From: Lactarius indigo
Lineage: Eukaryota > Basidiomycota > Agaricomycetes > Russulales > Russulaceae
Reading direction: 5' to 3'
NCBI GenBank assembly: GCA_025766275.1
Contig: JAFKAC010000024.1
Coordinates: 620,001 to 684,000 of the forward strand
Length of the DNA stretch: 64,000 nucleotides
A program made the position numbers and the translations under genes. Under the pieces are notes generated by a model that had not been told where the DNA came from, ran no database searches, and saw only the letters and a list, made by a program, of their open reading frames with translations. Shown piece by piece: positions 1 to 64,000 of the stretch (positions are counted from its first letter, which is position 1; every line of letters starts with the position of its first letter).

Positions 1-165
1 TAGAAAGAACAATAAGAACCATATATGGATCTGGTAATAAAGATAAACAAAAGTGGTCCGTATGAGTCCAGAGTGTCCATAAGTCCATAAGGGACAGATA
101 CCATTTTTAGTATGTGGGCTGACTCAATCAGATCCCACAAGACATGTGACTTTAACAGTCGCATC
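1..165. other. Left-edge sequence, unassigned
   Basis: No gene is recognisable. On the minus strand the stretch begins TGTTAAAGTC at about 156 and has the base composition and short words (TTTATCTTTATTA) seen in the copia-family LTRs of this window. It could be the edge of another LTR lying beside the retroelement-like ORF, but the other end is outside the window. Confidence 0.2.
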
Positions 166-1032
166 TCAACAAGAGTTGGTGGACTGTTGCTTAACAGCCT
201 TCTGCGTGACGATAGACGACCAAGAGGGAGGGAGATTGGCCGCTGGAGTAGGCTTGGTGGACCAATTAATGGGAGGTGGGAGGCAGTTGTCGCTCACAGT
301 GGGTGGGGCGTCTGTAGGGTCATCAGCTCGGGCCATGTGGCTCGGAGCCTCATCCATTACAGCGGCCGATGTACTTGTGGTGTTGGCGGGAGGAGGGGCT
401 GCCACCACCTCCTTCTGTTTAGCCGCTTTCGATCCTGCGTTTGGTTTGCCATTGAGGATGGTCTCAATGCGCTGATCTTGTGCCAAGACCTTTTCTTCAA
501 GGCGTGTAATGGTGCCTTGGATCAGTCGGAGCATCGAAACGAGCTCACTGTTGCCGCTGCCCAAGGGCGCGGGAGCGACAGGGGCTGCAAGTTTTGACAG
601 CGACCAGGCCATCGACACCAGGAGAGGGGCCGTCTGGGCAGTAGCCTCAGGCGGTGGCAGTTCAGGAGCAACTGCTGGGATAGATGATTGGGGTGGTGCG
701 AGCGGAGGTTCAGCGTTGCGGGAGATCGCGTGCATTGAAGCCCCTACACCGCCGTTAGAGTCCAGACGATCGGCGAGGGTGTCGATCGGGTGGTCTTCAG
801 CCATAGGGGAGAGGGCAAGAGGGGAGCTTGCAGGATGGGGTGGGATGGTGATTGGGAATGGAATGGGTCTGGTGACATCGACTGTGTAGTTGGTCTCAGG
901 TTCAGAGATGTCTGATCCGATTTCGGGGTCGACTGTTCGGACGCGTTTGAACCGAACAGGGGTCAGGGTCACGTTGCTGTCCACCTGAAGGGGGGCCTTG
1001 GGCGGGGTGTGCGGGGCCCATTCAGGGGACGG
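166..1032 (-). pseudogene. 3' half of a retroelement ORF1-like gene split by copia C1
   Basis: Minus-strand reading frame that continues in phase from the fragment at 21689-22128 once the copia element C1 and one copy of its 5-bp duplication GACGG are removed; the joined frame is 434 codons including the stop. The visible part is rich in proline, serine and acidic residues, has a short heptad-like stretch (LIQGTITRLEEKVLAQ) and ends with a PPSWSSIV motif resembling the end of ORF1 (gag) proteins of fungal Tad1-like LINEs. That assignment is an inference from composition only: no zinc knuckle and no reverse transcriptase is visible in the window. The first part of a 392-codon frame that runs past 1032 is copia LTR sequence, not gene. 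It could also be a host gene. Confidence 0.5.
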
Positions 1033-1338
1033 TGATGAACAGCATACATAAAGACCATACTCACAGTGGACAAGAGGACTGTGGTGAGATATGGAAGGTA
1101 GCTGGAAGCAGAGGTGTAACAGGGGATCTTGCAAGTAAAGCAGGGAGTCTGGCACACAACAGTGAGGAACTGATGTGGACCAGGAGCGTACAAGCCTACT
1201 ACTTATACTATACAGGAGAGTGACACTAGTACAAGAGAGGTAACATAGGGTCACAGAGTACAAGAGACGTTGTTCTACATGTGGGACAAAGGAGTGTGCT
1301 AATGGAGAACAAGGAGCACAGAACAAAGAGAGTCCAGA
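1033..1338 (-). repeat. Copia C1 3' LTR, first piece
   Basis: Matches 20448-20703 and 21334 onward of the 5' LTR nearly base for base. It stops at CCAGA (1334-1338), which recurs at 15078-15082 where the LTR resumes. It lacks one 52-bp unit present in the 5' LTR (the unit ending ACAGTGAGGAACTGATG). Confidence 0.93.
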
Positions 1339-1607
1339 TGTCATGAACCACCTGCTACATTTCCTTCTTGTCCTTATCTGATCTATCTCCTTTCTTGACA
1401 GTTACCTTTCTTGAACCTATGCTTCCCTTTTATCCGATTGCTCTAGCACCTTCTGTGCTATTCTTACCCTTCTCCTGCTTTGCTGGCATAACACCATCTT
1501 GCACAATGTTGACACCATCTTGCCAGCACGTTATCCTATCTATAGCAACCAGTAGCACTATGTGCTCAGGCGCAATCCTGTACTATATAAAGGAACCCTG
1601 TAGTGCA

Positions 1608-1760
1608 CATAATGATCAGCGGTGGCTTATGTAATTGATACCCCCAACCGACGGTGAGATTCTTTAATAGTTCATACTCAGCCGGCGCCGGCCGACGGCG
1701 GAGATTCCGCCATAATTGATACTCCAACCGATGTCGGCTGGGTCGGAGATAGTCGGGAAT
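1608..1760 (+). repeat. KDZ left terminal inverted repeat
   Basis: From 1624 (GGCTTATGTAATTGATACCC) to about 1760 this is the reverse complement of 14449-14584 with only a few mismatches. The outermost 16-20 bp are less conserved. It contains the palindrome GGCGGAGATTCCGCC (1697-1711) and the GCCGGCGCCGGC core. Confidence 0.93.
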
Positions 1761-2931
1761 AGTTGGGGATTGATGAGTTACTCGAACACAGAATAGAAAG
1801 GCTTAGAGGTGGCTATTATATGTGTAGTATCCAAAGGTGATGTGTAATCAATCAAAGGAGCAAGACTCAGGCATATAAGACCATCCACTCAGATATGTGC
1901 AAGCACATCAAATGAATACAAGTGAAACAGAATATATAAGGAGTGTCTGATCACAGGTGACTGTCAATTGATAGTCTATGCATATTAGGGAGAATATCTA
2001 ATAATAATATACCAATCGGGACACCCGCTATAATTGATAGTCTAATTGACAACAGGTGGGTCGGAGATAGTCGGGGATCTCTGAGGGTCATCATAAGCAA
2101 AATATAAATGAACAGAGATCATAGAGGCTACTATGTAGTCTATTCAGAGGTTATCTAATAAGAATATACCAATCATGACATCTCTGATAATTGATAGTGT
2201 AACTGACGATAGGTGGGTTGGAAATAGTCGGGGATCTCCAATGGACTTCATAAATACAATGGAAATGCATTGAGGTCATAGAGGCTACTAGTCTATGTGG
2301 AGTATCCAGAGGTCATCTATATTCAATAAAATGAGCAGAACGGAATATTTGATCACAAGTATGTGGTGACTGCTTATAAGTGTCAGAGACAACAGACAGA
2401 GTCAAGGCACAGTGAGCTAGAGCGGAGTTCCCGCTTGTGAATACATACAAATGCAGGCTAGTGGGTGTCGGTGAAAGGAAATACAGGGGAGTAAATAAGG
2501 TGAATACAGGATAGGGACCTCATAAGGATATACGACAGGACTTCCTAATTGGATGTGTAGAGATATAAATGGGTCCCCAATCTTTCAATTGGTGGTTTAA
2601 CCCCGTAAGATCTCTATAGACATTGCAGGTATTTACAGGACTTGAATATGGTTGTGGAAGTGCGGATATCCCGAAGCTCATATGCACATACTACTGGTCA
2701 ACAAATGATAGATTAGTACAGGAGAATATTAAGTAGTAAGTGGAAAGCATGTGCAGATATTCCAGTATGGAAATGTACATATAGACTACCTGGCTAGATA
2801 GCTAGGATGAACTTTTGCTGCACCCCTGCCAGTGTCCATATTCCTGGAGAATGATTAGAAAAGCGGGATTAATGGCTGGGAAACTATTGCATTGAAAGTA
2901 CTCACTTGATCTTCTCTGACACCTTGATAAA
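1761..2931. other. KDZ left subterminal noncoding region
   Basis: No coding frame of note. It holds several degenerate repeats of a subterminal unit: the words TAATTGATAGTCTAA or similar, GGGTCGGAGATAGTCGGGGA, and CTACTATGTAGTC or similar recur at about 1730-1770, 2035-2080 and 2190-2235. It also holds the palindromes ATCGGGACACCCGCT (2015-2029), AGCGGAGTTCCCGCT (2421-2435) and TGCGGATATCCCGAA (2661-2675). Confidence 0.6.
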
Positions 2932-4877
2932 TCATTTCCTTTTCTCTATAAGTGGGCTAGTATTGAGTTCCTTCATTTCCTGCACATGGTGTGTATCTGA
3001 TGGACCTGCTATATCTGAAAGTTGGGATGCTAGTATATCTGGGTAGCTGTGATGGGATATGGACGAGGTACAAACCTGATGATGATGATCTATTGATATT
3101 TGAAGATTTATATCCTGGAGAGTCGGGTGTTCTGTCATTCCCTAAACATATATCATGAATAAATGAAAAACACCATGATAGCAGCCATACTCACCAGGAT
3201 CAGTTTCTTCCTGAGACCCATGAAGTGGAGGAGATTCCGCAGCCCATGAATGGTCAGATGGCTCATCATGGACAGATGATTCATCCAAAGAGTCATCAGT
3301 CTTGTCACCCTGAGGATTAGAGTCCTCATTATAGTGAAGGTCAAAGGACTCTTCGTCAGATCCATCTGATTGCTTGGGTCGAGCACGTTGGATGTTCCGC
3401 TTATGTATTGTAGGCTGCTTCGTATCATTGAAGAGTGGGCATGTTGGAACCCACATCAGGGGATCAATACCTTGGTCTTGCCTATCCCTCCAATGGTCTA
3501 GAAGGCGAAAGACCTCATCAATCCGGATCTTGGATGGGTCCTTCCACTCAAAATCATATGGAATACATTCCTCATCTATCCAGGCAGATGGATCACTTGA
3601 CAATGAACCCCATGGAATGGTCTGGTTCTCGATTCCAGTGACATATCCTTATTCACATATGTGACATACTGCAGCACATGAATTGAAGAATGACTCACAG
3701 ATATGTGCAGTGCAATAGTCCCTCAGCAATGTTTGAACGACCTTAGCTTTATATCCATCATGGGAAACAACTGTCGGGAGCTCTGGGAATCCATCTGCAT
3801 TGAACACAAGGGGGATTGGGGTGGTGATGGTCTTTGAGAGGTCCCTTTTCGGATGTTCCTTCACAGTATCTGAGGCATACATTTATTAGATGTAATCACT
3901 TGAGACAAGATGATGGGCATAACATACCTTTGGCAAAGCACTGCATCCCAAATTGAGCCCATTGCTGCCAGAGGGCAGCACTCTTCCAGTCTGGACAGAA
4001 CTTCTGAAAGTCCTTTCCATCCTGCAATATACTGTTGACATCATTGCTAAGATCGGATCAACCGACGCTCAGCGGACATGACCAAGGGATATGTATTTGA
4101 TTGCTTACAAGCCTATCTTGAGGTCGTTGTCTTCACCCTCATATGCGGTTAGGACAATGGAGCGGATTCCGCATGTCCTATAAAGCTGACTTTGGAAGTC
4201 CTGGATGATCCGCTCACGCAGAGAGGATGCCATCCTACATAGGAGGTATATGAGGAATCAATCAACAGGTGATTTGGATATGTGCATACCTTGATTGAAT
4301 GTTCTTTGGTGGTGTCTTCTCTGACCACTCCCTAGCAGACTCTTGATACTCCTCTTGATCCTCAATAGACAGTTCATTCCATAGAGCAGTGGTTGCATCC
4401 TGAAGGGCCCCTATGAATGCAGGACTTCCCGGTTCTGTCCCAGAGGTCTCCTTTGCAAGCCTTAAGACCTCATCACGGTTCAGGTGATAGAATGCGTTCC
4501 TGGCGGACCATTTACGAGTAAACTTGATGTATTGACGCTTGGGGCGGACATAGTGGTTATAAAACCACTTGTGGATTTTCTGGGACGGGAAATGAGAAGG
4601 ATGGTCCGATATTCATAGTGAAACATGCATTTCTTGCATCCTTCTTGTCAAAGGGTGTATTAGCAGGGCGGAGATGATACAGCTCTCCCATAGCCTTCTC
4701 AACAATCCTAGTGCGATCATGAGTATCAGCCTCTTGGAACTTATCGAGATATTCTAGTAGAATGTCTCCATCTCGAGGGGTAATAGAGAATCCTGTGTTC
4801 ACAGATTGCTCCCCATAGCTCTGTAAGCTTGAGGGATCTCCGCTACCATCAGAATCATTGAGGTATTCATTCTGCAT
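2932..4877 (-). CDS. KDZ cargo gene K1: conserved hypothetical protein, multi-exon
   Basis: Several exons on the minus strand join into one protein. It starts MQNEYLNDSDGSGDP (4877), has a segment ITPRDGDILLEYLDKFQEAD and then, after an intron, WFYNHYVRPKRQYIKFTRKW, followed by FYHLNRDEV, EYQESAREWSEKTPPK, FQSQLYRTCGIRSIVLTAYE and DFQKFCPDWKSAALWQQW (4018-3930). The last exons give a long acidic tail ending near 2932. The arrangement, with an R/K-rich basic W-F-Y-N-H-Y block then a D-F-x-x-x-x-P-D-W-x-x-x-x-L-W block, is one I recognise as a recurrent uncharacterised protein beside Agaricomycete transposons. No function is known to me. Exon limits are approximate; introns near 4557-4610, 4260-4285, 4035-4105 and 3900-3926 are inferred from GT/AG and frame continuity. 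Confidence 0.7.
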
Positions 4878-5484
4878 AATGGATGAGATGAGGATGGATA
4901 GATGGACAAGGTATGGTGATTGAGACGATGGACAAATGTACTAGGTGTGATGCTTAAGTGGATGGATATGAACATCTCATCGTGATGGCCAGTCATTAAA
5001 TATGTTCCTGTGATACAATAGAGAATCGGATGATGGTCGGGAATGGTCCGACATCAAGCACCAATACAATGAAACTGTTTGAGCAATGTGGGGTCTCATA
5101 TTGTGCAAGAGGATGTCCTGACGTGTAATAGCCATGGCATGACTTGGTATTACAATGTTCTAATAGTGGACCTCTGCACCTGAAGATGAGACATATGTGA
5201 AACATGTATGGACATGTGGAGACAACAGATGGGGCAGAAAGGAGCACTTGAGGATTTGATATCAGAGTGGACATATGTGATGATATAATGGTCATAGTAC
5301 ATGTATCGGGCGAAGCGGACATCCGGCTATGTATATCCACCATACAGCCCATTCAATTGACATTTACATATAACATGGTACAGGAATCGGGAGAAGCGGA
5401 AATCCGACCAACTATATCCGCTATATGTTCCATATGATTGACAGCTACATATGACACGATACATGGGCTACGCAATAGTGCGGA
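4878..5484. other. Noncoding gap between KDZ cargo genes K1 and K2
   Basis: No gene seen. It contains two near-copies of a 60-80 bp unit around 5300-5340 and 5385-5425 (ATCGGG, GAAGCGGA, ATCCG, then CTATAT near CCGC/CCAC), each carrying a version of the dispersed palindrome (AGCGGACATCCGGCT 5314-5328; AGCGGAAATCCGACC 5395-5409). Confidence 0.45.
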
Positions 5485-6519
5485 TCACCCGAGGGCGGCC
5501 GCAGTCTGTTCAATCTCAAGAACTACCTTGTGAAGCTCGTCATTTATGTCTTTCAAATTAGCCCTAAGCTTGGTGACTGTTTCCCACAGTTGTGCAAGCT
5601 GAATCTTGAGCGCAGCTGTCCTGGCATCCAATTCGCCAAGGTCTTGGGGCTTTGTGGTGGCGGGGATGGTGATACCCATCGGATGCATGGTGCCGGTGGG
5701 AGCGGATGTCCCGGGGGACACAGACGGCTTTGTGGGGAGCTCCGCAGCACTACGAGTTACAGGGCGAGTCACCCCACTGCAGACGTCCTGCGACTTGTCC
5801 GATGCAATGGGCTGTATGCATATGTCTTTAGGATCTGTGGGATGTGTGTAATAGATGTATAAATACGTACCCGTGCTTTCGGAACACCCGCCTTTCTATC
5901 AGACGTCTTAGTAACGTTGGGCAGTTGTTCAGGATCTGCACCATCAAGATCCATGATATCCGAATCCTAGAATAGAGGTAATGTGTGAATATGATATAAA
6001 GCACACTTAGACATACCTGCATCTCTGCAGACGTCGAGTCCACTAGGGATAAGTCAACGACAGCAGCAGAGGGTTTCCCCTTAGCTGTGGAGCCCGCCGG
6101 ACCTCCCTGCGGGCGACCCACGAGCCTTTGAGATGCAGGGATGAGGTCCATAAAGTCGTCGAGTGGGGATGCACCCCAGACCTTCATCCTCTTCGCATCA
6201 GGCTGTAGGGGACGATGTTAGTATGTATCAGGCATATAGTGATGTAATTCCATACCTTGGTGCGTACATCCTTGTTACCCACCGCCTTAGGGAGTGGAAT
6301 GACTGGAGATGGAACGCTTGACAGAAAGTCAAAGCCATCATCTTCCACAGCCGCTTTTGGGGCCGGCGGAGGTCCCATTGACTTGGACTTAGCACGATTC
6401 AGAGGTTTGATGGGAGCAGGCTTGGGCTTGATGGGAGGAGGCTGGGGCTTACTTGGGGCGGGCTGGGATTGCTCAGATGTGCGAGACTGAGAGCAGGAAG
6501 AGCGGGGAGCGTCGGACAT
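5485..6519 (-). CDS. KDZ cargo gene K2: proline-rich protein with C-terminal coiled coil
   Basis: Starts MSDAPRSSCSQSRTS (6519) and continues through a P/K-rich stretch with repeats of PxxIKPKP type. It is then spliced to a block with KRMKVWGASPLDDFMDLIPA (near 6190-6140), then PSAAVVDLSLVDSTSAEMQ, DSDIMDLDGADPEQLP, and finally an exon ending ELDARTAALKIQLAQLWETV plus a heptad-rich tail that stops at 5485. Four short introns with GT/AG ends are needed. The coiled-coil C-terminus suggests self- or partner-binding; I recognise no enzyme domain. It is divergently oriented to K3, with about 250 bp between the two starts, so the two may share a promoter region. Confidence 0.6.
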
Positions 6520-6771
6520 AGTTGCTGTGCTCTGAGAAGTGAGGAGGCCTAGTTCAGCGAATATATTATTGTTTCAAACGTGTCCCAATCAGATTCGATG
6601 TGTACGCATATGTACATGTGATCTGTCTTTGATTGGAAGCATGGGATCAGACATTGGACATGGGTCGTGGGAAGTCCGATAGAGCCTGACATGGTTCTTT
6701 GGGGGTTATTCTGTGAGCGCATATCTCTCCCATATCTCCCCCGTATATCCCGCTCCGCCACATCACTTGCA

Positions 6772-8652
6772 ATGGCTAAGAAAGCTGTCACAGAATTGAC
6801 GAAGGACGAAACTGTCATGCTTGTGATAGCTGCTAAGTGCCTGGCAGCAATTAGACACGTTGCAGAGGTCCCTACGACGGCTGAGCAACTGGCCATGCTC
6901 AACAAGCATGTCAGTGTGGAGCTGGTAAGTCAGTCCGATAAATATACTGAGCAATAAACTGATACATGTTATAGAAGACGGTTAGTGCGATATTCAGACG
7001 GTATATAGACCGCCCCAAGAAGCCCAGGCTTCATGCAGTCGCCCAGGTAATGGGATACGAGTGGGGGAACGCTAGGCGGGAGTCCCGCGATCCAGACTGG
7101 GAGAATGTAACCATCGATTACATTGCATCTCTATGCGAAGAACAAGAGAGAATAAGTCCGGACTGGCATGAAGCATACTCATCTATCGATCTAAGCAAGT
7201 ATTTGGAGGGTATTCAGCCGAAGAAGATGTGGTGGGCTCCTGTCAACGAATATGTGGATGATGGTACGTCCCCTGCATCCACTTGTTCCATCGCTCACTT
7301 GTGCCAAGTCGCTATGGATGAGCCAGCAGATGACCCGGCGGATGACCCGGCGGATGAGCCTGCAGATGGCTCCGCGGACGAGCCTGCGGATGATCCCATG
7401 GATGATCCTGGAGATGGCTCAACTCATCCATCCAGACCAGAGTCGTCCCTCGCAAGTGCAACGCTTCCCGACAAGGGAAAGGCTCGAGCTGATCCACCAC
7501 CATCTGAGGCCTCGAAGCACCCATATGGCCTGCGGAACAAGAAGCGGCCTGCTCCGGCGAGCCCCGATGAACCAACTGTGGAGTCAGAGGAGACAACCCC
7601 TCGGAAGTCCGGCAAGTCGCAAGTTGAGGTGGTTATTTCATCCCCTCCTCGTGCTAAACAGCGCCCACATCTTGAAGAGGACAGTACAGTTGAGGCCACG
7701 GGTCTGGTGAGCATTGTGGACTTATTCTATCATTTTATTGGTTACTATATTCGCTGCAGGATATGTGTGGCCCATGCATAACTCGCAAAGCAAAGGCGTG
7801 CAAGCCACAGGCCAATGTGAAGCGCCTGACGTCCGCTTGCGTCGCCTGTGCGACTCTACACAAGACCTGCAGTCTGCCTGCATCCTGGGGCATCAGGCCA
7901 CATTGGATGGGGGATGCCCGATCCACCTCGTCCGTACGCACGCAAACCCCGAGTAAGTCCGGTATATTTCCGAACGCGAATGTGCCAGAGATATCACTTA
8001 TAATATCTAGGCATTCTCGTGGATGCGCAAATTGAAGCTCTTGCACAACGGGTGGACGAACTGTCCAACGAAACACGTGATTTGAAGAAGGACCAGGCCA
8101 CATCGATAGAGGAGAACTGTCGCGGACGACGTCGAACGAACCAGAAGTTGCAGGACGCTCTCCTCATGCTGGGAGTGCTCTTGGAGAAGCAGGGGGTCGA
8201 CTCTTCCTCTATCCCCGGCATCGGACAGCCCGCTTCCAGTACCACTAATTCCCCTGGCCTCCAGGCCACATCTTCGCCGGGAATCCCCTTATCTTTACTC
8301 AAACTTTCAGATGCGCGTTCGAATGCATCATCGAAAACTTCAAGCGTCGTTTCAGAGCCCCGCCAAGTGATGGGTACGTATTATTCTTATAGCGGATGTC
8401 CCGCTCTGACATGCATTTCAAGTGGATCGATTGGGTGGGAGTGCCCCTGCCTCCAAGGCCCCATCTGTCACCTCTCGCCATTCCGTGGCCTCACACCATT
8501 CCTCTGCGGGTGGGCCGCTGCGCCAACCATCAGGTGAGTAGTTTGTGTTTCTTGGCTGTTTCATGCACACCTAACGTATGCTTCAAGTTGTGCGTTCAGG
8601 TGGGAGTGCTGCATCACGCAGGCCATCGCCGGAGATCCCCCCCACACAGTAA
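6772..8652 (+). CDS. KDZ cargo gene K3: protein with Cys-cluster, possibly DNA binding
   Basis: Begins MAKKAVTELTKDETVMLVIA (6772) and is spliced at about 6926-6973 to an exon that includes ARRESRDPDWENVTIDYIAS and KMWWAPVNEYVDD. Next come an aspartate/proline tandem tract (7318-7420), a basic segment HPYGLRNKKRPAPASP, an exon with CGPCITRKAKACKP and CVACATLHKTCS (7762-7905), and a heptad-rich exon AQIEALAQRVDELSNETRDL. It ends VRSGGSAASRR then a stop at 8650-8652. The C-x2-C-x6-C spacing with a second C-x2-C-x6-C resembles fungal Zn2Cys6 binuclear clusters followed by a coiled coil, the layout of many fungal transcription factors, but the cluster sits in the middle of the protein and the spacing is not exact. 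I infer a nucleic-acid-binding role. Confidence 0.65.
7318..7420 (+). repeat. In-frame tandem repeat in K3 (DEPADDP type)
   Basis: Runs of GATGACCCGGCG / GATGAGCCTGCG-like 12-bp units encode an acidic D/E-P-A tract. The units are irregular and stay in frame. Confidence 0.75.
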
Positions 8653-9253
8653 ATAATCGAATATGCGTTTTAGGACAATTTGTAATCATGTAGTCGGACT
8701 TCCCCATTTGAATGAATCGGTACATGTGACGTGTGTGCAATCAGTTTCATGTGATCCATCTGTCATTTGCTTCATGTGACCCATCTGTAACATGTGACGT
8801 TGTACATCATATGACTTGATTCCCATATGTGGGATTCTGCAAAGCTGAGTGGCATGCGACTTAATACATCAGACCATCCGGAATAAACCCAACTCACACC
8901 CTAAATACATCTCCATTAAGTGGTTGGCACATTGCAAAGGTGGGATACATGGCTGAATATCTCTGTAGTAAAGCTGGCAGGTTGTATCACATATGCCTTC
9001 TATAGATCATATCAAATATGCATGTGTTTAGAGTATTGTATGTCTAGTATTATTCCTTCGCCATTTATATGTGACACTGAAACAGCGGACCATCCGACAT
9101 TCATGCCATGTCATATATTGAGGTGTAGTCTAACAATTACCATAGATCCTCAGGCAGCGTTTCATGTATCCTCAGCAAGGCCAAACCTGTTTCACATGTC
9201 CATGGTATTTATATTGCTTCAGGTTTAGCTACTCTATTGCTCTACTACCAATC
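8653..9253. other. KDZ internal noncoding stretch
   Basis: No gene recognised. It has several close copies of CATGTGAC(C/G) with TTCATGTGATCCATCTGT (8690-8830) and one copy of the dispersed palindrome (AGCGGACCATCCGAC, 9084-9098). Confidence 0.4.
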
Positions 9254-9886
9254 ATGCAGTCTCACACATCCAAAGGCAAACTTGTATCATCCACATCAAA
9301 GCCCTCCAGGTACACCAGCACCATTCACGAACATAAGCGGATCTCCCGCTCCCCCCCTCTCCACACTCCCACCATGTTTTCTGATCTGTGGACGACTCAC
9401 CCTCTGATACACAATCATTTGATGAGGATGACATGTATGGCTCAGATGGTGATGTTGAAACCATCAGTCTGAAACCCCTGCTGGAACATGTTTCTGAGGA
9501 GCAAGAAACAAGTTCAATCAATCAATGTGTGGTATGTACCTGTCACCATCAATTCTTCCTATTCCATCTTACCTTTCAAGGCGGATGTGGAACATCCTTT
9601 GGAGGAGCAGGAAAGCTCACTCAATGAATATGAGGTGTGTACCTGTCATTGCCAATCAATTCCATCCATCTTACCTTTCAAGGTGGACATGGATATCATT
9701 TCCGACTCAGAGAATATACACAGGAGTGTGAACGACTTCTCCCTCATGGTAAGGGCACTGTGTGAGGCAGAAGGGATTGATGTTTCCAATATTTCACATG
9801 GAACAGAAGATAGCCTGTATCATGATGATGGGTTGGATCATGCATCGGAGATGTCTTCGGAATTAGGAAATACTAATGATAGTTGA
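9254..9886 (+). CDS. KDZ cargo gene K4: small acidic protein with duplicated exon-intron unit
   Basis: Probable start MQSHTSKGKLVSSTSKP (9254); later exons read DDSPSDTQSFDEDDMYG, VDVEHPLEEQESSLNEYE, then VDMDIISDSENIHRSVND and end ASEMSSELGNTNDS (stop 9884-9886). Two introns of about 65 nt begin GTATGTACCTGTCA and GTGTGTACCTGTCA and both end CTTACCTTTCAAG. The exon between them looks like a tandem copy of its neighbour, so an exon with its intron was duplicated. The product is strongly acidic; no domain recognised. It lies 226 bp upstream of the transposase start in the same direction. Confidence 0.45.
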
Positions 9887-10112
9887 TTAGAAGGTTCCCC
9901 TTGATGTAGACTATTGTACTGTGGTCGTACTGTCTCATGTAGGGTTTCACATTGGGACTGGTTTCAGATTTGAAGGTTGGACAACACCACTAGTGGATCA
10001 ACCAGGTGTATAGATCATTGAGGATGCTCAGGTATATTTAAGAACGGAGATAATCCATGTCACCCATTGACCTTCATTCACACCATCTTCATTCTATCCA
10101 TTTCCATTCATA

Positions 10113-13100
10113 ATGCCTCCAAAGAATACCTTCACCATTCCCATGGGAGATGTTGTTGAGGTTGTTAACCAGACACGGAAGACTAAGCGGGGACTCCGTA
10201 CCACTGTAAAGGAAGTCCCTTTCCACTTAAAGAAGGGGAAGTCAGGTCAAGCTTCAATGTCTCAAACTGGAGTGGAGACCACTATGGAGACAGTACAGTC
10301 GCAGTCATCCAGGGACTCACCACATGGGATAGAGGAATCACATACCCTTCACCACATAGAGCCATATGAACCTGATTTGCAAGACTTTCAAGCAGAGGAA
10401 TCCCAGCCCCAACAAAGTGTATGTCCACAAACCTCCTATGATCATTGTCGGACTTCTGATTATTCATAGACACCAATAAGCCAGTGGACAGACATGCGGA
10501 GCAGATACATCCACCTGTTGCTCGAGATGGAGGGTCTGACAAGTGCTCCAAATTGCTCTATGTGTACCAGTTCAATGCAGATCAAGTGCTCCGATTGTAT
10601 TGGAGGAAAGTACTTCTGCAAGGAATGTTGCCTTCAAACACATATGCGATCCCCATTCCATCGGATGTCCCGCTGGACTGGCACACACTTTGCACCAATG
10701 TTATTAATGTCAATTGGATTTAAGCTCTGCTTTGGTTATGATGGGAGGCCATGTCCACTTACAGTGGAGGTATGAACATATCAGATATATGAATCCCACA
10801 TATACTCATATATCCATAGGGACACCAAGCGTCAGATGGGACACAGCGCAGAAAGCGGACGTCCCGTCAGACTCGTTCTGCATCACTTGTATCTGTTGAG
10901 GAAGAGCAGGCTCATTCATCGGGAGGTCCACAGCCTTCGTCACAAACTCTTGAAGATATGCCTGGGATTTCAGATACATTGTTTGACTTTGCTGGGGATG
11001 TGTTGGATCCCTCTGAGGGAAACACACGACGCACTCGGACCACAATGTCGGGAAACCCGCTGATCACCGTTGTCAATCAAACAGGTGTCTTTGATATGGA
11101 TGTACTCTTCTGCATATGCCCCAATGCTGGTGCCAATGATGAGCAACTACTCCAAGCTGGAATATTTCCTTCAACCTTCAAGCAGATTGAGACTGCATTC
11201 ACCTTCTCAGTTCTGGATGACTTCTTGGCTGACAACCTGGAGTGCAAGACAACTGCACAACAGTACTATTCTAAGCTTCAGAGCATCACCAATCGGATGT
11301 TCCCTGACCATGTCCCGGTGAGTATCAATGCTATCCTGATACTGCATAACATCTTATTGATGGAGACATATAGAACCTCTACAAACAGCTCTTGAGGGCA
11401 TCCCGACAATGGAGGGACTTGAAGAATAGGATTGAAAGCGGTTTGGGACATCAGCACACAGGGACATCCGCTAATGAAGGGTCCATGGCCATATTCTGTC
11501 CAGCCTGTCCACAGCCAGGCATCAATCTACCAGATGATTGGAGGACCAGATATAATGATAAGCCGTATGTATTCATTGAGAACATGTCAAATATCTCAGT
11601 ATTGACTTGCTCGAAGGAATCAACTCATCTGAACCTTCATAATGGATGGCAACTTCTCAGCAGAGCACATGAGGTGTAGGACAGGAGATACGGACGTTCC
11701 GCTATCAGCGGGGATGGCCTTCATGGCAAATCCCAATTCATATAAGGCTCATCTGCATAGTGGGCAAGAGATTTCCCAGGTATGTCAGATACTATTGACA
11801 GTGACTGTTGTCTTATAGTCTCATAGCCCAGCACATGTAACACATACAGGGCCATTGAACAGGCCAATTCAAGTCGTCCACACCTTGATGTTACAGGCAT
11901 CGGAGCAACCGCATGCTGTCATGGATTCTTTGTCCCTACATCTGTAGTTGACTTCCAGAAGGGAGAGAGGTATGTCCGACGCATTAAGCACCCTAAGTAT
12001 GGAATTGATAATTGATGTATGTTTGATGTCAGGCAAATCAATATGGACTATAGCCTTTGCAAGGCCCTTTCCTACAATATGGGGGACATCCCTGTGGCCT
12101 TGGTCATGTATAATATCATGTGCCAATATGGTGTTCACTTCAAGGAAAGGGTGGAGAAGAGCCCGGAGTTATCTCTGTCTAGCTCATTGCAACTTCACAC
12201 TGGGATTGGCCTCTTTCATATCCATGGCCATCAAGATTCATGCTTACCCCGCTTTTCCCCAAGCTATATCCCTGGAGCGAAGCAGGTGGATGGAGAGATC
12301 ATTGAGACATTGTGGGCACCACTCAATAACATCTCACGGAGCATCCGTGGGATGTCCCTTGCCCATCGCCAGGAGGTATTGGATGCACATATGAACCATT
12401 CCAATTGGAAGAAGATGGTCCGCATTGGTCCGTTTAATCTGTATCTATAATCCATTTGATTCTAATATAATAATGTTCCAGTTCCATCACTTCTGAAGCG
12501 GTGGAAACGGATGGATAATGGTATAGATCTCAGTGCTGAGATATTAGACACTCTCAATGCAAGGTTCAAGAAGAAGACTAAACGATGGCTTAAGGCAGAA
12601 AGTCATGCTCAATCAAACAGGCATGAAGACCCCACTTTAATGGACATATATGATACAGTGACATCCAAAGGTATTGTGACCTGACAAATCCTATGTATTC
12701 TATACTAATGTCTATCATTAGCTCCCTCTCGTGCAGAGATTCAGCAGCAGCTGATTTCGGAGGAGAGCGGAGATATTACTGCTCATGGTCAAACATCTTG
12801 GATTGCATGTGGGATAAAGATCCAGGAGTTGCAGTGAGTCCATCCAATGACCCATTTGACTGTTGGTTAACATCCACTCTGTAAAGGCTTGCTATCAGAT
12901 ATCAACTCCGAGCACATGGTCTGAAGATCAACACTGAGGAGGCTCAAGTCATTGAAAACAAGCGGAGTCGCCTTCAGAAGCTCATTGACATATTTGAGCA
13001 CCAGGGAGATTCCTTCCTACTCCACCAGCCGCTTGCAGATGATTCCTCAATAGTGCCTTTGGGTGACTATGAGGAATATGACCATGTGGATGATCTTGGA

Positions 13101-13986
13101 GATCCTGAAGATACAGATGATGATCATTCAGCCCATGCCTCCATCTGTCCTACTCCGCAAGCACTGGATGGATCTGGGATGGATGCAACTAATCCTGAGG
13201 ACTTTCCGGTCCTCCTCCCATCATCCCTTGGATGGGAATGGTGTGTTAGGCATGGTTTCCAATCCCTTGCTGGAAAGGAGGTACAGCTACGCCATGCTCA
13301 AGCTAGTGAATCCATTCATGGAATCCGCCTCGCTCTTGGATTTAAATCCGCTCTGTTCCGCACTCAGGTACGACCTGCTCACACACAACAGACAAAGACC
13401 CGCGCCTGGAATGCCATACACAGTGTTGACACTAATGTCCGTGAGCATGCGCGCATATATAGCATGGCACGGGATGCCTATAGGAAGCTCCGCAAAGCTG
13501 CACCCATTCCACAGGACCTCCCGAAGCTCCATTCAAAGGATCTCCGTGTAGCAACATTGGTCCTTGGATCACAACAAGTAGGACAGTGGAATACACAACA
13601 ATCCTGGATCTGGGGCTTTGGCAATACCACTGAAGATGATGGAACATGGATGGATGATTGTATGTGCTCCATTGAATTCTATATTCATGTGTTCATATAT
13701 TCATACAGTTGAAAGGGTTCACTGGCTCCGTGCAAGGGCACAGTTTGAGCGGTGGTCAGAGGAACAAGACAGCATCCATAATGAAGCTAAATGGATCCCA
13801 GCATACTTCCATTCCAAAGCAGAGACATGGAAGAAACTCATGATCATTGCTGCACAAGGTTCATTAAAGGGGCATCAAGCATATGCATCATACCAGATGC
13901 ATGCATGGGAGGGACTTTCCAGAAGCTCTGTGAAGGCTCTTACTCCGATTACTGATGCTCCATTGAAGCACTGTAAGATGAAATGA
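10113..13986 (+). pseudogene. KDZ transposase, multi-exon, with probable inactivating changes
   Basis: Start MPPKNTFTIPMGDVVEVVN (10113). About twelve short exons follow: a CxC2-type cysteine cluster (CSMC, C-x2-C, CKECCLQTH, PFH, W-T-G-T-H-F; 10550-10700), FCPACPQPGINLPDDW (11490-11540), the MDGNFSAEHM strand (11643-11672), STCNTYRAIEQANSS, DFQKGER, INMDYSLCKAL, VMYNIMCQYGVHFKER, GLFHIHGHQDSCLPRF, QVDGEIIETLWAPLN and GMSLAHRQEVLDAHM (12354-12398), with a C-terminal helical region ending at 13986. These blocks in this order define the KDZ family, whose RNase H-fold transposase is expected to use Asp/Asp/Glu. Two oddities: TGA at 11630-11632 where Arg is usual just before the T-F-I-M-D-G-N-F strand, and Asn (12112-12114) where the Y-D-I-x-C-Q motif normally has Asp. 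Confidence 0.88.
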
Positions 13987-14448
13987 GATTGCTTGTCCTG
14001 ATTCATGTATTCCTCCTATAGTACATATCAATTGACATAAGTGTTTGGTTCTTGCAAATGAAATGAATGGCTTTTCTCGAACCCCCCGATCCCCTCTCAT
14101 ATATATCCATTTGCCTGTGACAGGAATTAAGTGGAGGTCCGCTTTTGGGCAATGCTGTTGGACTATCATTACAGCGGATTTCCCGACATGTATATTCTGA
14201 GTATGAACTATTAGTTATTAGCTATTTCCCCCAACACCGATCATCTATCATTATATATTGACTTGCGATCAGATGTTCATTACTTGTCCAATATAATTGT
14301 AGTTGTCTGATATGTATGCAATTTGCTGTACATATCTCAACAGGTGATCAATGATCCCACACACCTAAACAGTGCTCACCCAGTCAAATATTTGAGTTCA
14401 AGAGCATCTCTGGATACCCTACATTATCATGGAACTATCCGCATGGAT
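13987..14448. other. KDZ right subterminal noncoding region
   Basis: No gene. AT-rich, with one dispersed palindrome (AGCGGATTTCCCGAC, 14173-14187) before the right inverted repeat. Confidence 0.5.
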
Positions 14449-14602
14449 TTCCGATTATCTCCGACCCAGCCGGCGTCGGCTGGACTATCAATTATGGCGG
14501 AATCTCCGCTGTCGGCCGGCGCCGGCTGAGTATGAACTATTAAAGAATCTCACCGTCGGTTGGGGGTATCAATTACATAAGCCATCGCTATCCATTGGCT
14601 GT
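14449..14602 (-). repeat. KDZ right terminal inverted repeat
   Basis: Reverse complement of the left repeat (1608-1760), including the GGCGGAATCTCCGC palindrome and the GCCGGCGCCGGC core; followed by the target duplication GTAGTGCG at 14603-14610. Confidence 0.93.
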
Positions 14603-15082
14603 GTAGTGCGCCTTAGCTCCTTAGCTTTGGCTTAATCAACTATCTGCATTGTATCTCCATTAACTCCTTGAGTGCCTTCAGTCCCTTCAGCACTCAAGCC
14701 CTTGACCCAGAACCTCTGACCCTTGACCCTTATCCCCTTTGGGTCATTCCCCTCTCAGCCTCTGTGCAGGCTTCCCCTTGACTTCGCTCCTATCCTCTTT
14801 CTGTCTTACTGGTCAGCCCAGTGACACGTGACCTTTGGACTTAGGCCCTTGAGCTCGTCCATTGCTAACAGACTCAGTCACCTTAGCGCAAGGGGCTGTT
14901 ACAAAAGGACCTTCTCGCCTCATCACAGGGGGATTGTCACCGACTTAGCTACCGCAGCATAGGAGCTATTACAGAAGCCCTTAGGAATCCTTCCACTCAG
15001 TGGGGATCCGACTCAGAGTCCTTTGCCTCAGGCAAGATCTGTTACAGAACGACGCACGCCCCCGCAGAGGCGTGACACCAGA

Positions 15083-15334
15083 AGTAAATGACATCATAAT
15101 GATATCATGATAAAGATAGAACAAAGGAAAGTACAAAGGCGTTGAATACAACGCAGAGTCTGGATCTATGATATCATAAGGTACAGTGATGTCATACATG
15201 ATGCAATGATCAGCACTAGATTGTACAGATCAAAATGTAAGTAATCTACAAGTTCAATTAATCTAATCTAAAGCAGTCCATGCTGCAAGTCCGGTCCGTA
15301 CGAGCCGCTAAGTGTGCAAGGGTCACTTATCAAC
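15083..15334 (-). repeat. Copia C1 3' LTR, second piece
   Basis: Resumes after the second CCAGA copy and matches 21437-21688 with four visible substitutions (CAGCAC/CAGTGC counts two, TACGAG/TACAAG, GTGTGC/GTGCGC). Ends TTATCAACA at 15334, next to the polypurine tract. Confidence 0.93.
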
Positions 15335-15346
15335 ATCTCCCCATGA
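15335..15346 (-). other. Copia C1 polypurine tract
   Basis: On the element strand ATCATGGGGAGA directly abuts the 3' LTR; the position and purine content are those of the plus-strand primer of reverse transcription. Confidence 0.7.
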
Positions 15347-15354
15347 TCTACAAT

Positions 15355-18300
15355 CTAAGTACACAAGAGTCCCATGTCATCATTGTGCTTCTGCAGCAGG
15401 ACACATGGTAGTGACTTTGTAAAGCCGTCCGCAACCATATCCACAGTAGGAGTTCTAATGAGGGTGATGGTCCCCTTTTCGATGTACTCCCAAATGACAT
15501 GATGCCGTATGGCAATGTGCTTAGACCGTCTCCCAGTGACAGGGTTCAAGGCCAAGTCAATGGCACCCTTATTGTCACCATGCAGTGGGATGGGGTCGTC
15601 GACCTCGTACCTGAGTTCCGTGAGGAAGCTCTGATACCACGCAGCCTGGTTAGCCGCGTCGGTCATGGCCATGTATTCTGCTTCCGTTGTGTTTTGGGCA
15701 ACAGTCTTTTGCTTGCGCGAAGACCAGCTTATTGCACCGTTAGCTAGTAGGAACACATAACCAGAGGTGGAGTGGCGGTCATCAGTCTGATCAGCCAGAC
15801 TGGAATCAGTGTAGCCGTGAAGGCCATCGCCATTGGTGCCATCATAGACAATACGCATATCCATAGTTCCCACTAAGTAGGACAGGACATACTGCGCAAG
15901 TCGCAGATGTTGTGGTGAAGGGTTCACTGCGTACTGCGCCAAACGTGACACAGCGAAGGAGATATCTGGCCTAGTGCCAATCTGCACGTAAAGCAGACTC
16001 CCAATAAGAGATTGGTAGTGAGAGATATCTGAGGCAGTTGCCTGCGACGTATATTTAACCAGGTGCTCGTCAGCACCAGCGGGCAAGGGTGTGTTGTGTG
16101 GTGTGGCATCAGTCATGCCAAAGCGTTCAAGGACATCCTTGATGTAGCCAGACTGATCTATTTCGATGCGTCTAAGGGAGTGGTCGCGCACAATGCGCAT
16201 ACCAAGATAAGATTTTATCTCCCCGAGATCTGTCATCTCATAGCGTTCAGACAAGTCTGACTTAAGATGCTTGATACCACTCAATGAGGGACCCAGTATA
16301 GTGATGTCGTCAACGTAGACAATAACGAAGAGTGGATCATACCCCTCTCGTTGAGGCATCACATATATGCCAGCATCAGCAAACGTCTGCTTAAAGCTGA
16401 GTGCAGTGAGCACTCCATGGAATTGCAAGTTCCATGCGCGGGAGGCCTGTTTGAGACCATAGATCGCCTTAACTAGGCGACACACCTTCGTCTCAGAGCC
16501 AGTGACAGTGAAACCTTGTGGCTGCTCCATGTAAATCTCCTCATCAAGCACGCCATTGAGAAAAGCAGACTTAACATCCATCTGATGGATGTGCCAGTCC
16601 TCCAGCGCGGCCAACGCCAGAAGTAAACGTAGCGACTCAAATCGTGCGACGGGAGAGAAGGTTTCATCAAAATCTACGCCAGGGATCTGCGTGAATCCCT
16701 TAGCCACCAAGCGAGCTCTATAGCGGCCATCCGCTTTGAGTTTAAAGACCCATTTGGATTTTACTGCCTTACGATTAGGCGGGAGATCCACTAACTCCCA
16801 AGTCCCATTCTTAGCTAGGGCGTCCATTTCATACTGGCACGCCTTAGTCCACTCATCTGCAGCTGCAGACCGCATGGCCTCTGCATAGGTTGCAGGGTCT
16901 CGGCCCACAAAGGCAGCAGCCAGTAACTCTGCATTCCCCAGATGTCTGCCGCGCCATGCTGCATTGTCCACATTGAAGTAACGTGGATTGGGCACAGGGA
17001 CACGAGCAGTGCGCCTTGGTGCATTGTCCATCTCGCGCAACAGCTGACTACGCTGTGCACGATCCTCAAATCCCCCAGGCATTTCTGGTGAGGGAGGAGG
17101 GACATGGCGCATAATGCGCGTTGCACTAGGACGCGGCGGGGGTGAAGTGGGAGTGGTCTGCTCACGTTTAGGTGTGGTGGGCAGAGCTGGCAGAGCAGGT
17201 GGTGGCGTGGTAGGGCGTGATTGGACTTGTGGGGGGTCTAAAAGGTTTTCTACATCCTCCTCCTCACTACTACTGGAGTGTGCAGGGGAGGGTGCTCGCA
17301 TTGGTGGTAACGCCGGCGGGTGAGGCACGGCAGTCACTGTTGTGCTAGGCACGACTGGTGGTGAAGGTGTGGGGTGTGTCTCAACACCCTGGAGGGACGG
17401 GAAGCTACTCTCGTCGAATGTCACATCCCTGGACACTCGAACGGAGCGGGTTGAGCGGTCCCAGAGCTTATAGCCCTTAGATTCGGGCTCAAACCCAATA
17501 AGCGTGACCTCAATGGCCTTCGCATCCAATTTGCGACGCTTATCAGCGGGTACGTGCATGTACCCCTTGCATCCGAAGATGCGAAGATGTGAGACATCAG
17601 GCACTTTGCCAGAGTGCCAGAGCTCATAGGGAGTGCGCCACTTAAGCCCACGGACTGGAGAGCGGTTATAAATGTGCACAGCTGCGCACACTGCATGCTC
17701 CCAGAAGCCTTTAGACATGCCAGCTGTGTGGAGCATGGACATTGCCTTATCCATAATGGTGCGGTTAAACTGCTCGGCTTTCCCATTGGACTGTGGTGAA
17801 CCTGGCATTGTGAGGTGATGCTCTATCCCTTTCTGCTTAAGAATGTCCTGCGTGACACTTGACATGTACTCGCCACCGCAGTCAGAGTGCAGAGCGCGCA
17901 GTTTATGGCCAGACTGGGTTTCACCCCAGGCCAAATACATTTGCAGCGACTTAGCAAACTGATCCTTCGACTTAAGGAAGTGGACCACAGTGAACTTAGT
18001 GTGGTCGTCTATGAAGGTGGCTGTGTATGTCGAGCCTTGCAGAGACTGAGTTTGCATAGGACCGGCGAGGTCACTGTGCACAATCTCAAATTGACGAGTT
18101 GTCCTCTTGTTTGAGGACGCAGAAAAGGGTTGGCGAGTGGATTTACCAATCTCGCACCCACGGCAGACTGTGTGGGCCGTGGTAGAGCTATCTATGTCCA
18201 TGCCAGTAGTGGCAGAGGGACCATGCGCCTTCAGCGCTGCAGAGGAGATGTGTCCCATGCGTTGATGCCAGATATCAAGTGTGGCAGCACTTGATTTTGT

Positions 18301-19665
18301 GTGGGTGTTGAGGCCGACGCAGGCTGCGTCCAACCAGTACAGGTTGTCCTCAAGGTAGCCTTTGGCCACACACTTTTGGTTGACAGATATTTTAAAGGAG
18401 CCACTGTCAAAGGCAATCTCAGCACCCTTTTGTGCTAGGGCGCGCGTCGACAAGAAGCGCGTCTTCACCTGTGGTAGGTGTAGCACATTGCTGAGGGTGA
18501 TAGAGATGCCCTGGCTCGTAGTGAAGACGACAGACCCGACACCTACTTGGTCTATTGTGGACTTATCCCCTAGGCGTACAGTGCCTTTAGTTGGGGTGTA
18601 GTCCTTGAAGTCAGACCGATGTGGGGTGATGTGGTGTGTGGCACCGCTGTCCATCATCCAACGCACACGCGAGGCAGCATACAAGGCAACACCGATTGAT
18701 TCAGAGGCCCAATCTATTTTGGGCTCTACGACCTCCGTAATGGAGGCGGTGGTAGGTACTAGGACATGACTATTGGCGGCCTTGTTGCCTGCTTTCTCCT
18801 TCTCCTTTGCGTCAGCCTCATCCTTCTTCCTCCTCCTGCAATCAGGCTTGATATGGCCCTTTTTGTTGCAGTAGTGGCAAGTCAGACCGGAGTGGTCCTT
18901 CTTGCCTTTCTTGCCTGTCGACTTGACGGGGGCCACCTTGTTGAGGGAGGAGCCAGAGGGCCCAGCACGGCGAGCTTCTTCTGACACTATGCGCGCTATG
19001 ATCTCAGCGTGCTTAAGTCCAGAAGGGGCCCCACTGGCAAGGATGGTAGAGGCCAACACCTCATATGAGGGCGGCAGTGCGTGGAGGAGAATGAGACAGA
19101 ATTGAGTGTCAGTGACACCCATTTGTGCGTTGGAAAGGGCAACCCGTAGCTCATTGAGCTTGGCCAGCTGAGTGGCCATGGGTGCGGAGTCGTCAAGGCG
19201 GGCTTGTGTTAGTTGGATCCACAAGTTGAAGATGGTGGTGCTGCCCGAAGCACCAGCGTATACGTCTCTGAGCTTGTCCCACTTGGCTTTGAAGGTGGGA
19301 TAGGCGGCATTGTCAGCAACGAGGGAGTAGACGTCAGGTTTGAGGTAAAGGCGGAGGTACGCCTTCGCCCGACGTTGTACTGAGTCCCATTCGTCTTGAG
19401 AGACATCAACTGGTCCATGGTGGAGGGTGAACACATCCTCTGCTTCGTGCAGCGTGAGGATGGCTTCAATTGTCCCAGACCACTCATTCCAGTGAGTGCC
19501 GTTGAACTGTTCAAGGCGAATGCCAGAGGGCATGCCGAACGTTGCGCCATAGGCAGCAGAGATTCGTGTAGAGGGTGTGGACCCAGTGGGGGGAAGCGTG
19601 GAGCCCCCCGCAGTAGCAGTAACACCGGCAGCAGCGCCAGTGGGAGATGGTGTGTGAGAAGACAT
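15355..19665 (-). CDS. Copia gag-pol polyprotein, uninterrupted, 1436 aa
   Basis: One frame from MSSHTPSPTGAAAGV to DMGLLCT. In order: a capsid-like region (about 40-230), a CCHC zinc knuckle CHYCNKKGHIKPDC (about 265), protease with WMMDSGATHHIT (about 340), the integrase zinc region with HQRMGHIS and CRGCEIGKSTRQPF, the integrase core with HSDLAGPM, FIDDHTKFT, HSDCGGEYMS and GKAEQFNRT, a proline-rich linker, reverse transcriptase with WVFKLKADG, QMDVKSAFLNG and YVDDITILG (about 1120), and RNase H with SSRKQKTVAQNTTEAEYMAM. Integrase before reverse transcriptase is the Ty1/copia order. All recognisable catalytic motifs are present and no stop is seen, so the protein could be functional, but the 3' LTR of this copy is split by 13.7 kb. 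Gag and pol share a single frame, as in most copia elements. Confidence 0.96.
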   Translation of the reverse strand: MSSHTPSPTGAAAGVTATAGGSTLPPTGSTPSTRISAAYGATFGMPSGIRLEQFNGTHWNEWSGTIEAILTLHEAEDVFTLHHGPVDVSQDEWDSVQRRAKAYLRLYLKPDVYSLVADNAAYPTFKAKWDKLRDVYAGASGSTTIFNLWIQLTQARLDDSAPMATQLAKLNELRVALSNAQMGVTDTQFCLILLHALPPSYEVLASTILASGAPSGLKHAEIIARIVSEEARRAGPSGSSLNKVAPVKSTGKKGKKDHSGLTCHYCNKKGHIKPDCRRRKKDEADAKEKEKAGNKAANSHVLVPTTASITEVVEPKIDWASESIGVALYAASRVRWMMDSGATHHITPHRSDFKDYTPTKGTVRLGDKSTIDQVGVGSVVFTTSQGISITLSNVLHLPQVKTRFLSTRALAQKGAEIAFDSGSFKISVNQKCVAKGYLEDNLYWLDAACVGLNTHTKSSAATLDIWHQRMGHISSAALKAHGPSATTGMDIDSSTTAHTVCRGCEIGKSTRQPFSASSNKRTTRQFEIVHSDLAGPMQTQSLQGSTYTATFIDDHTKFTVVHFLKSKDQFAKSLQMYLAWGETQSGHKLRALHSDCGGEYMSSVTQDILKQKGIEHHLTMPGSPQSNGKAEQFNRTIMDKAMSMLHTAGMSKGFWEHAVCAAVHIYNRSPVRGLKWRTPYELWHSGKVPDVSHLRIFGCKGYMHVPADKRRKLDAKAIEVTLIGFEPESKGYKLWDRSTRSVRVSRDVTFDESSFPSLQGVETHPTPSPPVVPSTTVTAVPHPPALPPMRAPSPAHSSSSEEEDVENLLDPPQVQSRPTTPPPALPALPTTPKREQTTPTSPPPRPSATRIMRHVPPPSPEMPGGFEDRAQRSQLLREMDNAPRRTARVPVPNPRYFNVDNAAWRGRHLGNAELLAAAFVGRDPATYAEAMRSAAADEWTKACQYEMDALAKNGTWELVDLPPNRKAVKSKWVFKLKADGRYRARLVAKGFTQIPGVDFDETFSPVARFESLRLLLALAALEDWHIHQMDVKSAFLNGVLDEEIYMEQPQGFTVTGSETKVCRLVKAIYGLKQASRAWNLQFHGVLTALSFKQTFADAGIYVMPQREGYDPLFVIVYVDDITILGPSLSGIKHLKSDLSERYEMTDLGEIKSYLGMRIVRDHSLRRIEIDQSGYIKDVLERFGMTDATPHNTPLPAGADEHLVKYTSQATASDISHYQSLIGSLLYVQIGTRPDISFAVSRLAQYAVNPSPQHLRLAQYVLSYLVGTMDMRIVYDGTNGDGLHGYTDSSLADQTDDRHSTSGYVFLLANGAISWSSRKQKTVAQNTTEAEYMAMTDAANQAAWYQSFLTELRYEVDDPIPLHGDNKGAIDLALNPVTGRRSKHIAIRHHVIWEYIEKGTITLIRTPTVDMVADGFTKSLPCVLLQKHNDDMGLLCT

Positions 19666-20435
19666 TGGGATGATTTATCTATCGCCAAGGAGCAGTCAGC
19701 GATAGTGCTTCATAGTTTGCAAGACAAAGATAGAGGGGGATACCACTCCTGTCTGTGATTCTGTAAGGCCAGAACGCTAACGTGTCCTGTCTCCTGATAG
19801 TATGCCAGTGTTACAAGGGCTAGGCCCAGGTTGGAAGAGTCCCTTTGCCATACCATGAGCTAGCTGCCAGCCAGGATGTGTCTAGGACACAGCTCAAATG
19901 GTTTGCGTCAGGGGGAAGGTGAAGGGATTGCTTTCAGAGCCCAAGGCTGTCTACCTCAGCCTTCTCGGCCTGTTGGTTGCCTCATCGCCACAAGTGGCTT
20001 TACTGAATCCTTTCCCATTGCCGCTACAAGGCAGGTATCTGGTTGCAGAACACCATAATGGTGAACACCCCCCAGAGCCTGAACCAGGTTTTACACTCCC
20101 ATGGTGAGGAGATCCTGCGCCCAGTGTGGAGCACCAGAGACAGCTGGCGCTAAGCTCCACAATACACAGCCCAGTGGGCCATGCACGCCTGGATATTTTG
20201 AAGTTAAGGGGCTACCAGACCCAGTCTCCTTGCGCATAGCGCAGGGGCTAGGAAAACAGTAGGGGTGAAAGTAGGACTACTGGGCAGTACATACACAGGA
20301 GGTTCCTTAGCAGAGACAAGTGGCGCCCCACTGCTCTCTGCCTTGGGCAAGGCTGGTAAGGCCCCAGACAGACCTTAGCCTGGTGTGTCCTCCTAGGAAG
20401 ACAGTGACCAGCCAAGTGGAGTGGCTAGGGCACCA
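19666..20435. other. Copia C1 untranslated leader
   Basis: About 770 bp between the primer-binding site and the gag-pol start (on the minus strand). Short frames only; no gene supported. Such long leaders usually hold packaging and translation signals, but none can be pointed to here. Confidence 0.55.
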
Positions 20436-20447
20436 GGGCCCATAACC
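20436..20447 (-). other. Copia primer-binding site for a half initiator-tRNA
   Basis: Directly inside the 5' LTR the plus strand reads GGGCCCATAACC, so the element reads GGTTATGGGCCC. This is complementary to the anticodon arm (GGGCCCAUAACC) of eukaryotic initiator methionine tRNA, not to its 3' CCA end. Priming from an initiator-tRNA fragment cut in the anticodon loop is known for Drosophila copia and relatives. Confidence 0.82.
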
Positions 20448-21688
20448 TGATGAACAGCATACATAAAGACCATACTCACAGTGGACAAGAGGACTGTGGT
20501 GAGATATGGAAGGTAGCTGGAAGCAGAGGTGTAACAGGGGATCTTGCAAGTAAAGCAGGGAGTCTGGCACACAACAGTGAGGAACTGATGTTACATTGGA
20601 GAGGAGGGAACATACCTGGCACACAACAGTGAGGAACTGATGTGGACCAGGAGCGTACAAGCCTACTACTTATACTATACAGGAGAGTGACACTAGTACA
20701 AGATGATGAACAGACACATAAGAACTATACTCACAGTGGACTGATAGTACTGTGGTGAGATATAGAGGGTGACTGGAAGCAGCACAGAGGTGTCAAGCAG
20801 AGTGAAGCAAAGTGGAAGTCTGGCACACAAGCAGTGAGAACTGATGTGGTTACATTGGAGAGGAGGGAGCTTACCTGGCACACAAGCAGTGAGAACTGAT
20901 GTGAACCAGGAGCGTACATGGTACTCTACTTATACACTTTCTGGTAGTGACACTGTACAAGGGATGTAACACTAAGTCACGCAATACAAGGAAGTATTGT
21001 TCTACAAACGGACAAAGGAGTGGACGTTCTGAGAACAAAGAAAGAAAGAATAAGGAGAGTCCAGAAGCAAATGATATCATAGTGACATCATAATAAAGAT
21101 AAAGCTAAGTACAGAACAAAGGAAACTACAAAGGCGTTATACAATGCAGAGTCCGGATGTATGATGTCATAGAAGTACAGTGATGTCATAGATGACGCAA
21201 TTGTAAGTCCAGATTGTACAGATCAATCAGTGTCTAATCTACAAGTCCTGTGTATCTAATCTAAAGCAGTCCATGCTGCAAGTCCGGTCCGTACGAGCCG
21301 CTAAGTGCGCAAGGGTCACTTATCAACACAAGAGAGGTAACATAGGGTCACAGAGTACAAGAGACGTTGTTCTACATGTGGGACAAAGGAGTGTGCTAAT
21401 GGAGAACAAGGAGCGCAGAACAAAGAGAGTCCAGAAGTAAATGACATCATAATGATATCATGATAAAGATAGAACAAAGGAAAGTACAAAGGCGTTGAAT
21501 ACAACGCAGAGTCTGGATCTATGATATCATAAGGTACAGTGATGTCATACATGATGCAATGATCAGTGCTAGATTGTACAGATCAAAATGTAAGTAATCT
21601 ACAAGTTCAATTAATCTAATCTAAAGCAGTCCATGCTGCAAGTCCGGTCCGTACAAGCCGCTAAGTGCGCAAGGGTCACTTATCAACA
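20448..21688 (-). repeat. Copia C1 5' LTR, interrupted by a same-family solo LTR
   Basis: TGATGAACAGC at 20448 to TTATCAACA at 21688. Without the 630-bp insertion it is 611 bp. Two adjacent copies of a roughly 52-bp unit (TGGCACACAACAGTGAGGAA core) occur at 20573-20650; the 3' LTR has only one. Confidence 0.93.
20704..21328 (-). mobile_element. Solo LTR of a copia subfamily inside the C1 5' LTR
   Basis: 625 bp from TGATGAACAGACAC to TTATCAACA, flanked by CAAGA (20699-20703 and 21329-21333). The uninterrupted sequence CTAGTACAAGAGAGG is preserved in the other LTR at 1229-1243. It is the same subfamily as the solo LTR at 37237-37842 and a diverged relative of the host LTR. Confidence 0.95.
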
Positions 21689-22128
21689 GACGGTGCCCGA
21701 GAGGAGGCACGAGAGGAGGCGTGTGAAGAAGGCAGCCAATCCAGTTCGGCCTCCACGGGGTCCGAGTTCTGTTTGAAAGCGTCAGCGGAATTCACAGTCA
21801 GGACATACCCTAATTTCACCACCTCTGTGCATAGAAATTCCAGATTGCGCGCATTGCAATGACGTATCTTCCATTGTTTGAGGGCTTGTCGGACGTCATT
21901 ACGTTTAGTGCGTACGTAAGCCTCATGTTCTTCACGATATTTGCGTCTGATGGTGGCTATGTCGTCGTCCACCTGTTTGAGGGCTTCAGTCTGGAGGTGT
22001 TTAGTTTCTGCCTCTTTGAAAGCTATGACCTCAGACTGAATAGCCTGTAGAGTTTCTGCGTGAGCATGGGTCAGTTTGTCTTTGCGGAGGACTTCCTCTG
22101 GCTTTGTATCGTTATTGTTAAGATCCAT
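21689..22128 (-). pseudogene. 5' half of the retroelement ORF1-like gene split by copia C1
   Basis: Starts MDLNNNDTKPEEVLRKDKLT (22128) and runs in frame to the insertion point at the GACGG duplication. It contains a long charged helix (AETLQAIQSEVIAFKEAETK and onward), likely a coiled coil, then ASSRASSRAPS at the break; the other half is at 166-1032. A run of T (22138-22147) lies just upstream of the start. Role unknown; an oligomerising ORF1 (gag-like) protein of a non-LTR element is my best guess. Confidence 0.5.
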
Positions 22129-22575
22129 ATAATGGTTTTTTTTTTGAATACCAGTGCAGTAGTTCTATATACGGAAACTACAGAAATATAACCCCAGGCA
22201 TAACCCTATGGTCTCAAGTCCTCGTTATGTAGCCACTTCGAAACTACTATTACCATCAATTTCAAACCCGTCCTGGAGACGAAAGAAAGCGAACTGAACG
22301 GAGAACAACTCAGTGAAGGTCAGTGATTCAGTGAAGGAGGGCCACTAACATTGGCATCTGTTGATTGTTCAATTGATTCCTTGTTAGTGCGGGAGGTCTT
22401 TCTTACACACACCACGGCAACGCTTACGCTTCCAGAGGCGTCGGGGATCTACAAGCACACCGGTATGTTTTTATGCGTCTAGTTACTCCGATACCACATC
22501 CAAACATCTCCATGAAACCTAGCTCCGAACCCACCTCCTCCAACACCTGAACGATCAGTATCAACACGAATATCA
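22129..22575. other. Intergenic region upstream of the F-box gene
   Basis: No coding frame. It probably contains the F-box gene promoter and the 5' flank of the minus-strand ORF; I see no convincing TATA box. Confidence 0.4.
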
Positions 22576-24009
22576 ATGGGCATTGGGCTCAACGATGATA
22601 TACTCCTCAGTATATTCGACTACTATCGACTGGATGAGGGGGATGCTTGGAATCTCCGGCTCGGGTGGTGCAAGCTCTCTCATGTTTGTCAAAGATGGCG
22701 TCACCTCATAATATACGAATCAGCATTCCACCTGGGTTTGCACATTCCATGCACGAACGGCACCCCTATAGTCGACACACTAGACCATTTACCTCCCCTG
22801 CCGGTCTTCGTCAGTTACCGGCATCATACAAATGTGGCCACATGGAAGGGAGACGAGTTGGGAATATACCACGTGCTCCGTTTACGTAGCCGTGTACACC
22901 ATATTGACCTTCGTCTCCCGCCTTCGATTTTGCATAAATCCCTTATGCTCATGGATGGAGGATACTTCACAAGACTGGAGCACCTTTCACTTTCGGTCAC
23001 AATCGATACAATCACAACTCTCATATTTCCCCAGACTTTTCTTGCCCCAAATCTACGCCATCTCACCCTTTCCGGCGTCACCCTTCCAAAAGGATTACGG
23101 TTTCTCTCCTCTACTGTCTCCCTCGTCAAACTCGAGCTCAGGGACATCCGAACATTCGGCTACCTTTTCCCGAGGCTATTAGTGGCACGTCTTCGATCCC
23201 TTCCCCAACTCGAGGAACTCTCCATTGGTTTTTCCATCCCCCTACCCCGTCCCAGTGCTGAGAGGGAACTGTTGGGCAAACAAGGAACTCCCGTGACACT
23301 TCCTAACTTGAAAATCCTTAGGTTCCAAGGAGTTGGCGCTTATCTGGAATGCCTTATTGCTCAAATTAGGGTCCCTCTTCTGGAGCGACTCAACATCGCG
23401 TTATTCAATCAAGTCGCCTTCTCATTACCACTCCTATCCCATTTCGTTATAAACGAACGGATCAAGCTCGAGTCCGCGAGGGTAAAATTCGGGCGCGATG
23501 CGGTTTCCATAATCGTGGACCACCATACAGAACGGAACGGCGTACTTCTCAACGACGGAAGTTTCGTCTTGCGTGTGATATGCAAGCAACTGGACTGGCA
23601 AATCAACTGCGCAGCGCAGGTCTGCAGCGCGCTCATGCCCGCTCTGTCAGGTGTAGAGGATCTCGCGCTCGACTTTCACGAACGGGTGATGCCATTCGAA
23701 TGGCAGGACGGTGGGATCGACGGGGCGACGTGGCACGAACTTCTCAGACCGTTTATTGGGGTGAAGAAACTCCATATTTACGAATCGCTCTCAGAGGAGC
23801 TTTCTCGTGCGCTGCGGGTCGATGAAATAGGATCAGACCCTGGATTTCTACCCAATTTGCGAGGACTCACAAGCTTTTCCGAGGGGGCGCGGACACACCG
23901 TCTGTTTGACTCGTTCATCGAAGCTCGCCGTGCCGCAGGTCGCCCAGTCTTTGCATCGTTCCCATTATTCCCACCCTCGCACACATTCAGTACTAACGTG
24001 CGTATGTGA
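22576..24009 (+). CDS. F-box protein with leucine-rich repeats
   Basis: 477 codons, intron-free, MGIGLNDDILLSIFDYYRLD. Residues 5-50 form an F-box (L-N-D-D-I-L-L-S-I-F ... LSHVCQRWRHLI), the module that docks substrate receptors onto Skp1 in SCF ubiquitin ligases. The remainder is leucine-rich with short LxxLxLS-type turns (LEHLSLSVTID, LRHLTLSGVTLP, LPQLEELSI, LPNLKILRF, VKKLHIYESL), typical of the greatly expanded F-box/LRR families of Agaricomycetes; the C-terminal FIEARRAAGRPV is also common in them. Upstream starts are blocked by stops, so 22576 is preferred. The stop is at 24007-24009, but a GT at 23998 and an AG at 24047-24048 could splice this gene in frame into the next one. Target of the receptor unknown. 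Confidence 0.85.
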   Translation: MGIGLNDDILLSIFDYYRLDEGDAWNLRLGWCKLSHVCQRWRHLIIYESAFHLGLHIPCTNGTPIVDTLDHLPPLPVFVSYRHHTNVATWKGDELGIYHVLRLRSRVHHIDLRLPPSILHKSLMLMDGGYFTRLEHLSLSVTIDTITTLIFPQTFLAPNLRHLTLSGVTLPKGLRFLSSTVSLVKLELRDIRTFGYLFPRLLVARLRSLPQLEELSIGFSIPLPRPSAERELLGKQGTPVTLPNLKILRFQGVGAYLECLIAQIRVPLLERLNIALFNQVAFSLPLLSHFVINERIKLESARVKFGRDAVSIIVDHHTERNGVLLNDGSFVLRVICKQLDWQINCAAQVCSALMPALSGVEDLALDFHERVMPFEWQDGGIDGATWHELLRPFIGVKKLHIYESLSEELSRALRVDEIGSDPGFLPNLRGLTSFSEGARTHRLFDSFIEARRAAGRPVFASFPLFPPSHTFSTNVRM

Positions 24010-24048
24010 ACCTGAATCCATCCTCTTGATATGACCTTCGTCTCATAG

Positions 24049-24901
24049 AACCTTCTCGTCGACGGGTATATTGCCCAAACCTTTCACAGCCGCAGAGCTG
24101 AGCAATACTTCTTCGACTTATTGGAGAGTAACTCCATTCCGCAGATTGAAACTGTGTCTTACCCCGACAGAGAAGGCCATTTCTTCTTTGTCTGTCCTAC
24201 TAAGACTCGACACGCCCTAGTGCGACAACCTTTCGACACGTCTTTTCGACCTCTCGACTGCGCTGTCGTACACAGGGGTATTGTGGTCCCCCAGACACTG
24301 TGGTCTCCGTACACCATTAGTGGTAGGAGGCAGCAGGTTGAAGAGGCGGAGTTGCAGATGCCCATTTTCTTCGAGGGTATAGACGGGAGACTTGGTCTTT
24401 CCCAGCAAGCCGCGGCTGCGGGCCGATGCCATGGTCTTCGCAACGCACAGGAATTCGTTCCACTCGGGCACAGGTCGACAACACATATCCGCATTGTCGT
24501 TGGTGTCGTTTCTCGTGGTAATAATTGTCACCCACTAAATTGTTCTCCGTTCAGTGGCCCGGCTACAAAGATTTCAAGCGACAGGTCCCCATCCGTGACC
24601 AGACGAGAGAGCGCAACCCAATAACCATTCCCAGATTCGCCCATCATATTGGACTATCTGTGGATGCATTTCTCAGGGTCAGTCGGATCTTCTCATCCAC
24701 TAAGGACAACACCTGAGCTGAGTTCGTTTTCTCGCTCACCAGACTTGCGAGCCGGACCCTAGCTCTACCGACAGCATGCGCAAACAGTGGCAGATCGGGC
24801 CATCTGGCATCCAGCGAAGCGACATCATAGTTATTGGAGCAGTTCACGTCTCTGCGGGGAGTTGGATGCCAATCTTGCAACTCAATCGTTACATTCTCTG
24901 A
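24049..24901 (+). CDS. Conserved uncharacterised Agaricomycete protein, 3 exons, N-terminus unresolved
   Basis: Three exons read in phase: 24049 to about 24495 (NLLVDGYIAQTFHSRRAEQY, PDREGHFFFVCPT, VVPQTLWSPYTI), 24555-24677 (WPGYKDFKRQVPIRDQT, NPITIPRFAHHIGLSVDAFL) and 24743-24901 (IGAVHVSAGSWMPILQLNRY, stop TGA 24899-24901). The intron 24678-24742 has GTCAGT/CACCAG; the first intron's donor is weak (GTCGTT or GTTGGT). The blocks match a family I recognise from mushroom genomes as conserved but unnamed. No ATG precedes the first block. Either the N-terminal exon is lost or the protein is the C-terminal part of a fusion with the F-box gene through an in-frame 51-nt intron (23998-24048). Confidence 0.6.
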
Positions 24902-25320
24902 TATCTCCACGTCACTCGTTCCTATGGCAGGTACAGTGTCAAAAATAAGCATGGTCACAAGTCGAGTGGATCAACGAAGGAGCGGTCTCGTGTATAGATA
25001 GATAGGTCCAAGAAATATTTTGAATGCAGTGAAAAAAGGAGAGTGAGCGTAGGCATGAATCAAGAAACGAAACCGAGTAAAGAGCGTCAGTCTACAAGGT
25101 GACATGATATGACCATGCGTATTAGTCCGGCGACATGATATACTGTAACAAGAAATTGTAGGCATAGTTACACAAATGTAAGGTTGCGATGAATAGCTCG
25201 GAGACTGGCAATGTGGAGTTGTGGTTGTGGCGGCCACAGATAGATGAGGTTCGGGCGCTGGTGTGTTGGTTGGTCGCAATATGTGGGAGCGGAAAAAGAA
25301 AGGAAGGGAGAACTAGGCAA
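24902..25320. other. Intergenic region
   Basis: No gene seen. The minus-strand frame at 24644-24958 is a shadow of the spliced gene on the plus strand. Confidence 0.4.
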
Positions 25321-25776
25321 CTATGTCGGCCATCCACGCGCGATATGCGCCGCACCACCTCCGACTCTACCCAGGAAATTCCACACAGCCGTCGTGCCTT
25401 CACCAGGGAAGCCCTCGCCGGTCGCATGCATCGTATTAAAGCTTGACCACGCTGCGCGGTCGTAGTATGTCGGACCACCGGGCCCGACGTACTGACGAGG
25501 CATGAACGAGCTCGTCGCGAAGAAGACGACCGCGCTCGCGCCGACACACAACAACGCGTGCGAGGCAAGCCCCGCTCCACGCCAATCTGCCAGCCACGCT
25601 GTTGCTGTGCTATTGTAGATGTTGTAGAATCGGCTACATTTCTGCCGCTGGCTCGTTGGAGCGCTGATTGCGGCGACGTCCTCGAGCGCACGGTGGATGA
25701 CCTCGCACCCGATGTCGACGTCGGCTTTGAGTGCATGCCACTCTTCGAGCGTTTCGGCAGATACAGCCGGGTTCAC
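25321..25776 (-). CDS. Unknown ORF with one membrane-like segment
   Basis: 151 codons, MNPAVSAETLEEWHALKADV to ARGWPT. The open frame extends upstream to a TAG at about 25792. One hydrophobic stretch (GAGLASHALLCVGASAVVFF) could span a membrane. I recognise no family; high GC and the lack of other-frame competition favour a real coding exon. It may be the last exon of a gene whose earlier exons are degraded. Confidence 0.35.
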   Translation of the reverse strand: MNPAVSAETLEEWHALKADVDIGCEVIHRALEDVAAISAPTSQRQKCSRFYNIYNSTATAWLADWRGAGLASHALLCVGASAVVFFATSSFMPRQYVGPGGPTYYDRAAWSSFNTMHATGEGFPGEGTTAVWNFLGRVGGGAAHIARGWPT

Positions 25777-25844
25777 GAGCGCATGTACGGCCTAGACACG
25801 CCGATACAAGTTCAACAAGACGGGCCAGCACCTTCCGATGACGA

Positions 25845-26100
25845 GCTCGCCTTGTAAATCGCATCCTGCGATCCCGCAGTGACGCTGACCCTCCATCCTT
25901 CCTCGAGCAGCCTCCGCCCGTGGTCGAGCTCTCGGAACTCCGTCAACCACTCGACCAGTGGGAGCGTACTGTAGGCCCATTGCGAGCACCTCGTCGTCCA
26001 CTTTAAGCTCTACATCCTCGGTGCCTAAGCCGCCGTCTACGCGTGGCGCGGTGAACTGGATGCCGGTGAGCGGGAACAGCCCCGCATTGGGCTTCCCGCG
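25845..26100 (-). pseudogene. Remnant of an ARO8-type aromatic aminotransferase
   Basis: Two pieces in different frames read in order like the N-terminal third of fold-type I PLP aminotransferases of the ARO8/kynurenine aminotransferase group: GKPNAGLFPLTGIQFTAP then LQYAPT in one frame, and LVEWLTEFRELDHGRRLLEE then GWRVSVTAGSQDAIYK in the next. In intact enzymes these are continuous (L-Q-Y-x-P-T-x-G then W-x-V-x-V-x-x-G-S-Q-D-x-x-Y-K), so a frameshift lies near 25970. The PLP-lysine half is absent. Identified from remembered family motifs only. Confidence 0.5.
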
Positions 26101-26359
26101 AGAGCGAGACCATGCCGGGCGTTTGTCCGAGCAGGAAGAGTCCGCAGACTGTGTGCGTGCGTCATCTGGTGCGGTGCTAGGGTTGGGGTGGGTGTGCAGG
26201 GGCTGCAGGGAGACGACACATTTGACTGATTTTGCGCGCCCTGGCAGCTCGCGACAAGAACGACGCAGAGAAAACAATGTCTCCGCGATCGGTGATAGAT
26301 GCACTAACTTACTTGCACATCTGGACCTACATATCTTATCTATGGCTAATAGGCCCATG

Positions 26360-27203
26360 CCAGGGCCTGTCTCACCGGGGGTAATGGCGTCATCTGAACT
26401 CCCTCGATTTTCATGATCTAATTTACTTGTTGGCCGTTAAACGTGCTGATAGGTGAGTATTAGTGGGTAGAGGGTGGATACGAGAGCAGAGGGGTTAAGG
26501 GTTTAGCAGTCTGGAGCGAGAGGGATGAAGAGACCCCAAGACATAGAAGGGAGTCCATTGCGCTGCGAATACGAGGGGAGAGGAGGAGGAACGAAGATGA
26601 GTCGAGGAGGAGATTGGTCGAAGCTTTCACGAACACGCGTAAAACTACACATGCGAAGTCAGGTAAGTATGAGAGGGGTAGGAAAGTTGATAATGAACCC
26701 TTCGAGTTTGGAAACACCTAGCAAAAGTTAGTAACAACAATCGTGAAGTTGAGACAGAGAATGAGAGAGAGGTTAGTAGAATAGTCGAGTAAGAGTAAGA
26801 ATTTCGGTCTTCAGGAAAACGAAAGAGAAATGAGGGCGAAGAAGACGATATGCCGGGTGCCTTTGTTCTAGACCTGAGCCGATGAGCAGTCAATCCACAC
26901 AAGGAGGACAAATTAAAAACAGGGGAAATTGAGTGTGGAATTGAGCGCGAACACCGCAGCCTTGTATACACCCAGTCAGTACCTAAGGTCAAACGAGTCG
27001 AAATGTGTGAGGAGAAACGTCGTAGTAGGGGGAAAGTAAACAAAAAGTCCATGATAGAGGAAGATTCGACGAACGAAACCACGCTGCCGGCGCGAGGCAG
27101 GAAACGCGAGTCCTAAGTAAAATGGGAGTCGGTAAGTGGTAGAGCATAGCCAAGCGATGGCACTGATGATGACGACGGCGCAGACTAATAGTACAAGGGA
27201 GCG
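26360..27203. other. Region without recognisable gene
   Basis: Purine-rich on the plus strand (many GAGAGG, GGAGGA words). Open frames are low-complexity S/L-rich on minus and look fortuitous. No repeat partner within the window. Confidence 0.35.
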
Positions 27204-27419
27204 TCAGTAAATGTAAAGTAAAATTAAGAAGAATATGGGGGCGTCTGTGCCCGAGACAGAGAACGCGAGACTAGAACGATCCAACGAAAGAGAATGTTTG
27301 AGACGACAGCACGATGTCGATCGGCCGATGGTCTGACGATGGCAGAATAGATGGGGATATGACGAGGAAAGAAACGACAGATTTGCAGGCAGGATGAGGG
27401 AAAAATCACCAGCGATGTA

Positions 27420-28560
27420 CATCATTGGTCCAACGGTGCCATCCACTGGCGAATGGAAACGGTGGTAGTCCTGCGGTGCGAGCCGGAAGATCACCAGAGC
27501 GCCCCCTGCGTAGCGTTCTACTTGGTCCTCGTACGCGTCTCCGAGTAACCATGCGATGGTGAACTCACGTCCCTTGATCCACAATCTTGTCGCCTCGCTG
27601 ATTGTCTCGAACGCCGTCAATCGGCAATCTGCCCCGCTCACGAATCAGTTCAGGTCTTCGGGCATCTCGACGGGCTTCAGTTTCCTGAAAATCCTGTAAG
27701 GGCAGTTGCCCATGTAGTAGTGATGGGCACAACGTATCGGTGAAAGAATGTTTCTGGAGAACGTACGTTGTTAAGCCTTCTGCCGAACGGACAGAGAAGA
27801 AACCCACGTACGAAAAGACGGTAGAGGTTCTAGGATCTCATCCATGTTGAGTTTGTGGAACTGGTTAAATGCTGGGATATTCCTCACCGACTCGGGAGAA
27901 TCGTACTTGGTTTCCTGCTTGACCGAGAGCGACTTGAGCAGCTTGCGGGCTGCAATCACAGTCAGAACTGTAGGTCAAAAGACCGTTGGATACGCACCTC
28001 GAGCACCCTCTAACCTCGACTGGGCACCCCGACCGACGAAAATCGAGTATCCATGAGACAAGGTTCCACTAAGAGCCATCGACTTACCTTGTATAGTGGC
28101 GAATACCGAGTCGCACGTATATCCGCATCTTTTCTTCCTCAAGCCGACCTGTCATCCAATTTTGCACGATAATACTGTATTGGCCGAATTCTGATCCCAC
28201 ATTCCCGGAACCACGACTTAGCCGGGGGAGAGTAGCACGACATGTCGAGCAGGATACGCACCGCGCCGATCTTATAGTTCCCCGCGGACACCTTGGACAG
28301 GACTTTCGTGTACCATTTACGCTGTACCTGGATTACAGTCACGAAGTTGCTGACCATGACACGATCAACGCGCTCCCAGTCCTGGCTTGCGCATACCATG
28401 AGATGCATGACGACGTCGCGCTCTGCTTTGGCGTTCAAATGCGAGCAGTGACATAGAGGGCGTTGATCATACACCCGAACGCTTCGTCGCCGCTCCTTGT
28501 CTCACTGCCTGAGCCTGAGCTCGAGCCTGGCGTTTCGGTGTCCAAGACAAGCGAAGACGA
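27420..28560 (-). pseudogene. Truncated C2-type phosphatidylserine decarboxylase (PSD2-like)
   Basis: Minus-strand blocks occur in family order: HLMVCASQDWERVDRVMVSN and QRKWYTKVLSKVSAGNYKIG (28405-28255), IIVQNWMTGRLEEEKMRIYV (about 28165-28105), RKLLKSLSVKQ and SPESVRNIPAFNQFHKLNMD (27950-27850), RKLKPVEMPEDL (about 27680), SGADCRLTAFETISEATRLW, KGREFTIAWLLGD, GGALVIFRLAPQDYHRFHSP and VDGTVGPMMYIAG (27640-27420). These match the Zn/C2-EF-hand-type decarboxylases that make phosphatidylethanolamine in fungal endomembranes. Lesions: a 5-nt insertion (ACAGT) near 28180 breaks the frame, TGA at 27645-27647 replaces an expected Arg codon, and the C-terminal region with the self-cleaving G-S-T site is not found downstream. 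It is therefore a decayed paralogue. Confidence 0.75.
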
Positions 28561-29157
28561 CGTTGAAGGTTGTCAGACAACCCGCAGGTGCTTCGACGCA
28601 GTTACGGCATCGTATTTCTCCAGAAACTCAGTCACGTGCTCGGTCTGTGGGACGAGCGCTCGGGCGGGGTTCCAAATTCACTCGACTTCGACTTCGACTC
28701 GTCCGTTTGGGCAAAGACTGTTGATCAAGACCGCCCATACACCTAAAGTAGCTGACAGCTGCAATGAAATATGTGCTGGTTCCAAGTCTATACTATAAGC
28801 AGACTCCGCTTAGGCTGTCTGCACCTGCTCGCCATGTACTGTAAGACTGACGCGAAAAGAAGCCAACTGTCACCGGCCTTATAAGTTATCGTCTCGTCGA
28901 CCTGACACTTTTCTCTTCATCACCCCCACCTATTCTACCCTATCTGGTGATCGAACCCATATATCTCACTCGCCCTATTACCCTTCCCACCTGCTCAAAG
29001 GTACTTCACTTCCTTCCCTATTTCGTTTCCTGGTTAAGAAGTCTTGTTTTCACACCGCAGCCTCCTTTGCTAGTATTCGCATTACAAATACCGTGTAATC
29101 TTTTAACCTCACGCAGTCCCTCCATTGCTCCTGAATCACACAAAAAAAATTGACGAA
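28561..29157 (+). promoter_or_regulatory. Upstream region of the GATA gene
   Basis: No complete gene. A TATA-like CTTATAAG lies at about 28881-28888, and the 270 bp before the ATG are pyrimidine-rich (CTTCACTTCCTTCCC, TTTTCTCTTCATCACCCCC), typical of fungal promoters. The role is inferred from position only. Confidence 0.35.
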
Positions 29158-30209
29158 ATGACCCATCGTATCGAATCTCCTGATGCCATGTTAGTGCCAT
29201 CTGATATCCGTCGTAACATTCCTCTAAACCGCTTTACTCTTGCAGTGATACCCGTCTTGCGAGGAATTCCCACACACCCCCTTCCCCGCCAATTGCGACG
29301 TTGCCACAGTCCCCTTCTCTTTCGTCTTCTTCCCTAGACCATTCCTCAGTATTGTCACCAGAACCGACCAGACTCAGCTCCACTCAAAGTGTGCACCCCA
29401 TGGCCTCATACAGTAGCGATATCCGCTATTTAGGCACTGATTCGGATCGTCCACTTGCTTATTACCAGCCATCTACGGGACTCACGGAGCCTTCGTATCG
29501 TGTTCAATCACGGACTGAACCGCGCTATGTTTTCGCGCACGACGGAAATCCACGTGCTACAGTGCACCCACCGGCAGTACACGTCGTTCCCTCCCAGGTC
29601 TCTGGCGGGGCCCTCGATCTCGCTGATCACTATCTGGGACAATATCAGATCTGTGCTATATATACAGACGACGCGGCGACGAAGCTAAACGACAGGATAC
29701 GTAGACAATGTTTCAACTGTCATACTACTGACACATCCACCTGGAGAAGATCTAACCTAAACCCAGGAAAAGTGGTCAGTGTACACATATCTGCGTACGA
29801 TCACGTCAATCTGATGCAGGAACAGTTATGCAATAAGTGTGGACTTTTCGAACGCACACACAACCGAGCGCCGCCAAAGCAGTTTCCTCACAAGCGTGGC
29901 CCACTTGACACATCATCGCTCAAAGTACGCACGTCACCACCCCAGCACGGCGGAGCCCTCCCCCACGTCGACGCCCTACCTCCTTACCAATATAACCACC
30001 CTTCTATCGCCCCTCTCCTTTCGCGGACTGGAGATGCACATGCAACCTCTCGCGGTGACTCGGACGAACTGCCCGAAATACAGCCTTGGCTCCCTGGTGC
30101 TACAACTCCGATTGGTGAGCTTTTACTCTCTACTGAGATACTCTCGCCGTTGTCAGACCCTACTCACCGTTCCGCAGCGCCCATCTCGTACCGTCCTCGC
30201 AGCGTGTGA
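29158..30209 (+). CDS. GATA-type zinc-finger transcription factor
   Basis: Exon 1 29158-29189 (MTHRIESPDA), intron 29190-29245 (GTTAGT...TTGCAG), exon 2 29246-29774, intron 29775-29825 (GTCAGT...GAACAG), exon 3 29826-30209; 314 codons. A single GATA finger: CFNC-HTTDTSTWRRSN-LNPGKV joined to LCNKCGLFERTHNRA, then a basic FPHKRGPL tail, the form seen in basidiomycete GATA regulators. The flanks are S/P-rich and presumably disordered. Such proteins bind (A/T)GATA(A/G) in the nucleus; the target pathway cannot be told. The second intron falls in the finger loop and is 51 nt without a stop, so retention would add 17 residues in frame; a second acceptor CAG six bases upstream would add Glu-Gln. 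Confidence 0.85.
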
Positions 30210-30887
30210 TTTCCGATTGTACGACCTGTCACCTACCTTGGCATTCCCTCAACCTCTTGCCGTCCGTCGTCCCCATGAGATCGTACAACTCTGAATGGTT
30301 TTCCATGGTTTTCCGCTCTCTATACATGGATTATCCACTACGCCTCTGGTGCCATACGTTACCAAGCCTCGGTTTGCACCGACCTCCCGCTCGCCCTATG
30401 TTCTTTTTTTTTTTTTTTTTGAAACTTATGTTGCAGAACTTCGTCTCCTCCATCCCTCCTTCTGTACCATTTCGTAGACCGCTCTTATGCTGCTCGGCTC
30501 TCTTCAGCCCGCAACGGTGTTCAGATCCACCAACTAGGTAATTGCATATCTTGGTCTCGCTTCTCTGCTCGCTCTCCGTCGAACTGCTGCATTGTTTCAT
30601 GTAATGCGAAATTGTGACAAACTTGAATCATATCGTTGTTGTCTCGGATCCGAGGTGCTTCTAATTCCCACCCTATCCCTATTTTGGTGGTGCTCGCACA
30701 CAGACGAATATTTGATCGAGTGGGCACTGTCACAGGGAAATGAGGGGGCGCGGGGCATGTCTGTGTACAGATTGACATCGACATGCACGCAATGATCCTC
30801 CTTGGGAGTTATCGAACCGGGTCAACGGAACGAACCTTGCTCGAAGGTAGCCCTGCTTGGTTTTCGAATTGCAATCGACTATTTGAG
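30210..30887. other. 3' flank of the GATA gene up to the retrotransposon nest
   Basis: Noncoding. A run of 17 T occurs at 30404-30420; no convincing terminator or gene. Confidence 0.4.
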
Positions 30888-31266
30888 TGTTACACTACGC
30901 ATCTTCGTCTCTCGTTTCTTCTCGATCTTTCTCCGTACTTCTAAAACATCCTTCCAACTTGTTGACTCACATTTTCTGTATGATTCGAAGGACGTTCTTG
31001 TAGCTTCCATATGACTCCTACCAGTAGTACTTAAGGACCGGTTTCCATGTACTAAGAGCTCTAAGCTCGACTTACTGTATTCAACTGCAGTAACTTCTCG
31101 TATAAACATCTTTTGGCTTCACGAACTCGAACGATCGCTCATTGTTGACTCACAATTCCCCTCTCATCTTGTGCATCATCGCTCCGCCGTCTGGTTGTTG
31201 GCATTATCCGAGCTCCGATTCGATCCCCGACTCGAATCCAAACGATACACCTTACTGCACGTAACA
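30888..31266 (+). repeat. G4 5' LTR
   Basis: 379 bp with perfect hexamer termini TGTTAC / GTAACA. A TACTTAAG box (about 31028-31035) is followed 28 bp later by the word AAGCTCGACTTA (31063-31074), which is complementary to the primer-binding site just after the LTR. The start is inferred from the inverted termini because the partner LTR is outside the window. Confidence 0.75.
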
Positions 31267-31267
31267 T

Positions 31268-31279
31268 TAAGTCGAGCTT
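31268..31279 (+). other. G4 self-priming primer-binding site
   Basis: TAAGTCGAGCTT, perfectly complementary (12 nt) to 31063-31074 in the LTR. It does not begin TGG, so a tRNA 3' end is not the expected primer. Confidence 0.8.
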
Positions 31280-31321
31280 TCCACAAACTCGATTCCTCAA
31301 ACAAATACAACTGCTTTTGCC

Positions 31322-32899
31322 ATGTCCAGATCCACTTTCGCAGACAGTGACGGAGGAGGAGTAATCTCCCTCCCCTTCCAACTCAAACCCCGGACTACTG
31401 ACAATGTCGCCTTGCTGGACAACCCCTTGCGAACTAATGTCGAATATCTACAGAAAGGAGATAGCCAGGCCCCTTGGGCAGGCTATTACACACTATTCCG
31501 CGGCGTCAAAAAGGCCGTCGAGAACTACTGCGGTGTCTGGTTCGAACTGCAGTATGACCCGAACTCGAAACGACATTACGCTGCCTGAGTAGCAGCAGCT
31601 AACTTAGGACTTGTACATGCCCCATGGGCTAACATGAACATCGATGAACTCAAAGCCCAGACAGTTCTCCAAACCACTGCCGAAGCAACCAACAAAGGTA
31701 AACAAAAGGACGACAACAAAACGCTGCCATCCCGATGCACCACCATTACACCAGGAGATGCTTCCAGAAAAGCTCCGGACGATGGCGATGGCAACGACAG
31801 CGATGATGGGGGATTCACCGCCGACGAATGAAATTTCGAAAAGATCCTCCGATCAATACACGGAGAACGTCTTGAAGGCACCACCCCCCGAGCCTTCTCG
31901 GGCAAACGATCAGACACTCACCGCTTTCTTGGCGCTTTTCAACGCTACTGCTTCATGAATAAGGATGCTTCGATCATCAAGGACCCGTACAAGCGAGCCA
32001 CGCTCTTTCTCAATCTCTGCGAAGGAGGTGCTGAAAAATGGGTTACTCACGCAACCGACTGGTTAGCTCAAGTCGACGCCGGCACAAAGACGGTTCCTTT
32101 TGGCCACGACGTCTGGCAACTTATCCTACGAGAATTTAAAGATGCTTTCACCGACGTGTCCGATGCCGAAAGAGCCCAACAAGCCCTTCTTAAGCTGCGA
32201 ATGAAGGAAAGCAACCTCGACGACTATGTCTCTGAATTCCAAGATCTCGCCGATTGTGCTGGAATGGACGCCGACAAGCCCAATGTTCTCCGGATGTTCG
32301 CACAGGGACTACCCCCGAAACTCGCAGGATCTTGTATTGACCACGACAGCCCAGACAACTTCGCGCAATGGATCCAGAGTGCGCAGAAATGCCACTGCAA
32401 CTGGCTTAAGAAGCAAGCCATCAGGGAGTTTAACCCGTTCCCACAGAACACTGGCCACTGCCCCAGCCAGAACGTCTTTTCGCAAAAATGGACAACAAAC
32501 AGCAACCGTGGCAGACAGCAGCAACAGTATCGCATGCCACACAATGATCCTGACGCCATGGACGTCGACGCACTCCACAAAGCCACCACTGAGGATGAGA
32601 AGCAGAAGTACTGTATCGAAGGACGATGTTACGCCTGCGGCAAACAAGGGCACCTTAGCCGCAACTGCCCTGACCGCAAACCACGCATCGTGGTCGCATC
32701 CTCAACCCCAAACACGACAGCCATCCCAGTCGCTAAGTCAACCCCCGCAGTTGTTAACACTCCGCCACCCGTTAATAAGGATACCATGGTCACCCGCGAA
32801 GTCCTTGAACAACTCACCGAATTCTCGTTGAAACTCACGACCGAACAACAAGATGACTTAGCTCAAATGCTCGCAGCTCGTGGCGTGGATTTTCTCTAA
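31322..32899 (+). pseudogene. gag: G4 gag with two in-frame TGA
   Basis: ATG start (MSRSTFADSDGGGVISLPFQ). The frame is continuous to TAA at 32897-32899 except for TGA at 31586-31588 and 31829-31831. It contains a retrotransposon capsid domain (YKRATLFLNLCEGGAEKWV, FKDAFTDVSDAERAQQALL) and a CCHC knuckle CYACGKQGHLSRNC near 32632-32673. Gag packages element RNA in the particle. The two stops sit where ARV and ERN would be expected, consistent with CGA to TGA. Unlike G1, G2 and G3 this gag has an ATG. Confidence 0.85.
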
Positions 32900-32927
32900 G
32901 CTCTGGTCCTTCGGCCTGGATCCGAGC
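32887..32927 (+). promoter_or_regulatory. G4 gag/pol -1 frameshift signal
   Basis: Heptamer G GAT TTT at 32887-32893, six-base spacer CTCTAA that includes the gag stop, then a hairpin starting at 32900 (GCTCTGGTCC pairing with GGATCCGAGC). The -1 frame is open from the heptamer into the protease. Confidence 0.8.
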
Positions 32928-34684
32928 TCTTCTCCCTAGTAGTATCTTTGTACCTAAAGTAAACACTCTAAAAATGAAGATCAAATTTCCTTACAAACAA
33001 AGATACGAAACAGCCGAAGCTCTAGTTGACACTGGAGCAACTCACAATTTCATAACCCAAGAACTCGTAGAGAAACTACAGTTAAATTCGCATGCCCTTC
33101 AACAACCACGAGTTATCAGAAATGTTGACGGGACCGTCAACAAAAGTGGAAGCGTAACCCACTACATTGACCTAGACCTTTGGATAGACCATGACGTCAG
33201 CCGAATCACGCTTGGACGACTACACTGATTCTACATCACTGACTTGGGAACAGACCAGATGATCCTCAGCTATCCGTGGATGGCCTCGAATCTAGTGAAG
33301 TTGAACTGGGAAGAACCAGAAAACAACCCTGCCATATTCGCACATCCTCAATGATGGTTCCTCAAAGCCTTACATCTAGATGATGACGACGAAATCATCA
33401 TGAGGATCTGCAAAACAACTCACTCTCAAAAGTTCGCTGAAGCCACTCACAACAAAACTGAAAAGTCCTGGAAAGAACTAGTACCAGAAGAACTTCATGA
33501 CTTTGAGAAGGTGTTTAGTGAACAAGAAGCCCAATGATTTCCGGAACCAAAACGTTGGGATCACGCTATAGACCTCCTGGAAGATGCCCCGGCCACCTTG
33601 GACTGCAAAGTCTACCCACTAACCCAAGATGAACAGACGGCATTAGACAAGTTCTTGAAAGAACATATAGAAAAACAGTACATCTGCCCCTCTAACTCGC
33701 CATACACCGCCCCCTTCTTTTTTGTTAAAAAGAAGGACGGGAAACTCCGACCTGTCCAAGACTATTGGCGGCTTAACACCTGGACCAGGAAGAATCGCTA
33801 TCCCCTTCCCCTTATCGCCAACCTCGTGACTCATGCCCCTGGGAATGATTGGTATACGACAATGGACATTAGATGGGGCTATAACAATATTTGCATCAAA
33901 GATGGCGACCAATGGAAAGCGGCCTTTAAGACAAATTGCGGCTTATTCGAACCCATGGTCATGTTTTTCGGTTTAACTAATAGCCCGGCTACCTTCCAAA
34001 TGATGATGGACGACTTATTTCGAAATGAGGTTGCACAAGGATGGTTGAAGGTCTATATGGATGATATCCTGTTCACAACAAAGGGGTCAAGGGAAGAACA
34101 CTTCGAGCGAATTAGACAGGTACTCCGAATACTCCAAAACAACAACTTGTTCCTCAAACCGGAAAAGTGTAAATTTCTCCACACATCAGTTGAATATCTG
34201 GGTGTCATCATAGGACGGGAAGGCATTGAAATGGACACGGTCAAACTAACCAGACTGCTAGACTGGCCAGTACCATGCTCTGTCACTGAAGTTCGCTCCT
34301 TCCTAGGGTTTGGCAATTTCTACAAGCCTTTTATCGCCGACTATGCGCGCATCGCACGTCCCCTCCACAACCTAACGAAGAAGGGAGCCCCTTTCACTTG
34401 GGGCAATGCCCAACAAACAGCCTTCCTCACGTTGAAGGAATGCTTTGCTTCACGACCCGTCCTAGCGACCATTGATTACAACAAGCCATTCACGGTCCAG
34501 ACAGATGCATCTAAGTTCGCTGTTGGAGCTATGCTCTCTCAACCACAAGACGATGGACATCTACACCCCATCGCATTCTTCTCTGCCTCTCTCCTTCCCG
34601 CATAAATAAACTACGACATCTATGATCGTGAACTACTGGCAATCGTAAAAGTGTTCCGTCACTGGCGCCATCATCTTTTGGGGG
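32894..34684 (+). pseudogene. pol: G4 pol, first part (protease, reverse transcriptase, start of RNase H)
   Basis: In the -1 frame from the shift site: a linker, protease with ALVDTGATHNF, then reverse transcriptase with LRPVQDYWRLNTWT, FFGLTNSPATFQMM, KVYMDDILFTT and LGFGNFYKPF, and the RNase H region with FTVQTDASKFAVGAML and YDIYDRELLAIVK. In-frame stops: TGA 33226-33228, 33352-33354, 33535-33537 and TAA 34603-34605. No indel breaks the frame. The TGA codons occupy expected Arg positions (for example E-A-Q-R-F-P). Interrupted by the G1 LTR at 34690. Confidence 0.88.
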
Positions 34685-34689
34685 CTAGA

Positions 34690-35853
34690 TGTTATGATCC
34701 GACGCTTCGGACCTAAGTCACAGTATGTCTCCACCCTGCCTTTCCCCTTCTGTACTATACCTTGTTACCAAAGGAGCTACTGTTACTAGTGGCGCTGTTT
34801 CTTTGATCCGCACGTCTGCTTACTCCGTTTAGTCTCTTTGATATTGTGTGGACTTGTGTTCATGTTGTTTGGAACCCTGTCCCATATAAACCTGTACCAT
34901 AGACCGTAGGAAGCCAGACTTGGCTTTGTTTGCAATCTAGCAACCTTGCCTCCATACTTTGGTGTGACCTCACCTCATTCTCCTCCTCTTGTGCATCCCC
35001 TACCTCAGTCCCTAACCAGGACACTTCGAAGTCTTTGCAGTTGAACTATATCAACACGTCACACCTGTTATACTCTGTGCACTAGCAAGATCAAGTGTAG
35101 AGAAGTGTCAGACACTTTGGACGAGGAGTCCTGTTATGATCCGACACTTCAGACCTAAGTTCACAGTATGTTTCCACCCTGCCTTTCCCCTTCTGTACTA
35201 TACCTTGTTACCAAAGGAGCTACTGTCACTAGTGGCGCGCTTCTCTTTGATCCGCACACCTGCTTACTCCATTTAGTCTCTTTGATGTTGTGTGGACTTG
35301 TGTTCATGTTGTTTGGAACCCTGTCCTATATAAACCTGTACCATAGACCGTAGGAAGCCAGACTTGGCTTTGTTTGCAATCTAGCAACCTTGCCTCTGTA
35401 CTTTGGTGTGACCTCACCTTATCCCCCTCTTCTTGTGCATCCCCTACCTCAGTCCCTAACCAGGACACTTCGAAGTCTTTGCAGTTGAACTATATCAACG
35501 CGTCACACCTGTCATACTCTGTGCACTAGCAAGATCGAGTGTAGAGAAGTGTTAGACACTTCGGACGAGGAGTCTTACGTTACAGAGTAGTGCTGCACTT
35601 TGTGCCACACTTTTATTACTTGTATCTCATAGCAATAAGACAACAGAGGTCTTCGCTTGATACTTGTGTGATTCAGAACCTTTAGAACCCGCGCCCCTGC
35701 TAGGGCGTAACAAGTCCTATATTACAGAGTAGTGCTGCACCCTGTGCCACACTTTTGCCACTTGTATTTCATAGCAATAAGACAACAGAAGTCTTCGCTT
35801 GATACTTGTGTGATTAGAAACCTTCAGAACCCACGCCCCTGCTAGGGCGTAAC
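34690..35853 (+). repeat. G1 5' LTR, interrupted by a solo copy of the same LTR
   Basis: TGTTATGATCC to GGGCGTAACA. TATAAA at 34885-34890; the self-priming word AGACTTGGCTT at 34917-34927. A solo G1 LTR sits between the AGTCC duplications at 35127-35131 and 35713-35717. Confidence 0.95.
35132..35712 (+). mobile_element. Solo G1-family LTR inside the G1 5' LTR
   Basis: 581 bp, TGTTATGATCC to GGGCGTAACA, flanked by AGTCC on both sides. Somewhat diverged from its host (for example TTTTATTACTTGTATCTC against TTTTGCCACTTGTATTTC), so it comes from another G1-family element. Confidence 0.95.
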
Positions 35854-35867
35854 ATAAGCCAAGTCTA
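35854..35867 (+). other. G1 self-priming primer-binding site
   Basis: TAAGCCAAGTCTAC; bases 35855-35865 (AAGCCAAGTCT) are the perfect complement of 34917-34927 in the LTR, 27-32 bp after the TATA box. The 11-nt match and location are those of Tf1/sushi self-primed elements. Confidence 0.85.
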
Positions 35868-36062
35868 CAACTCCCAACACACCCAAGACACTACTGCCAC
35901 ACAGCAGAGTGGGCGACGATCCAAGAGGACGCATCAGCCAACAACCAGACACTCCACAGAACCCAGAAACGACGGCATAGCCGGGCGACGGATCCTCCCT
36001 GATACAAGAGGCCGCTTCAGCCATCCCCTTATACAAATCAGCACCCAAGACAGACCACAATC

Positions 36063-38364
36063 GTGGCTAGCATCAGTGTCACCTTTGAATCAGACAACGA
36101 TTGGACCCCAGTCACAACCAGAACACAAGACGACCTCCCACACCACGTTAAAAGCAGTCAACTAGGAAGAGGAGCTCGTTGGGCCACAACATCAGGCAGA
36201 CCACCTTGTTACAAGTGCCTCATCAAAGGCGAACTCAGACCAGTGGAATTCATCAACAACAACTGGTACATCCTCCGATACTTTCAGAACACATACCACA
36301 CCAGAGCCATAAACATCACACCACACAGATTTGCTGAAGGACTAGGCTGGTGGAACGAAGAAGACAAACAGAACCCAGAAACACCCACACAACAACCATC
36401 CTCAGCACCAAGAAACACTAGGGGAACGTACGGACTACAACAAGACTCATCAGAAGAAGAACCCAGCTCAGACGAAGCGGAATCACACTCAGAACTATCC
36501 CACTCCTCAGAACACCGCCTAGACATCACAGCACCCACACAAGCTTCGTCACAAGCCAGCCCCACTATCCCTATCTGGATAGAACCATCCCCAGCAGAAG
36601 AAGGATTCCCAGCCCCACTACCACCAATCAGATTGCCCTCCCCAGTCGAACCACCCCAGGTCCCCATCACACCACAGCCAACACTTATCATGTCAGCTAT
36701 AAACGCCACAGGCACTGGCACAGGTACCGGCTCAAGCACCGGAACAGGAGGAACACCAACAATGAGCTCAGGAGGACTCAAAGGAGCACCTCCTACTCCG
36801 TTCACCGGAGATAGAACAGAGAGTGGTCAGTTCAAAAGAGAACTACTACAATACATCAAGTTAAATAGCGAGAATGAACTCATCAAAGAACCTTATGCAC
36901 GGGTACTATTCGCCCTTACAATGTTCAAAGGACCCGGTGTACAGCTGTGGGTCAACCAAACCGAAGATGACATGGAAGTGGCACTAGCAGACCCCACCAA
37001 AGCCCTCACCAAAAACAGCAAAGACCTTTGGGACGGTTTTCTCGACACCTTCGACAGAGACTGGACCGACACTCTAAACAAAGAAAGAGCCTATCAGAAG
37101 CTCATCAGTTTGATGATGCAGGGTGGAGCATTGGACAGTTACATCCTCGACTTTGAACACCTTGCAGGAATAGCAGGATGGGCAAGAGATGCCCCTGGAA
37201 TGGTGGAATTCTTCAAAAGCGGACTACCCACAGGACTGATGAACAGACACATAAGAACTATACTCACAGTGGACTGATAGTACTGTGGTGAGATATAGAG
37301 GGTGACTGGAAGCAGCACAGGGGTGTCAAGCAGAGTGAAGCAAAGTGGAAGTCTGGCACACAAACAGTGAGAACTGATGTTATACATTGAGGGAAGGGAG
37401 CTTACCTGGCACACAAACAGTGAGAACTGATGTGGACCAGGAGCGTACATGCTACTCTACTTATACACTTTCTGGGAGTGACATTATACAAGGGATGTAA
37501 CACTAGTCACGTACTACAAGACAGTTATTGTTCTACAAACAGACAAAGGAGTGGACGTTCTGAGAACAAGGACAGAAAGTACAAGGAGAGTCTAGAAGTA
37601 AGTGATATCATAATGATATCACAATAAAGATAATGCCGCAAAGAGAACAAAGGGAAGAGTACAATGAAAAGTCCAGAGTGTTCTACATGATGTCATTGTA
37701 CATGATGTCATAGATAAGCTAAGAAGTCCAAGATTGTACAGATCATATAATCTAATCTACAGGTCCAATATATCTTATCTAAAGCAGTCCATATTTGCAA
37801 GTCCTTTAGAGCCGCTAAGTGCGCACAGGCCACTTATCAACAAGGACTGTATCATGCTTGCCTTATGTGAACCACCATCCCAAACACCATGGACGAGTGG
37901 CAAACCGCTGCCAGAGCAGAACACCAACGCTGGAAGCTGCTAAAAGCCAGACCAGGGAACAGAAACCCAGGGCCAACCCAGAATGTCCATCAAGGACGAC
38001 CAAAGCGAGACCCAAATGTGATGGATGTAGATGCCACCACCTCCACCCCCTTTAAGAAGCTTACCAAAGAAGAAAAGAAAGCCCTCATGAAAGAAGGACG
38101 CTGCTTCAAATGCAGACAGCAAGGACACATGGCTAGGAACTGTCAACGACAAAACGCCACCAACCAAACCAAAGCCAGAGCTACAGACACCCAAGAAGCG
38201 GACACTGCACCCCCATACACCCCAGAAGCAAGCACCTCATCGGTGGCTGCTACCACAACCGAAGATAAAGTCCGACAAGCCCATGCACTCGTCCAAGGCA
38301 TAACTGAGGACGAAAAGAGACGCTACTATGCCTTAGATCAGGATTTTTGCGATGCCGACCTGTG
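36063..38364 (+). pseudogene. gag: G1 gag, GUG start, split by a copia solo LTR
   Basis: Opens GUG GCU AGC AUC (VASISVTFESDNDWTPV); the in-frame TGA near 36000 is not followed by any ATG before the conserved N-terminal block RPVEFINNNWYILRYF. After an acidic linker comes the capsid domain (PYARVLFALTMFKGPGVQLW, DLWDGFLDTFDRDW). At 37236 the frame is cut by a 606-bp solo LTR (TSD AGGAC) and resumes at 37848 with a TGA at 37868-37870 (Arg expected), then DEWQTAARAEHQRW and the CCHC knuckle CFKCRQQGHMARNC. Ends at TGA 38362-38364. The N-terminal block aligns with those of G2 and G3. Confidence 0.88.
37237..37842 (-). mobile_element. Copia-family solo LTR in G1 gag
   Basis: 606 bp, TGATGAACAGACAC to TTATCAACA, flanked by AGGAC (37232-37236, 37843-37847). 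Very similar to the solo LTR at 20704-21328, including the doubled GGCACACAA(A/G)CAGTGAGAAC unit. Confidence 0.95.
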
Positions 38365-38381
38365 AGAGCTGACAGGGAGGC
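38341..38381 (+). promoter_or_regulatory. G1 gag/pol -1 frameshift signal
   Basis: Heptamer G GAT TTT (38341-38347), six-base spacer, then a hairpin from 38354: GCC, GA, CCTGT, an 8-nt loop, ACAGG, GA, GGC, with tandem G-A pairs between the two stems. The pol frame (-1) is open through it. Confidence 0.75.
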
Positions 38382-38626
38382 CAATTCAATGTATAGTGTT
38401 CGAGATAGTGCTATGACAATCAAAGTCCTCGTTCGCCTTTACTACAAAGAAGCTCGCATAAATGTGCTACTGGACAGTGGTGCAACAGACAACCTAATCG
38501 ACCGAAACCTAATCCAAAAACTTGGGCTAGGAACCACTCCTTTGAAACCACCCAGATTGGTCCAAAATGTAGATGGATCACTAAACAAAGATGGCACCAT
38601 GACGGAAACATGCCAGTTATGGATAA
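38347..38626 (+). CDS. pol: G1 pol, protease part, cut by G2
   Basis: In the -1 frame: MTIKVLVRLYYKEARINVLL then LDSGATDNLIDRNLIQKLG (aspartic protease D-S-G motif) and NVDGSLNKDGTMTETC. Cut after QLWI by G2 at the GATAA duplication; joins in frame to 51377 (KRGEEETPFQFFITSLGEDR). Confidence 0.9.
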
Positions 38627-39185
38627 TGTAACGCCGTCACAGCGTTAGCTCGACTTGAGCTTGAGAGAGGCGATAACAACTTAGCGCGAATGTATGCTTG
38701 ACACGACGACGCGAAGGTCCGTGTGCCTGCCTTAGTGAATACGCGAAGGTACACCGGCAGGGCCTATGCTTATCCGGTCTTGTCACAAATGAAGTTGGAC
38801 ACTGAGTAATATTCAGAGAGATGAGACGAATAGAGAGAGAGAGAAACAAAGGAGAAACAAGTGACGATTCAAGAAGGCCAAGATGGCATATCCTGGCCTT
38901 CACAAGACAAGTTAAATACAGTTCCAGCGGGCTTAGAAGCGCCGCTATGAGTCACAGTAAGTAAGCGTCCAACGTATCGCAGAAACATCGCAAACCCTAA
39001 TACTACTAGTACCAGTACTAGTGGCGTCGGTCATCAGTCAGCTATCGTACCCTATCACCTATCGCATCGCCGTATCACCGTAAGTAAGTCCGCAACTAAT
39101 CTACCTTACCGCCGTAGCTGCAACCGGTACAGTAAGGGTCCTAATCAATCGCTATACCACAACACAGAAAGTCCGAAACGTGACA
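38627..39185 (-). repeat. G2 3' LTR
   Basis: TGTAACGCCG to CGTGACA in plus orientation; essentially identical to 50813-51371. Confidence 0.96.
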
Positions 39186-39198
39186 TCACCCCCTTTTC
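39186..39198 (-). other. G2 polypurine tract
   Basis: Element strand GAAAAGGGGGTGA lies directly before the 3' LTR. Confidence 0.7.
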
Positions 39199-39214
39199 AG
39201 CGTGAGACCCCGAC

Positions 39215-40534
39215 TCACCGAAAGTCCCTCGCCGGCCAGTCACGTTGCTCGTCGGCAATACGCTCGAGTGCCGTAGCGCGCTCCAGTCGATAGATGGAGT
39301 CGCGGCGATCGTCCTGCGCACATTTGATCATGGCGCGGAGTTGGGCCACTCGGGCGCGGAGTCGGTCTAGCTCGTAGCTGGCCGCGCGGAAGCGCGTGAC
39401 TTCGGCCGTGAGCGACTCGTCATTGATTCGGTTGAGGGCTCGGTCGGTGATGCGGTCCGCTTCGAAGACGACCAGGTCTTCGTGGGGGTACGTAGGGCGG
39501 AGAGCGGCGGATACGTGCGGCTCGGCGTAGAAGGGCTTACCGTAGACGTGCGGTGATCCGGGTATGACTCCTAGTATAAGGGGGTCAGCCCCTCCGATGA
39601 TTTGGATGTGGGACGCATCCCGCTCTACTCCGTCGGGCCCGGTGATGGGGTATGGAATGTGATGGGGTCGTCGATTTGCCCGGAACCCCTCAGGCGCAAT
39701 GACATGCGCGGGGTCGTCGGCGGCGGTGAACGGACGATGATCGGCGGCGCCAGGCACGCGCACTCGTCCTCGATACATGGGGGACCCGTCGGAGTAGACG
39801 AGCCAGGGTGTGATGAGGGGATTAGTAGGGTCGCTTTTCGTTCGAAGGAAGGCGTGGCGTGCCGGGTAGTAATCGTCGTCGTCATGGCCAGCCTCAGCAG
39901 CCTCCATCGCTGCCGCCGCTCGCGCATCTCCCTCAGTCGGGCCGCTGCGGAGTCGAGCTGCTCCTTCTGCCACTCCGCTGCCACTCTCCTCCACCCCTCC
40001 AACTCGTACTCCATCAGTGCTTGAACGCTGGTCGTTGCTCGGGAAAACTCCGCGAACGCCGATGAGGTCGTCGCTTGGGGGGATAGCGGCGATCGGCTCA
40101 CGCTCTCCGCGGTCGTTTCTGAAGACGTGAACGACAGCGGATTCGTCGTCGGGGGTAGTTGCGGGGTCTGGGAATCTGGTGATGACGTGGGCCCACTCTT
40201 GTGCGGTGATGGGCCCCTCGGTTGGTCTAAGAGGCGTCCATGGTGTGATTTGAGGGTTGGGTACCTCAGTGTCGTCGTCCTCGGCCAAGAGGGCGTGGGC
40301 GTCTTGTGCGAGGGAGTCGAGGAGCGCTGCTTGGGTGACATGGCGCAGAGGGGAGGTAGGCATATGAGTAGTGAGGGATCGGAGGAAAGAGGGTTGACTC
40401 CCTTCGACCTTTGCGCTGCTCGTTTTAACCTGTCGTCCGCGCGCCTGTACTTCCTGGTATAGGCGGAGCGCTTCCGGCGCAAAGACGTCATCCTTGTTGA
40501 CCCACTGGTTTTCCGAGTCTGGGTACCCCTTCCA
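39215..40534 (-). CDS. G2 pol C-terminus: end of the chromodomain plus long extension
   Basis: Continues the pol frame after the MULE: LIKWKGYPDSENQWVNKDDV finishes the chromodomain, then a linker and about 380 residues to ERIADEQRDWPARDFR. In the extension: NPQITPWTPLRPTEGP, a second TNPLITPWLVYSDGSPM block, GVIPGSPHVYGKPFY, and NDESLTAEVTRFRAASYELD followed by a heptad-rich coiled coil. The LTAEV/ISR(F/T)R block and the GSPHVYG-like motif recur in the G1 and G5 extensions, but no zinc clusters occur here. The position corresponds to where env or accessory ORFs sit in other gypsy elements. Function unknown. A MPTSPLRH methionine at 40363 is internal to the frame. Confidence 0.8.
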   Translation of the reverse strand, partial: WKGYPDSENQWVNKDDVFAPEALRLYQEVQARGRQVKTSSAKVEGSQPSFLRSLTTHMPTSPLRHVTQAALLDSLAQDAHALLAEDDDTEVPNPQITPWTPLRPTEGPITAQEWAHVITRFPDPATTPDDESAVVHVFRNDRGEREPIAAIPPSDDLIGVRGVFPSNDQRSSTDGVRVGGVEESGSGVAEGAARLRSGPTEGDARAAAAMEAAEAGHDDDDYYPARHAFLRTKSDPTNPLITPWLVYSDGSPMYRGRVRVPGAADHRPFTAADDPAHVIAPEGFRANRRPHHIPYPITGPDGVERDASHIQIIGGADPLILGVIPGSPHVYGKPFYAEPHVSAALRPTYPHEDLVVFEADRITDRALNRINDESLTAEVTRFRAASYELDRLRARVAQLRAMIKCAQDDRRDSIYRLERATALERIADEQRDWPARDFR

Positions 40535-40543
40535 CTTAATGAG

Positions 40544-40583
40544 AGTCTTTGACTTTTCGCATCGGTCCCACGGACCGGCCCGC
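40544..40583 (+). repeat. MULE left terminal inverted repeat
   Basis: AGTCTTTGACTTTTCGCATC onward; the core TTTTCGCATCGGTCCCACGG is shared with the right end (reverse complement). It contains the small palindrome CGGTCC-CAC-GGACCG. Confidence 0.88.
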
Positions 40584-40807
40584 TTTTCCCGTTTCTCCGA
40601 AACTCAGTTTCAAACTCCGATTTCTTTCGTTTCACTCCTTGATATTTTTTTCACAGAACACACAAATGTAAAAGTAAATACAATAAAAAATAAAGATAAA
40701 CAACGCGTAAACAACGCGTTTCTGTGTATCGGCGTGAAGCGCGTTGGGATGTCGTGTTGGGATGGGAGGAAGGGACAGGCAAATCCCACTTTCCCGAACC
40801 CCCCACT

Positions 40808-43637
40808 ATGTCCGCGGCCGAAATTCCCACCGGTCCCCCCATTACCGAAAACAAACACGCTTATCGCGTTCACAAGCGAAAGGCACGCCGCGCCGAAGAC
40901 CCCGTTACGAAATGTCAACGTGGGAGCATCACGTACGATCGCGAGAAGGGGGGGATGACGCGAGAATGGGCCAACGAGGGTGAGCTCCAGGCCTGGCTGG
41001 CAGCTGAGGAATCCGAGAAGGCTATTGAACTTATTGTAAGTCAAGTTGAGTGGTCAGACTCACCGGTCTGGCGGGAGCGGCGCGTCTTGAAGTGCTCGCG
41101 GGAATACACCGGTGGGAAGCAGAACCACGAGAATATCAACCAATGGGAAAGGAAGATCCCATCGAAGAAGACGGGCTGCCGGTGCTGTCTGACGATCAAG
41201 CGGTATCCGCACACTGAGACGATCCTTGGGAAATACGAGGACCAGCACGATCACCCGCTTAGAGATGAGAACCTACGATTTACCAGACTTTCGGATGCCA
41301 CCAAAGACCTTGTAATGGATATGGTTCACACAGGAATTGAAGCCAAGGCAATAGTGCGTTGAAATTGGTTTTTGTTTCATTTCCGAGCTGACATTTATCG
41401 CGTAGCTGAAACGTATACGCGAGTCATGCACGCGGACACAACGCGATTACTACATTACAATGTCTGACATCCGCCGGATCCGTCGGATTGTGGAGAACAA
41501 CGAAATCCGTCTTGACGATAACGACGCGATCTCTGTGCGGCTGTGGGTCACTCGGCTCCAACAGGCCGGCGGCGAGGCGACACTGAAGGACAAGCTGGAT
41601 CCCCCCCCACCCGGATCTGGATTATCTCCAGATTCCTTTGTGTTGTGCTTCCAAACTAAATTTCAGAGAGACCAATTCCAAGCTCATGGTTCGAATTTTC
41701 TGTCTATTGATGCCACCCACAATACCACACAGTACACAGGGCTGCAACTATTTACCCTGATTGTGAGGGATCCATGGGGCCAGGGTACGCTTTGTGGCAC
41801 TTTTCCGCTTTTGGGACACTTACTTCATTTCTGCTCGGCAGGCGTTCCTGTCGCGTGGATGTTGACGTCAAGCGGCACGGAAGCGACAATATATTTTTTT
41901 CTCAATTTCACCAAAATGCGGAGCCCAGAGATTACCCCTGCGATCATCATGAGCGATCGCGACAAGGCACAAATGAATGCGGTTCAGTCCATATACCCGG
42001 GGTCCACTTTGCTATTGTGCTGGTGGCATGTGCTCCGTGCGATCCGGATGCGCTTCCGCACGGAAGAATTCCCGCAACTTTGGAAGCGTATCCGTGAATG
42101 GGTGAAGACCCCTGACCAGTCAACATTTGACTTGTGGTGGGAGGAGATGCAGACCGACTCCTCGGCACCCCAGAGTGTTATTGAGTATCTCAAAGTCAAT
42201 TGGATGCCCATTGTACCCCTTTGGTCAGGGGCATCGAGGCTCAATCGTACGATCTTTCAAGAGGGTGATACTAATATGCTTATCGAGGCGTAAGTAGACT
42301 TATCATATCAAAAACCAATGAGATCGGCTTAAATCTATGTTTTATCTAGCTATCACCATGTACTCAAGTCAAAGTGGCTAGATGGGAAGCGAAATCGGCG
42401 TGCCGACCATCTCATACATGTTCTCGTAAATGATATGCTTCCGCATTACATAGCCCGCTTTGATAGCCAGGGCATGGGTTTCCAAGGACTTGACTTGGCC
42501 AACAAGCGTCGCAAGGAAATTGTCGCGCGAACGCCGGAGATGAACGCCGAGTCTATACGCGACCTCGGCAATGATCGCTTTAGTGTGCAATCTGAAACGG
42601 ACTCTTCACGCGTGTACCTGGTCGATCTCGGCAAGCGGTCTTGTGACTGTCTGGACTGGCCCAGGGTTGAGCTGTGCAAACACGTTACCGCCGTGGCCCA
42701 TTTCTTTGGGCACGATGATCAGCAAATTGGAGTGGTGGAAAATACAGTCCCCAATGCCCCCCCGCCGACTCGCGAAGGCTCGCCAGATGCGCGAAGCGAT
42801 ACAAGTGCCGCAACAACCTCGATTCTGGAGAACGTAATCACCGTCTCCAGGGAATTCCTGAACGACAGTGTTCCTTCCTCTCCAGGCACCGTCCGAAGTC
42901 TACGGACGGTCGAGGCGTATCTCACAGCCGTCGTTCACAACTCCCGCTCCTCAGGCAGTCCACTCCCGGAAAAAGAGGTAATCCCACCTAATCAACATAC
43001 ATGGACTGAGACGGCAAAGCAAATGGGTGCCACACGACGACGGAAGAGGCCCGAGCCCAGCACCACATCGTCCCCCGAGCCCCCAGCATCAACACGTATC
43101 GGGGACCTCAATCGCAAGCGACCGCGCGTGAAGATTACAGACCCGTACGCTGGTGGGGTCAGCTCTGGACGAGATGCTGCCCCAGACGCGCGAACCGCTG
43201 CCCAGAATGCTGAAACGCGCGCGCGCGCTGCAGTCGCTGCCAATGGCACTCTCTCACAACCCCCGAAACGCGGCCGCAATCGTGCGTGCGCCCCAGCCCC
43301 AGCTACACCCCCACTTCCTTCGGACCCGCCATCTACCTTGCCCCCCGTCGCATGGTACATGGCCCGCGACTTGCCTGGTGCGCAGGCCACGGTGCACGAC
43401 GCAGGGGTTCCCACTTCTGCCTCTGCCATTGTTGCGAGGAACCCCCCCATACAGCCCCTAGAACGCCACCACATGCACGCTGGATCCTCATCCGTTCCCC
43501 CTCCCTCCGTCTCCCCCACGTGGTACCCCGTTCCTGCCGCTTACCCTCCCGGAACGTACGCGCCCACCCCATATCGCTCGGTATACCCTGTATACTGGCC
43601 TTATGGCCATTTCCCACCAATCCAACGCCCACAATAG
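40808..43637 (+). CDS. MULE transposase with SWIM zinc finger
   Basis: Start MSAAEIPTGPPITENKHAYR (40808). Exon 1 to 41353, intron 41354-41405 (GTGCGT...CGTAG), exon 2 to 42289, intron 42290-42349 (GTAAGT...TCTAG), exon 3 to 43637. Exon 1 holds a FAR1/WRKY-GCM1-like N-terminal zinc region (C-S-R-E-Y..., GCRCCLTIKRY, DQHDHPL). Exon 2 holds the MULE DDE core: LSIDATHNTTQ, LLGHLLHFCSAGVPVAWML, IIMSDRDKAQMNAV, LCWWHVLRAI. Exon 3 holds a SWIM finger CDCLDWPRVELCKHVTAVAH (C-x-C ... C-x-H) and a P-rich tail. It cuts and pastes the element by binding its inverted repeats. Apparently intact. Confidence 0.92.
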
Positions 43638-43940
43638 AGTATGTAGACTGTATTTTCGTGCGCCTGAGTGTATATAGAACTGTAGCACTTTACCATAATA
43701 TATACCCCTGTTATAATCTCAGTTTGAGTATGCCGAAACAGTTTTCCGTGCTCGCGGCGTCGTACTTGTCGCTTGCACATACTTCGAGGCTCCTCCACCT
43801 CACCAGCGTCGTCGGTATCGTCGCTACCAACAGCTCCCGTCATTCCAAGCCCACCGACTTCACCGGTGTCGTCATTCCCAGCCCTCCGATCATACAACGC
43901 TTGCTACGCACAATCTTGCCATCGATCCTCCCAATCACAC

Positions 43941-44190
43941 CTTCTCTGCTTTTATTTGTTTGCTACGTCGCGTTCCCTTTCCACTCTCATCTTCTCTGCT
44001 TTTATTTGTTTGCTACGTCGCGTAAATTTCCGCTCTCATCTTCTCTGCTTTTATTTGTTTGCTACGTCGTGTTCCCTTCCGCTCTCATCTTCTCTGCTTT
44101 TATTTGTTTGCTACGTCGTCGATTCTCTCCGCTCTCATCTTCTCTGCTTTTATTTGTTCGCTGCGTCGACTTTCCTCTCTGCCCTTATTG
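43941..44190 (+). repeat. Five tandem copies of a 49-50 bp unit in the MULE
   Basis: The unit core CTTCTCTGCTTTTATTTGTT occurs at 43941, 43991, 44040, 44089 and 44139, each followed by TGCTACGTCG or a close variant and a variable 10-12 bp. Copies are about 90 % alike by eye. Confidence 0.92.
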
Positions 44191-44363
44191 TTCAACCACC
44201 CACAGGCATACCCGGGACCTGACCGGCCTGACCCCACGTCTACTCCAACCTCAGCTGAATGTGGAGCGGATGGGACGTTCAACTGAACGTATCGTCCTTC
44301 CAGTAAGTACCACCACTCTTTTTTCCTTCCGTCTCTACTGACATTCGTCCGCCACACTTCTAG

Positions 44364-44732
44364 CCGCCCGATGCAGGCGCCCTGCTCATCTTTATTAGGC
44401 GTCTCGTTGCAATCGAGGCGCGTTGGATCCCTCGGGCGCAGGGGTGTAGCCTATACATCCAACCCACTCTTATCGGCGTCCGACCCTCGCCCGGCGTCTC
44501 GGCGTCAACACACGCAGCACTCTACGTCATCTCCCCGACGGGCCCATATATCCGCGATCTTAACGGCAGGGATTCAGGCATCCCGACCGCGGTAAGTGTC
44601 ACTCACATTTTTCCCTTCCACGAAGTCGAAGGCCGTCGCTCCGCCCCAGCTCTCGCCTACTCGACCCTTCTTCTCAAAATCCAGAAGTCTACTCATGGTC
44701 AATTTGCGTACGTGACACGGGTTGTCTGGTAA
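44364..44732 (+). CDS. Possible second MULE gene, last exon
   Basis: Open frame of 122 codons without its own ATG, preceded by a good acceptor (CACACTTCTAG) and a donor at about 44303 (CCAGTAAGTACC). Reads PPDAGALLIFIRRLVAIEAR, HAALYVISPTGPYIRDLNG, SAPALAYSTLLLKIQKS and ends VTRVVW with TAA. No known domain. Weak evidence: codon content and flanking splice signals only. Confidence 0.3.
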   Translation, partial: PPDAGALLIFIRRLVAIEARWIPRAQGCSLYIQPTLIGVRPSPGVSASTHAALYVISPTGPYIRDLNGRDSGIPTAVSVTHIFPFHEVEGRRSAPALAYSTLLLKIQKSTHGQFAYVTRVVW

Positions 44733-45315
44733 TCGTCTTAATTTTTTTTTCTTTCTTTTCGTCTTCTGACGTGAATTTTCATGATACTCTCACTCTCTTG
44801 GCCCATCCCCCTCGAAACAGAGGCCCACTCATGATCAACTTGCGTACGAGACACGAGCTGTCTGGTAATCACGTACTCTTTAACCTCTTTCTTTTCTCTT
44901 ACACGTACGTGTTTTTCTTTCGTACGCACTTCGCTCTACTCACCACCGCAGTTTGCCACCACCCTCTGTTCCCCGTACTTGCCTCCGTTCACCGCACTCA
45001 CCACCGCGTTCGCCTCCGTCCTCCACACCACCCTCTACTCTTCGCACTCGACTCCATTCCCTACACCATGTCCACTTGTCTCCGTTCCCCTCCTCACCGT
45101 TCTCGTCCTTCACTTCCATTCCCTTCACTGCTCTCCAACTCGCTCGCTGACTTAATTGTATTACCAAACAATGTATTCATGTGACTTTTAATTATCTAAT
45201 AGTAAATGTTGGTTGTCCGGGAGAATAACATGTTCTTTATTAGCTAAGAGATAGGAATTCTTTTGGAGCGAAAATAGTTGTTTGGGCGGGGATTGAACTT
45301 TGAGGCCGGTCCAGA
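44733..45315. other. MULE 3' noncoding region with a diverged duplication
   Basis: ACTCATGATCAACTTGCGTA (44826-44845) repeats ACTCATGGTCAATTTGCGTA (44691-44710), each continuing to CTGTCTGGTAATC or TTGTCTGGTAATC and then a T-rich tract, i.e. a roughly 135-bp imperfect direct repeat. No gene supported. Confidence 0.5.
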
Positions 45316-45355
45316 GCGGACCGGTCCGTGGGACCGATGCGAAAATTAGCCAACT
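45316..45355 (-). repeat. MULE right terminal inverted repeat
   Basis: Read on minus from 45355: AGTTGGCTAATTTTCGCATC onward; matches the left end over the TTTTCGCATCGGTCCCACGG core. Confidence 0.88.
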
Positions 45356-45364
45356 CTTAATGAG

Positions 45365-48300
45365 GTACTGCAAGCGCCTGCCCCTGCCGAAATGCCGGGA
45401 GTCCAGAATGGCCTCGACTTCGTATTCCTCTTCGCCATCAATCAGTTCGGGCGGCGGGCGCGTGAAGTTTTCCCCGTGTAAGGGAGTTTGTTTGTAGGGC
45501 GTTAGGAGATCGATGTGGAACACTGGATGTATACTCCACTGCGTGGGAAGTTCCAATCGATAATTATAGGGTGACATCACCTGGATCACCCTAAAGGGTC
45601 CGTGGCGTCGCGCCGCTAATTTTGCTGTGGGTTGATTGGTTCGAAGGTGCTTTCCTTCTAACCACACGAGGTCGTTGACACGGAACTTGGGCGTATCTTT
45701 GTTGCGCACCCATGCTTCTTGTGCCCTTTTCATAAGGCGTTGGGCGTCCCTTCTAGCTTCTTTCAGCTGTGTCAGTCGTGTGGCTACTTGTGGAATAGGG
45801 GATGGCTTATCGGTCCAATCAGCTCGCGGGTCGTATCCCATAAGGAGTTGGAACGGTGACTGCTTCGCGTGCTCATGAGGCCAGTTGTTATGCGCGAATT
45901 CGGCTATTGGCAGATATGTGGTCCAGTCGTCTTGGCGTTCATTCACCCAGAAGCGTAAATATTGCTCCAACCATTGGTTGGTCCTTTCCGACTGCCCGTC
46001 GGTACGTGGGTGGTATGCCGTGGATATATTTTGCTGCACCCCTAGGATTCGGCATGCTTCTCTTGTAAACTTAGATGTGAAGCGGGGGTCTCGGTCGCTG
46101 ATGATTTTGCGCGGTAGTCCGAATCGTTTAAAAACATGACCGACGTACAACGCGGCGGTCTCTTCTGCAGTTATTTCTTCTCGGCACGGTATAAACACCG
46201 AGGCCTTGCTGCAGTCGTGGTCGGTGACGGTGAGGATGCTATCATGTCCCCCGGATGTCGGCAGCTTGGTAATGAAGTCAATCGCTACCGTTTGGAAGGG
46301 GAGCGCGTCGAGTATCGGCGTGATGGGGTGCAGTGCTGCTCGTATAGGACGCGTGTTTACTTTGTTTCGTTGACATTCTGCACATCCTTGGACATATTCG
46401 TACACATCCTTGCGTAGCCGTGGCCACCAATAATGTCTCTCCAGGATTCGTTGTGTTTTCGCGATTCCGGGGTGGCCATGTATTGGCAAGTCATGGTGGT
46501 CATGGATCAATACACGATGCGTTGACGCTGGTCCGGTTATTACGAACCTGCCATCCTTATACCATTCCCCTTGTATCTTCTTCAACTGGTGGGAGTCTAC
46601 CCACACTTTGATGACTTCCTCGTCTTGTTGATGTCGCGGTTGCGACAGGTTCGGGTTGAGGGTGAGTGTCCTTGCCGTGTTAAGGGTTCGGACAAAGACT
46701 TCGGGTGGCAGTACCACCACTTCGCTGTTGTCTTCCGCTCCCTGGTCGTAGTCTGGTCGGCGCGACAACGCGTCTGCTCGTCCATTGTTCTTTCCTTTAA
46801 TGTGGTGAATTTCGAAGTCGTATTCGGAAAGTTCTAACACTTCCCTGGCGACGCGTCTACTGATCTTCTGCGGTGATTTCCAGTATTGCAGGTTGAGGTG
46901 ATCCGAGTAAATTTTGATCTTATGCGGGGCTCCGGCGAGTAGCGGTCTCCAGTTTCGTAACGCCTTGACTATGGCCAGCAATTCTAGGTCATAGATGTCG
47001 TAGTTGCGTTCGGCTTCCGAAAGTGTTGCGGAGTAATATCCTATTGGGTGTCGCTTTCCATCAGCCTTTTTCTGTAGGAGTACAGCTCCCACCGCGTATC
47101 CCGAGGCGTCGACTTCTAATTCGAACGGATCCTGGAGGACTGGGTGCGCTAGTACTGGTTCCTCCGTTACGAGGCGTTTTAATGTGTTAAATGCCTCTTC
47201 TTCCGCTTCCGTCCATCTCCATTCTTCGTCCTTTCGTGTTAGTTTGGTCAGCGGCTTTGCGTGGTTTGCGAAACCGCGAATGAAAAGCCTGTAAAAGTTA
47301 CAGAAGCCAAGGAAGGATCGAACGTCTTTGACCTTCGTGGGCGTTGGCCAGTTTTTAATGCCTTGAACTTTTACGGGGTCCATGCGAGTTACCCCCTTTT
47401 CAAGGATTACCCCCAGGTAATCCATTCGCGGTTGATGGAAAAGGCACTTCTCAAGTTTGAAGTATAGGTCGTGTTCTTCTGCCACGCGTAGGACGTCGCG
47501 GACTGCCGAAACATGGGCGTCTAGATCATGGTCGAAATGAGTCGCGATACCGATATCATCCATATAGACACGTATCGTAGTGCCGAGGCGATCGTGCTTC
47601 GCGATCGTGTCGCGGTAGATGTGATTCATCATCGCTTGGAAGGTGGCCGGAGAGTTGGTAAGGCCGAAGAACATGACCGTTGGTTCGAAAAGACCGAATT
47701 TGGTCTTGAACGCCGCTTTCTCTTGATCGCCGTCGCGAATGCGTATGTTGTTGTAGCCCCATCGGATGTCAAGCTTGGTGTATATGTGAGCGTTACTGAG
47801 GTCCAAAATGAGATCTTGAATGAGCGGCAACGGGTATTGATTGCGAATGGTGTGTGAGTTGATGACTCGATAGTCCTGGACGGGGCGTAGTTTTCCGTCC
47901 TTCTTTTTAATAAAAAAGAAGGAAGACGCGTACGGGGATATAGAGGGGCGCAAATAGCCCTGCTTCAGTTTTTCGTCTAAGAATTCCTTGAGTTCGCCTT
48001 CTTCCTTTTGTGTCATGGGGTATATCTTGCAGTCTATAGCCGCCGGTGCTGATGGTTTGAAGTCGATTGCGTGATCCCACGGTCTTGCTGGGGGAAAACG
48101 GTGTGAGGCCTGCTCATTAAAGAGTTTGCTAAACTCTGCGTATTCGGGTGGCAGCACGGCCGCCGTCTGCTGCTGTTTTGCTGATATGGCCAACTCCGTC
48201 GAGGTCGTGGCTCGTGCGAAGGTTTCTTCGTGTAGTTCCAGTAAGATTTCCTCCTTTTCTGCGGTGATTAGGGCTCGCGCCGCAGACGCGGTAAGCAGTT

Positions 48301-48775
48301 CTTCCGTGGTGGCTAGCACTACAGGTTGTACGTCGGGGTGTGTTGTTGCCATGGCCCAACTGATGGTGGGCTCGAAGGCGCTTAGCCATGGGTAACCAAG
48401 TACCATATCCTCGCTTCCGAGGTCGGTGACCAGAAAGGTCATCTTCTTTATCTGTCCACGCGTTTTCACTTCTAGGTTAACGTAATGAGTGATTAACCCA
48501 GCTTTGTTTTCCGTATTGTCTATATTCCATATTTTGCGAGGCGTTTCCAGCGCCTGTGCCAGGATTCCTGCCTTGGCCGCCATACTTGGTTTGATAAAGT
48601 TATCGGTCGCTCCGGAGTCGACCAACGCATTTGTTTCAGTCGTTTGGTAATTCGTTCGGACAGTCACTGGAATTCGTAGAGATCGATAGCGCGTTGTCAC
48701 AATTACGGAATTACATTGTAAGGCCCTCACCCAGACTGACGGGTTCAGGCGTCCCGAAAACCCTCTTTTCCCCAC
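45365..48775 (-). CDS. pol: G2 pol: protease, reverse transcriptase, RNase H, integrase, start of chromodomain
   Basis: Entered by -1 shift from gag. In order: protease ALVDSGATDNFIKPSM; reverse transcriptase with KKKDGKLRPVQDYRVINSHT, FFGLTNSPATFQAMM and RVYMDDIGIATHF; RNase H with FELEVDASGYAVGAVLLQ and YDIYDLELLAIVKALRNW; integrase zinc region H-x-H-P-G-I-A-K-T ... CAECQRNK, core with AIDFITKLPTSGG, DRDPRFTSKF and TAYHPRTDGQSERTNQWLEQ; then GPFRVIQVMSPYNYRLELP, HPVFHIDLLTPYK and a chromodomain EEYEVEAILDSR ... LQYLIK that is cut by the MULE at 45364. No stop or shift within, so the enzyme was complete before the MULE arrived. The chromodomain is thought to steer integration to particular chromatin. 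Confidence 0.95.
48729..48772 (-). promoter_or_regulatory. G2 gag/pol -1 frameshift signal
   Basis: Element strand reads TGG GGA AAA GAG in the gag frame, giving the slippery heptamer G GGA AAA at 48772-48766. Gag ends 19 nt later (TGA at 48747-48745), while the -1 frame is open into pol. Downstream hairpins are possible (GGGTT with AACCC, or CCTGAACCC with GGGTGAGG) but less clear than in G1, G3 and G4. Confidence 0.8.
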
Positions 48776-50793
48776 AAATCTTGGAGGATGAGGTCCTTTA
48801 CCTCATCCGTACTATTGGCCACCTGCGTGAGCCACTCCTTTGCTTGTTCTCCTGCCGTCTTCGTGCTTGCTGCGTTGATTTGAGGCGCCGGTGTTGCGCT
48901 GGGTGCCGGGGTCATATATCCGGGCAGTGAGGGTTCGTATTGTGATACGGGCCCTTGATGCCACGTGGTTTCAGTCATTCGACTACTTGATGGCGCGTTC
49001 TGCCAGTGTCCTTGTGCGCGCGGATGGGGGCAATTTTGTGAGAGGTGTCCCGGAGCGTGGCAATTGTAGCAAAGGACGTTCCTTAAGTCTCGCCTCGACC
49101 CTCCTCTTCCTCGTCCTCTTGCGCCTGGCCCCCCTCTTGGCGGGAACGGTGGTGTTTGCCAGTCGCGGTGGGGTAGTTTATTAAAGTCGATATCTTCTGA
49201 TCCTGCTAGTCGTACCTTGGCGCGATCGGCCGAGGTGTCCATGGCCCAGGGGTTAGTCTGGGGTAAGTTTTGCGGGATCGCCCATCCAGCGTTGCCGGTC
49301 TGTTTCTTGGGTTGTGTGGGGGTATTTTTGTACTCGTTGAGTCTTGCCTTGAGATGGATGTAATTCTTCTGCCGTTTGAGTACGGCCCTTTTCCAGTCGT
49401 CGAATGTGACTGGGTCGTCGAATTGAAATGCGTTCTTGAACAGTTCTCTCGGTAGACCCGACGTAAAGAGGTCGATCGTTTGGGGTTCGTTGAGGCGATA
49501 ATGAGCCTTCCGTGCTAGCTGTTCGAAATCATTGACGTACTTGTCAATGTCCTCCCCCGTCATTTTAAGCCCTTTTCGTAGTATTGCTTGTGCTTGTTCG
49601 CGCTCCAATGTGTTTTCAAATCGTTGGCTGAAACCGTCTGCTACGGTGTCCCACAGATCACGGGTGTAGGGACTGATCCCTCGTTGTATTTGCCTGTTGA
49701 GCCAGTTTAGGAAGGATAAGACCCATTCGCTGACCGCTCCGCCCTTGATGTATGACAGAAACAGGAGACATCTTCGGTAGTCGTTGCGCATGATGGGGGC
49801 ATCTAAATTCATGCCCCAGTAGACGTGCCACTGCGTCAGAAACTGATCTACTTTAAGTCTGTCTCCGTCAAAAATAGAAGGTGGCTCGCCGGTTAGTTTT
49901 TCGTTATGATGACCTCCGCCTCCAGCATCTCCGCCACCTCCTCCTCCTCCGCCTCCACCGCCCGGTGGTCCGGCGGGGGGTCCTCTCGGTGGCTCGGTTC
50001 TTCGTAAGTCGAATGGGACTCCTCCTCCAGGCGGGGGTGGCGGGTCTCCGCCAGGTCCTCCTATCCCTGGAGGTAATTCTATGATTTGTCGGCGTTCGGA
50101 TGGGGGATCTCCCCTGTCTGATCCGATGGCTCGAAAGATTGCGGCGTCGTCCGCGGTCATTCGTACTCCGGTTTCTGGGTTGATGGGCATGATGACGTCT
50201 CTTGCCTCCGCTCTTATGGCACGCGCTTCTTCAATGGCAACTTCTTCCATAGCTTGCGTCAAGGTTGCCATAATAGCTGGCGATCGAATATGAATTGGCT
50301 CTGGCTCTGTAATGTGTGCGGACTCAGCTCGTTCAATGAGGAAGTCCTGTATGGCTCCTCCACTAGTCTCAGTTTGGTTCGGCTCGCGTCCTTCGCTTTC
50401 TTCGTCCTCTTCTTGGCTCTGCTCTGCTTCTTCCGACACTACCTCTCCGGTGGAGTGTTCTCGTACTTGCCCGTCAATAGGGCCCCAATCGGTTCGGCTA
50501 TTGAGTTCTCGTGCGTCGATATCGCACTGATATCTGGGTCCTGCTGGTCGTATGGCGTCCCACTGGGAGTCTATGGGGTTCCACGCAACTTCTACCCAAC
50601 ACAGGTGGTCAAAGTTGAACTCAACTGGGCGGAACCTGCTGGGTCCGTTAAACTCAACGAAGTATCCGGTTTCTTCTTGTCTTTCCCTCCAGCTGGCGGC
50701 TTGTAAAAAGCGCGTGGGGACGTTGCGTTCTCCTCTTCTTGGGAGCGAATAGGGACGGAAACTGGTCCACTGGTCTCTGGTTGTTACAGCCAC
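48745..50793 (-). CDS. gag: G2 gag, 682 codons, GUG start
   Basis: Reads GUG GCU GUA ACA ACC (VAVTTRDQWTSFRPYSLPRR). The upstream in-frame TAA is 18 nt before the GUG and no ATG lies between; the first in-frame ATG is about 170 codons in, after the conserved N-terminal block RFRPVEFNFDHLCWVEVAWN. Then an acidic linker, a poly-glycine/proline tract near 49900-50050, the capsid domain (LTGEPPSIFDGDRLKVDQFL, FLSYIKGGAVSEWVLSFLNW, DLWDTVADGFSQRFENTLER) and a CCHC knuckle CYNCHAPGHLSQNC near 49075-49035. Intact. It forms the particle shell and binds RNA. Confidence 0.9.
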   Translation of the reverse strand: MAVTTRDQWTSFRPYSLPRRGERNVPTRFLQAASWRERQEETGYFVEFNGPSRFRPVEFNFDHLCWVEVAWNPIDSQWDAIRPAGPRYQCDIDARELNSRTDWGPIDGQVREHSTGEVVSEEAEQSQEEDEESEGREPNQTETSGGAIQDFLIERAESAHITEPEPIHIRSPAIMATLTQAMEEVAIEEARAIRAEARDVIMPINPETGVRMTADDAAIFRAIGSDRGDPPSERRQIIELPPGIGGPGGDPPPPPGGGVPFDLRRTEPPRGPPAGPPGGGGGGGGGGGDAGGGGHHNEKLTGEPPSIFDGDRLKVDQFLTQWHVYWGMNLDAPIMRNDYRRCLLFLSYIKGGAVSEWVLSFLNWLNRQIQRGISPYTRDLWDTVADGFSQRFENTLEREQAQAILRKGLKMTGEDIDKYVNDFEQLARKAHYRLNEPQTIDLFTSGLPRELFKNAFQFDDPVTFDDWKRAVLKRQKNYIHLKARLNEYKNTPTQPKKQTGNAGWAIPQNLPQTNPWAMDTSADRAKVRLAGSEDIDFNKLPHRDWQTPPFPPRGGPGARGRGRGGSRRDLRNVLCYNCHAPGHLSQNCPHPRAQGHWQNAPSSSRMTETTWHQGPVSQYEPSLPGYMTPAPSATPAPQINAASTKTAGEQAKEWLTQVANSTDEVKDLILQDLWGKEGFRDA

Positions 50794-50799
50794 GATGGT

Positions 50800-50810
50800 A
50801 TCTTGGCCTT
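50800..50810 (-). other. G2 self-priming primer-binding site
   Basis: Element strand AAGGCCAAGAT, the perfect 11-nt complement of ATCTTGGCCTT at 51070-51060 in the LTR, about 30 nt after a TATTTAA box (about 51104-51098). Confidence 0.83.
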
Positions 50811-50812
50811 AA

Positions 50813-51371
50813 TGTAACGCCGTCACAGCGTTAGCTCGACTTGAGCTTGAGAGAGGCGATAACAACTTAGCGCGAATGTATGCTTGACACGACGACGCGA
50901 AGGTCCGTGTGCCTGCCTTAGTGAATACGCGAAGGTACACCGGCAGGGCCTATGCTTATCCGGTCTTGTCACAAATGAAGTTGGACACTGAGTAATATTC
51001 AGAGAGATGAGATGAATAGAGAGAGAGAGAAACAAAGGAGAAACAAGTGACGATTCAAGAAGGCCAAGATGGCATATCCTGGCCTTCACAAGACAAGTTA
51101 AATACAGTTCCAGCGGGCTTAGAAGCGCCGCTATGAGTCACAGTAAGTAAGCGTCCAACGTATCGCAGAAACATCGCAAACCCTAATACTACTAGTACCA
51201 GTACTAGTGGCGTCGGTCATCAGTCAGCTATCGTACCCTATCACCTATCGCATCGCCGTATCACCGTAAGTAAGTCCGCAACTAATCTACCTTACCGCCG
51301 TAGCTGCAACCGGTACAGTAAGGGTCCTAATCAATCGCTATACCACAACACAGAAAGTCCGAAACGTGACA
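50813..51371 (-). repeat. G2 5' LTR
   Basis: TGTAACGCCG to CGTGACA in plus orientation; GATAA duplication follows at 51372-51376. Confidence 0.96.
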
Positions 51372-51376
51372 GATAA

Positions 51377-54300
51377 AAAGAGGAGAGGAAGAAACTCCTT
51401 TCCAGTTTTTCATAACCAGCCTAGGAGAAGATAGAATGATCTTTGGATACCCCTGGTTTGAACACGAAAACCCAGACATAGACTGGAAGAAACAAGAGCT
51501 GAAAGGAGAAGCCGTCACCATCCTGACAGGAGGGTACCGCTTCCGAAGAAAGCAACACCAAGAAGCGAAAGCGGCAGCAACCAAAACAACCTTTGACCCA
51601 GTAAAAGAAACCGCAATCCCAGAAGAATACCAGTGCCACAACAAAGTATTCTCAGACGAAGAAGCACAGCACTTTCCCCCAGAAAGAGAAGAAGACCATC
51701 CCATCACATTGCGACCAGATGCACCCAACAAGATCAATTGCAAAATCTACCCCTTGACTCCAGAAGAAGACAAGGAGTTGAAGGCATATCTCGACGAAAA
51801 CATAGCAAAAGGATATATCTATGAAGGAAGCTCCCCCTACGCTTCCTCCTTCTTCTTCAGAAAGAAAACAGACGGAGGGTTGCGCCCTATCCTGGACTAC
51901 AGACCCCTAAATACCTGGACAATAAAAGACACTTACCCACTACCTCTCATCTCCGACATCCTGACCAACTTAAATGGGAAAACACTGTTCTCAAAGTTCG
52001 ATATCAGATGGGGGTACCATAATATCCGCATAAAAGAGGAAGACCAGTGGAAGGCAGCCTTCAAGACACCAAGAGGGCTGTTCATCCCTCGAGTCATGAC
52101 CTTTGGCCTCACAAATGCACCAGCCACCTTTGCAAGAACCATGAGCAGAATACTTTGACCACTTATGGACAAATACCCAAGAGAACTATTCGTGTACATG
52201 GACGATGTCCTGATAGCCACAGAAGAAGATACAGAGCGCCACAGACAAATTGTACACGAGTTCTTGGAAATCTGTGAAAAGGAATCTTATTTCCTTAAAG
52301 CATCGAAATGCGTGTTCGAACAAAGGAAGATCCACTACCTAGGCATTGTCATCGATGGGTCTCAAATCAAAATCGACCCAAAGAAGGTAGAAGGACTAAA
52401 AGACTGGCCAAGGGACATCAAGTCAGTCAAACAAGCAAGAAGCGTGTTGGGGACACTAAGTTATCAGCAACCCTTCATCCCCAACTTCGCTCACTTAGCA
52501 AGACCCATCACAGACACAATAAAGACATCAGAAGGACCCTTCAGATGGACAAAGGAAGCAGCAGAAGCCTTAGAAGCTCTCATCACGCTTGTGTGCAAAG
52601 ACCCCATCTTATGTCAACCAGATATGGACAAACCTTTCGAACTAGAAGTAGATGCCTCCGCTTTCGCCACAGGGGCAATCTTAACACAAAGAGACAGCCA
52701 AAACAAACCACAAGCTGTGGGATACTTCTTCAAATCATTTTCAGAAGCAGAGCGCAACTATGACATCCATGACAGGGAACTCCTGGCAGTAATCAGAGGA
52801 CTAGAACACTGGAGACACCTTCTTTTAGGGTCCCCCCACGAAATCACAGTGTTTACAGACCACAAAAACCTAGAATATTATCGCCACCCTCGACAAATCA
52901 ATAGGAGAGTGGCGCGCTACATCCCCAGACTTGCAGACTATCACATCAAACTCCACCACAAACCCGGACCCCAAAACCATGCTGATGCCCTGTCAAGACG
53001 CCCTGACCACGACACCGGAGCAGGGGATAACACTGATGTAGTGGTCCTGACCCCAACCATCTTCGCAAACTCCGCTCTCTCCATTAGGATAGATGACCGG
53101 GTCATGGCACACCAATTAGACCACCAAGACACTCTGGACGAGTGGGCCGCCCCCTTCCACCTAGTAAAACAAGGCAAACACTGGTGGAGAGGCGACAAAC
53201 TGGTGGTTGTGGACAACACACCGCTAAAGAGGGGGGTAATTTCTCTGTTTCACGATACAAAAACAGCTGGACACCCCGGAATAACAAAGACCATGTGGAT
53301 AGTGTCACAAGACTTTTGGTGGCCAAACATGAAAGACGACATATCCGCATATGTAAAGGGCTGTGCCACATGCCAATCAAACAAGAACTTCCCTGGGAAC
53401 CTGAAACCACTGATATTCCCCATCAAGACTAACCCAGAAGCACTCCCTTTCGAAACCATTGCTCTAGACTTTATCACAAAGCTACCCCAATCAGAAGACA
53501 ATGACACAATTCTCACCATCACGGATCATGACTGTTCCAAAGCAGCCTTCTTTATCCCATGCAGCGAAACAATAGATGCAGAAGGAGTGGCAAAACTCTA
53601 TGCCAAAACTGTCCTGCCACACTATGGACTACCAAGAAGGGTCATCTCTGACAGAGACCCCAGATTCACAGCGAAGTTCATCAAAGAACTGTGCAGAGTG
53701 CTCGACATAGAACAAAACATCAGCACAGCATACCACCCACAAACAGATGGACAATCAGAGCGAACAAACCAGTGGTTAGAACAGTACCTCCAAATGTTCA
53801 TAAACCATCAACAAGACAATTGGACGGAGCTACTACCACTGGCACAGTACACCCACAACTCCTGGCCAAGTGCAACCACTAAAAAGGCACCCTATGAATT
53901 AATCCTTGGATACATCCCAAGAGTACACCAACCAGAAAGAACGACCACAGTACCAGGAACACAAGAGAGATTGGAGTGAATCCAGGAAGCCAGAAGGACC
54001 GCCCAAGCAGCAATTACCCATGCACAGTCACTGTACAAAGGATCCTCTCGCTTTGAACAACACACAGAAGGAGATAGTGTGTGGCTGGATGCCAGGAACT
54101 TGAAAACAACGCACCCTAGTTTCAAGTTAGCCCCAAAAAGATATGGACCCTTCAGGGTCACAAAGAAGATCTCCGCCACCACATATGCCCTGAAACTTCC
54201 CCATCAATGGCGGATCCACCCAGTATTCCATGCGTCCCTCCTGATGCCATACAAAGAAACCTCCATATATGGAAAGAACTTTACGGAACCACCCCCAGAT

Positions 54301-55980
54301 CTAGTAGATGGAGAACAGGAGTGGGAAGTCGAGAAAATACTAGAAACAAGACGCCACAGGAACCAGTTACAGTTCCTAATCAAGTGGAAAGGATACTCCG
54401 ATGCACACAACAGTTGGGAACCAGAAAAAAACCTCAACGCCCCAGAACTTATTCAGGAACACTTTGAAAGCAACCCCAGAAGCGAAGGAGCAAAGCAATG
54501 GTTAAAACGAAAGGAAGTAACAGTACGAACAGCAACCACCTTCCCCACTAGCTTCCTCACCATGCCCTCTCGCTCCTCCTCTGTAGAACGTCTCGTTGCT
54601 TGTGCCATGGAAAGAGGCTCCTTTGATGAAACACCTTCTGTCACTCCCTCCTCTGGCTATTCTCCCTTCCCAGCACGACCCCCTTCCTTGCCTTCACTCA
54701 TCCAGGAACCACAACCCATCAATCCCACCATGCCCAGCGTCATAGAAACAGAAGGAGGAGGAATAGCCCTTCGCGTTCCCCCTCCTGGACACACAGCTCC
54801 CCCTACTCCCGAGATACACCGACCTACCACCTCCCCCCCTGATCCTAGAGTGACCATGGCTCGCCTCAGCGAAATAATCAACGACCCAATCATGGACGCA
54901 CTCCCCATTAACTATGAAAGGATGCACATCACTGCTGAAGAAGATGACGACCCTGGCTACCCCTTCTTCTTGAATGACCCCTGGAACAGCCACTATGTCC
55001 ACTTCCTCATCCCTGACGACGCTGACCCAACCTCGTACATCCGAAAGGATGCCAAATGGATCAAGATCAGCGAAAACAAAGAAGATGTCATCGGCACCAT
55101 GGGCAAGAACCTCCCTCACTATGGCCTCCCCCTCTTCCTCCTTCCCAGAGACAACGACCCCCACAATCCAGCTCCCCCCATCACCCCAGCTCAAATGCAG
55201 AACTTGGACGAAGCTTCCCCCACAGCCAGGCAAGTCGATGAAGTCCTAGAAGACCTGAAAGATGACCGCCTCACAGCGGAAATCTCCAGGACTCGCCGAC
55301 TCTTGCGAAACCAAAAAGCCCTCCGAAAGGAGATTGAAGGCCTGTACAAGACGATGGAGCCCCTCAAAAGGCACCTCCTCAACATGGACATGCAACTAAC
55401 CAGCACCCGAAGGAGGCTGCAAGAACACAAGGCCTATGTCCGGATTGCAGACCGATGGCTCACACTACACCCCCCTCCTCCGGAAGAAGAAACTCACCCC
55501 TTTGAAGTCCACCACATTCCTGCCCCTGCTCCACCTCGCTTCCACTCCATGCCAAGACTCCACGACGAACCAGAAGGACCTAGCCCCTCGGCAGAAAGGA
55601 AGAAGAGACGCAAGCGCAGAGCCAACAAGAAGGGGACTGGCACCATTCGACTTTGTTACAGGTGTCAGTCTGAAGACCACCTCTCCTTCGCCTGCCCTCA
55701 AAAACAGAAGTTTTGTTGGAGGTGTTCTAGCACTGACCACTTCCCCTATCAGTGCCTCTGGCCAGCCCCAGAAGAACACACTCAGTGGTGTGGCAAGTGT
55801 TTTACCAGCAACAGCCACGAAGAAATCAAGTGTCCCAAGTATGAAAATTGTCGCAAGTGTGGGGCCCATGGTCCCTTCAACTTCCTTCACCAACATCGCT
55901 GCCCCCTCCCTCGCGAAAGCACCCCCTCCAACGATGTAGACAACGATGTCTATGACCTGATGGACTTCGAAGCACTCTAG
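51377..55980 (+). pseudogene. pol: G1 pol, main part, with two in-frame TGA and a long post-chromodomain extension
   Basis: Continues the protease (MIFGYPWFEHENPDIDW), then reverse transcriptase (GLRPILDYRPLNTWTIKD, FGLTNAPATFARTM, FVYMDDVLIATEE), RNase H (FELEVDASAFATGAILTQ, YDIHDRELLAVIRGL), integrase (HPGITKT, CATCQSNK, ALDFITKLPQ, DRDPRFTAKF, TAYHPQTDGQSERTNQWLEQ), GPFRVTKKISATTYALKLP and a chromodomain (EWEVEKILETRRHRNQLQFL, IKWKGYSDAHNSWEPEKNL). About 500 further residues follow: DPWNSHYVHFLI, VIGTMGKNLPHYGLPLFLL, DDRLTAEISRTRRLLRNQ with a coiled coil, an R/K tract, and four Cys/His clusters (CYRC, CWRC, CGKC, CRKC; 55650-55900). In-frame TGA at 52156-52158 and 53977-53979, both where Arg fits. 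The 54079-55980 portion alone is an intact 633-codon frame. Confidence 0.9.
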
Positions 55981-55993
55981 GGAGAGTTGACTT

Positions 55994-56004
55994 AGAGAGG
56001 GGCT
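55994..56004 (+). other. G1 polypurine tract
   Basis: AGAGAGGGGCT just before the 3' LTR (two bases from its start). Confidence 0.6.
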
Positions 56005-56006
56005 CA

Positions 56007-56585
56007 TGTTATGATCCGACACTTCGGACCTAAGTCACAGTATGTCTCCACCCTGCCTTTCCCCTTCTGTACTATACCTTGTTACCAAAGGAGCTACTGT
56101 TACTAGTGGCGCTGTTTCTTTGATCCGCACGTCTGCTTACTCCGTTTAGTCTCTTTGATATTGTGTGGACTTGTGTTCATGTTGTTTGGAACCCTGTCCC
56201 ATATAAACCTGTACCATAGACCGTAGGAAGCCAGACTTGGCTTTGTTTGCAATCTAGCAACCTTGCCTCCATACTTTGGTGTGACCTCGCCTCATTCTCC
56301 TCCTCTTGTGCATCCCCTACCTCAGTCCCTAACCAGGACACTTCGAAGTCTTTGCAGTTGAACTATATCAACACGTCACACCTGTTATACTCTGTGCACT
56401 AGCAAGATCAAGTGTAGAGAAGTGTCAGACACTTCAGACGAGGAGTCCTATATTACAGAGTAGTGCTGCACCCTGTGCCACACTTTTGCCACTTGTATTT
56501 CATAGCAATAAGACAACAGAAGTCTTCGCTTGATACTTGTGTGATTAGAAACCTTCAGAACCCACGCCCCTGCTAGGGCGTAACA
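56007..56585 (+). repeat. G1 3' LTR
   Basis: 579 bp, TGTTATGATCC to GGGCGTAACA, uninterrupted; followed by the CTAGA duplication at 56586-56590. Confidence 0.96.
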
Positions 56586-56590
56586 CTAGA

Positions 56591-57915
56591 CACCCCATCT
56601 CCGTTCTCACGGATCACAATAATCTGTCCTATTTCCGTGCACCCCATAAAATTTCAGGAAGACAGGCACAATGGATGGAAACCCTAGCCGAATACGATTT
56701 TACCCTCCAACACATCCCTGGTCACTCCAACACAGTTGCTGACTTACTTTCTCGACGTCTGGACCTTGATGAGGGGGTGGATTCCATCAACGACAATGTA
56801 ACTATCCTCCCCAATCATCTTTTTTCACGCCTTATCACACTGTCCACGGATGACGAACGACAGAGAGCCCTACAAGAATGCCACAACACCCCAATAGCAG
56901 GGCATCCAGGGATAGCAAACACCTGGGCACTCATAAAGTGATGGTACACGGGGCAGGGACTGAGAGAGTTCACGGAGCAATACGTCAAAGGGTGTCCAAT
57001 GTGCCAGATGAACAAAAGTAGAACACAAGGCAAGGCACCCTTACAACATGTGGACGTACCGGCAGAAGAAGGACCATTTCAGTACATCAGCCTGGATCTG
57101 ATAACAGACCTACCATCAACAGGAAAGTACGACGCCATTCTCACCATCGTGGATCAAGGCTGCAGCAAAGCAACAAAGTTCATCCCATGCACCAAACAGA
57201 TCACGGGAGAAGGAATAGCCACCCTCTACCTCCGACACATATTCCCATGGTTTGGAATCCCGAAGTGAATCATCTCAGATCAAGACCCCAGATTTACGAG
57301 TGCTTTCACTACAGCAATCTGTAAGCAAACAGGGGTCCAACAGAACTTGAGCACAGCCTTCCATCCATGAACAGACGGACAGACAGAGAGATTGAACGCC
57401 TGGGTAGAACAATATCTGCAACATTGGGTAAGACAGCAAGGTCAAAATGACTGGGACCAATATCTACCCATCGCAGAATATGCCCATAACTCTTGGCCAC
57501 ATGACATAACCAAACGAACACCTCATGAACTGCTGTTTGGTATGAATCCTACAGTAAATATTGAAGCAGACGGGGAAAACAAATCTCCGACGGCAACGGA
57601 TCGATTACTCAAGGTTCAAGAAGCACGTCTCCATGCCGCACAAGCCATCCTAAAACGATACAAAACGAGAGAACCCCGTGTCATTTACCAGGAAGGCGAT
57701 CGAGTATGGTTAGATGGGCGCAACCTCAAAGTGACAGCACCCTCAAAGAAGCTGGCACCAAAGCGATACGGCCCCTTCACAATTACGCAGAAGATCTCGC
57801 CAGTAGCGTACAAATTACGACTCCCAGAGACCATGAGGATACACGACATCTTCCATATGGACCTCCTTTTCCCATTCCACAAGACAGAAGCATACAGACC
57901 CGCGTTTACACCACC
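56591..57915 (+). pseudogene. pol: G4 pol, second part (RNase H end, integrase)
   Basis: Resumes the G4 frame after G1: HPISVLTDHNNLSYF, RRQAQWMETLAEYDFTLQHI, DLLSRRLD; integrase zinc region H-P-G-I-A-N-T ... CQMNKSR; core SLDLITDLPSTGKYDAILTI, GCSKATKFIPCTKQI, QDPRFTSAF; then RYGPFTITQKISPVAYKL and IHDIFHMDLLFPF. In-frame TGA at 56939-56941, 57266-57268 and 57368-57370, each at an expected Arg (for example H-P-R-T-D-G). No frameshift. Cut by G5 at 57916 before any chromodomain. Confidence 0.88.
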
Positions 57916-58476
57916 TGTAACGCCACTACAGGGGCGTTAGATACGACCTGTATCAAGTCAGTCAAGTCGCGGTAGCACAAGCTCTAAGGCGAGGCTTCAG
58001 TAGAGTGGTGCACAAGGATCACAAGGACGTTCGTCACTCGGATCGTAGAGGAAGGCTAAGACTCGAAGGTCTAGTGAGTTCGTGAGACAGGAGAAGGGGC
58101 ACAAAGGTGTTCGAGTGTAGTATTACACAAGAAGTCTAGTCTACTGTACAAGCTAGGTATGACTAGGGTTAAATAGTAGTCGTGTTGTATGACTGTCACA
58201 AACAGATGGCATCATTGCCGAGTCGAGAAACAAAGGGATAGGCATAAAGAGAACAAAGCGAGGAGATATCAAAGATAAGGGTGAATCACGCGGGGTCACG
58301 CGTGAATAGAAGTCAGACACTAGCACATGTTGAGCTTTATCAGAAGGGAACGTCGATAAGCAGGGCGCATGATAGGAATCAGGTAAATGTAAAGTCCGCA
58401 TGATTGTACAGGGCTCGTATGGTGTGGGAAGGGAATAGTGGTAAGAAAAGAAACGAGTCCGGGGAAAATTGTAACA
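57916..58476 (-). repeat. G5 3' LTR
   Basis: TGTAACGCCAC to TTGTAACA, 561 bp, with ends resembling the G2 LTR; the element-strand polypurine CGGGGGGTAA lies next to it at 58477-58486. A TATTTAA box occurs on the element strand near 58172-58166. Confidence 0.8.
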
Positions 58477-58510
58477 TTACCCCCCGTCTTGGCCTGAAGA
58501 CGCCTCGACT

Positions 58511-59457
58511 TCAGGATTCTGGATCAATGAGGTCGTAGATGTCGGCGTCAAGGTCATTCTCCAGCCACGGAGAGATGTCGAGTCGACAGTAATGGGTTCT
58601 GAGGAAGAAGAGGGGCCCGCGTTTCCCACACTTGCGGCACATTTCATACTGTGGGCAGCGAATCTCGTCATGATTGGCATTAGTGCGGAAGCATCGTCCG
58701 CACCACCTCCCTTGGGTTTCGGCAGCGATTGTTGGCGGCTCTGGGACTGTGAAGGAAGTGGTTGCTTCGGTGTTTATCGCTTGTCGGATATGCTTGTCGG
58801 CTTGGGAGGTGGTGATGACTTCTTCAACCATTCCTGCACGGTGGAAGATGCACCGATAGGACTGATGCTCTTGGCTCTGGCAGTGTTGGCAGGCCGGTCG
58901 TGGCCTGGTGGGGCAGTCACGTACCAAGTGGTGGGCACTACTGCAGTGGTAACAGCGCCGTCAGTGAGGTTTGTCAGCAAGACGAGGGAATTCTAGTGGT
59001 CCTCCTCGTTGCGGGGTGAAGGGAATGGCGTAGCGCGAGTGTCGAAGGGGGGTTGGCAGAGCTGTCATACGTGCATATTCATTGCCGATAGTGGCGAGGG
59101 CCCCTGCATACTGAAGCCTTCTCTTGGTACTGGCCAGCATCAGATCCACCGTGAGTCGTTCCGGCCATAGTTTGTGTGCGTCTTCCTCTAGTTTTTCGCA
59201 CTTCTCATCGATTTCTTTGAGCGCTAGAAGTCCGGTCCATAGCCTAGTGACTTCAGCTGTGAGACGTGGTGAGTTGAGCTCGATGAGGGTTTCGTCTAGA
59301 GCACAAGCACGAATATTATGGGGGTCAAAGAATTGGAGCTGTTCGGCTGTGAAGGGGGGTGCCAAAACGTTAGGCCTAAGTGATGAGAGGTAGACCATTT
59401 CCCCGTAGTGTGGCTGCCCAGCGCCCATCGTTCCTACTACCTCGGTGAATCCCTTGC
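58511..59457 (-). pseudogene. G5 post-chromodomain extension with zinc clusters, one in-frame TGA
   Basis: Same frame throughout on minus: KGFTEVVGTMGAGQPHYGEM (59450-59390), PPFTAEQLQFF, SPRLTAEVTRLWTGLLALKE with a heptad-rich helix, LASTKRRLQYAGALATIGNE, then TGA (58963-58961) where Arg is expected, and RRCYHCSSAHHLVRDC, CQHCQSQEHQSYRC, CGRCFRTNANHDEIRC, CRKCGKRGPLFFLRTHYC, ending DLDADIYDLIDPES. It matches the G1 extension block for block (G1: VIGTMGKNLPHYG, DDRLTAEISR, four Cys/His clusters, DNDVYDLMDFEAL). The N-terminal side is cut by the G3 LTR. Function unknown; the clusters suggest nucleic-acid binding. Confidence 0.8.
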
Positions 59458-59845
59458 TGTCATGAACGCCCCATATTTTGCCTCTCCTTCTCTTCTTTTC
59501 CATTCTTCCTTCACTTCTTTGCTCTGCTGGCAGTTGTCTTGCTGGCAGTTGTCTTGCTGGCATTGTATTGCCTCGCTGGCACCCCTGAACACTAGCTATA
59601 TAAACCCTGTAGCACACCCTGTATGTCCTTAGCTTTGGCTTCGTCAATACACTGTCTAGTTCCCTCGACACTCTCCTCTCATCTCTACCACAGCCCTCTT
59701 CTCTGAAGCCTTGTTACCTTGAGCTATATCAAGGAACATCCACAGACTTAGGTGCCGTTCTGCTCAGCAGCGGACCAACTCAGTACCCTTTGCCTAAGGC
59801 AGGGCCTGTTACAGAACCAACGCACGCCCCGACAGTGGCGTGACA
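59458..59845 (+). repeat. G3 5' LTR
   Basis: 388 bp, TGTCATGAACG to GGCGTGACA; TATATAAA at 59597-59604 and the self-priming word TAGCTTTGGCTT at 59630-59641. Contains three short tandem CTGGCAGTTGTCTTG-type units near 59525-59560. The same family as the split solo LTR at 1339-15077. Confidence 0.85.
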
Positions 59846-59846
59846 T

Positions 59847-59858
59847 AAGCCAAAGCTA
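59847..59858 (+). other. G3 self-priming primer-binding site
   Basis: AAGCCAAAGCTA, the perfect 12-nt complement of 59630-59641 in the LTR. Confidence 0.85.
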
Positions 59859-59879
59859 CAGACCTCAGAACTAGCCACC

Positions 59880-61583
59880 GTGGCTAGCATCGAACTCGAC
59901 CTCCTCTCGGACGACCAGTGGACCGAAGTCTTTCACCGTTGGAACGACGACCTCCCGATACACGTATTGGGCACTGCCTACTGGAACACCTCACACACTG
60001 ACAGACGCGGAGGCTACCGAGCTCTCCTTAACGAACGCATCTATAACCTCGAATTTATAAACCATTGGTGGCACGTTCTCGAAAAACGCGGAACTGAATT
60101 CTTTACTAGAACATCCCTAGTTATTCCCAGAAGTAACGACGTCGGTCTTGGCTGGTGGAACCCAGAAGACGACGAGAACCCCGAGCAGTATCATCTTGAC
60201 CATCCCGAAACCTTTCCCGAACCCACTGCACCAATCCGCATAGACTCTCCTGTCGAGGAGGACCGTCCTACCGAAAGCGAAAACATACCTGCTGAGACAT
60301 CAGCATCAGACGAACTCACCACCGCACTAGAAAACGTACCTGTCGACGCCCCGGACTTTTGGCACCAGATCACAGCTGCCTCGACACCCGTCTCACCCGT
60401 ATTCCCACCTCTTCTTACCGTCACCGCACCACCCGTTATCATCCCATCAGCACCCGCCATGTCCTCAGGATCCGCAGCCAATACCTCCTCTGGAGGGAAG
60501 CTTAGCGGCAACACCCCGGCCATATTTGATGGCTCCCGAGACAAGTCGAAGAAGTTCTTACGAGAATTCGATCTCTATCGCGGAATGAACGAAGACTCGT
60601 CAGTTATCAGATCACCCTATCAACGCGTGTTCCTCGCGCTCTCCTTTATCCGCGGACCAAATGTCGATGACTGGGTCGACACCCAGTTAGAGGGACTCCG
60701 TACCAAAGTTAGTGGAACGGCCACAGCAGCCGCCGTCCCTAAGACCGAAGAAACGCTGTGGAACGACTTCGTCGCCAGTTTTAAGTCAGCCTACACCAAC
60801 GTCACCGAGAAGCAGGATGCTTACCAGCTCCTAAAGGCGCTCCAAATGAAAGGAGCTGACCTTGACACGTATACCGCCACATTCCAGAATCTTGCCGCGA
60901 AGGCAGGATATGCTCTCGACGCCGCAGCCACGGTCGACCTCTATTCGGGAGGACTACCGTGTGGCCTCTTATCGGCCATCTTGAAACGCGACACGGTCCC
61001 CGAAACCTTCGCACAGTGGGTCGAATCGGCCCAAAAAGAGCAACGAAAATACGCGATGCTTCGCACTCGTGTCGGCCTCAACGACGGAGGCAAAAAGATT
61101 GGCGGAAAGACTAAGCAAGAATGGTTTCAGCTGTTCAACTCGAGTGGCAACCACGGAGGAGGACGACGTACCAGTAACCAGCCCAGTCAGCAGACCACGA
61201 CCCCGACCCGCGATCCCGATGCGATGGACGTCGATCGCGCTCGCATCGCGCTGACCGACGAAGAAATGCAACGTTGCCGCTCAGAAGGCCGTTGCTTCCG
61301 CTGCTTTGGCAAAGGCCACTTATCGCGCGACTGCCCAAAACGATCAACGGGCCAAACTAGCGGTGGGGCAACAACGATCCGCCAGAACGACAACCGTCGC
61401 GGAAATACGACTTCCGCACGTATCGCCGAAATCGAACCTACATCAGCAGCATCCGCGCCCAATCCCGCTGAGCCAGCCCCACGGAAGAAAAATGACGACA
61501 GTTTCGTCGCCCAGGTCCGCGCCATGAAAAACGATGAAAAGGAGGCCATCCTCGACGCCCTCTTCACCAACGAGGATTTTTAG
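59880..61583 (+). CDS. gag: G3 gag, 567 codons, GUG start in a strong initiation context
   Basis: Opens GCCACC GUG GCU AGC AUC (VASIELDLLSDDQWTEVFHR), only 34 nt after the LTR; the frame is open back to a TGA at the LTR edge without any ATG. Conserved N-terminal block IYNLEFINHWWHVLEKRG and GLGWWNPEDDENPE (as in G1). Then an acidic/P-rich linker, the capsid domain (NTPAIFDGSRDKSKKFLREF, FLALSFIRGPNVDDWVDTQL, TLWNDFVASFKSAYTNVTEK) and a CCHC knuckle CFRCFGKGHLSRDC near 61290-61332. Ends ALFTNEDF TAG. Intact. Confidence 0.9.
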   Translation: MASIELDLLSDDQWTEVFHRWNDDLPIHVLGTAYWNTSHTDRRGGYRALLNERIYNLEFINHWWHVLEKRGTEFFTRTSLVIPRSNDVGLGWWNPEDDENPEQYHLDHPETFPEPTAPIRIDSPVEEDRPTESENIPAETSASDELTTALENVPVDAPDFWHQITAASTPVSPVFPPLLTVTAPPVIIPSAPAMSSGSAANTSSGGKLSGNTPAIFDGSRDKSKKFLREFDLYRGMNEDSSVIRSPYQRVFLALSFIRGPNVDDWVDTQLEGLRTKVSGTATAAAVPKTEETLWNDFVASFKSAYTNVTEKQDAYQLLKALQMKGADLDTYTATFQNLAAKAGYALDAAATVDLYSGGLPCGLLSAILKRDTVPETFAQWVESAQKEQRKYAMLRTRVGLNDGGKKIGGKTKQEWFQLFNSSGNHGGGRRTSNQPSQQTTTPTRDPDAMDVDRARIALTDEEMQRCRSEGRCFRCFGKGHLSRDCPKRSTGQTSGGATTIRQNDNRRGNTTSARIAEIEPTSAASAPNPAEPAPRKKNDDSFVAQVRAMKNDEKEAILDALFTNEDF

Positions 61584-61614
61584 CCAGCTCGAATCCCACG
61601 GCCTGGGTTCGAGC
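61574..61614 (+). promoter_or_regulatory. G3 gag/pol -1 frameshift signal
   Basis: Heptamer G GAT TTT (61574-61580) followed by the gag stop TAG, total spacer six bases (TAGCCA), then an 11-bp hairpin with one bulged T: GCTCGAATCCCA (61587-61598), loop CGGCC, TGGGTTCGAGC (61604-61614). The -1 frame is open through it into pol. Confidence 0.88.
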
Positions 61615-64000
61615 CTTCCAAGTAGACAGCATGTATGTATGCCGACAGAACAGCCTGCAAATATCAGTTATCTTCCAATCTACTTGCGAAACGGCCGAAA
61701 TTGCGCTTGTCGACAGCGGCGCAACCGAAAACTTCATTCACTCCAGAGTCGCCCAACGATTATGGCTCCCTACACGACAACTCACCATTGCTCGAACAAT
61801 TCGAAACGTCGACGGCACCGAAAACCGAGCAGGACGAATTGACAAATACGTCGCATTAAAAGTACGACTCGGAAATCAGCAGATAACCCAACGTTTCTAC
61901 GTCACAGACCTAGGGAATGATGACATCCTATTAGGATATCCTTGGCTTCAGCAATTCGAGCCAACAATCGACTGGAAACAAGGAGTACTCACCCCAGAAC
62001 CCCTCTACCTGTCCACCCTCCTCGTGCCCACGACGCGCCGGTCTACCACAATCCAAGACGAAGCCCCTAATAGGGGAGACGCATTTGTGGTCCAGAACGA
62101 CCCCTGTAGCTCGGAAACGAAGCCGATCGACGATCAAACGCGAAAAATGAGCCCTGTAACGAAAAAGGGTCAACACCGGGCACTATCACCTTACCTAGTC
62201 GTAAGGGCGGCCGCTTTTAACGAGTGGCGGTCGCTTGTAGACGCCATCGACCCCTGGGAGGCTGGAGACGAGCTACATATCAGAATACCAGGAGGGGAGG
62301 CAATCCGAGGAACGAACATAGCCCAACAGTGGGCCATAGAAGCGAATAAAGATAAGGCGAAGCTTACCGAGGATTCGATCCCCGCCGAATACCAACGCCA
62401 CATTAAGGTGTTTTCCGAAGCGGAATCTCAACGCTTCCCACCATCACGTGACTGGGATCACGCAATCGAGCTCGCCCCGGACGCGCCTACCACCCTTGAC
62501 TGTAAGGTGTATCCCCTAACTAAGGATGAGCGTGGGGCACTGCGAAAATTCTTAGATGAACATCTGGCAAAGCAGTACATTCGCCCATCACACTCCCCCT
62601 ATGCCAGCCCCTTTTTCTTTATTAAGAAAAAGGATGGAAAACTACGGCCAGTCCAAGACTATCGACGCCTAAACCAACACACCATTCGCAACACGTACCC
62701 TCTTCCCCTCATTAAGACCCTCACAGAGGGCCTCAGAGGCAGCCGCCTCTACACCAAATTCGATATCAGATGGGGGTATAATAACATACAAATTAAGGAA
62801 GGCGACGAATGGAAAGCAGCCTTCAAAACAGAGGAAGGACTGTTTGAACCGCGCGTTATGTTTTTTGGGCTAACCAACTCACCCTCGACCTTCCAAGCCA
62901 TGATGGACACCATCCTGCGTACCCAGCTAAAGGCAGAGAGCCGCCGCTATGTCTTCGACTATATGGACGACATTCTTATTGCTACCCCAGATGACCTTCC
63001 CCTCCACCGTGCCATTGTCCATGAAGTACTTGACATCTTGGAACATGAGAGTCTCTTCCTCAAACCAGAAAAGTGCACCTTTGAAGCACGACGAGTGGAG
63101 TATCTGGGGCTCATCCTTGAAGGCGACAAAATCGAAGCTGACCCTGCAAAACTTGCCGGACTCAGAGACTGGCCTCGCACCCTTAAAACGGTTAAACAAG
63201 TACGCAGTACCCTAGGCATCTTTGGATACCAGCGACCCTTTATTCCAGGCTTCGCCAATATTGCTCGCCCACTTACTAATCTCCTAAAAAAGGACTGCCC
63301 CTTTATCTGGACACCTGAATGCACGACCGCCATTGATAAACTTGTTACCATCCTCACCAGCGCCCCAGTTCTCTGGCAACCTGACCTAAGCGCTCCCTTT
63401 GAGGTTGAAGTTGATGCTTCTGCCTTTGCCACTGGTGGCATCCTATATCAGCGTGATGCCAACCGTAAACTCCGCCCAGTCGCCTACCACTCCAAAACAT
63501 TTAATGAGGCAGAGCACAACTATGATATCCATGACTGAGAACTCCTTGCGGTTATTACTGCCCTTAAAGAGTGGCGACACTTCCTCCTCGGCTCACCACA
63601 CCCCGTCACTGTTTATACAGATCACGCGAACCTCCAGTACTATAAACAACCTCATAAAATCAACCGACATGTCGCCAGATACATCCCCCTGCTTGGGGAA
63701 TACAATCTTAAACTTGTCCACAAACCTGGCGCCACTAACCGTGCTGATGCTCTCTCTCGTCGGCCCGACCACGATGATGGTTCTACCGACAACCATGACA
63801 TCACTGTCCTTCCCATGCACCTTTTCGCCCATGCTGCCCAGCTTTCCTCTCTTGAACAGGATGTTCGCACCCTCCAACTGTCACATATCTCCACTATTCT
63901 GCGCTGGACAGGCGCTTACGACCTCTCCTTTTCTGATGCTTCCTGGTGGCATAACGGCCGCCTCATGGTCGTGGAAGACCCCGGTCTTCGGAGGGGGGTA
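61581..64000 (+). pseudogene. pol: G3 pol (protease, reverse transcriptase, RNase H), one in-frame TGA, runs off the window
   Basis: In the -1 frame: LASSNPTAWVRAFQVDSM (a linker shared with G2 and G4), protease ALVDSGATENFIHSR, reverse transcriptase with KKKDGKLRPVQDYRRLNQHT, FFGLTNSPSTFQAMM and FDYMDDILIATPD, and RNase H with FEVEVDASAFATGGILYQ. At YDIHD-x-ELLAVITAL the Arg codon is TGA (63536-63538); the frame then continues to the window end (HKINRHVARYIPLLGEYNLK, ADALSRRPDHDD). One point change away from an open frame in the visible part. Confidence 0.9.

Follow-up and report, generated by a model that had tools for sequence, protein, structure and literature searches.

What purpose could a short palindrome serve when it is scattered over the whole of a transposon, its exons included, and which protein might read it? 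The question is posed by a KDZ element of family F6 in Lactarius indigo, found in the window (the entire 64,000-nucleotide stretch of DNA that was analysed). The element is 12,995 bp long and spans window positions 1607-14601, a correction of the borders 1608-14602 given in an earlier note on this DNA, and is flanked by an 8-bp target site duplication (TSD), TGTAGTGC. It contains the KDZ transposase domain (PF18758, 96.1 bits, window 12031-12405, or 632031-632405 of contig C157) and a CxC-type cysteine cluster in the transposase (PF18803 CxC2, 72.7 bits). With 160-nt terminal inverted repeats (TIRs) and an 8-bp TSD, it fits the end structure of KDZ elements: Cryptococcus KDZ1 has 241-bp TIRs and 8-bp TSDs (PMC12810828, in the parts consulted), and Laccaria Kyakuja elements are described in the consulted portion of PMC12730594 as being without TIRs and having 7-bp TSDs. 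Subterminal repeats of 157 bp are also present in F6. The sole match of K2, one of its genes, is a weak one to IFT57 (E 0.049). The main features are as follows.

1599..1606, + strand, left TSD, TGTAGTGC
1607..14601, no strand assigned, KDZ element F6 (TSD, TIRs, KDZ domain match)
1611..1770, + strand, left TIR, 160 nt, 91% complementary
3145..4940, - strand, K1 gene region, weak HMG-box match in exon 4265-4612
5488..6217, - strand, K2 gene region, frames common to F7
10071..13983, + strand, KDZ transposase gene region, CxC2 exon 10820-11392
14437..14596, - strand, right TIR
14602..14609, + strand, right TSD, TGTAGTGC

The motif is best described as AGCGG-N5-CCGCT with the core CGG-N5-CCG, an inverted CGG pair; this is a tighter form of the 15-bp consensus reported earlier, which was correct. 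There are 24 copies of the core in the element versus five in the remaining 51,005 bp of the window, and they lie at the following positions (no strand assigned).

1699..1709, in left TIR
2017..2027
2423..2433, perfect 15-mer
2663..2673
4054..4064, K1 region
5481..5491
5703..5713, K2
5880..5890, K2
7077..7087, K3 exon 2
7339..7349, K3 exon 2
8222..8232, K3
8393..8403, perfect 15-mer
8507..8517
9086..9096
9338..9348, perfect 15-mer
10188..10198, transposase gene
10662..10672, transposase gene
10856..10866, transposase gene, CxC2 exon
11049..11059, transposase gene, CxC2 exon
11691..11701, transposase gene
11901..11911, transposase gene
12337..12347, transposase gene
14175..14185, right subterminal
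14498..14508, in right TIR

Several controls confirm that the dispersed motif is real and stronger than was first described. Inverted CGG pairs with any other spacer from 0 to 15 occur only 0-4 times each in the element, as against 24 for N5, and a weight matrix finds 45 sites above 12 bits, or about one per 290 bp, so that the earlier estimate of one per 700 bp was too low. At the same threshold shuffled sequence yields a mean of 0.95 sites (60 shuffles), and the flanks, in which the earlier note had seen no copies, hold two sites in 49.4 kb on the right and none in 1.6 kb on the left, far from an equal density. As the matrix was trained on the same F6 element, the independent test is the held-out sister family F7, which has 29 CGG-N5-CCG sites versus 0.7 expected. 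A dyad scan without a preselected motif returned pieces of the F6 motif as its top five results. CGG and CCG triplets together are not enriched, with 18.3 per kb of element and 23.3 per kb of flank, and it is therefore the geometry rather than the composition that stands out. Genome-wide, 70 positions match the exact 15-mer pattern, in a search not restricted to KDZ elements, versus none for the reversed pattern, and among the matches listed the central pairs are only GT, TG, TC and CC, which are those of the perfect F6/F7 sites. As for the 18 start positions originally proposed, 17 fall within 2 bp of a site detected by at least one of three methods (a consensus scan, the weight matrix and the CGG-N5-CCG search), and none of the three places a site at 4161.

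The sites are evenly spread along the element (KS p 0.97 for the 24 sites and 0.34 for the 45). Coding-like frames, which amount to at most 8,520 bp, hold 31 of the 45 sites, in all three phases and on both strands, and the remaining 14 give about the same frequency outside them. In 500 synonymous-codon shuffles, which keep protein and codon usage and were run on a subset of the frames, the observed number was never reached: the transposase frames have 12 sites versus 1.62 in the shuffles, those of K3 8 versus 1.41, and those of K2 4 versus 0.16 (0/500 in each case). Since the sites occur in all frames and on both strands, and in excess of what protein and codon usage provide, the constraint on the exon sites acts at the level of DNA; the same two results rule out an amino-acid repeat as the cause of the motif. 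Between F6 and F7, the cores are not better conserved than their surroundings in the transposase (0.854 vs 0.834, p 0.38) or at the single K1 site (0.70 vs 0.75). Among 11 F6 loci there is likewise no signal of purifying selection on the core, and CpG decay dominates: raw variability is higher in the core (2.9% vs 1.6% elsewhere) because the core is CpG-rich, CpG changes number 32/494 in the core and 231/2560 elsewhere (p 0.066), and non-CpG variability is 1.4% vs 1.3%.

That other KDZ copies would also carry a motif has been borne out, with an additional twist: F7 shares that of F6, and families F1 and F2 have GCTGCCGA in its place, with 42 copies in F1 and 32 in F2. Indeed, homologous transposase exons swap motif according to family. 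CGG-N5-CCG occurs seven times in the 3,913 bp of the F6 transposase gene and 11 times in the 4,300 bp of that of F7, and is absent from the 16,519 bp of F1-F5 transposase genes; conversely, TCGGCAGC is found among the transposase genes of F1-F7 only in F1 (5) and F2 (8). At 10 of 17 aligned F1 sites GCTGCCGA is identical in F2, versus 20.5% of GC-rich 8-mers. The F1/F2 sites show no strong preferred pairing, in which they are unlike a Gal4 dimer site. Arrays near the ends of the F5 and F1 stretches examined carry the motif of their own family. Motif assignments for F3-F5 are tentative. Within the F5 transposase the F5 motif, ACGGA[AC], shows no enrichment (0.53 per kb vs 0.91 in the flank), and at the F4 locus L052 no motif stands out across the whole 10 kb, although its last 3 kb contain TCCGGA 10 times versus 2.4 expected. 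TCCGGA is frequent also in F5 and F3 transposase DNA. The transposase, like the motif, varies between families, which we count against K3 as the reader; identity over the CxC2 exon is 82% between F6 and F7 and 55-71% between F6 and F3-F5.

The gene K3 offers a candidate reader.

6772..8534, + strand, K3 gene, exons 6772-6924, 6975-7706, 7760-7952 and 8011 to about 8368, then more
7766..7870, + strand, K3 six-cysteine Zn2Cys6-like cluster
8011..8200, + strand, K3 probable coiled coil after the cluster, read by eye from sequence

The deposited model of K3 (P0001) has an additional intron within 6975-7706. What had been noted as a Cys cluster with a coiled coil is a six-cysteine, Zn2Cys6-like cluster followed by a probable coiled coil, whose region gives weak hits (E 0.03-0.2) to ZapB, bZIP_1 and other families; there is also an acidic repeat region. 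Zn2Cys6 proteins have the pattern CX2CX6CX5-12CX2CX6-8C, and Gal4-type dimers bind inverted CGG pairs. Six invariant cysteines in a Zn2Cys6-like pattern are found in six of the seven KDZ families examined, with CX7 in place of CX6 in F6, F7 and F3. A search of PDB sequences with the K3 cluster (E up to 10) matched seven sequences (best E 0.08), all from Put3, Leu3, Pho7, CBF3 subunit B or one other regulator, which we take to be Zn2Cys6 proteins; the halves that match Put3 are in swapped order. None of the K3 clusters reaches the Pfam Zn_clus cut-off, the best being F1 with 15.0 of 21 bits, and those of F6, F7 and F5 have no Zn_clus match, that of F6 matching SRAP (E 0.1) and FYVE_2 (0.27) instead. 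An NCBIfam search of the cluster exons gave nothing relevant, an AlphaFold model of the cluster failed (pLDDT 43), and a loose cysteine pattern also has three matches in the 49.4-kb flank, two of which resemble retrotransposon zinc knuckles. According to the consulted part of PMC5559640, Zn2Cys6 proteins typically dimerise through a coiled coil located downstream and recognise CGG pairs in that form.

The cluster lies to the right of K1 in F6, F7, F3 and F5 and to its left in F1 and F2, where the cluster gene has no BLAST similarity to F6 K3; it is through the cysteine pattern alone that the F1/F2 protein can be linked to K3, and we infer it to be the counterpart. The F4 locus L052 has no cysteine cluster. 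In the F4 copies on C24, C11 and C90 a K3 homologue starts about 5.4 kb ahead of the KDZ exon, as against 13.4 kb in L052, which therefore probably carries a nested insertion. Six-cysteine proteins and distinct motifs containing CGG occur in other KDZ families too, which suggests that protein and sites changed in step between families.

We favour, with a probability of roughly 0.55, the reading that a homodimer of a Gal4-type (Zn2Cys6-like) protein binds the motif, the likeliest candidate being the element-encoded K3, and that this serves self-recognition and activation or anti-silencing; the fixed-spacer inverted CGG pair and the K3 cluster make a dimeric DNA-binding protein, as suggested before, the preferred kind of reader. 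Each K3 cluster would read one CGG half-site, and the coiled coil would join two K3 molecules in an arrangement that accepts CGGs only when these are inverted and have five bases between them. The sites in both TIRs may help to build a transposition complex, a role that TnpA has in Spm. K3 on the evenly spread interior sites, exons included, might identify the element as self along its full length and sustain its transcription or ward off silencing, in the manner of VANC on VANDAL elements.

A different reader is possible, namely the transposase through its CxC2 zinc region, with the terminal sites used for transposition and the internal ones acting as decoys or marks against self-insertion. 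The CxC2 exon belongs to the transposase gene and differs between families, and the F6 TIRs contain sites that F7 has at the equivalent location, with changed flanks; we nevertheless think this unlikely, as the motif changes between families whose KDZ transposases are otherwise much alike, an inverted CGG pair is a typical target of Zn2Cys6 dimers, and it is in K3, among the element's proteins, that such a cluster was found. Rather unlikely, too, is that K3 is an ordinary activator of the element's own genes and that the internal sites have no further role: its acidic repeat region, cluster and probable coiled coil do resemble those of Gal4-type activators, but promoter control alone needs neither uniform sites along 13 kb nor sites about as frequent in coding-like frames as outside them.

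Explanations that dispense with a reader fare much worse. Spread of the motif as a repeatedly inserted micro-repeat or by tandem duplication is very improbable, even if some F5, F3 and F1 copies lie in tandem arrays and F6 has its subterminal repeats, for spacers and flanks vary among the F6 sites, most of which are not tandem, and aligned unshared F1/F2 sites differ by substitutions without gaps (7/7 one way, 7/8 the other), on which ground micro-insertion is rejected. Chance or base composition can be virtually dismissed. The motif was, it is true, first chosen by eye from the same element, and in an 8-mer scan allowing one mismatch the window controls reach log10 p of -8 to -12 through simple repeats, level with F6 (-9.3) and below F3 (-7.3); yet the same scan gives -55 for F1, -44 for F2 and -25 for F5, far below the controls, and the unbiased dyad scan, the shuffles, the spacer and flank counts and held-out F7 all lead us to reject it.

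If K3 is the reader, a close parallel would be VANDAL/VANC of Arabidopsis, in which a short family-specific motif, dense in one transposon family and rare in others, is read by an element protein (PMC5735166, in the parts consulted). The F6/F7 and F1/F2 motifs are likewise family-specific, absent or rare in other families, protein and motif both differ between families, and an element protein may read the motif. VANC motifs, however, share one orientation, lie mostly outside coding sequence and often form tandem repeats (same portion of PMC5735166), whereas the F6 sites are mostly in coding-like frames, on both strands and mostly not tandem; the candidate protein here is Zn2Cys6-like, and a link to demethylation is hypothetical. 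TnpA of En/Spm is also an element-encoded DNA-binding protein apart from the transposase, and its repeated end sites differ between related elements (PMC2613891, as far as consulted); F6 resembles it in having a separate candidate protein and repeated sites at the ends, but TnpA sites are subterminal in that account and those of F6 run through the whole element, exons included. With Gal4-type regulators such as Put3, Leu3 and Pho7, K3 shares the six-cysteine cluster, the probable coiled coil and CGG pairs; it differs in being encoded by a transposon that its candidate sites cover, in scoring below the Pfam cut-off, in the CX7 spacing of some families and in the swapped Put3-matching halves. 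The TET+ Kyakuja elements belong to the same superfamily as F6, and the consulted portion of PMC12730594 proposes anti-silencing through TET and mentions neither a dispersed motif nor a Zn2Cys6-like protein. TET/JBP is present in the two F1/F2 loci examined, whereas F6 has no TET/JBP match on its contig, C157. We found no report of a dispersed motif or a zinc-cluster gene in KDZ elements in the literature surveyed, including the consulted parts of PMC12730594, PMC12810828 and PMC7641404, which is not proof of absence.

It is conceivable, at somewhat less than even odds, that KDZ families possess a self-addressing system in which each has its own zinc-cluster protein and its own site written along its full length, in exons as elsewhere. 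Such a protein would coat only its own family, recruit or replace TET-type demethylation and build the transposition complex, and motif and protein would switch together as families split. To our knowledge, sequence-specific self-recognition or escape from silencing by transposons is known from few systems. Here a candidate reader is paired with a motif that spreads through protein-coding exons, in families of one genome, so that the co-evolution of protein and site could be read directly. If true, the reading would assign a role to the K3 proteins of Lactarius, which are unannotated, and the system would have arisen independently of VANC in plants, doing the same job with a different protein fold.

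Sites of the inverted form CGG-N5-CCG, more fully AGCGG-N5-CCGCT, are distributed evenly along the KDZ transposon of the window, which belongs to F6, one of seven KDZ families in this genome (F1-F7, working labels from a grouping of copies by open-frame length). The 90 Mb genome gives at least 175 KDZ domain matches, a lower bound in which a single copy may give two matches. The transposon is flanked on either side by a duplicated 8-bp sequence, TGTAGTGC, its TIRs are 160 nt each, and its transposase matches both the CxC2 region and the KDZ domain. The features of this part of the window are:

1607-14601 (12,995 bp): F6 KDZ element, on the basis of TSD, TIRs, CxC2 region and KDZ domain
1990-2290: a pair of direct repeats (144 nt each, spacing 157 bp) immediately inward of the left TIR and sharing TIR sequence
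4265-4612, minus strand: exon of cargo gene K1, with a weak HMG_box_2 match (E 0.004, under the cut-off)
mid-element, right of K1, plus strand: cargo gene K3; deposited models agree with our splicing save for one intron, which they remove and we left in
15355-19674, minus strand: uninterrupted 1,439-aa frame directly right of the element, by reading a copia-type polyprotein

In a dyad scan with no preset motif, the top five dyads were all pieces of GCGGANNTCCCG. Scored with an iterated weight matrix, the element holds 45 sites that exceed 12 bits; the right flank (49.4 kb) holds 2, the left flank (1.6 kb) none, and 60 shuffles average 0.95. Counts of the bare CGG-N5-CCG are 24 within the element and 5 across the remaining 51,005 bp, whereas for inverted CGG with other spacers (0-4, 6-15) they are 0-4 inside and 7-17 outside; the first spacer base is A in 19 of the 24 sites and the last is C in 15. 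Coding-like frames, defined by between-family homology rather than by full gene models, hold 31 of the 45 sites, in all three phases and on both strands. Under synonymous-codon permutation of a subset of these frames, some of them trimmed, far fewer sites were recovered: 12 observed against 1.62 in the transposase (9 of 11 frames), 8 against 1.41 in K3 (2 of 4) and 4 against 0.16 in K2 (1 of 2), each 0/500, and 1 against 0.10 in K1 (5 of 6; 48/500). The exons of F6 thus bear sites in excess of what protein and codon usage require, a constraint at the level of DNA.

The remaining families, all from one species, are represented by one or few copies each, partly incomplete. The sister family F7 (13,135 bp, joined from two copies) matches F6 at ~75% identity across the first cargo gene and at 83% across the transposase, with little identity in between, and has 29 CGG-N5-CCG where 0.7 are expected; its TIR site lies at the same place as that of F6, with altered flanks and CGG-N5-CCG kept. 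F1 and F2 show no enrichment of CGG-N5-CCG. They carry GCTGCCGA (reverse TCGGCAGC), 42 times across 17,910 bp of F1, whose first 1,770 bp hold no copy, and 32 times across 12,823 bp of F2, compared with 2 in the entire window. These sites have no strong preferred pairing, and some of those in F1 sit within tandem repeats close to either end of the stretch examined, ends that may differ from those of the element, as also for F5 below. Site conservation is present between F1 and F2, 10 of 17 aligned F1 sites being identical in F2 (local identity uncorrected), and was not seen between F6 and F7 or among the F6 copies compared. Unshared aligned sites differ by substitution in 7/7 (F1) and 7/8 (F2) cases, with a gap in one, and 14/31 F1 and 14/32 F2 sites lie in unaligned parts. 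F5 has 84 ACGGAA/ACGGAC, many within arrays, built of 32-bp and 24-bp units, towards the stretch ends (L057 560-1272 and L058 2031-2727), in which CGG half-sites are also paired, as inverted N12 on the left and as CCG-N6-CGG on the right. TCGGAC is abundant and partly tandem in F3, but with arrays masked its excess does not exceed what simple repeats reach in the control stretches. CGG is common to all the family motifs found. Within the transposase DNA of the seven families, CGG-N5-CCG occurs in F6 (7) and F7 (11) only, TCGGCAGC in F1 (5) and F2 (8) only, and TCCGGA mostly in F4 (10), F5 (9) and F3 (4), with one in F7; the F5 motif ACGGA[AC] is not enriched in F5 transposase DNA. Homologous exons therefore bear different motifs, at minimum in F6/F7 versus F1/F2.

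In K3 of F6 an acidic repeat is followed by a six-cysteine cluster, CGPCITRKAKACKPQANVKRLTSACVACATLHKTC, and then by a probable coiled coil, as read from the sequence. It matches 12 L. indigo proteins (two more weak matches span 4-5% of it), and homologues of it turn up on contigs bearing F6 and F7 copies; with the F5 protein as query, homologues appear near F4 copies too. K1 is present in F6, F7, F5, F3, F1 and F2, and that of F5 likewise matches HMG_box_2 (E 0.003). To the right of K1, on the plus strand, F7, F3 and F5 have a matching cluster. None was found at the F4 locus (L052), where positions 1-7000 probably include an insertion nested between K3 and the transposase. In F1 and F2 (L049, L050) a six-cysteine gene lies on the plus strand to the left of K1; its frames have no BLAST similarity to F6 K3, so that kinship with K3 rests on the cysteine pattern. 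The F2 protein has relatives in L. pseudohatsudake and L. vividus. Across the six clusters compared, the six cysteines are invariant and little else is, and the 49.4 kb flank matches the same loose pattern 3 times. Pfam Zn_clus matches F1 (E 0.028), F2 (0.53) and F3 (0.81) weakly and the F6, F7 and F5 clusters not at all. A PDB search with the six-cluster profile (E <=10) gave 7 matches, to Put3 (2, both pairing the cluster halves in swapped order), Leu3 (2), CBF3 subunit B, Pho7 and one more transcriptional regulator, all of which we take to be Zn2Cys6 proteins. With E-values of 0.08 to 3.5, it is this unanimity, and no single score, that argues for a Zn2Cys6-like fold of the clusters.

Gal4-type proteins typically bind CGG pairs as dimers through a downstream coiled coil (PMC5559640), a scheme that K3 and CGG-N5-CCG would match. 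We consider that the best explanation is K3 as the putative reader of the sites along the whole element, at a probability of roughly 55%. The alternative that the transposase itself, through its CxC2 region, reads them is less likely; it gains a little from the cluster gene of F1 and F2 lying elsewhere than K3, which lowers the odds of K3 as reader in the same measure as those of the family-wide scheme given below. The TIR sites of F6 resemble those of TnpA of Spm (PMC2613891), and the dense, family-specific sites resemble the VANC system (PMC5735166).

Among 11 F6 loci (L001, L005-L008, L043-L048) compared with the window copy as reference, 9.0% of CpG positions outside the motif differ, versus 1.3% of other positions, which suggests that these copies are methylated and hence that silencing is a live threat to them. 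The genome has 39 TET/JBP domain matches, none on the window's contig; at the two loci checked, F1 and F2 encode TET/JBP (C95:25566 and C112:621020) 3-4 kb from a KDZ exon. Tentatively, and at somewhat less than even odds, each KDZ family may address itself, a zinc-cluster protein of its own putatively binding a site of its own across the whole element, the two changing jointly. Internal sites, exonic ones included, would suit a role that requires the entire body of the element, such as anti-silencing or self-marking.
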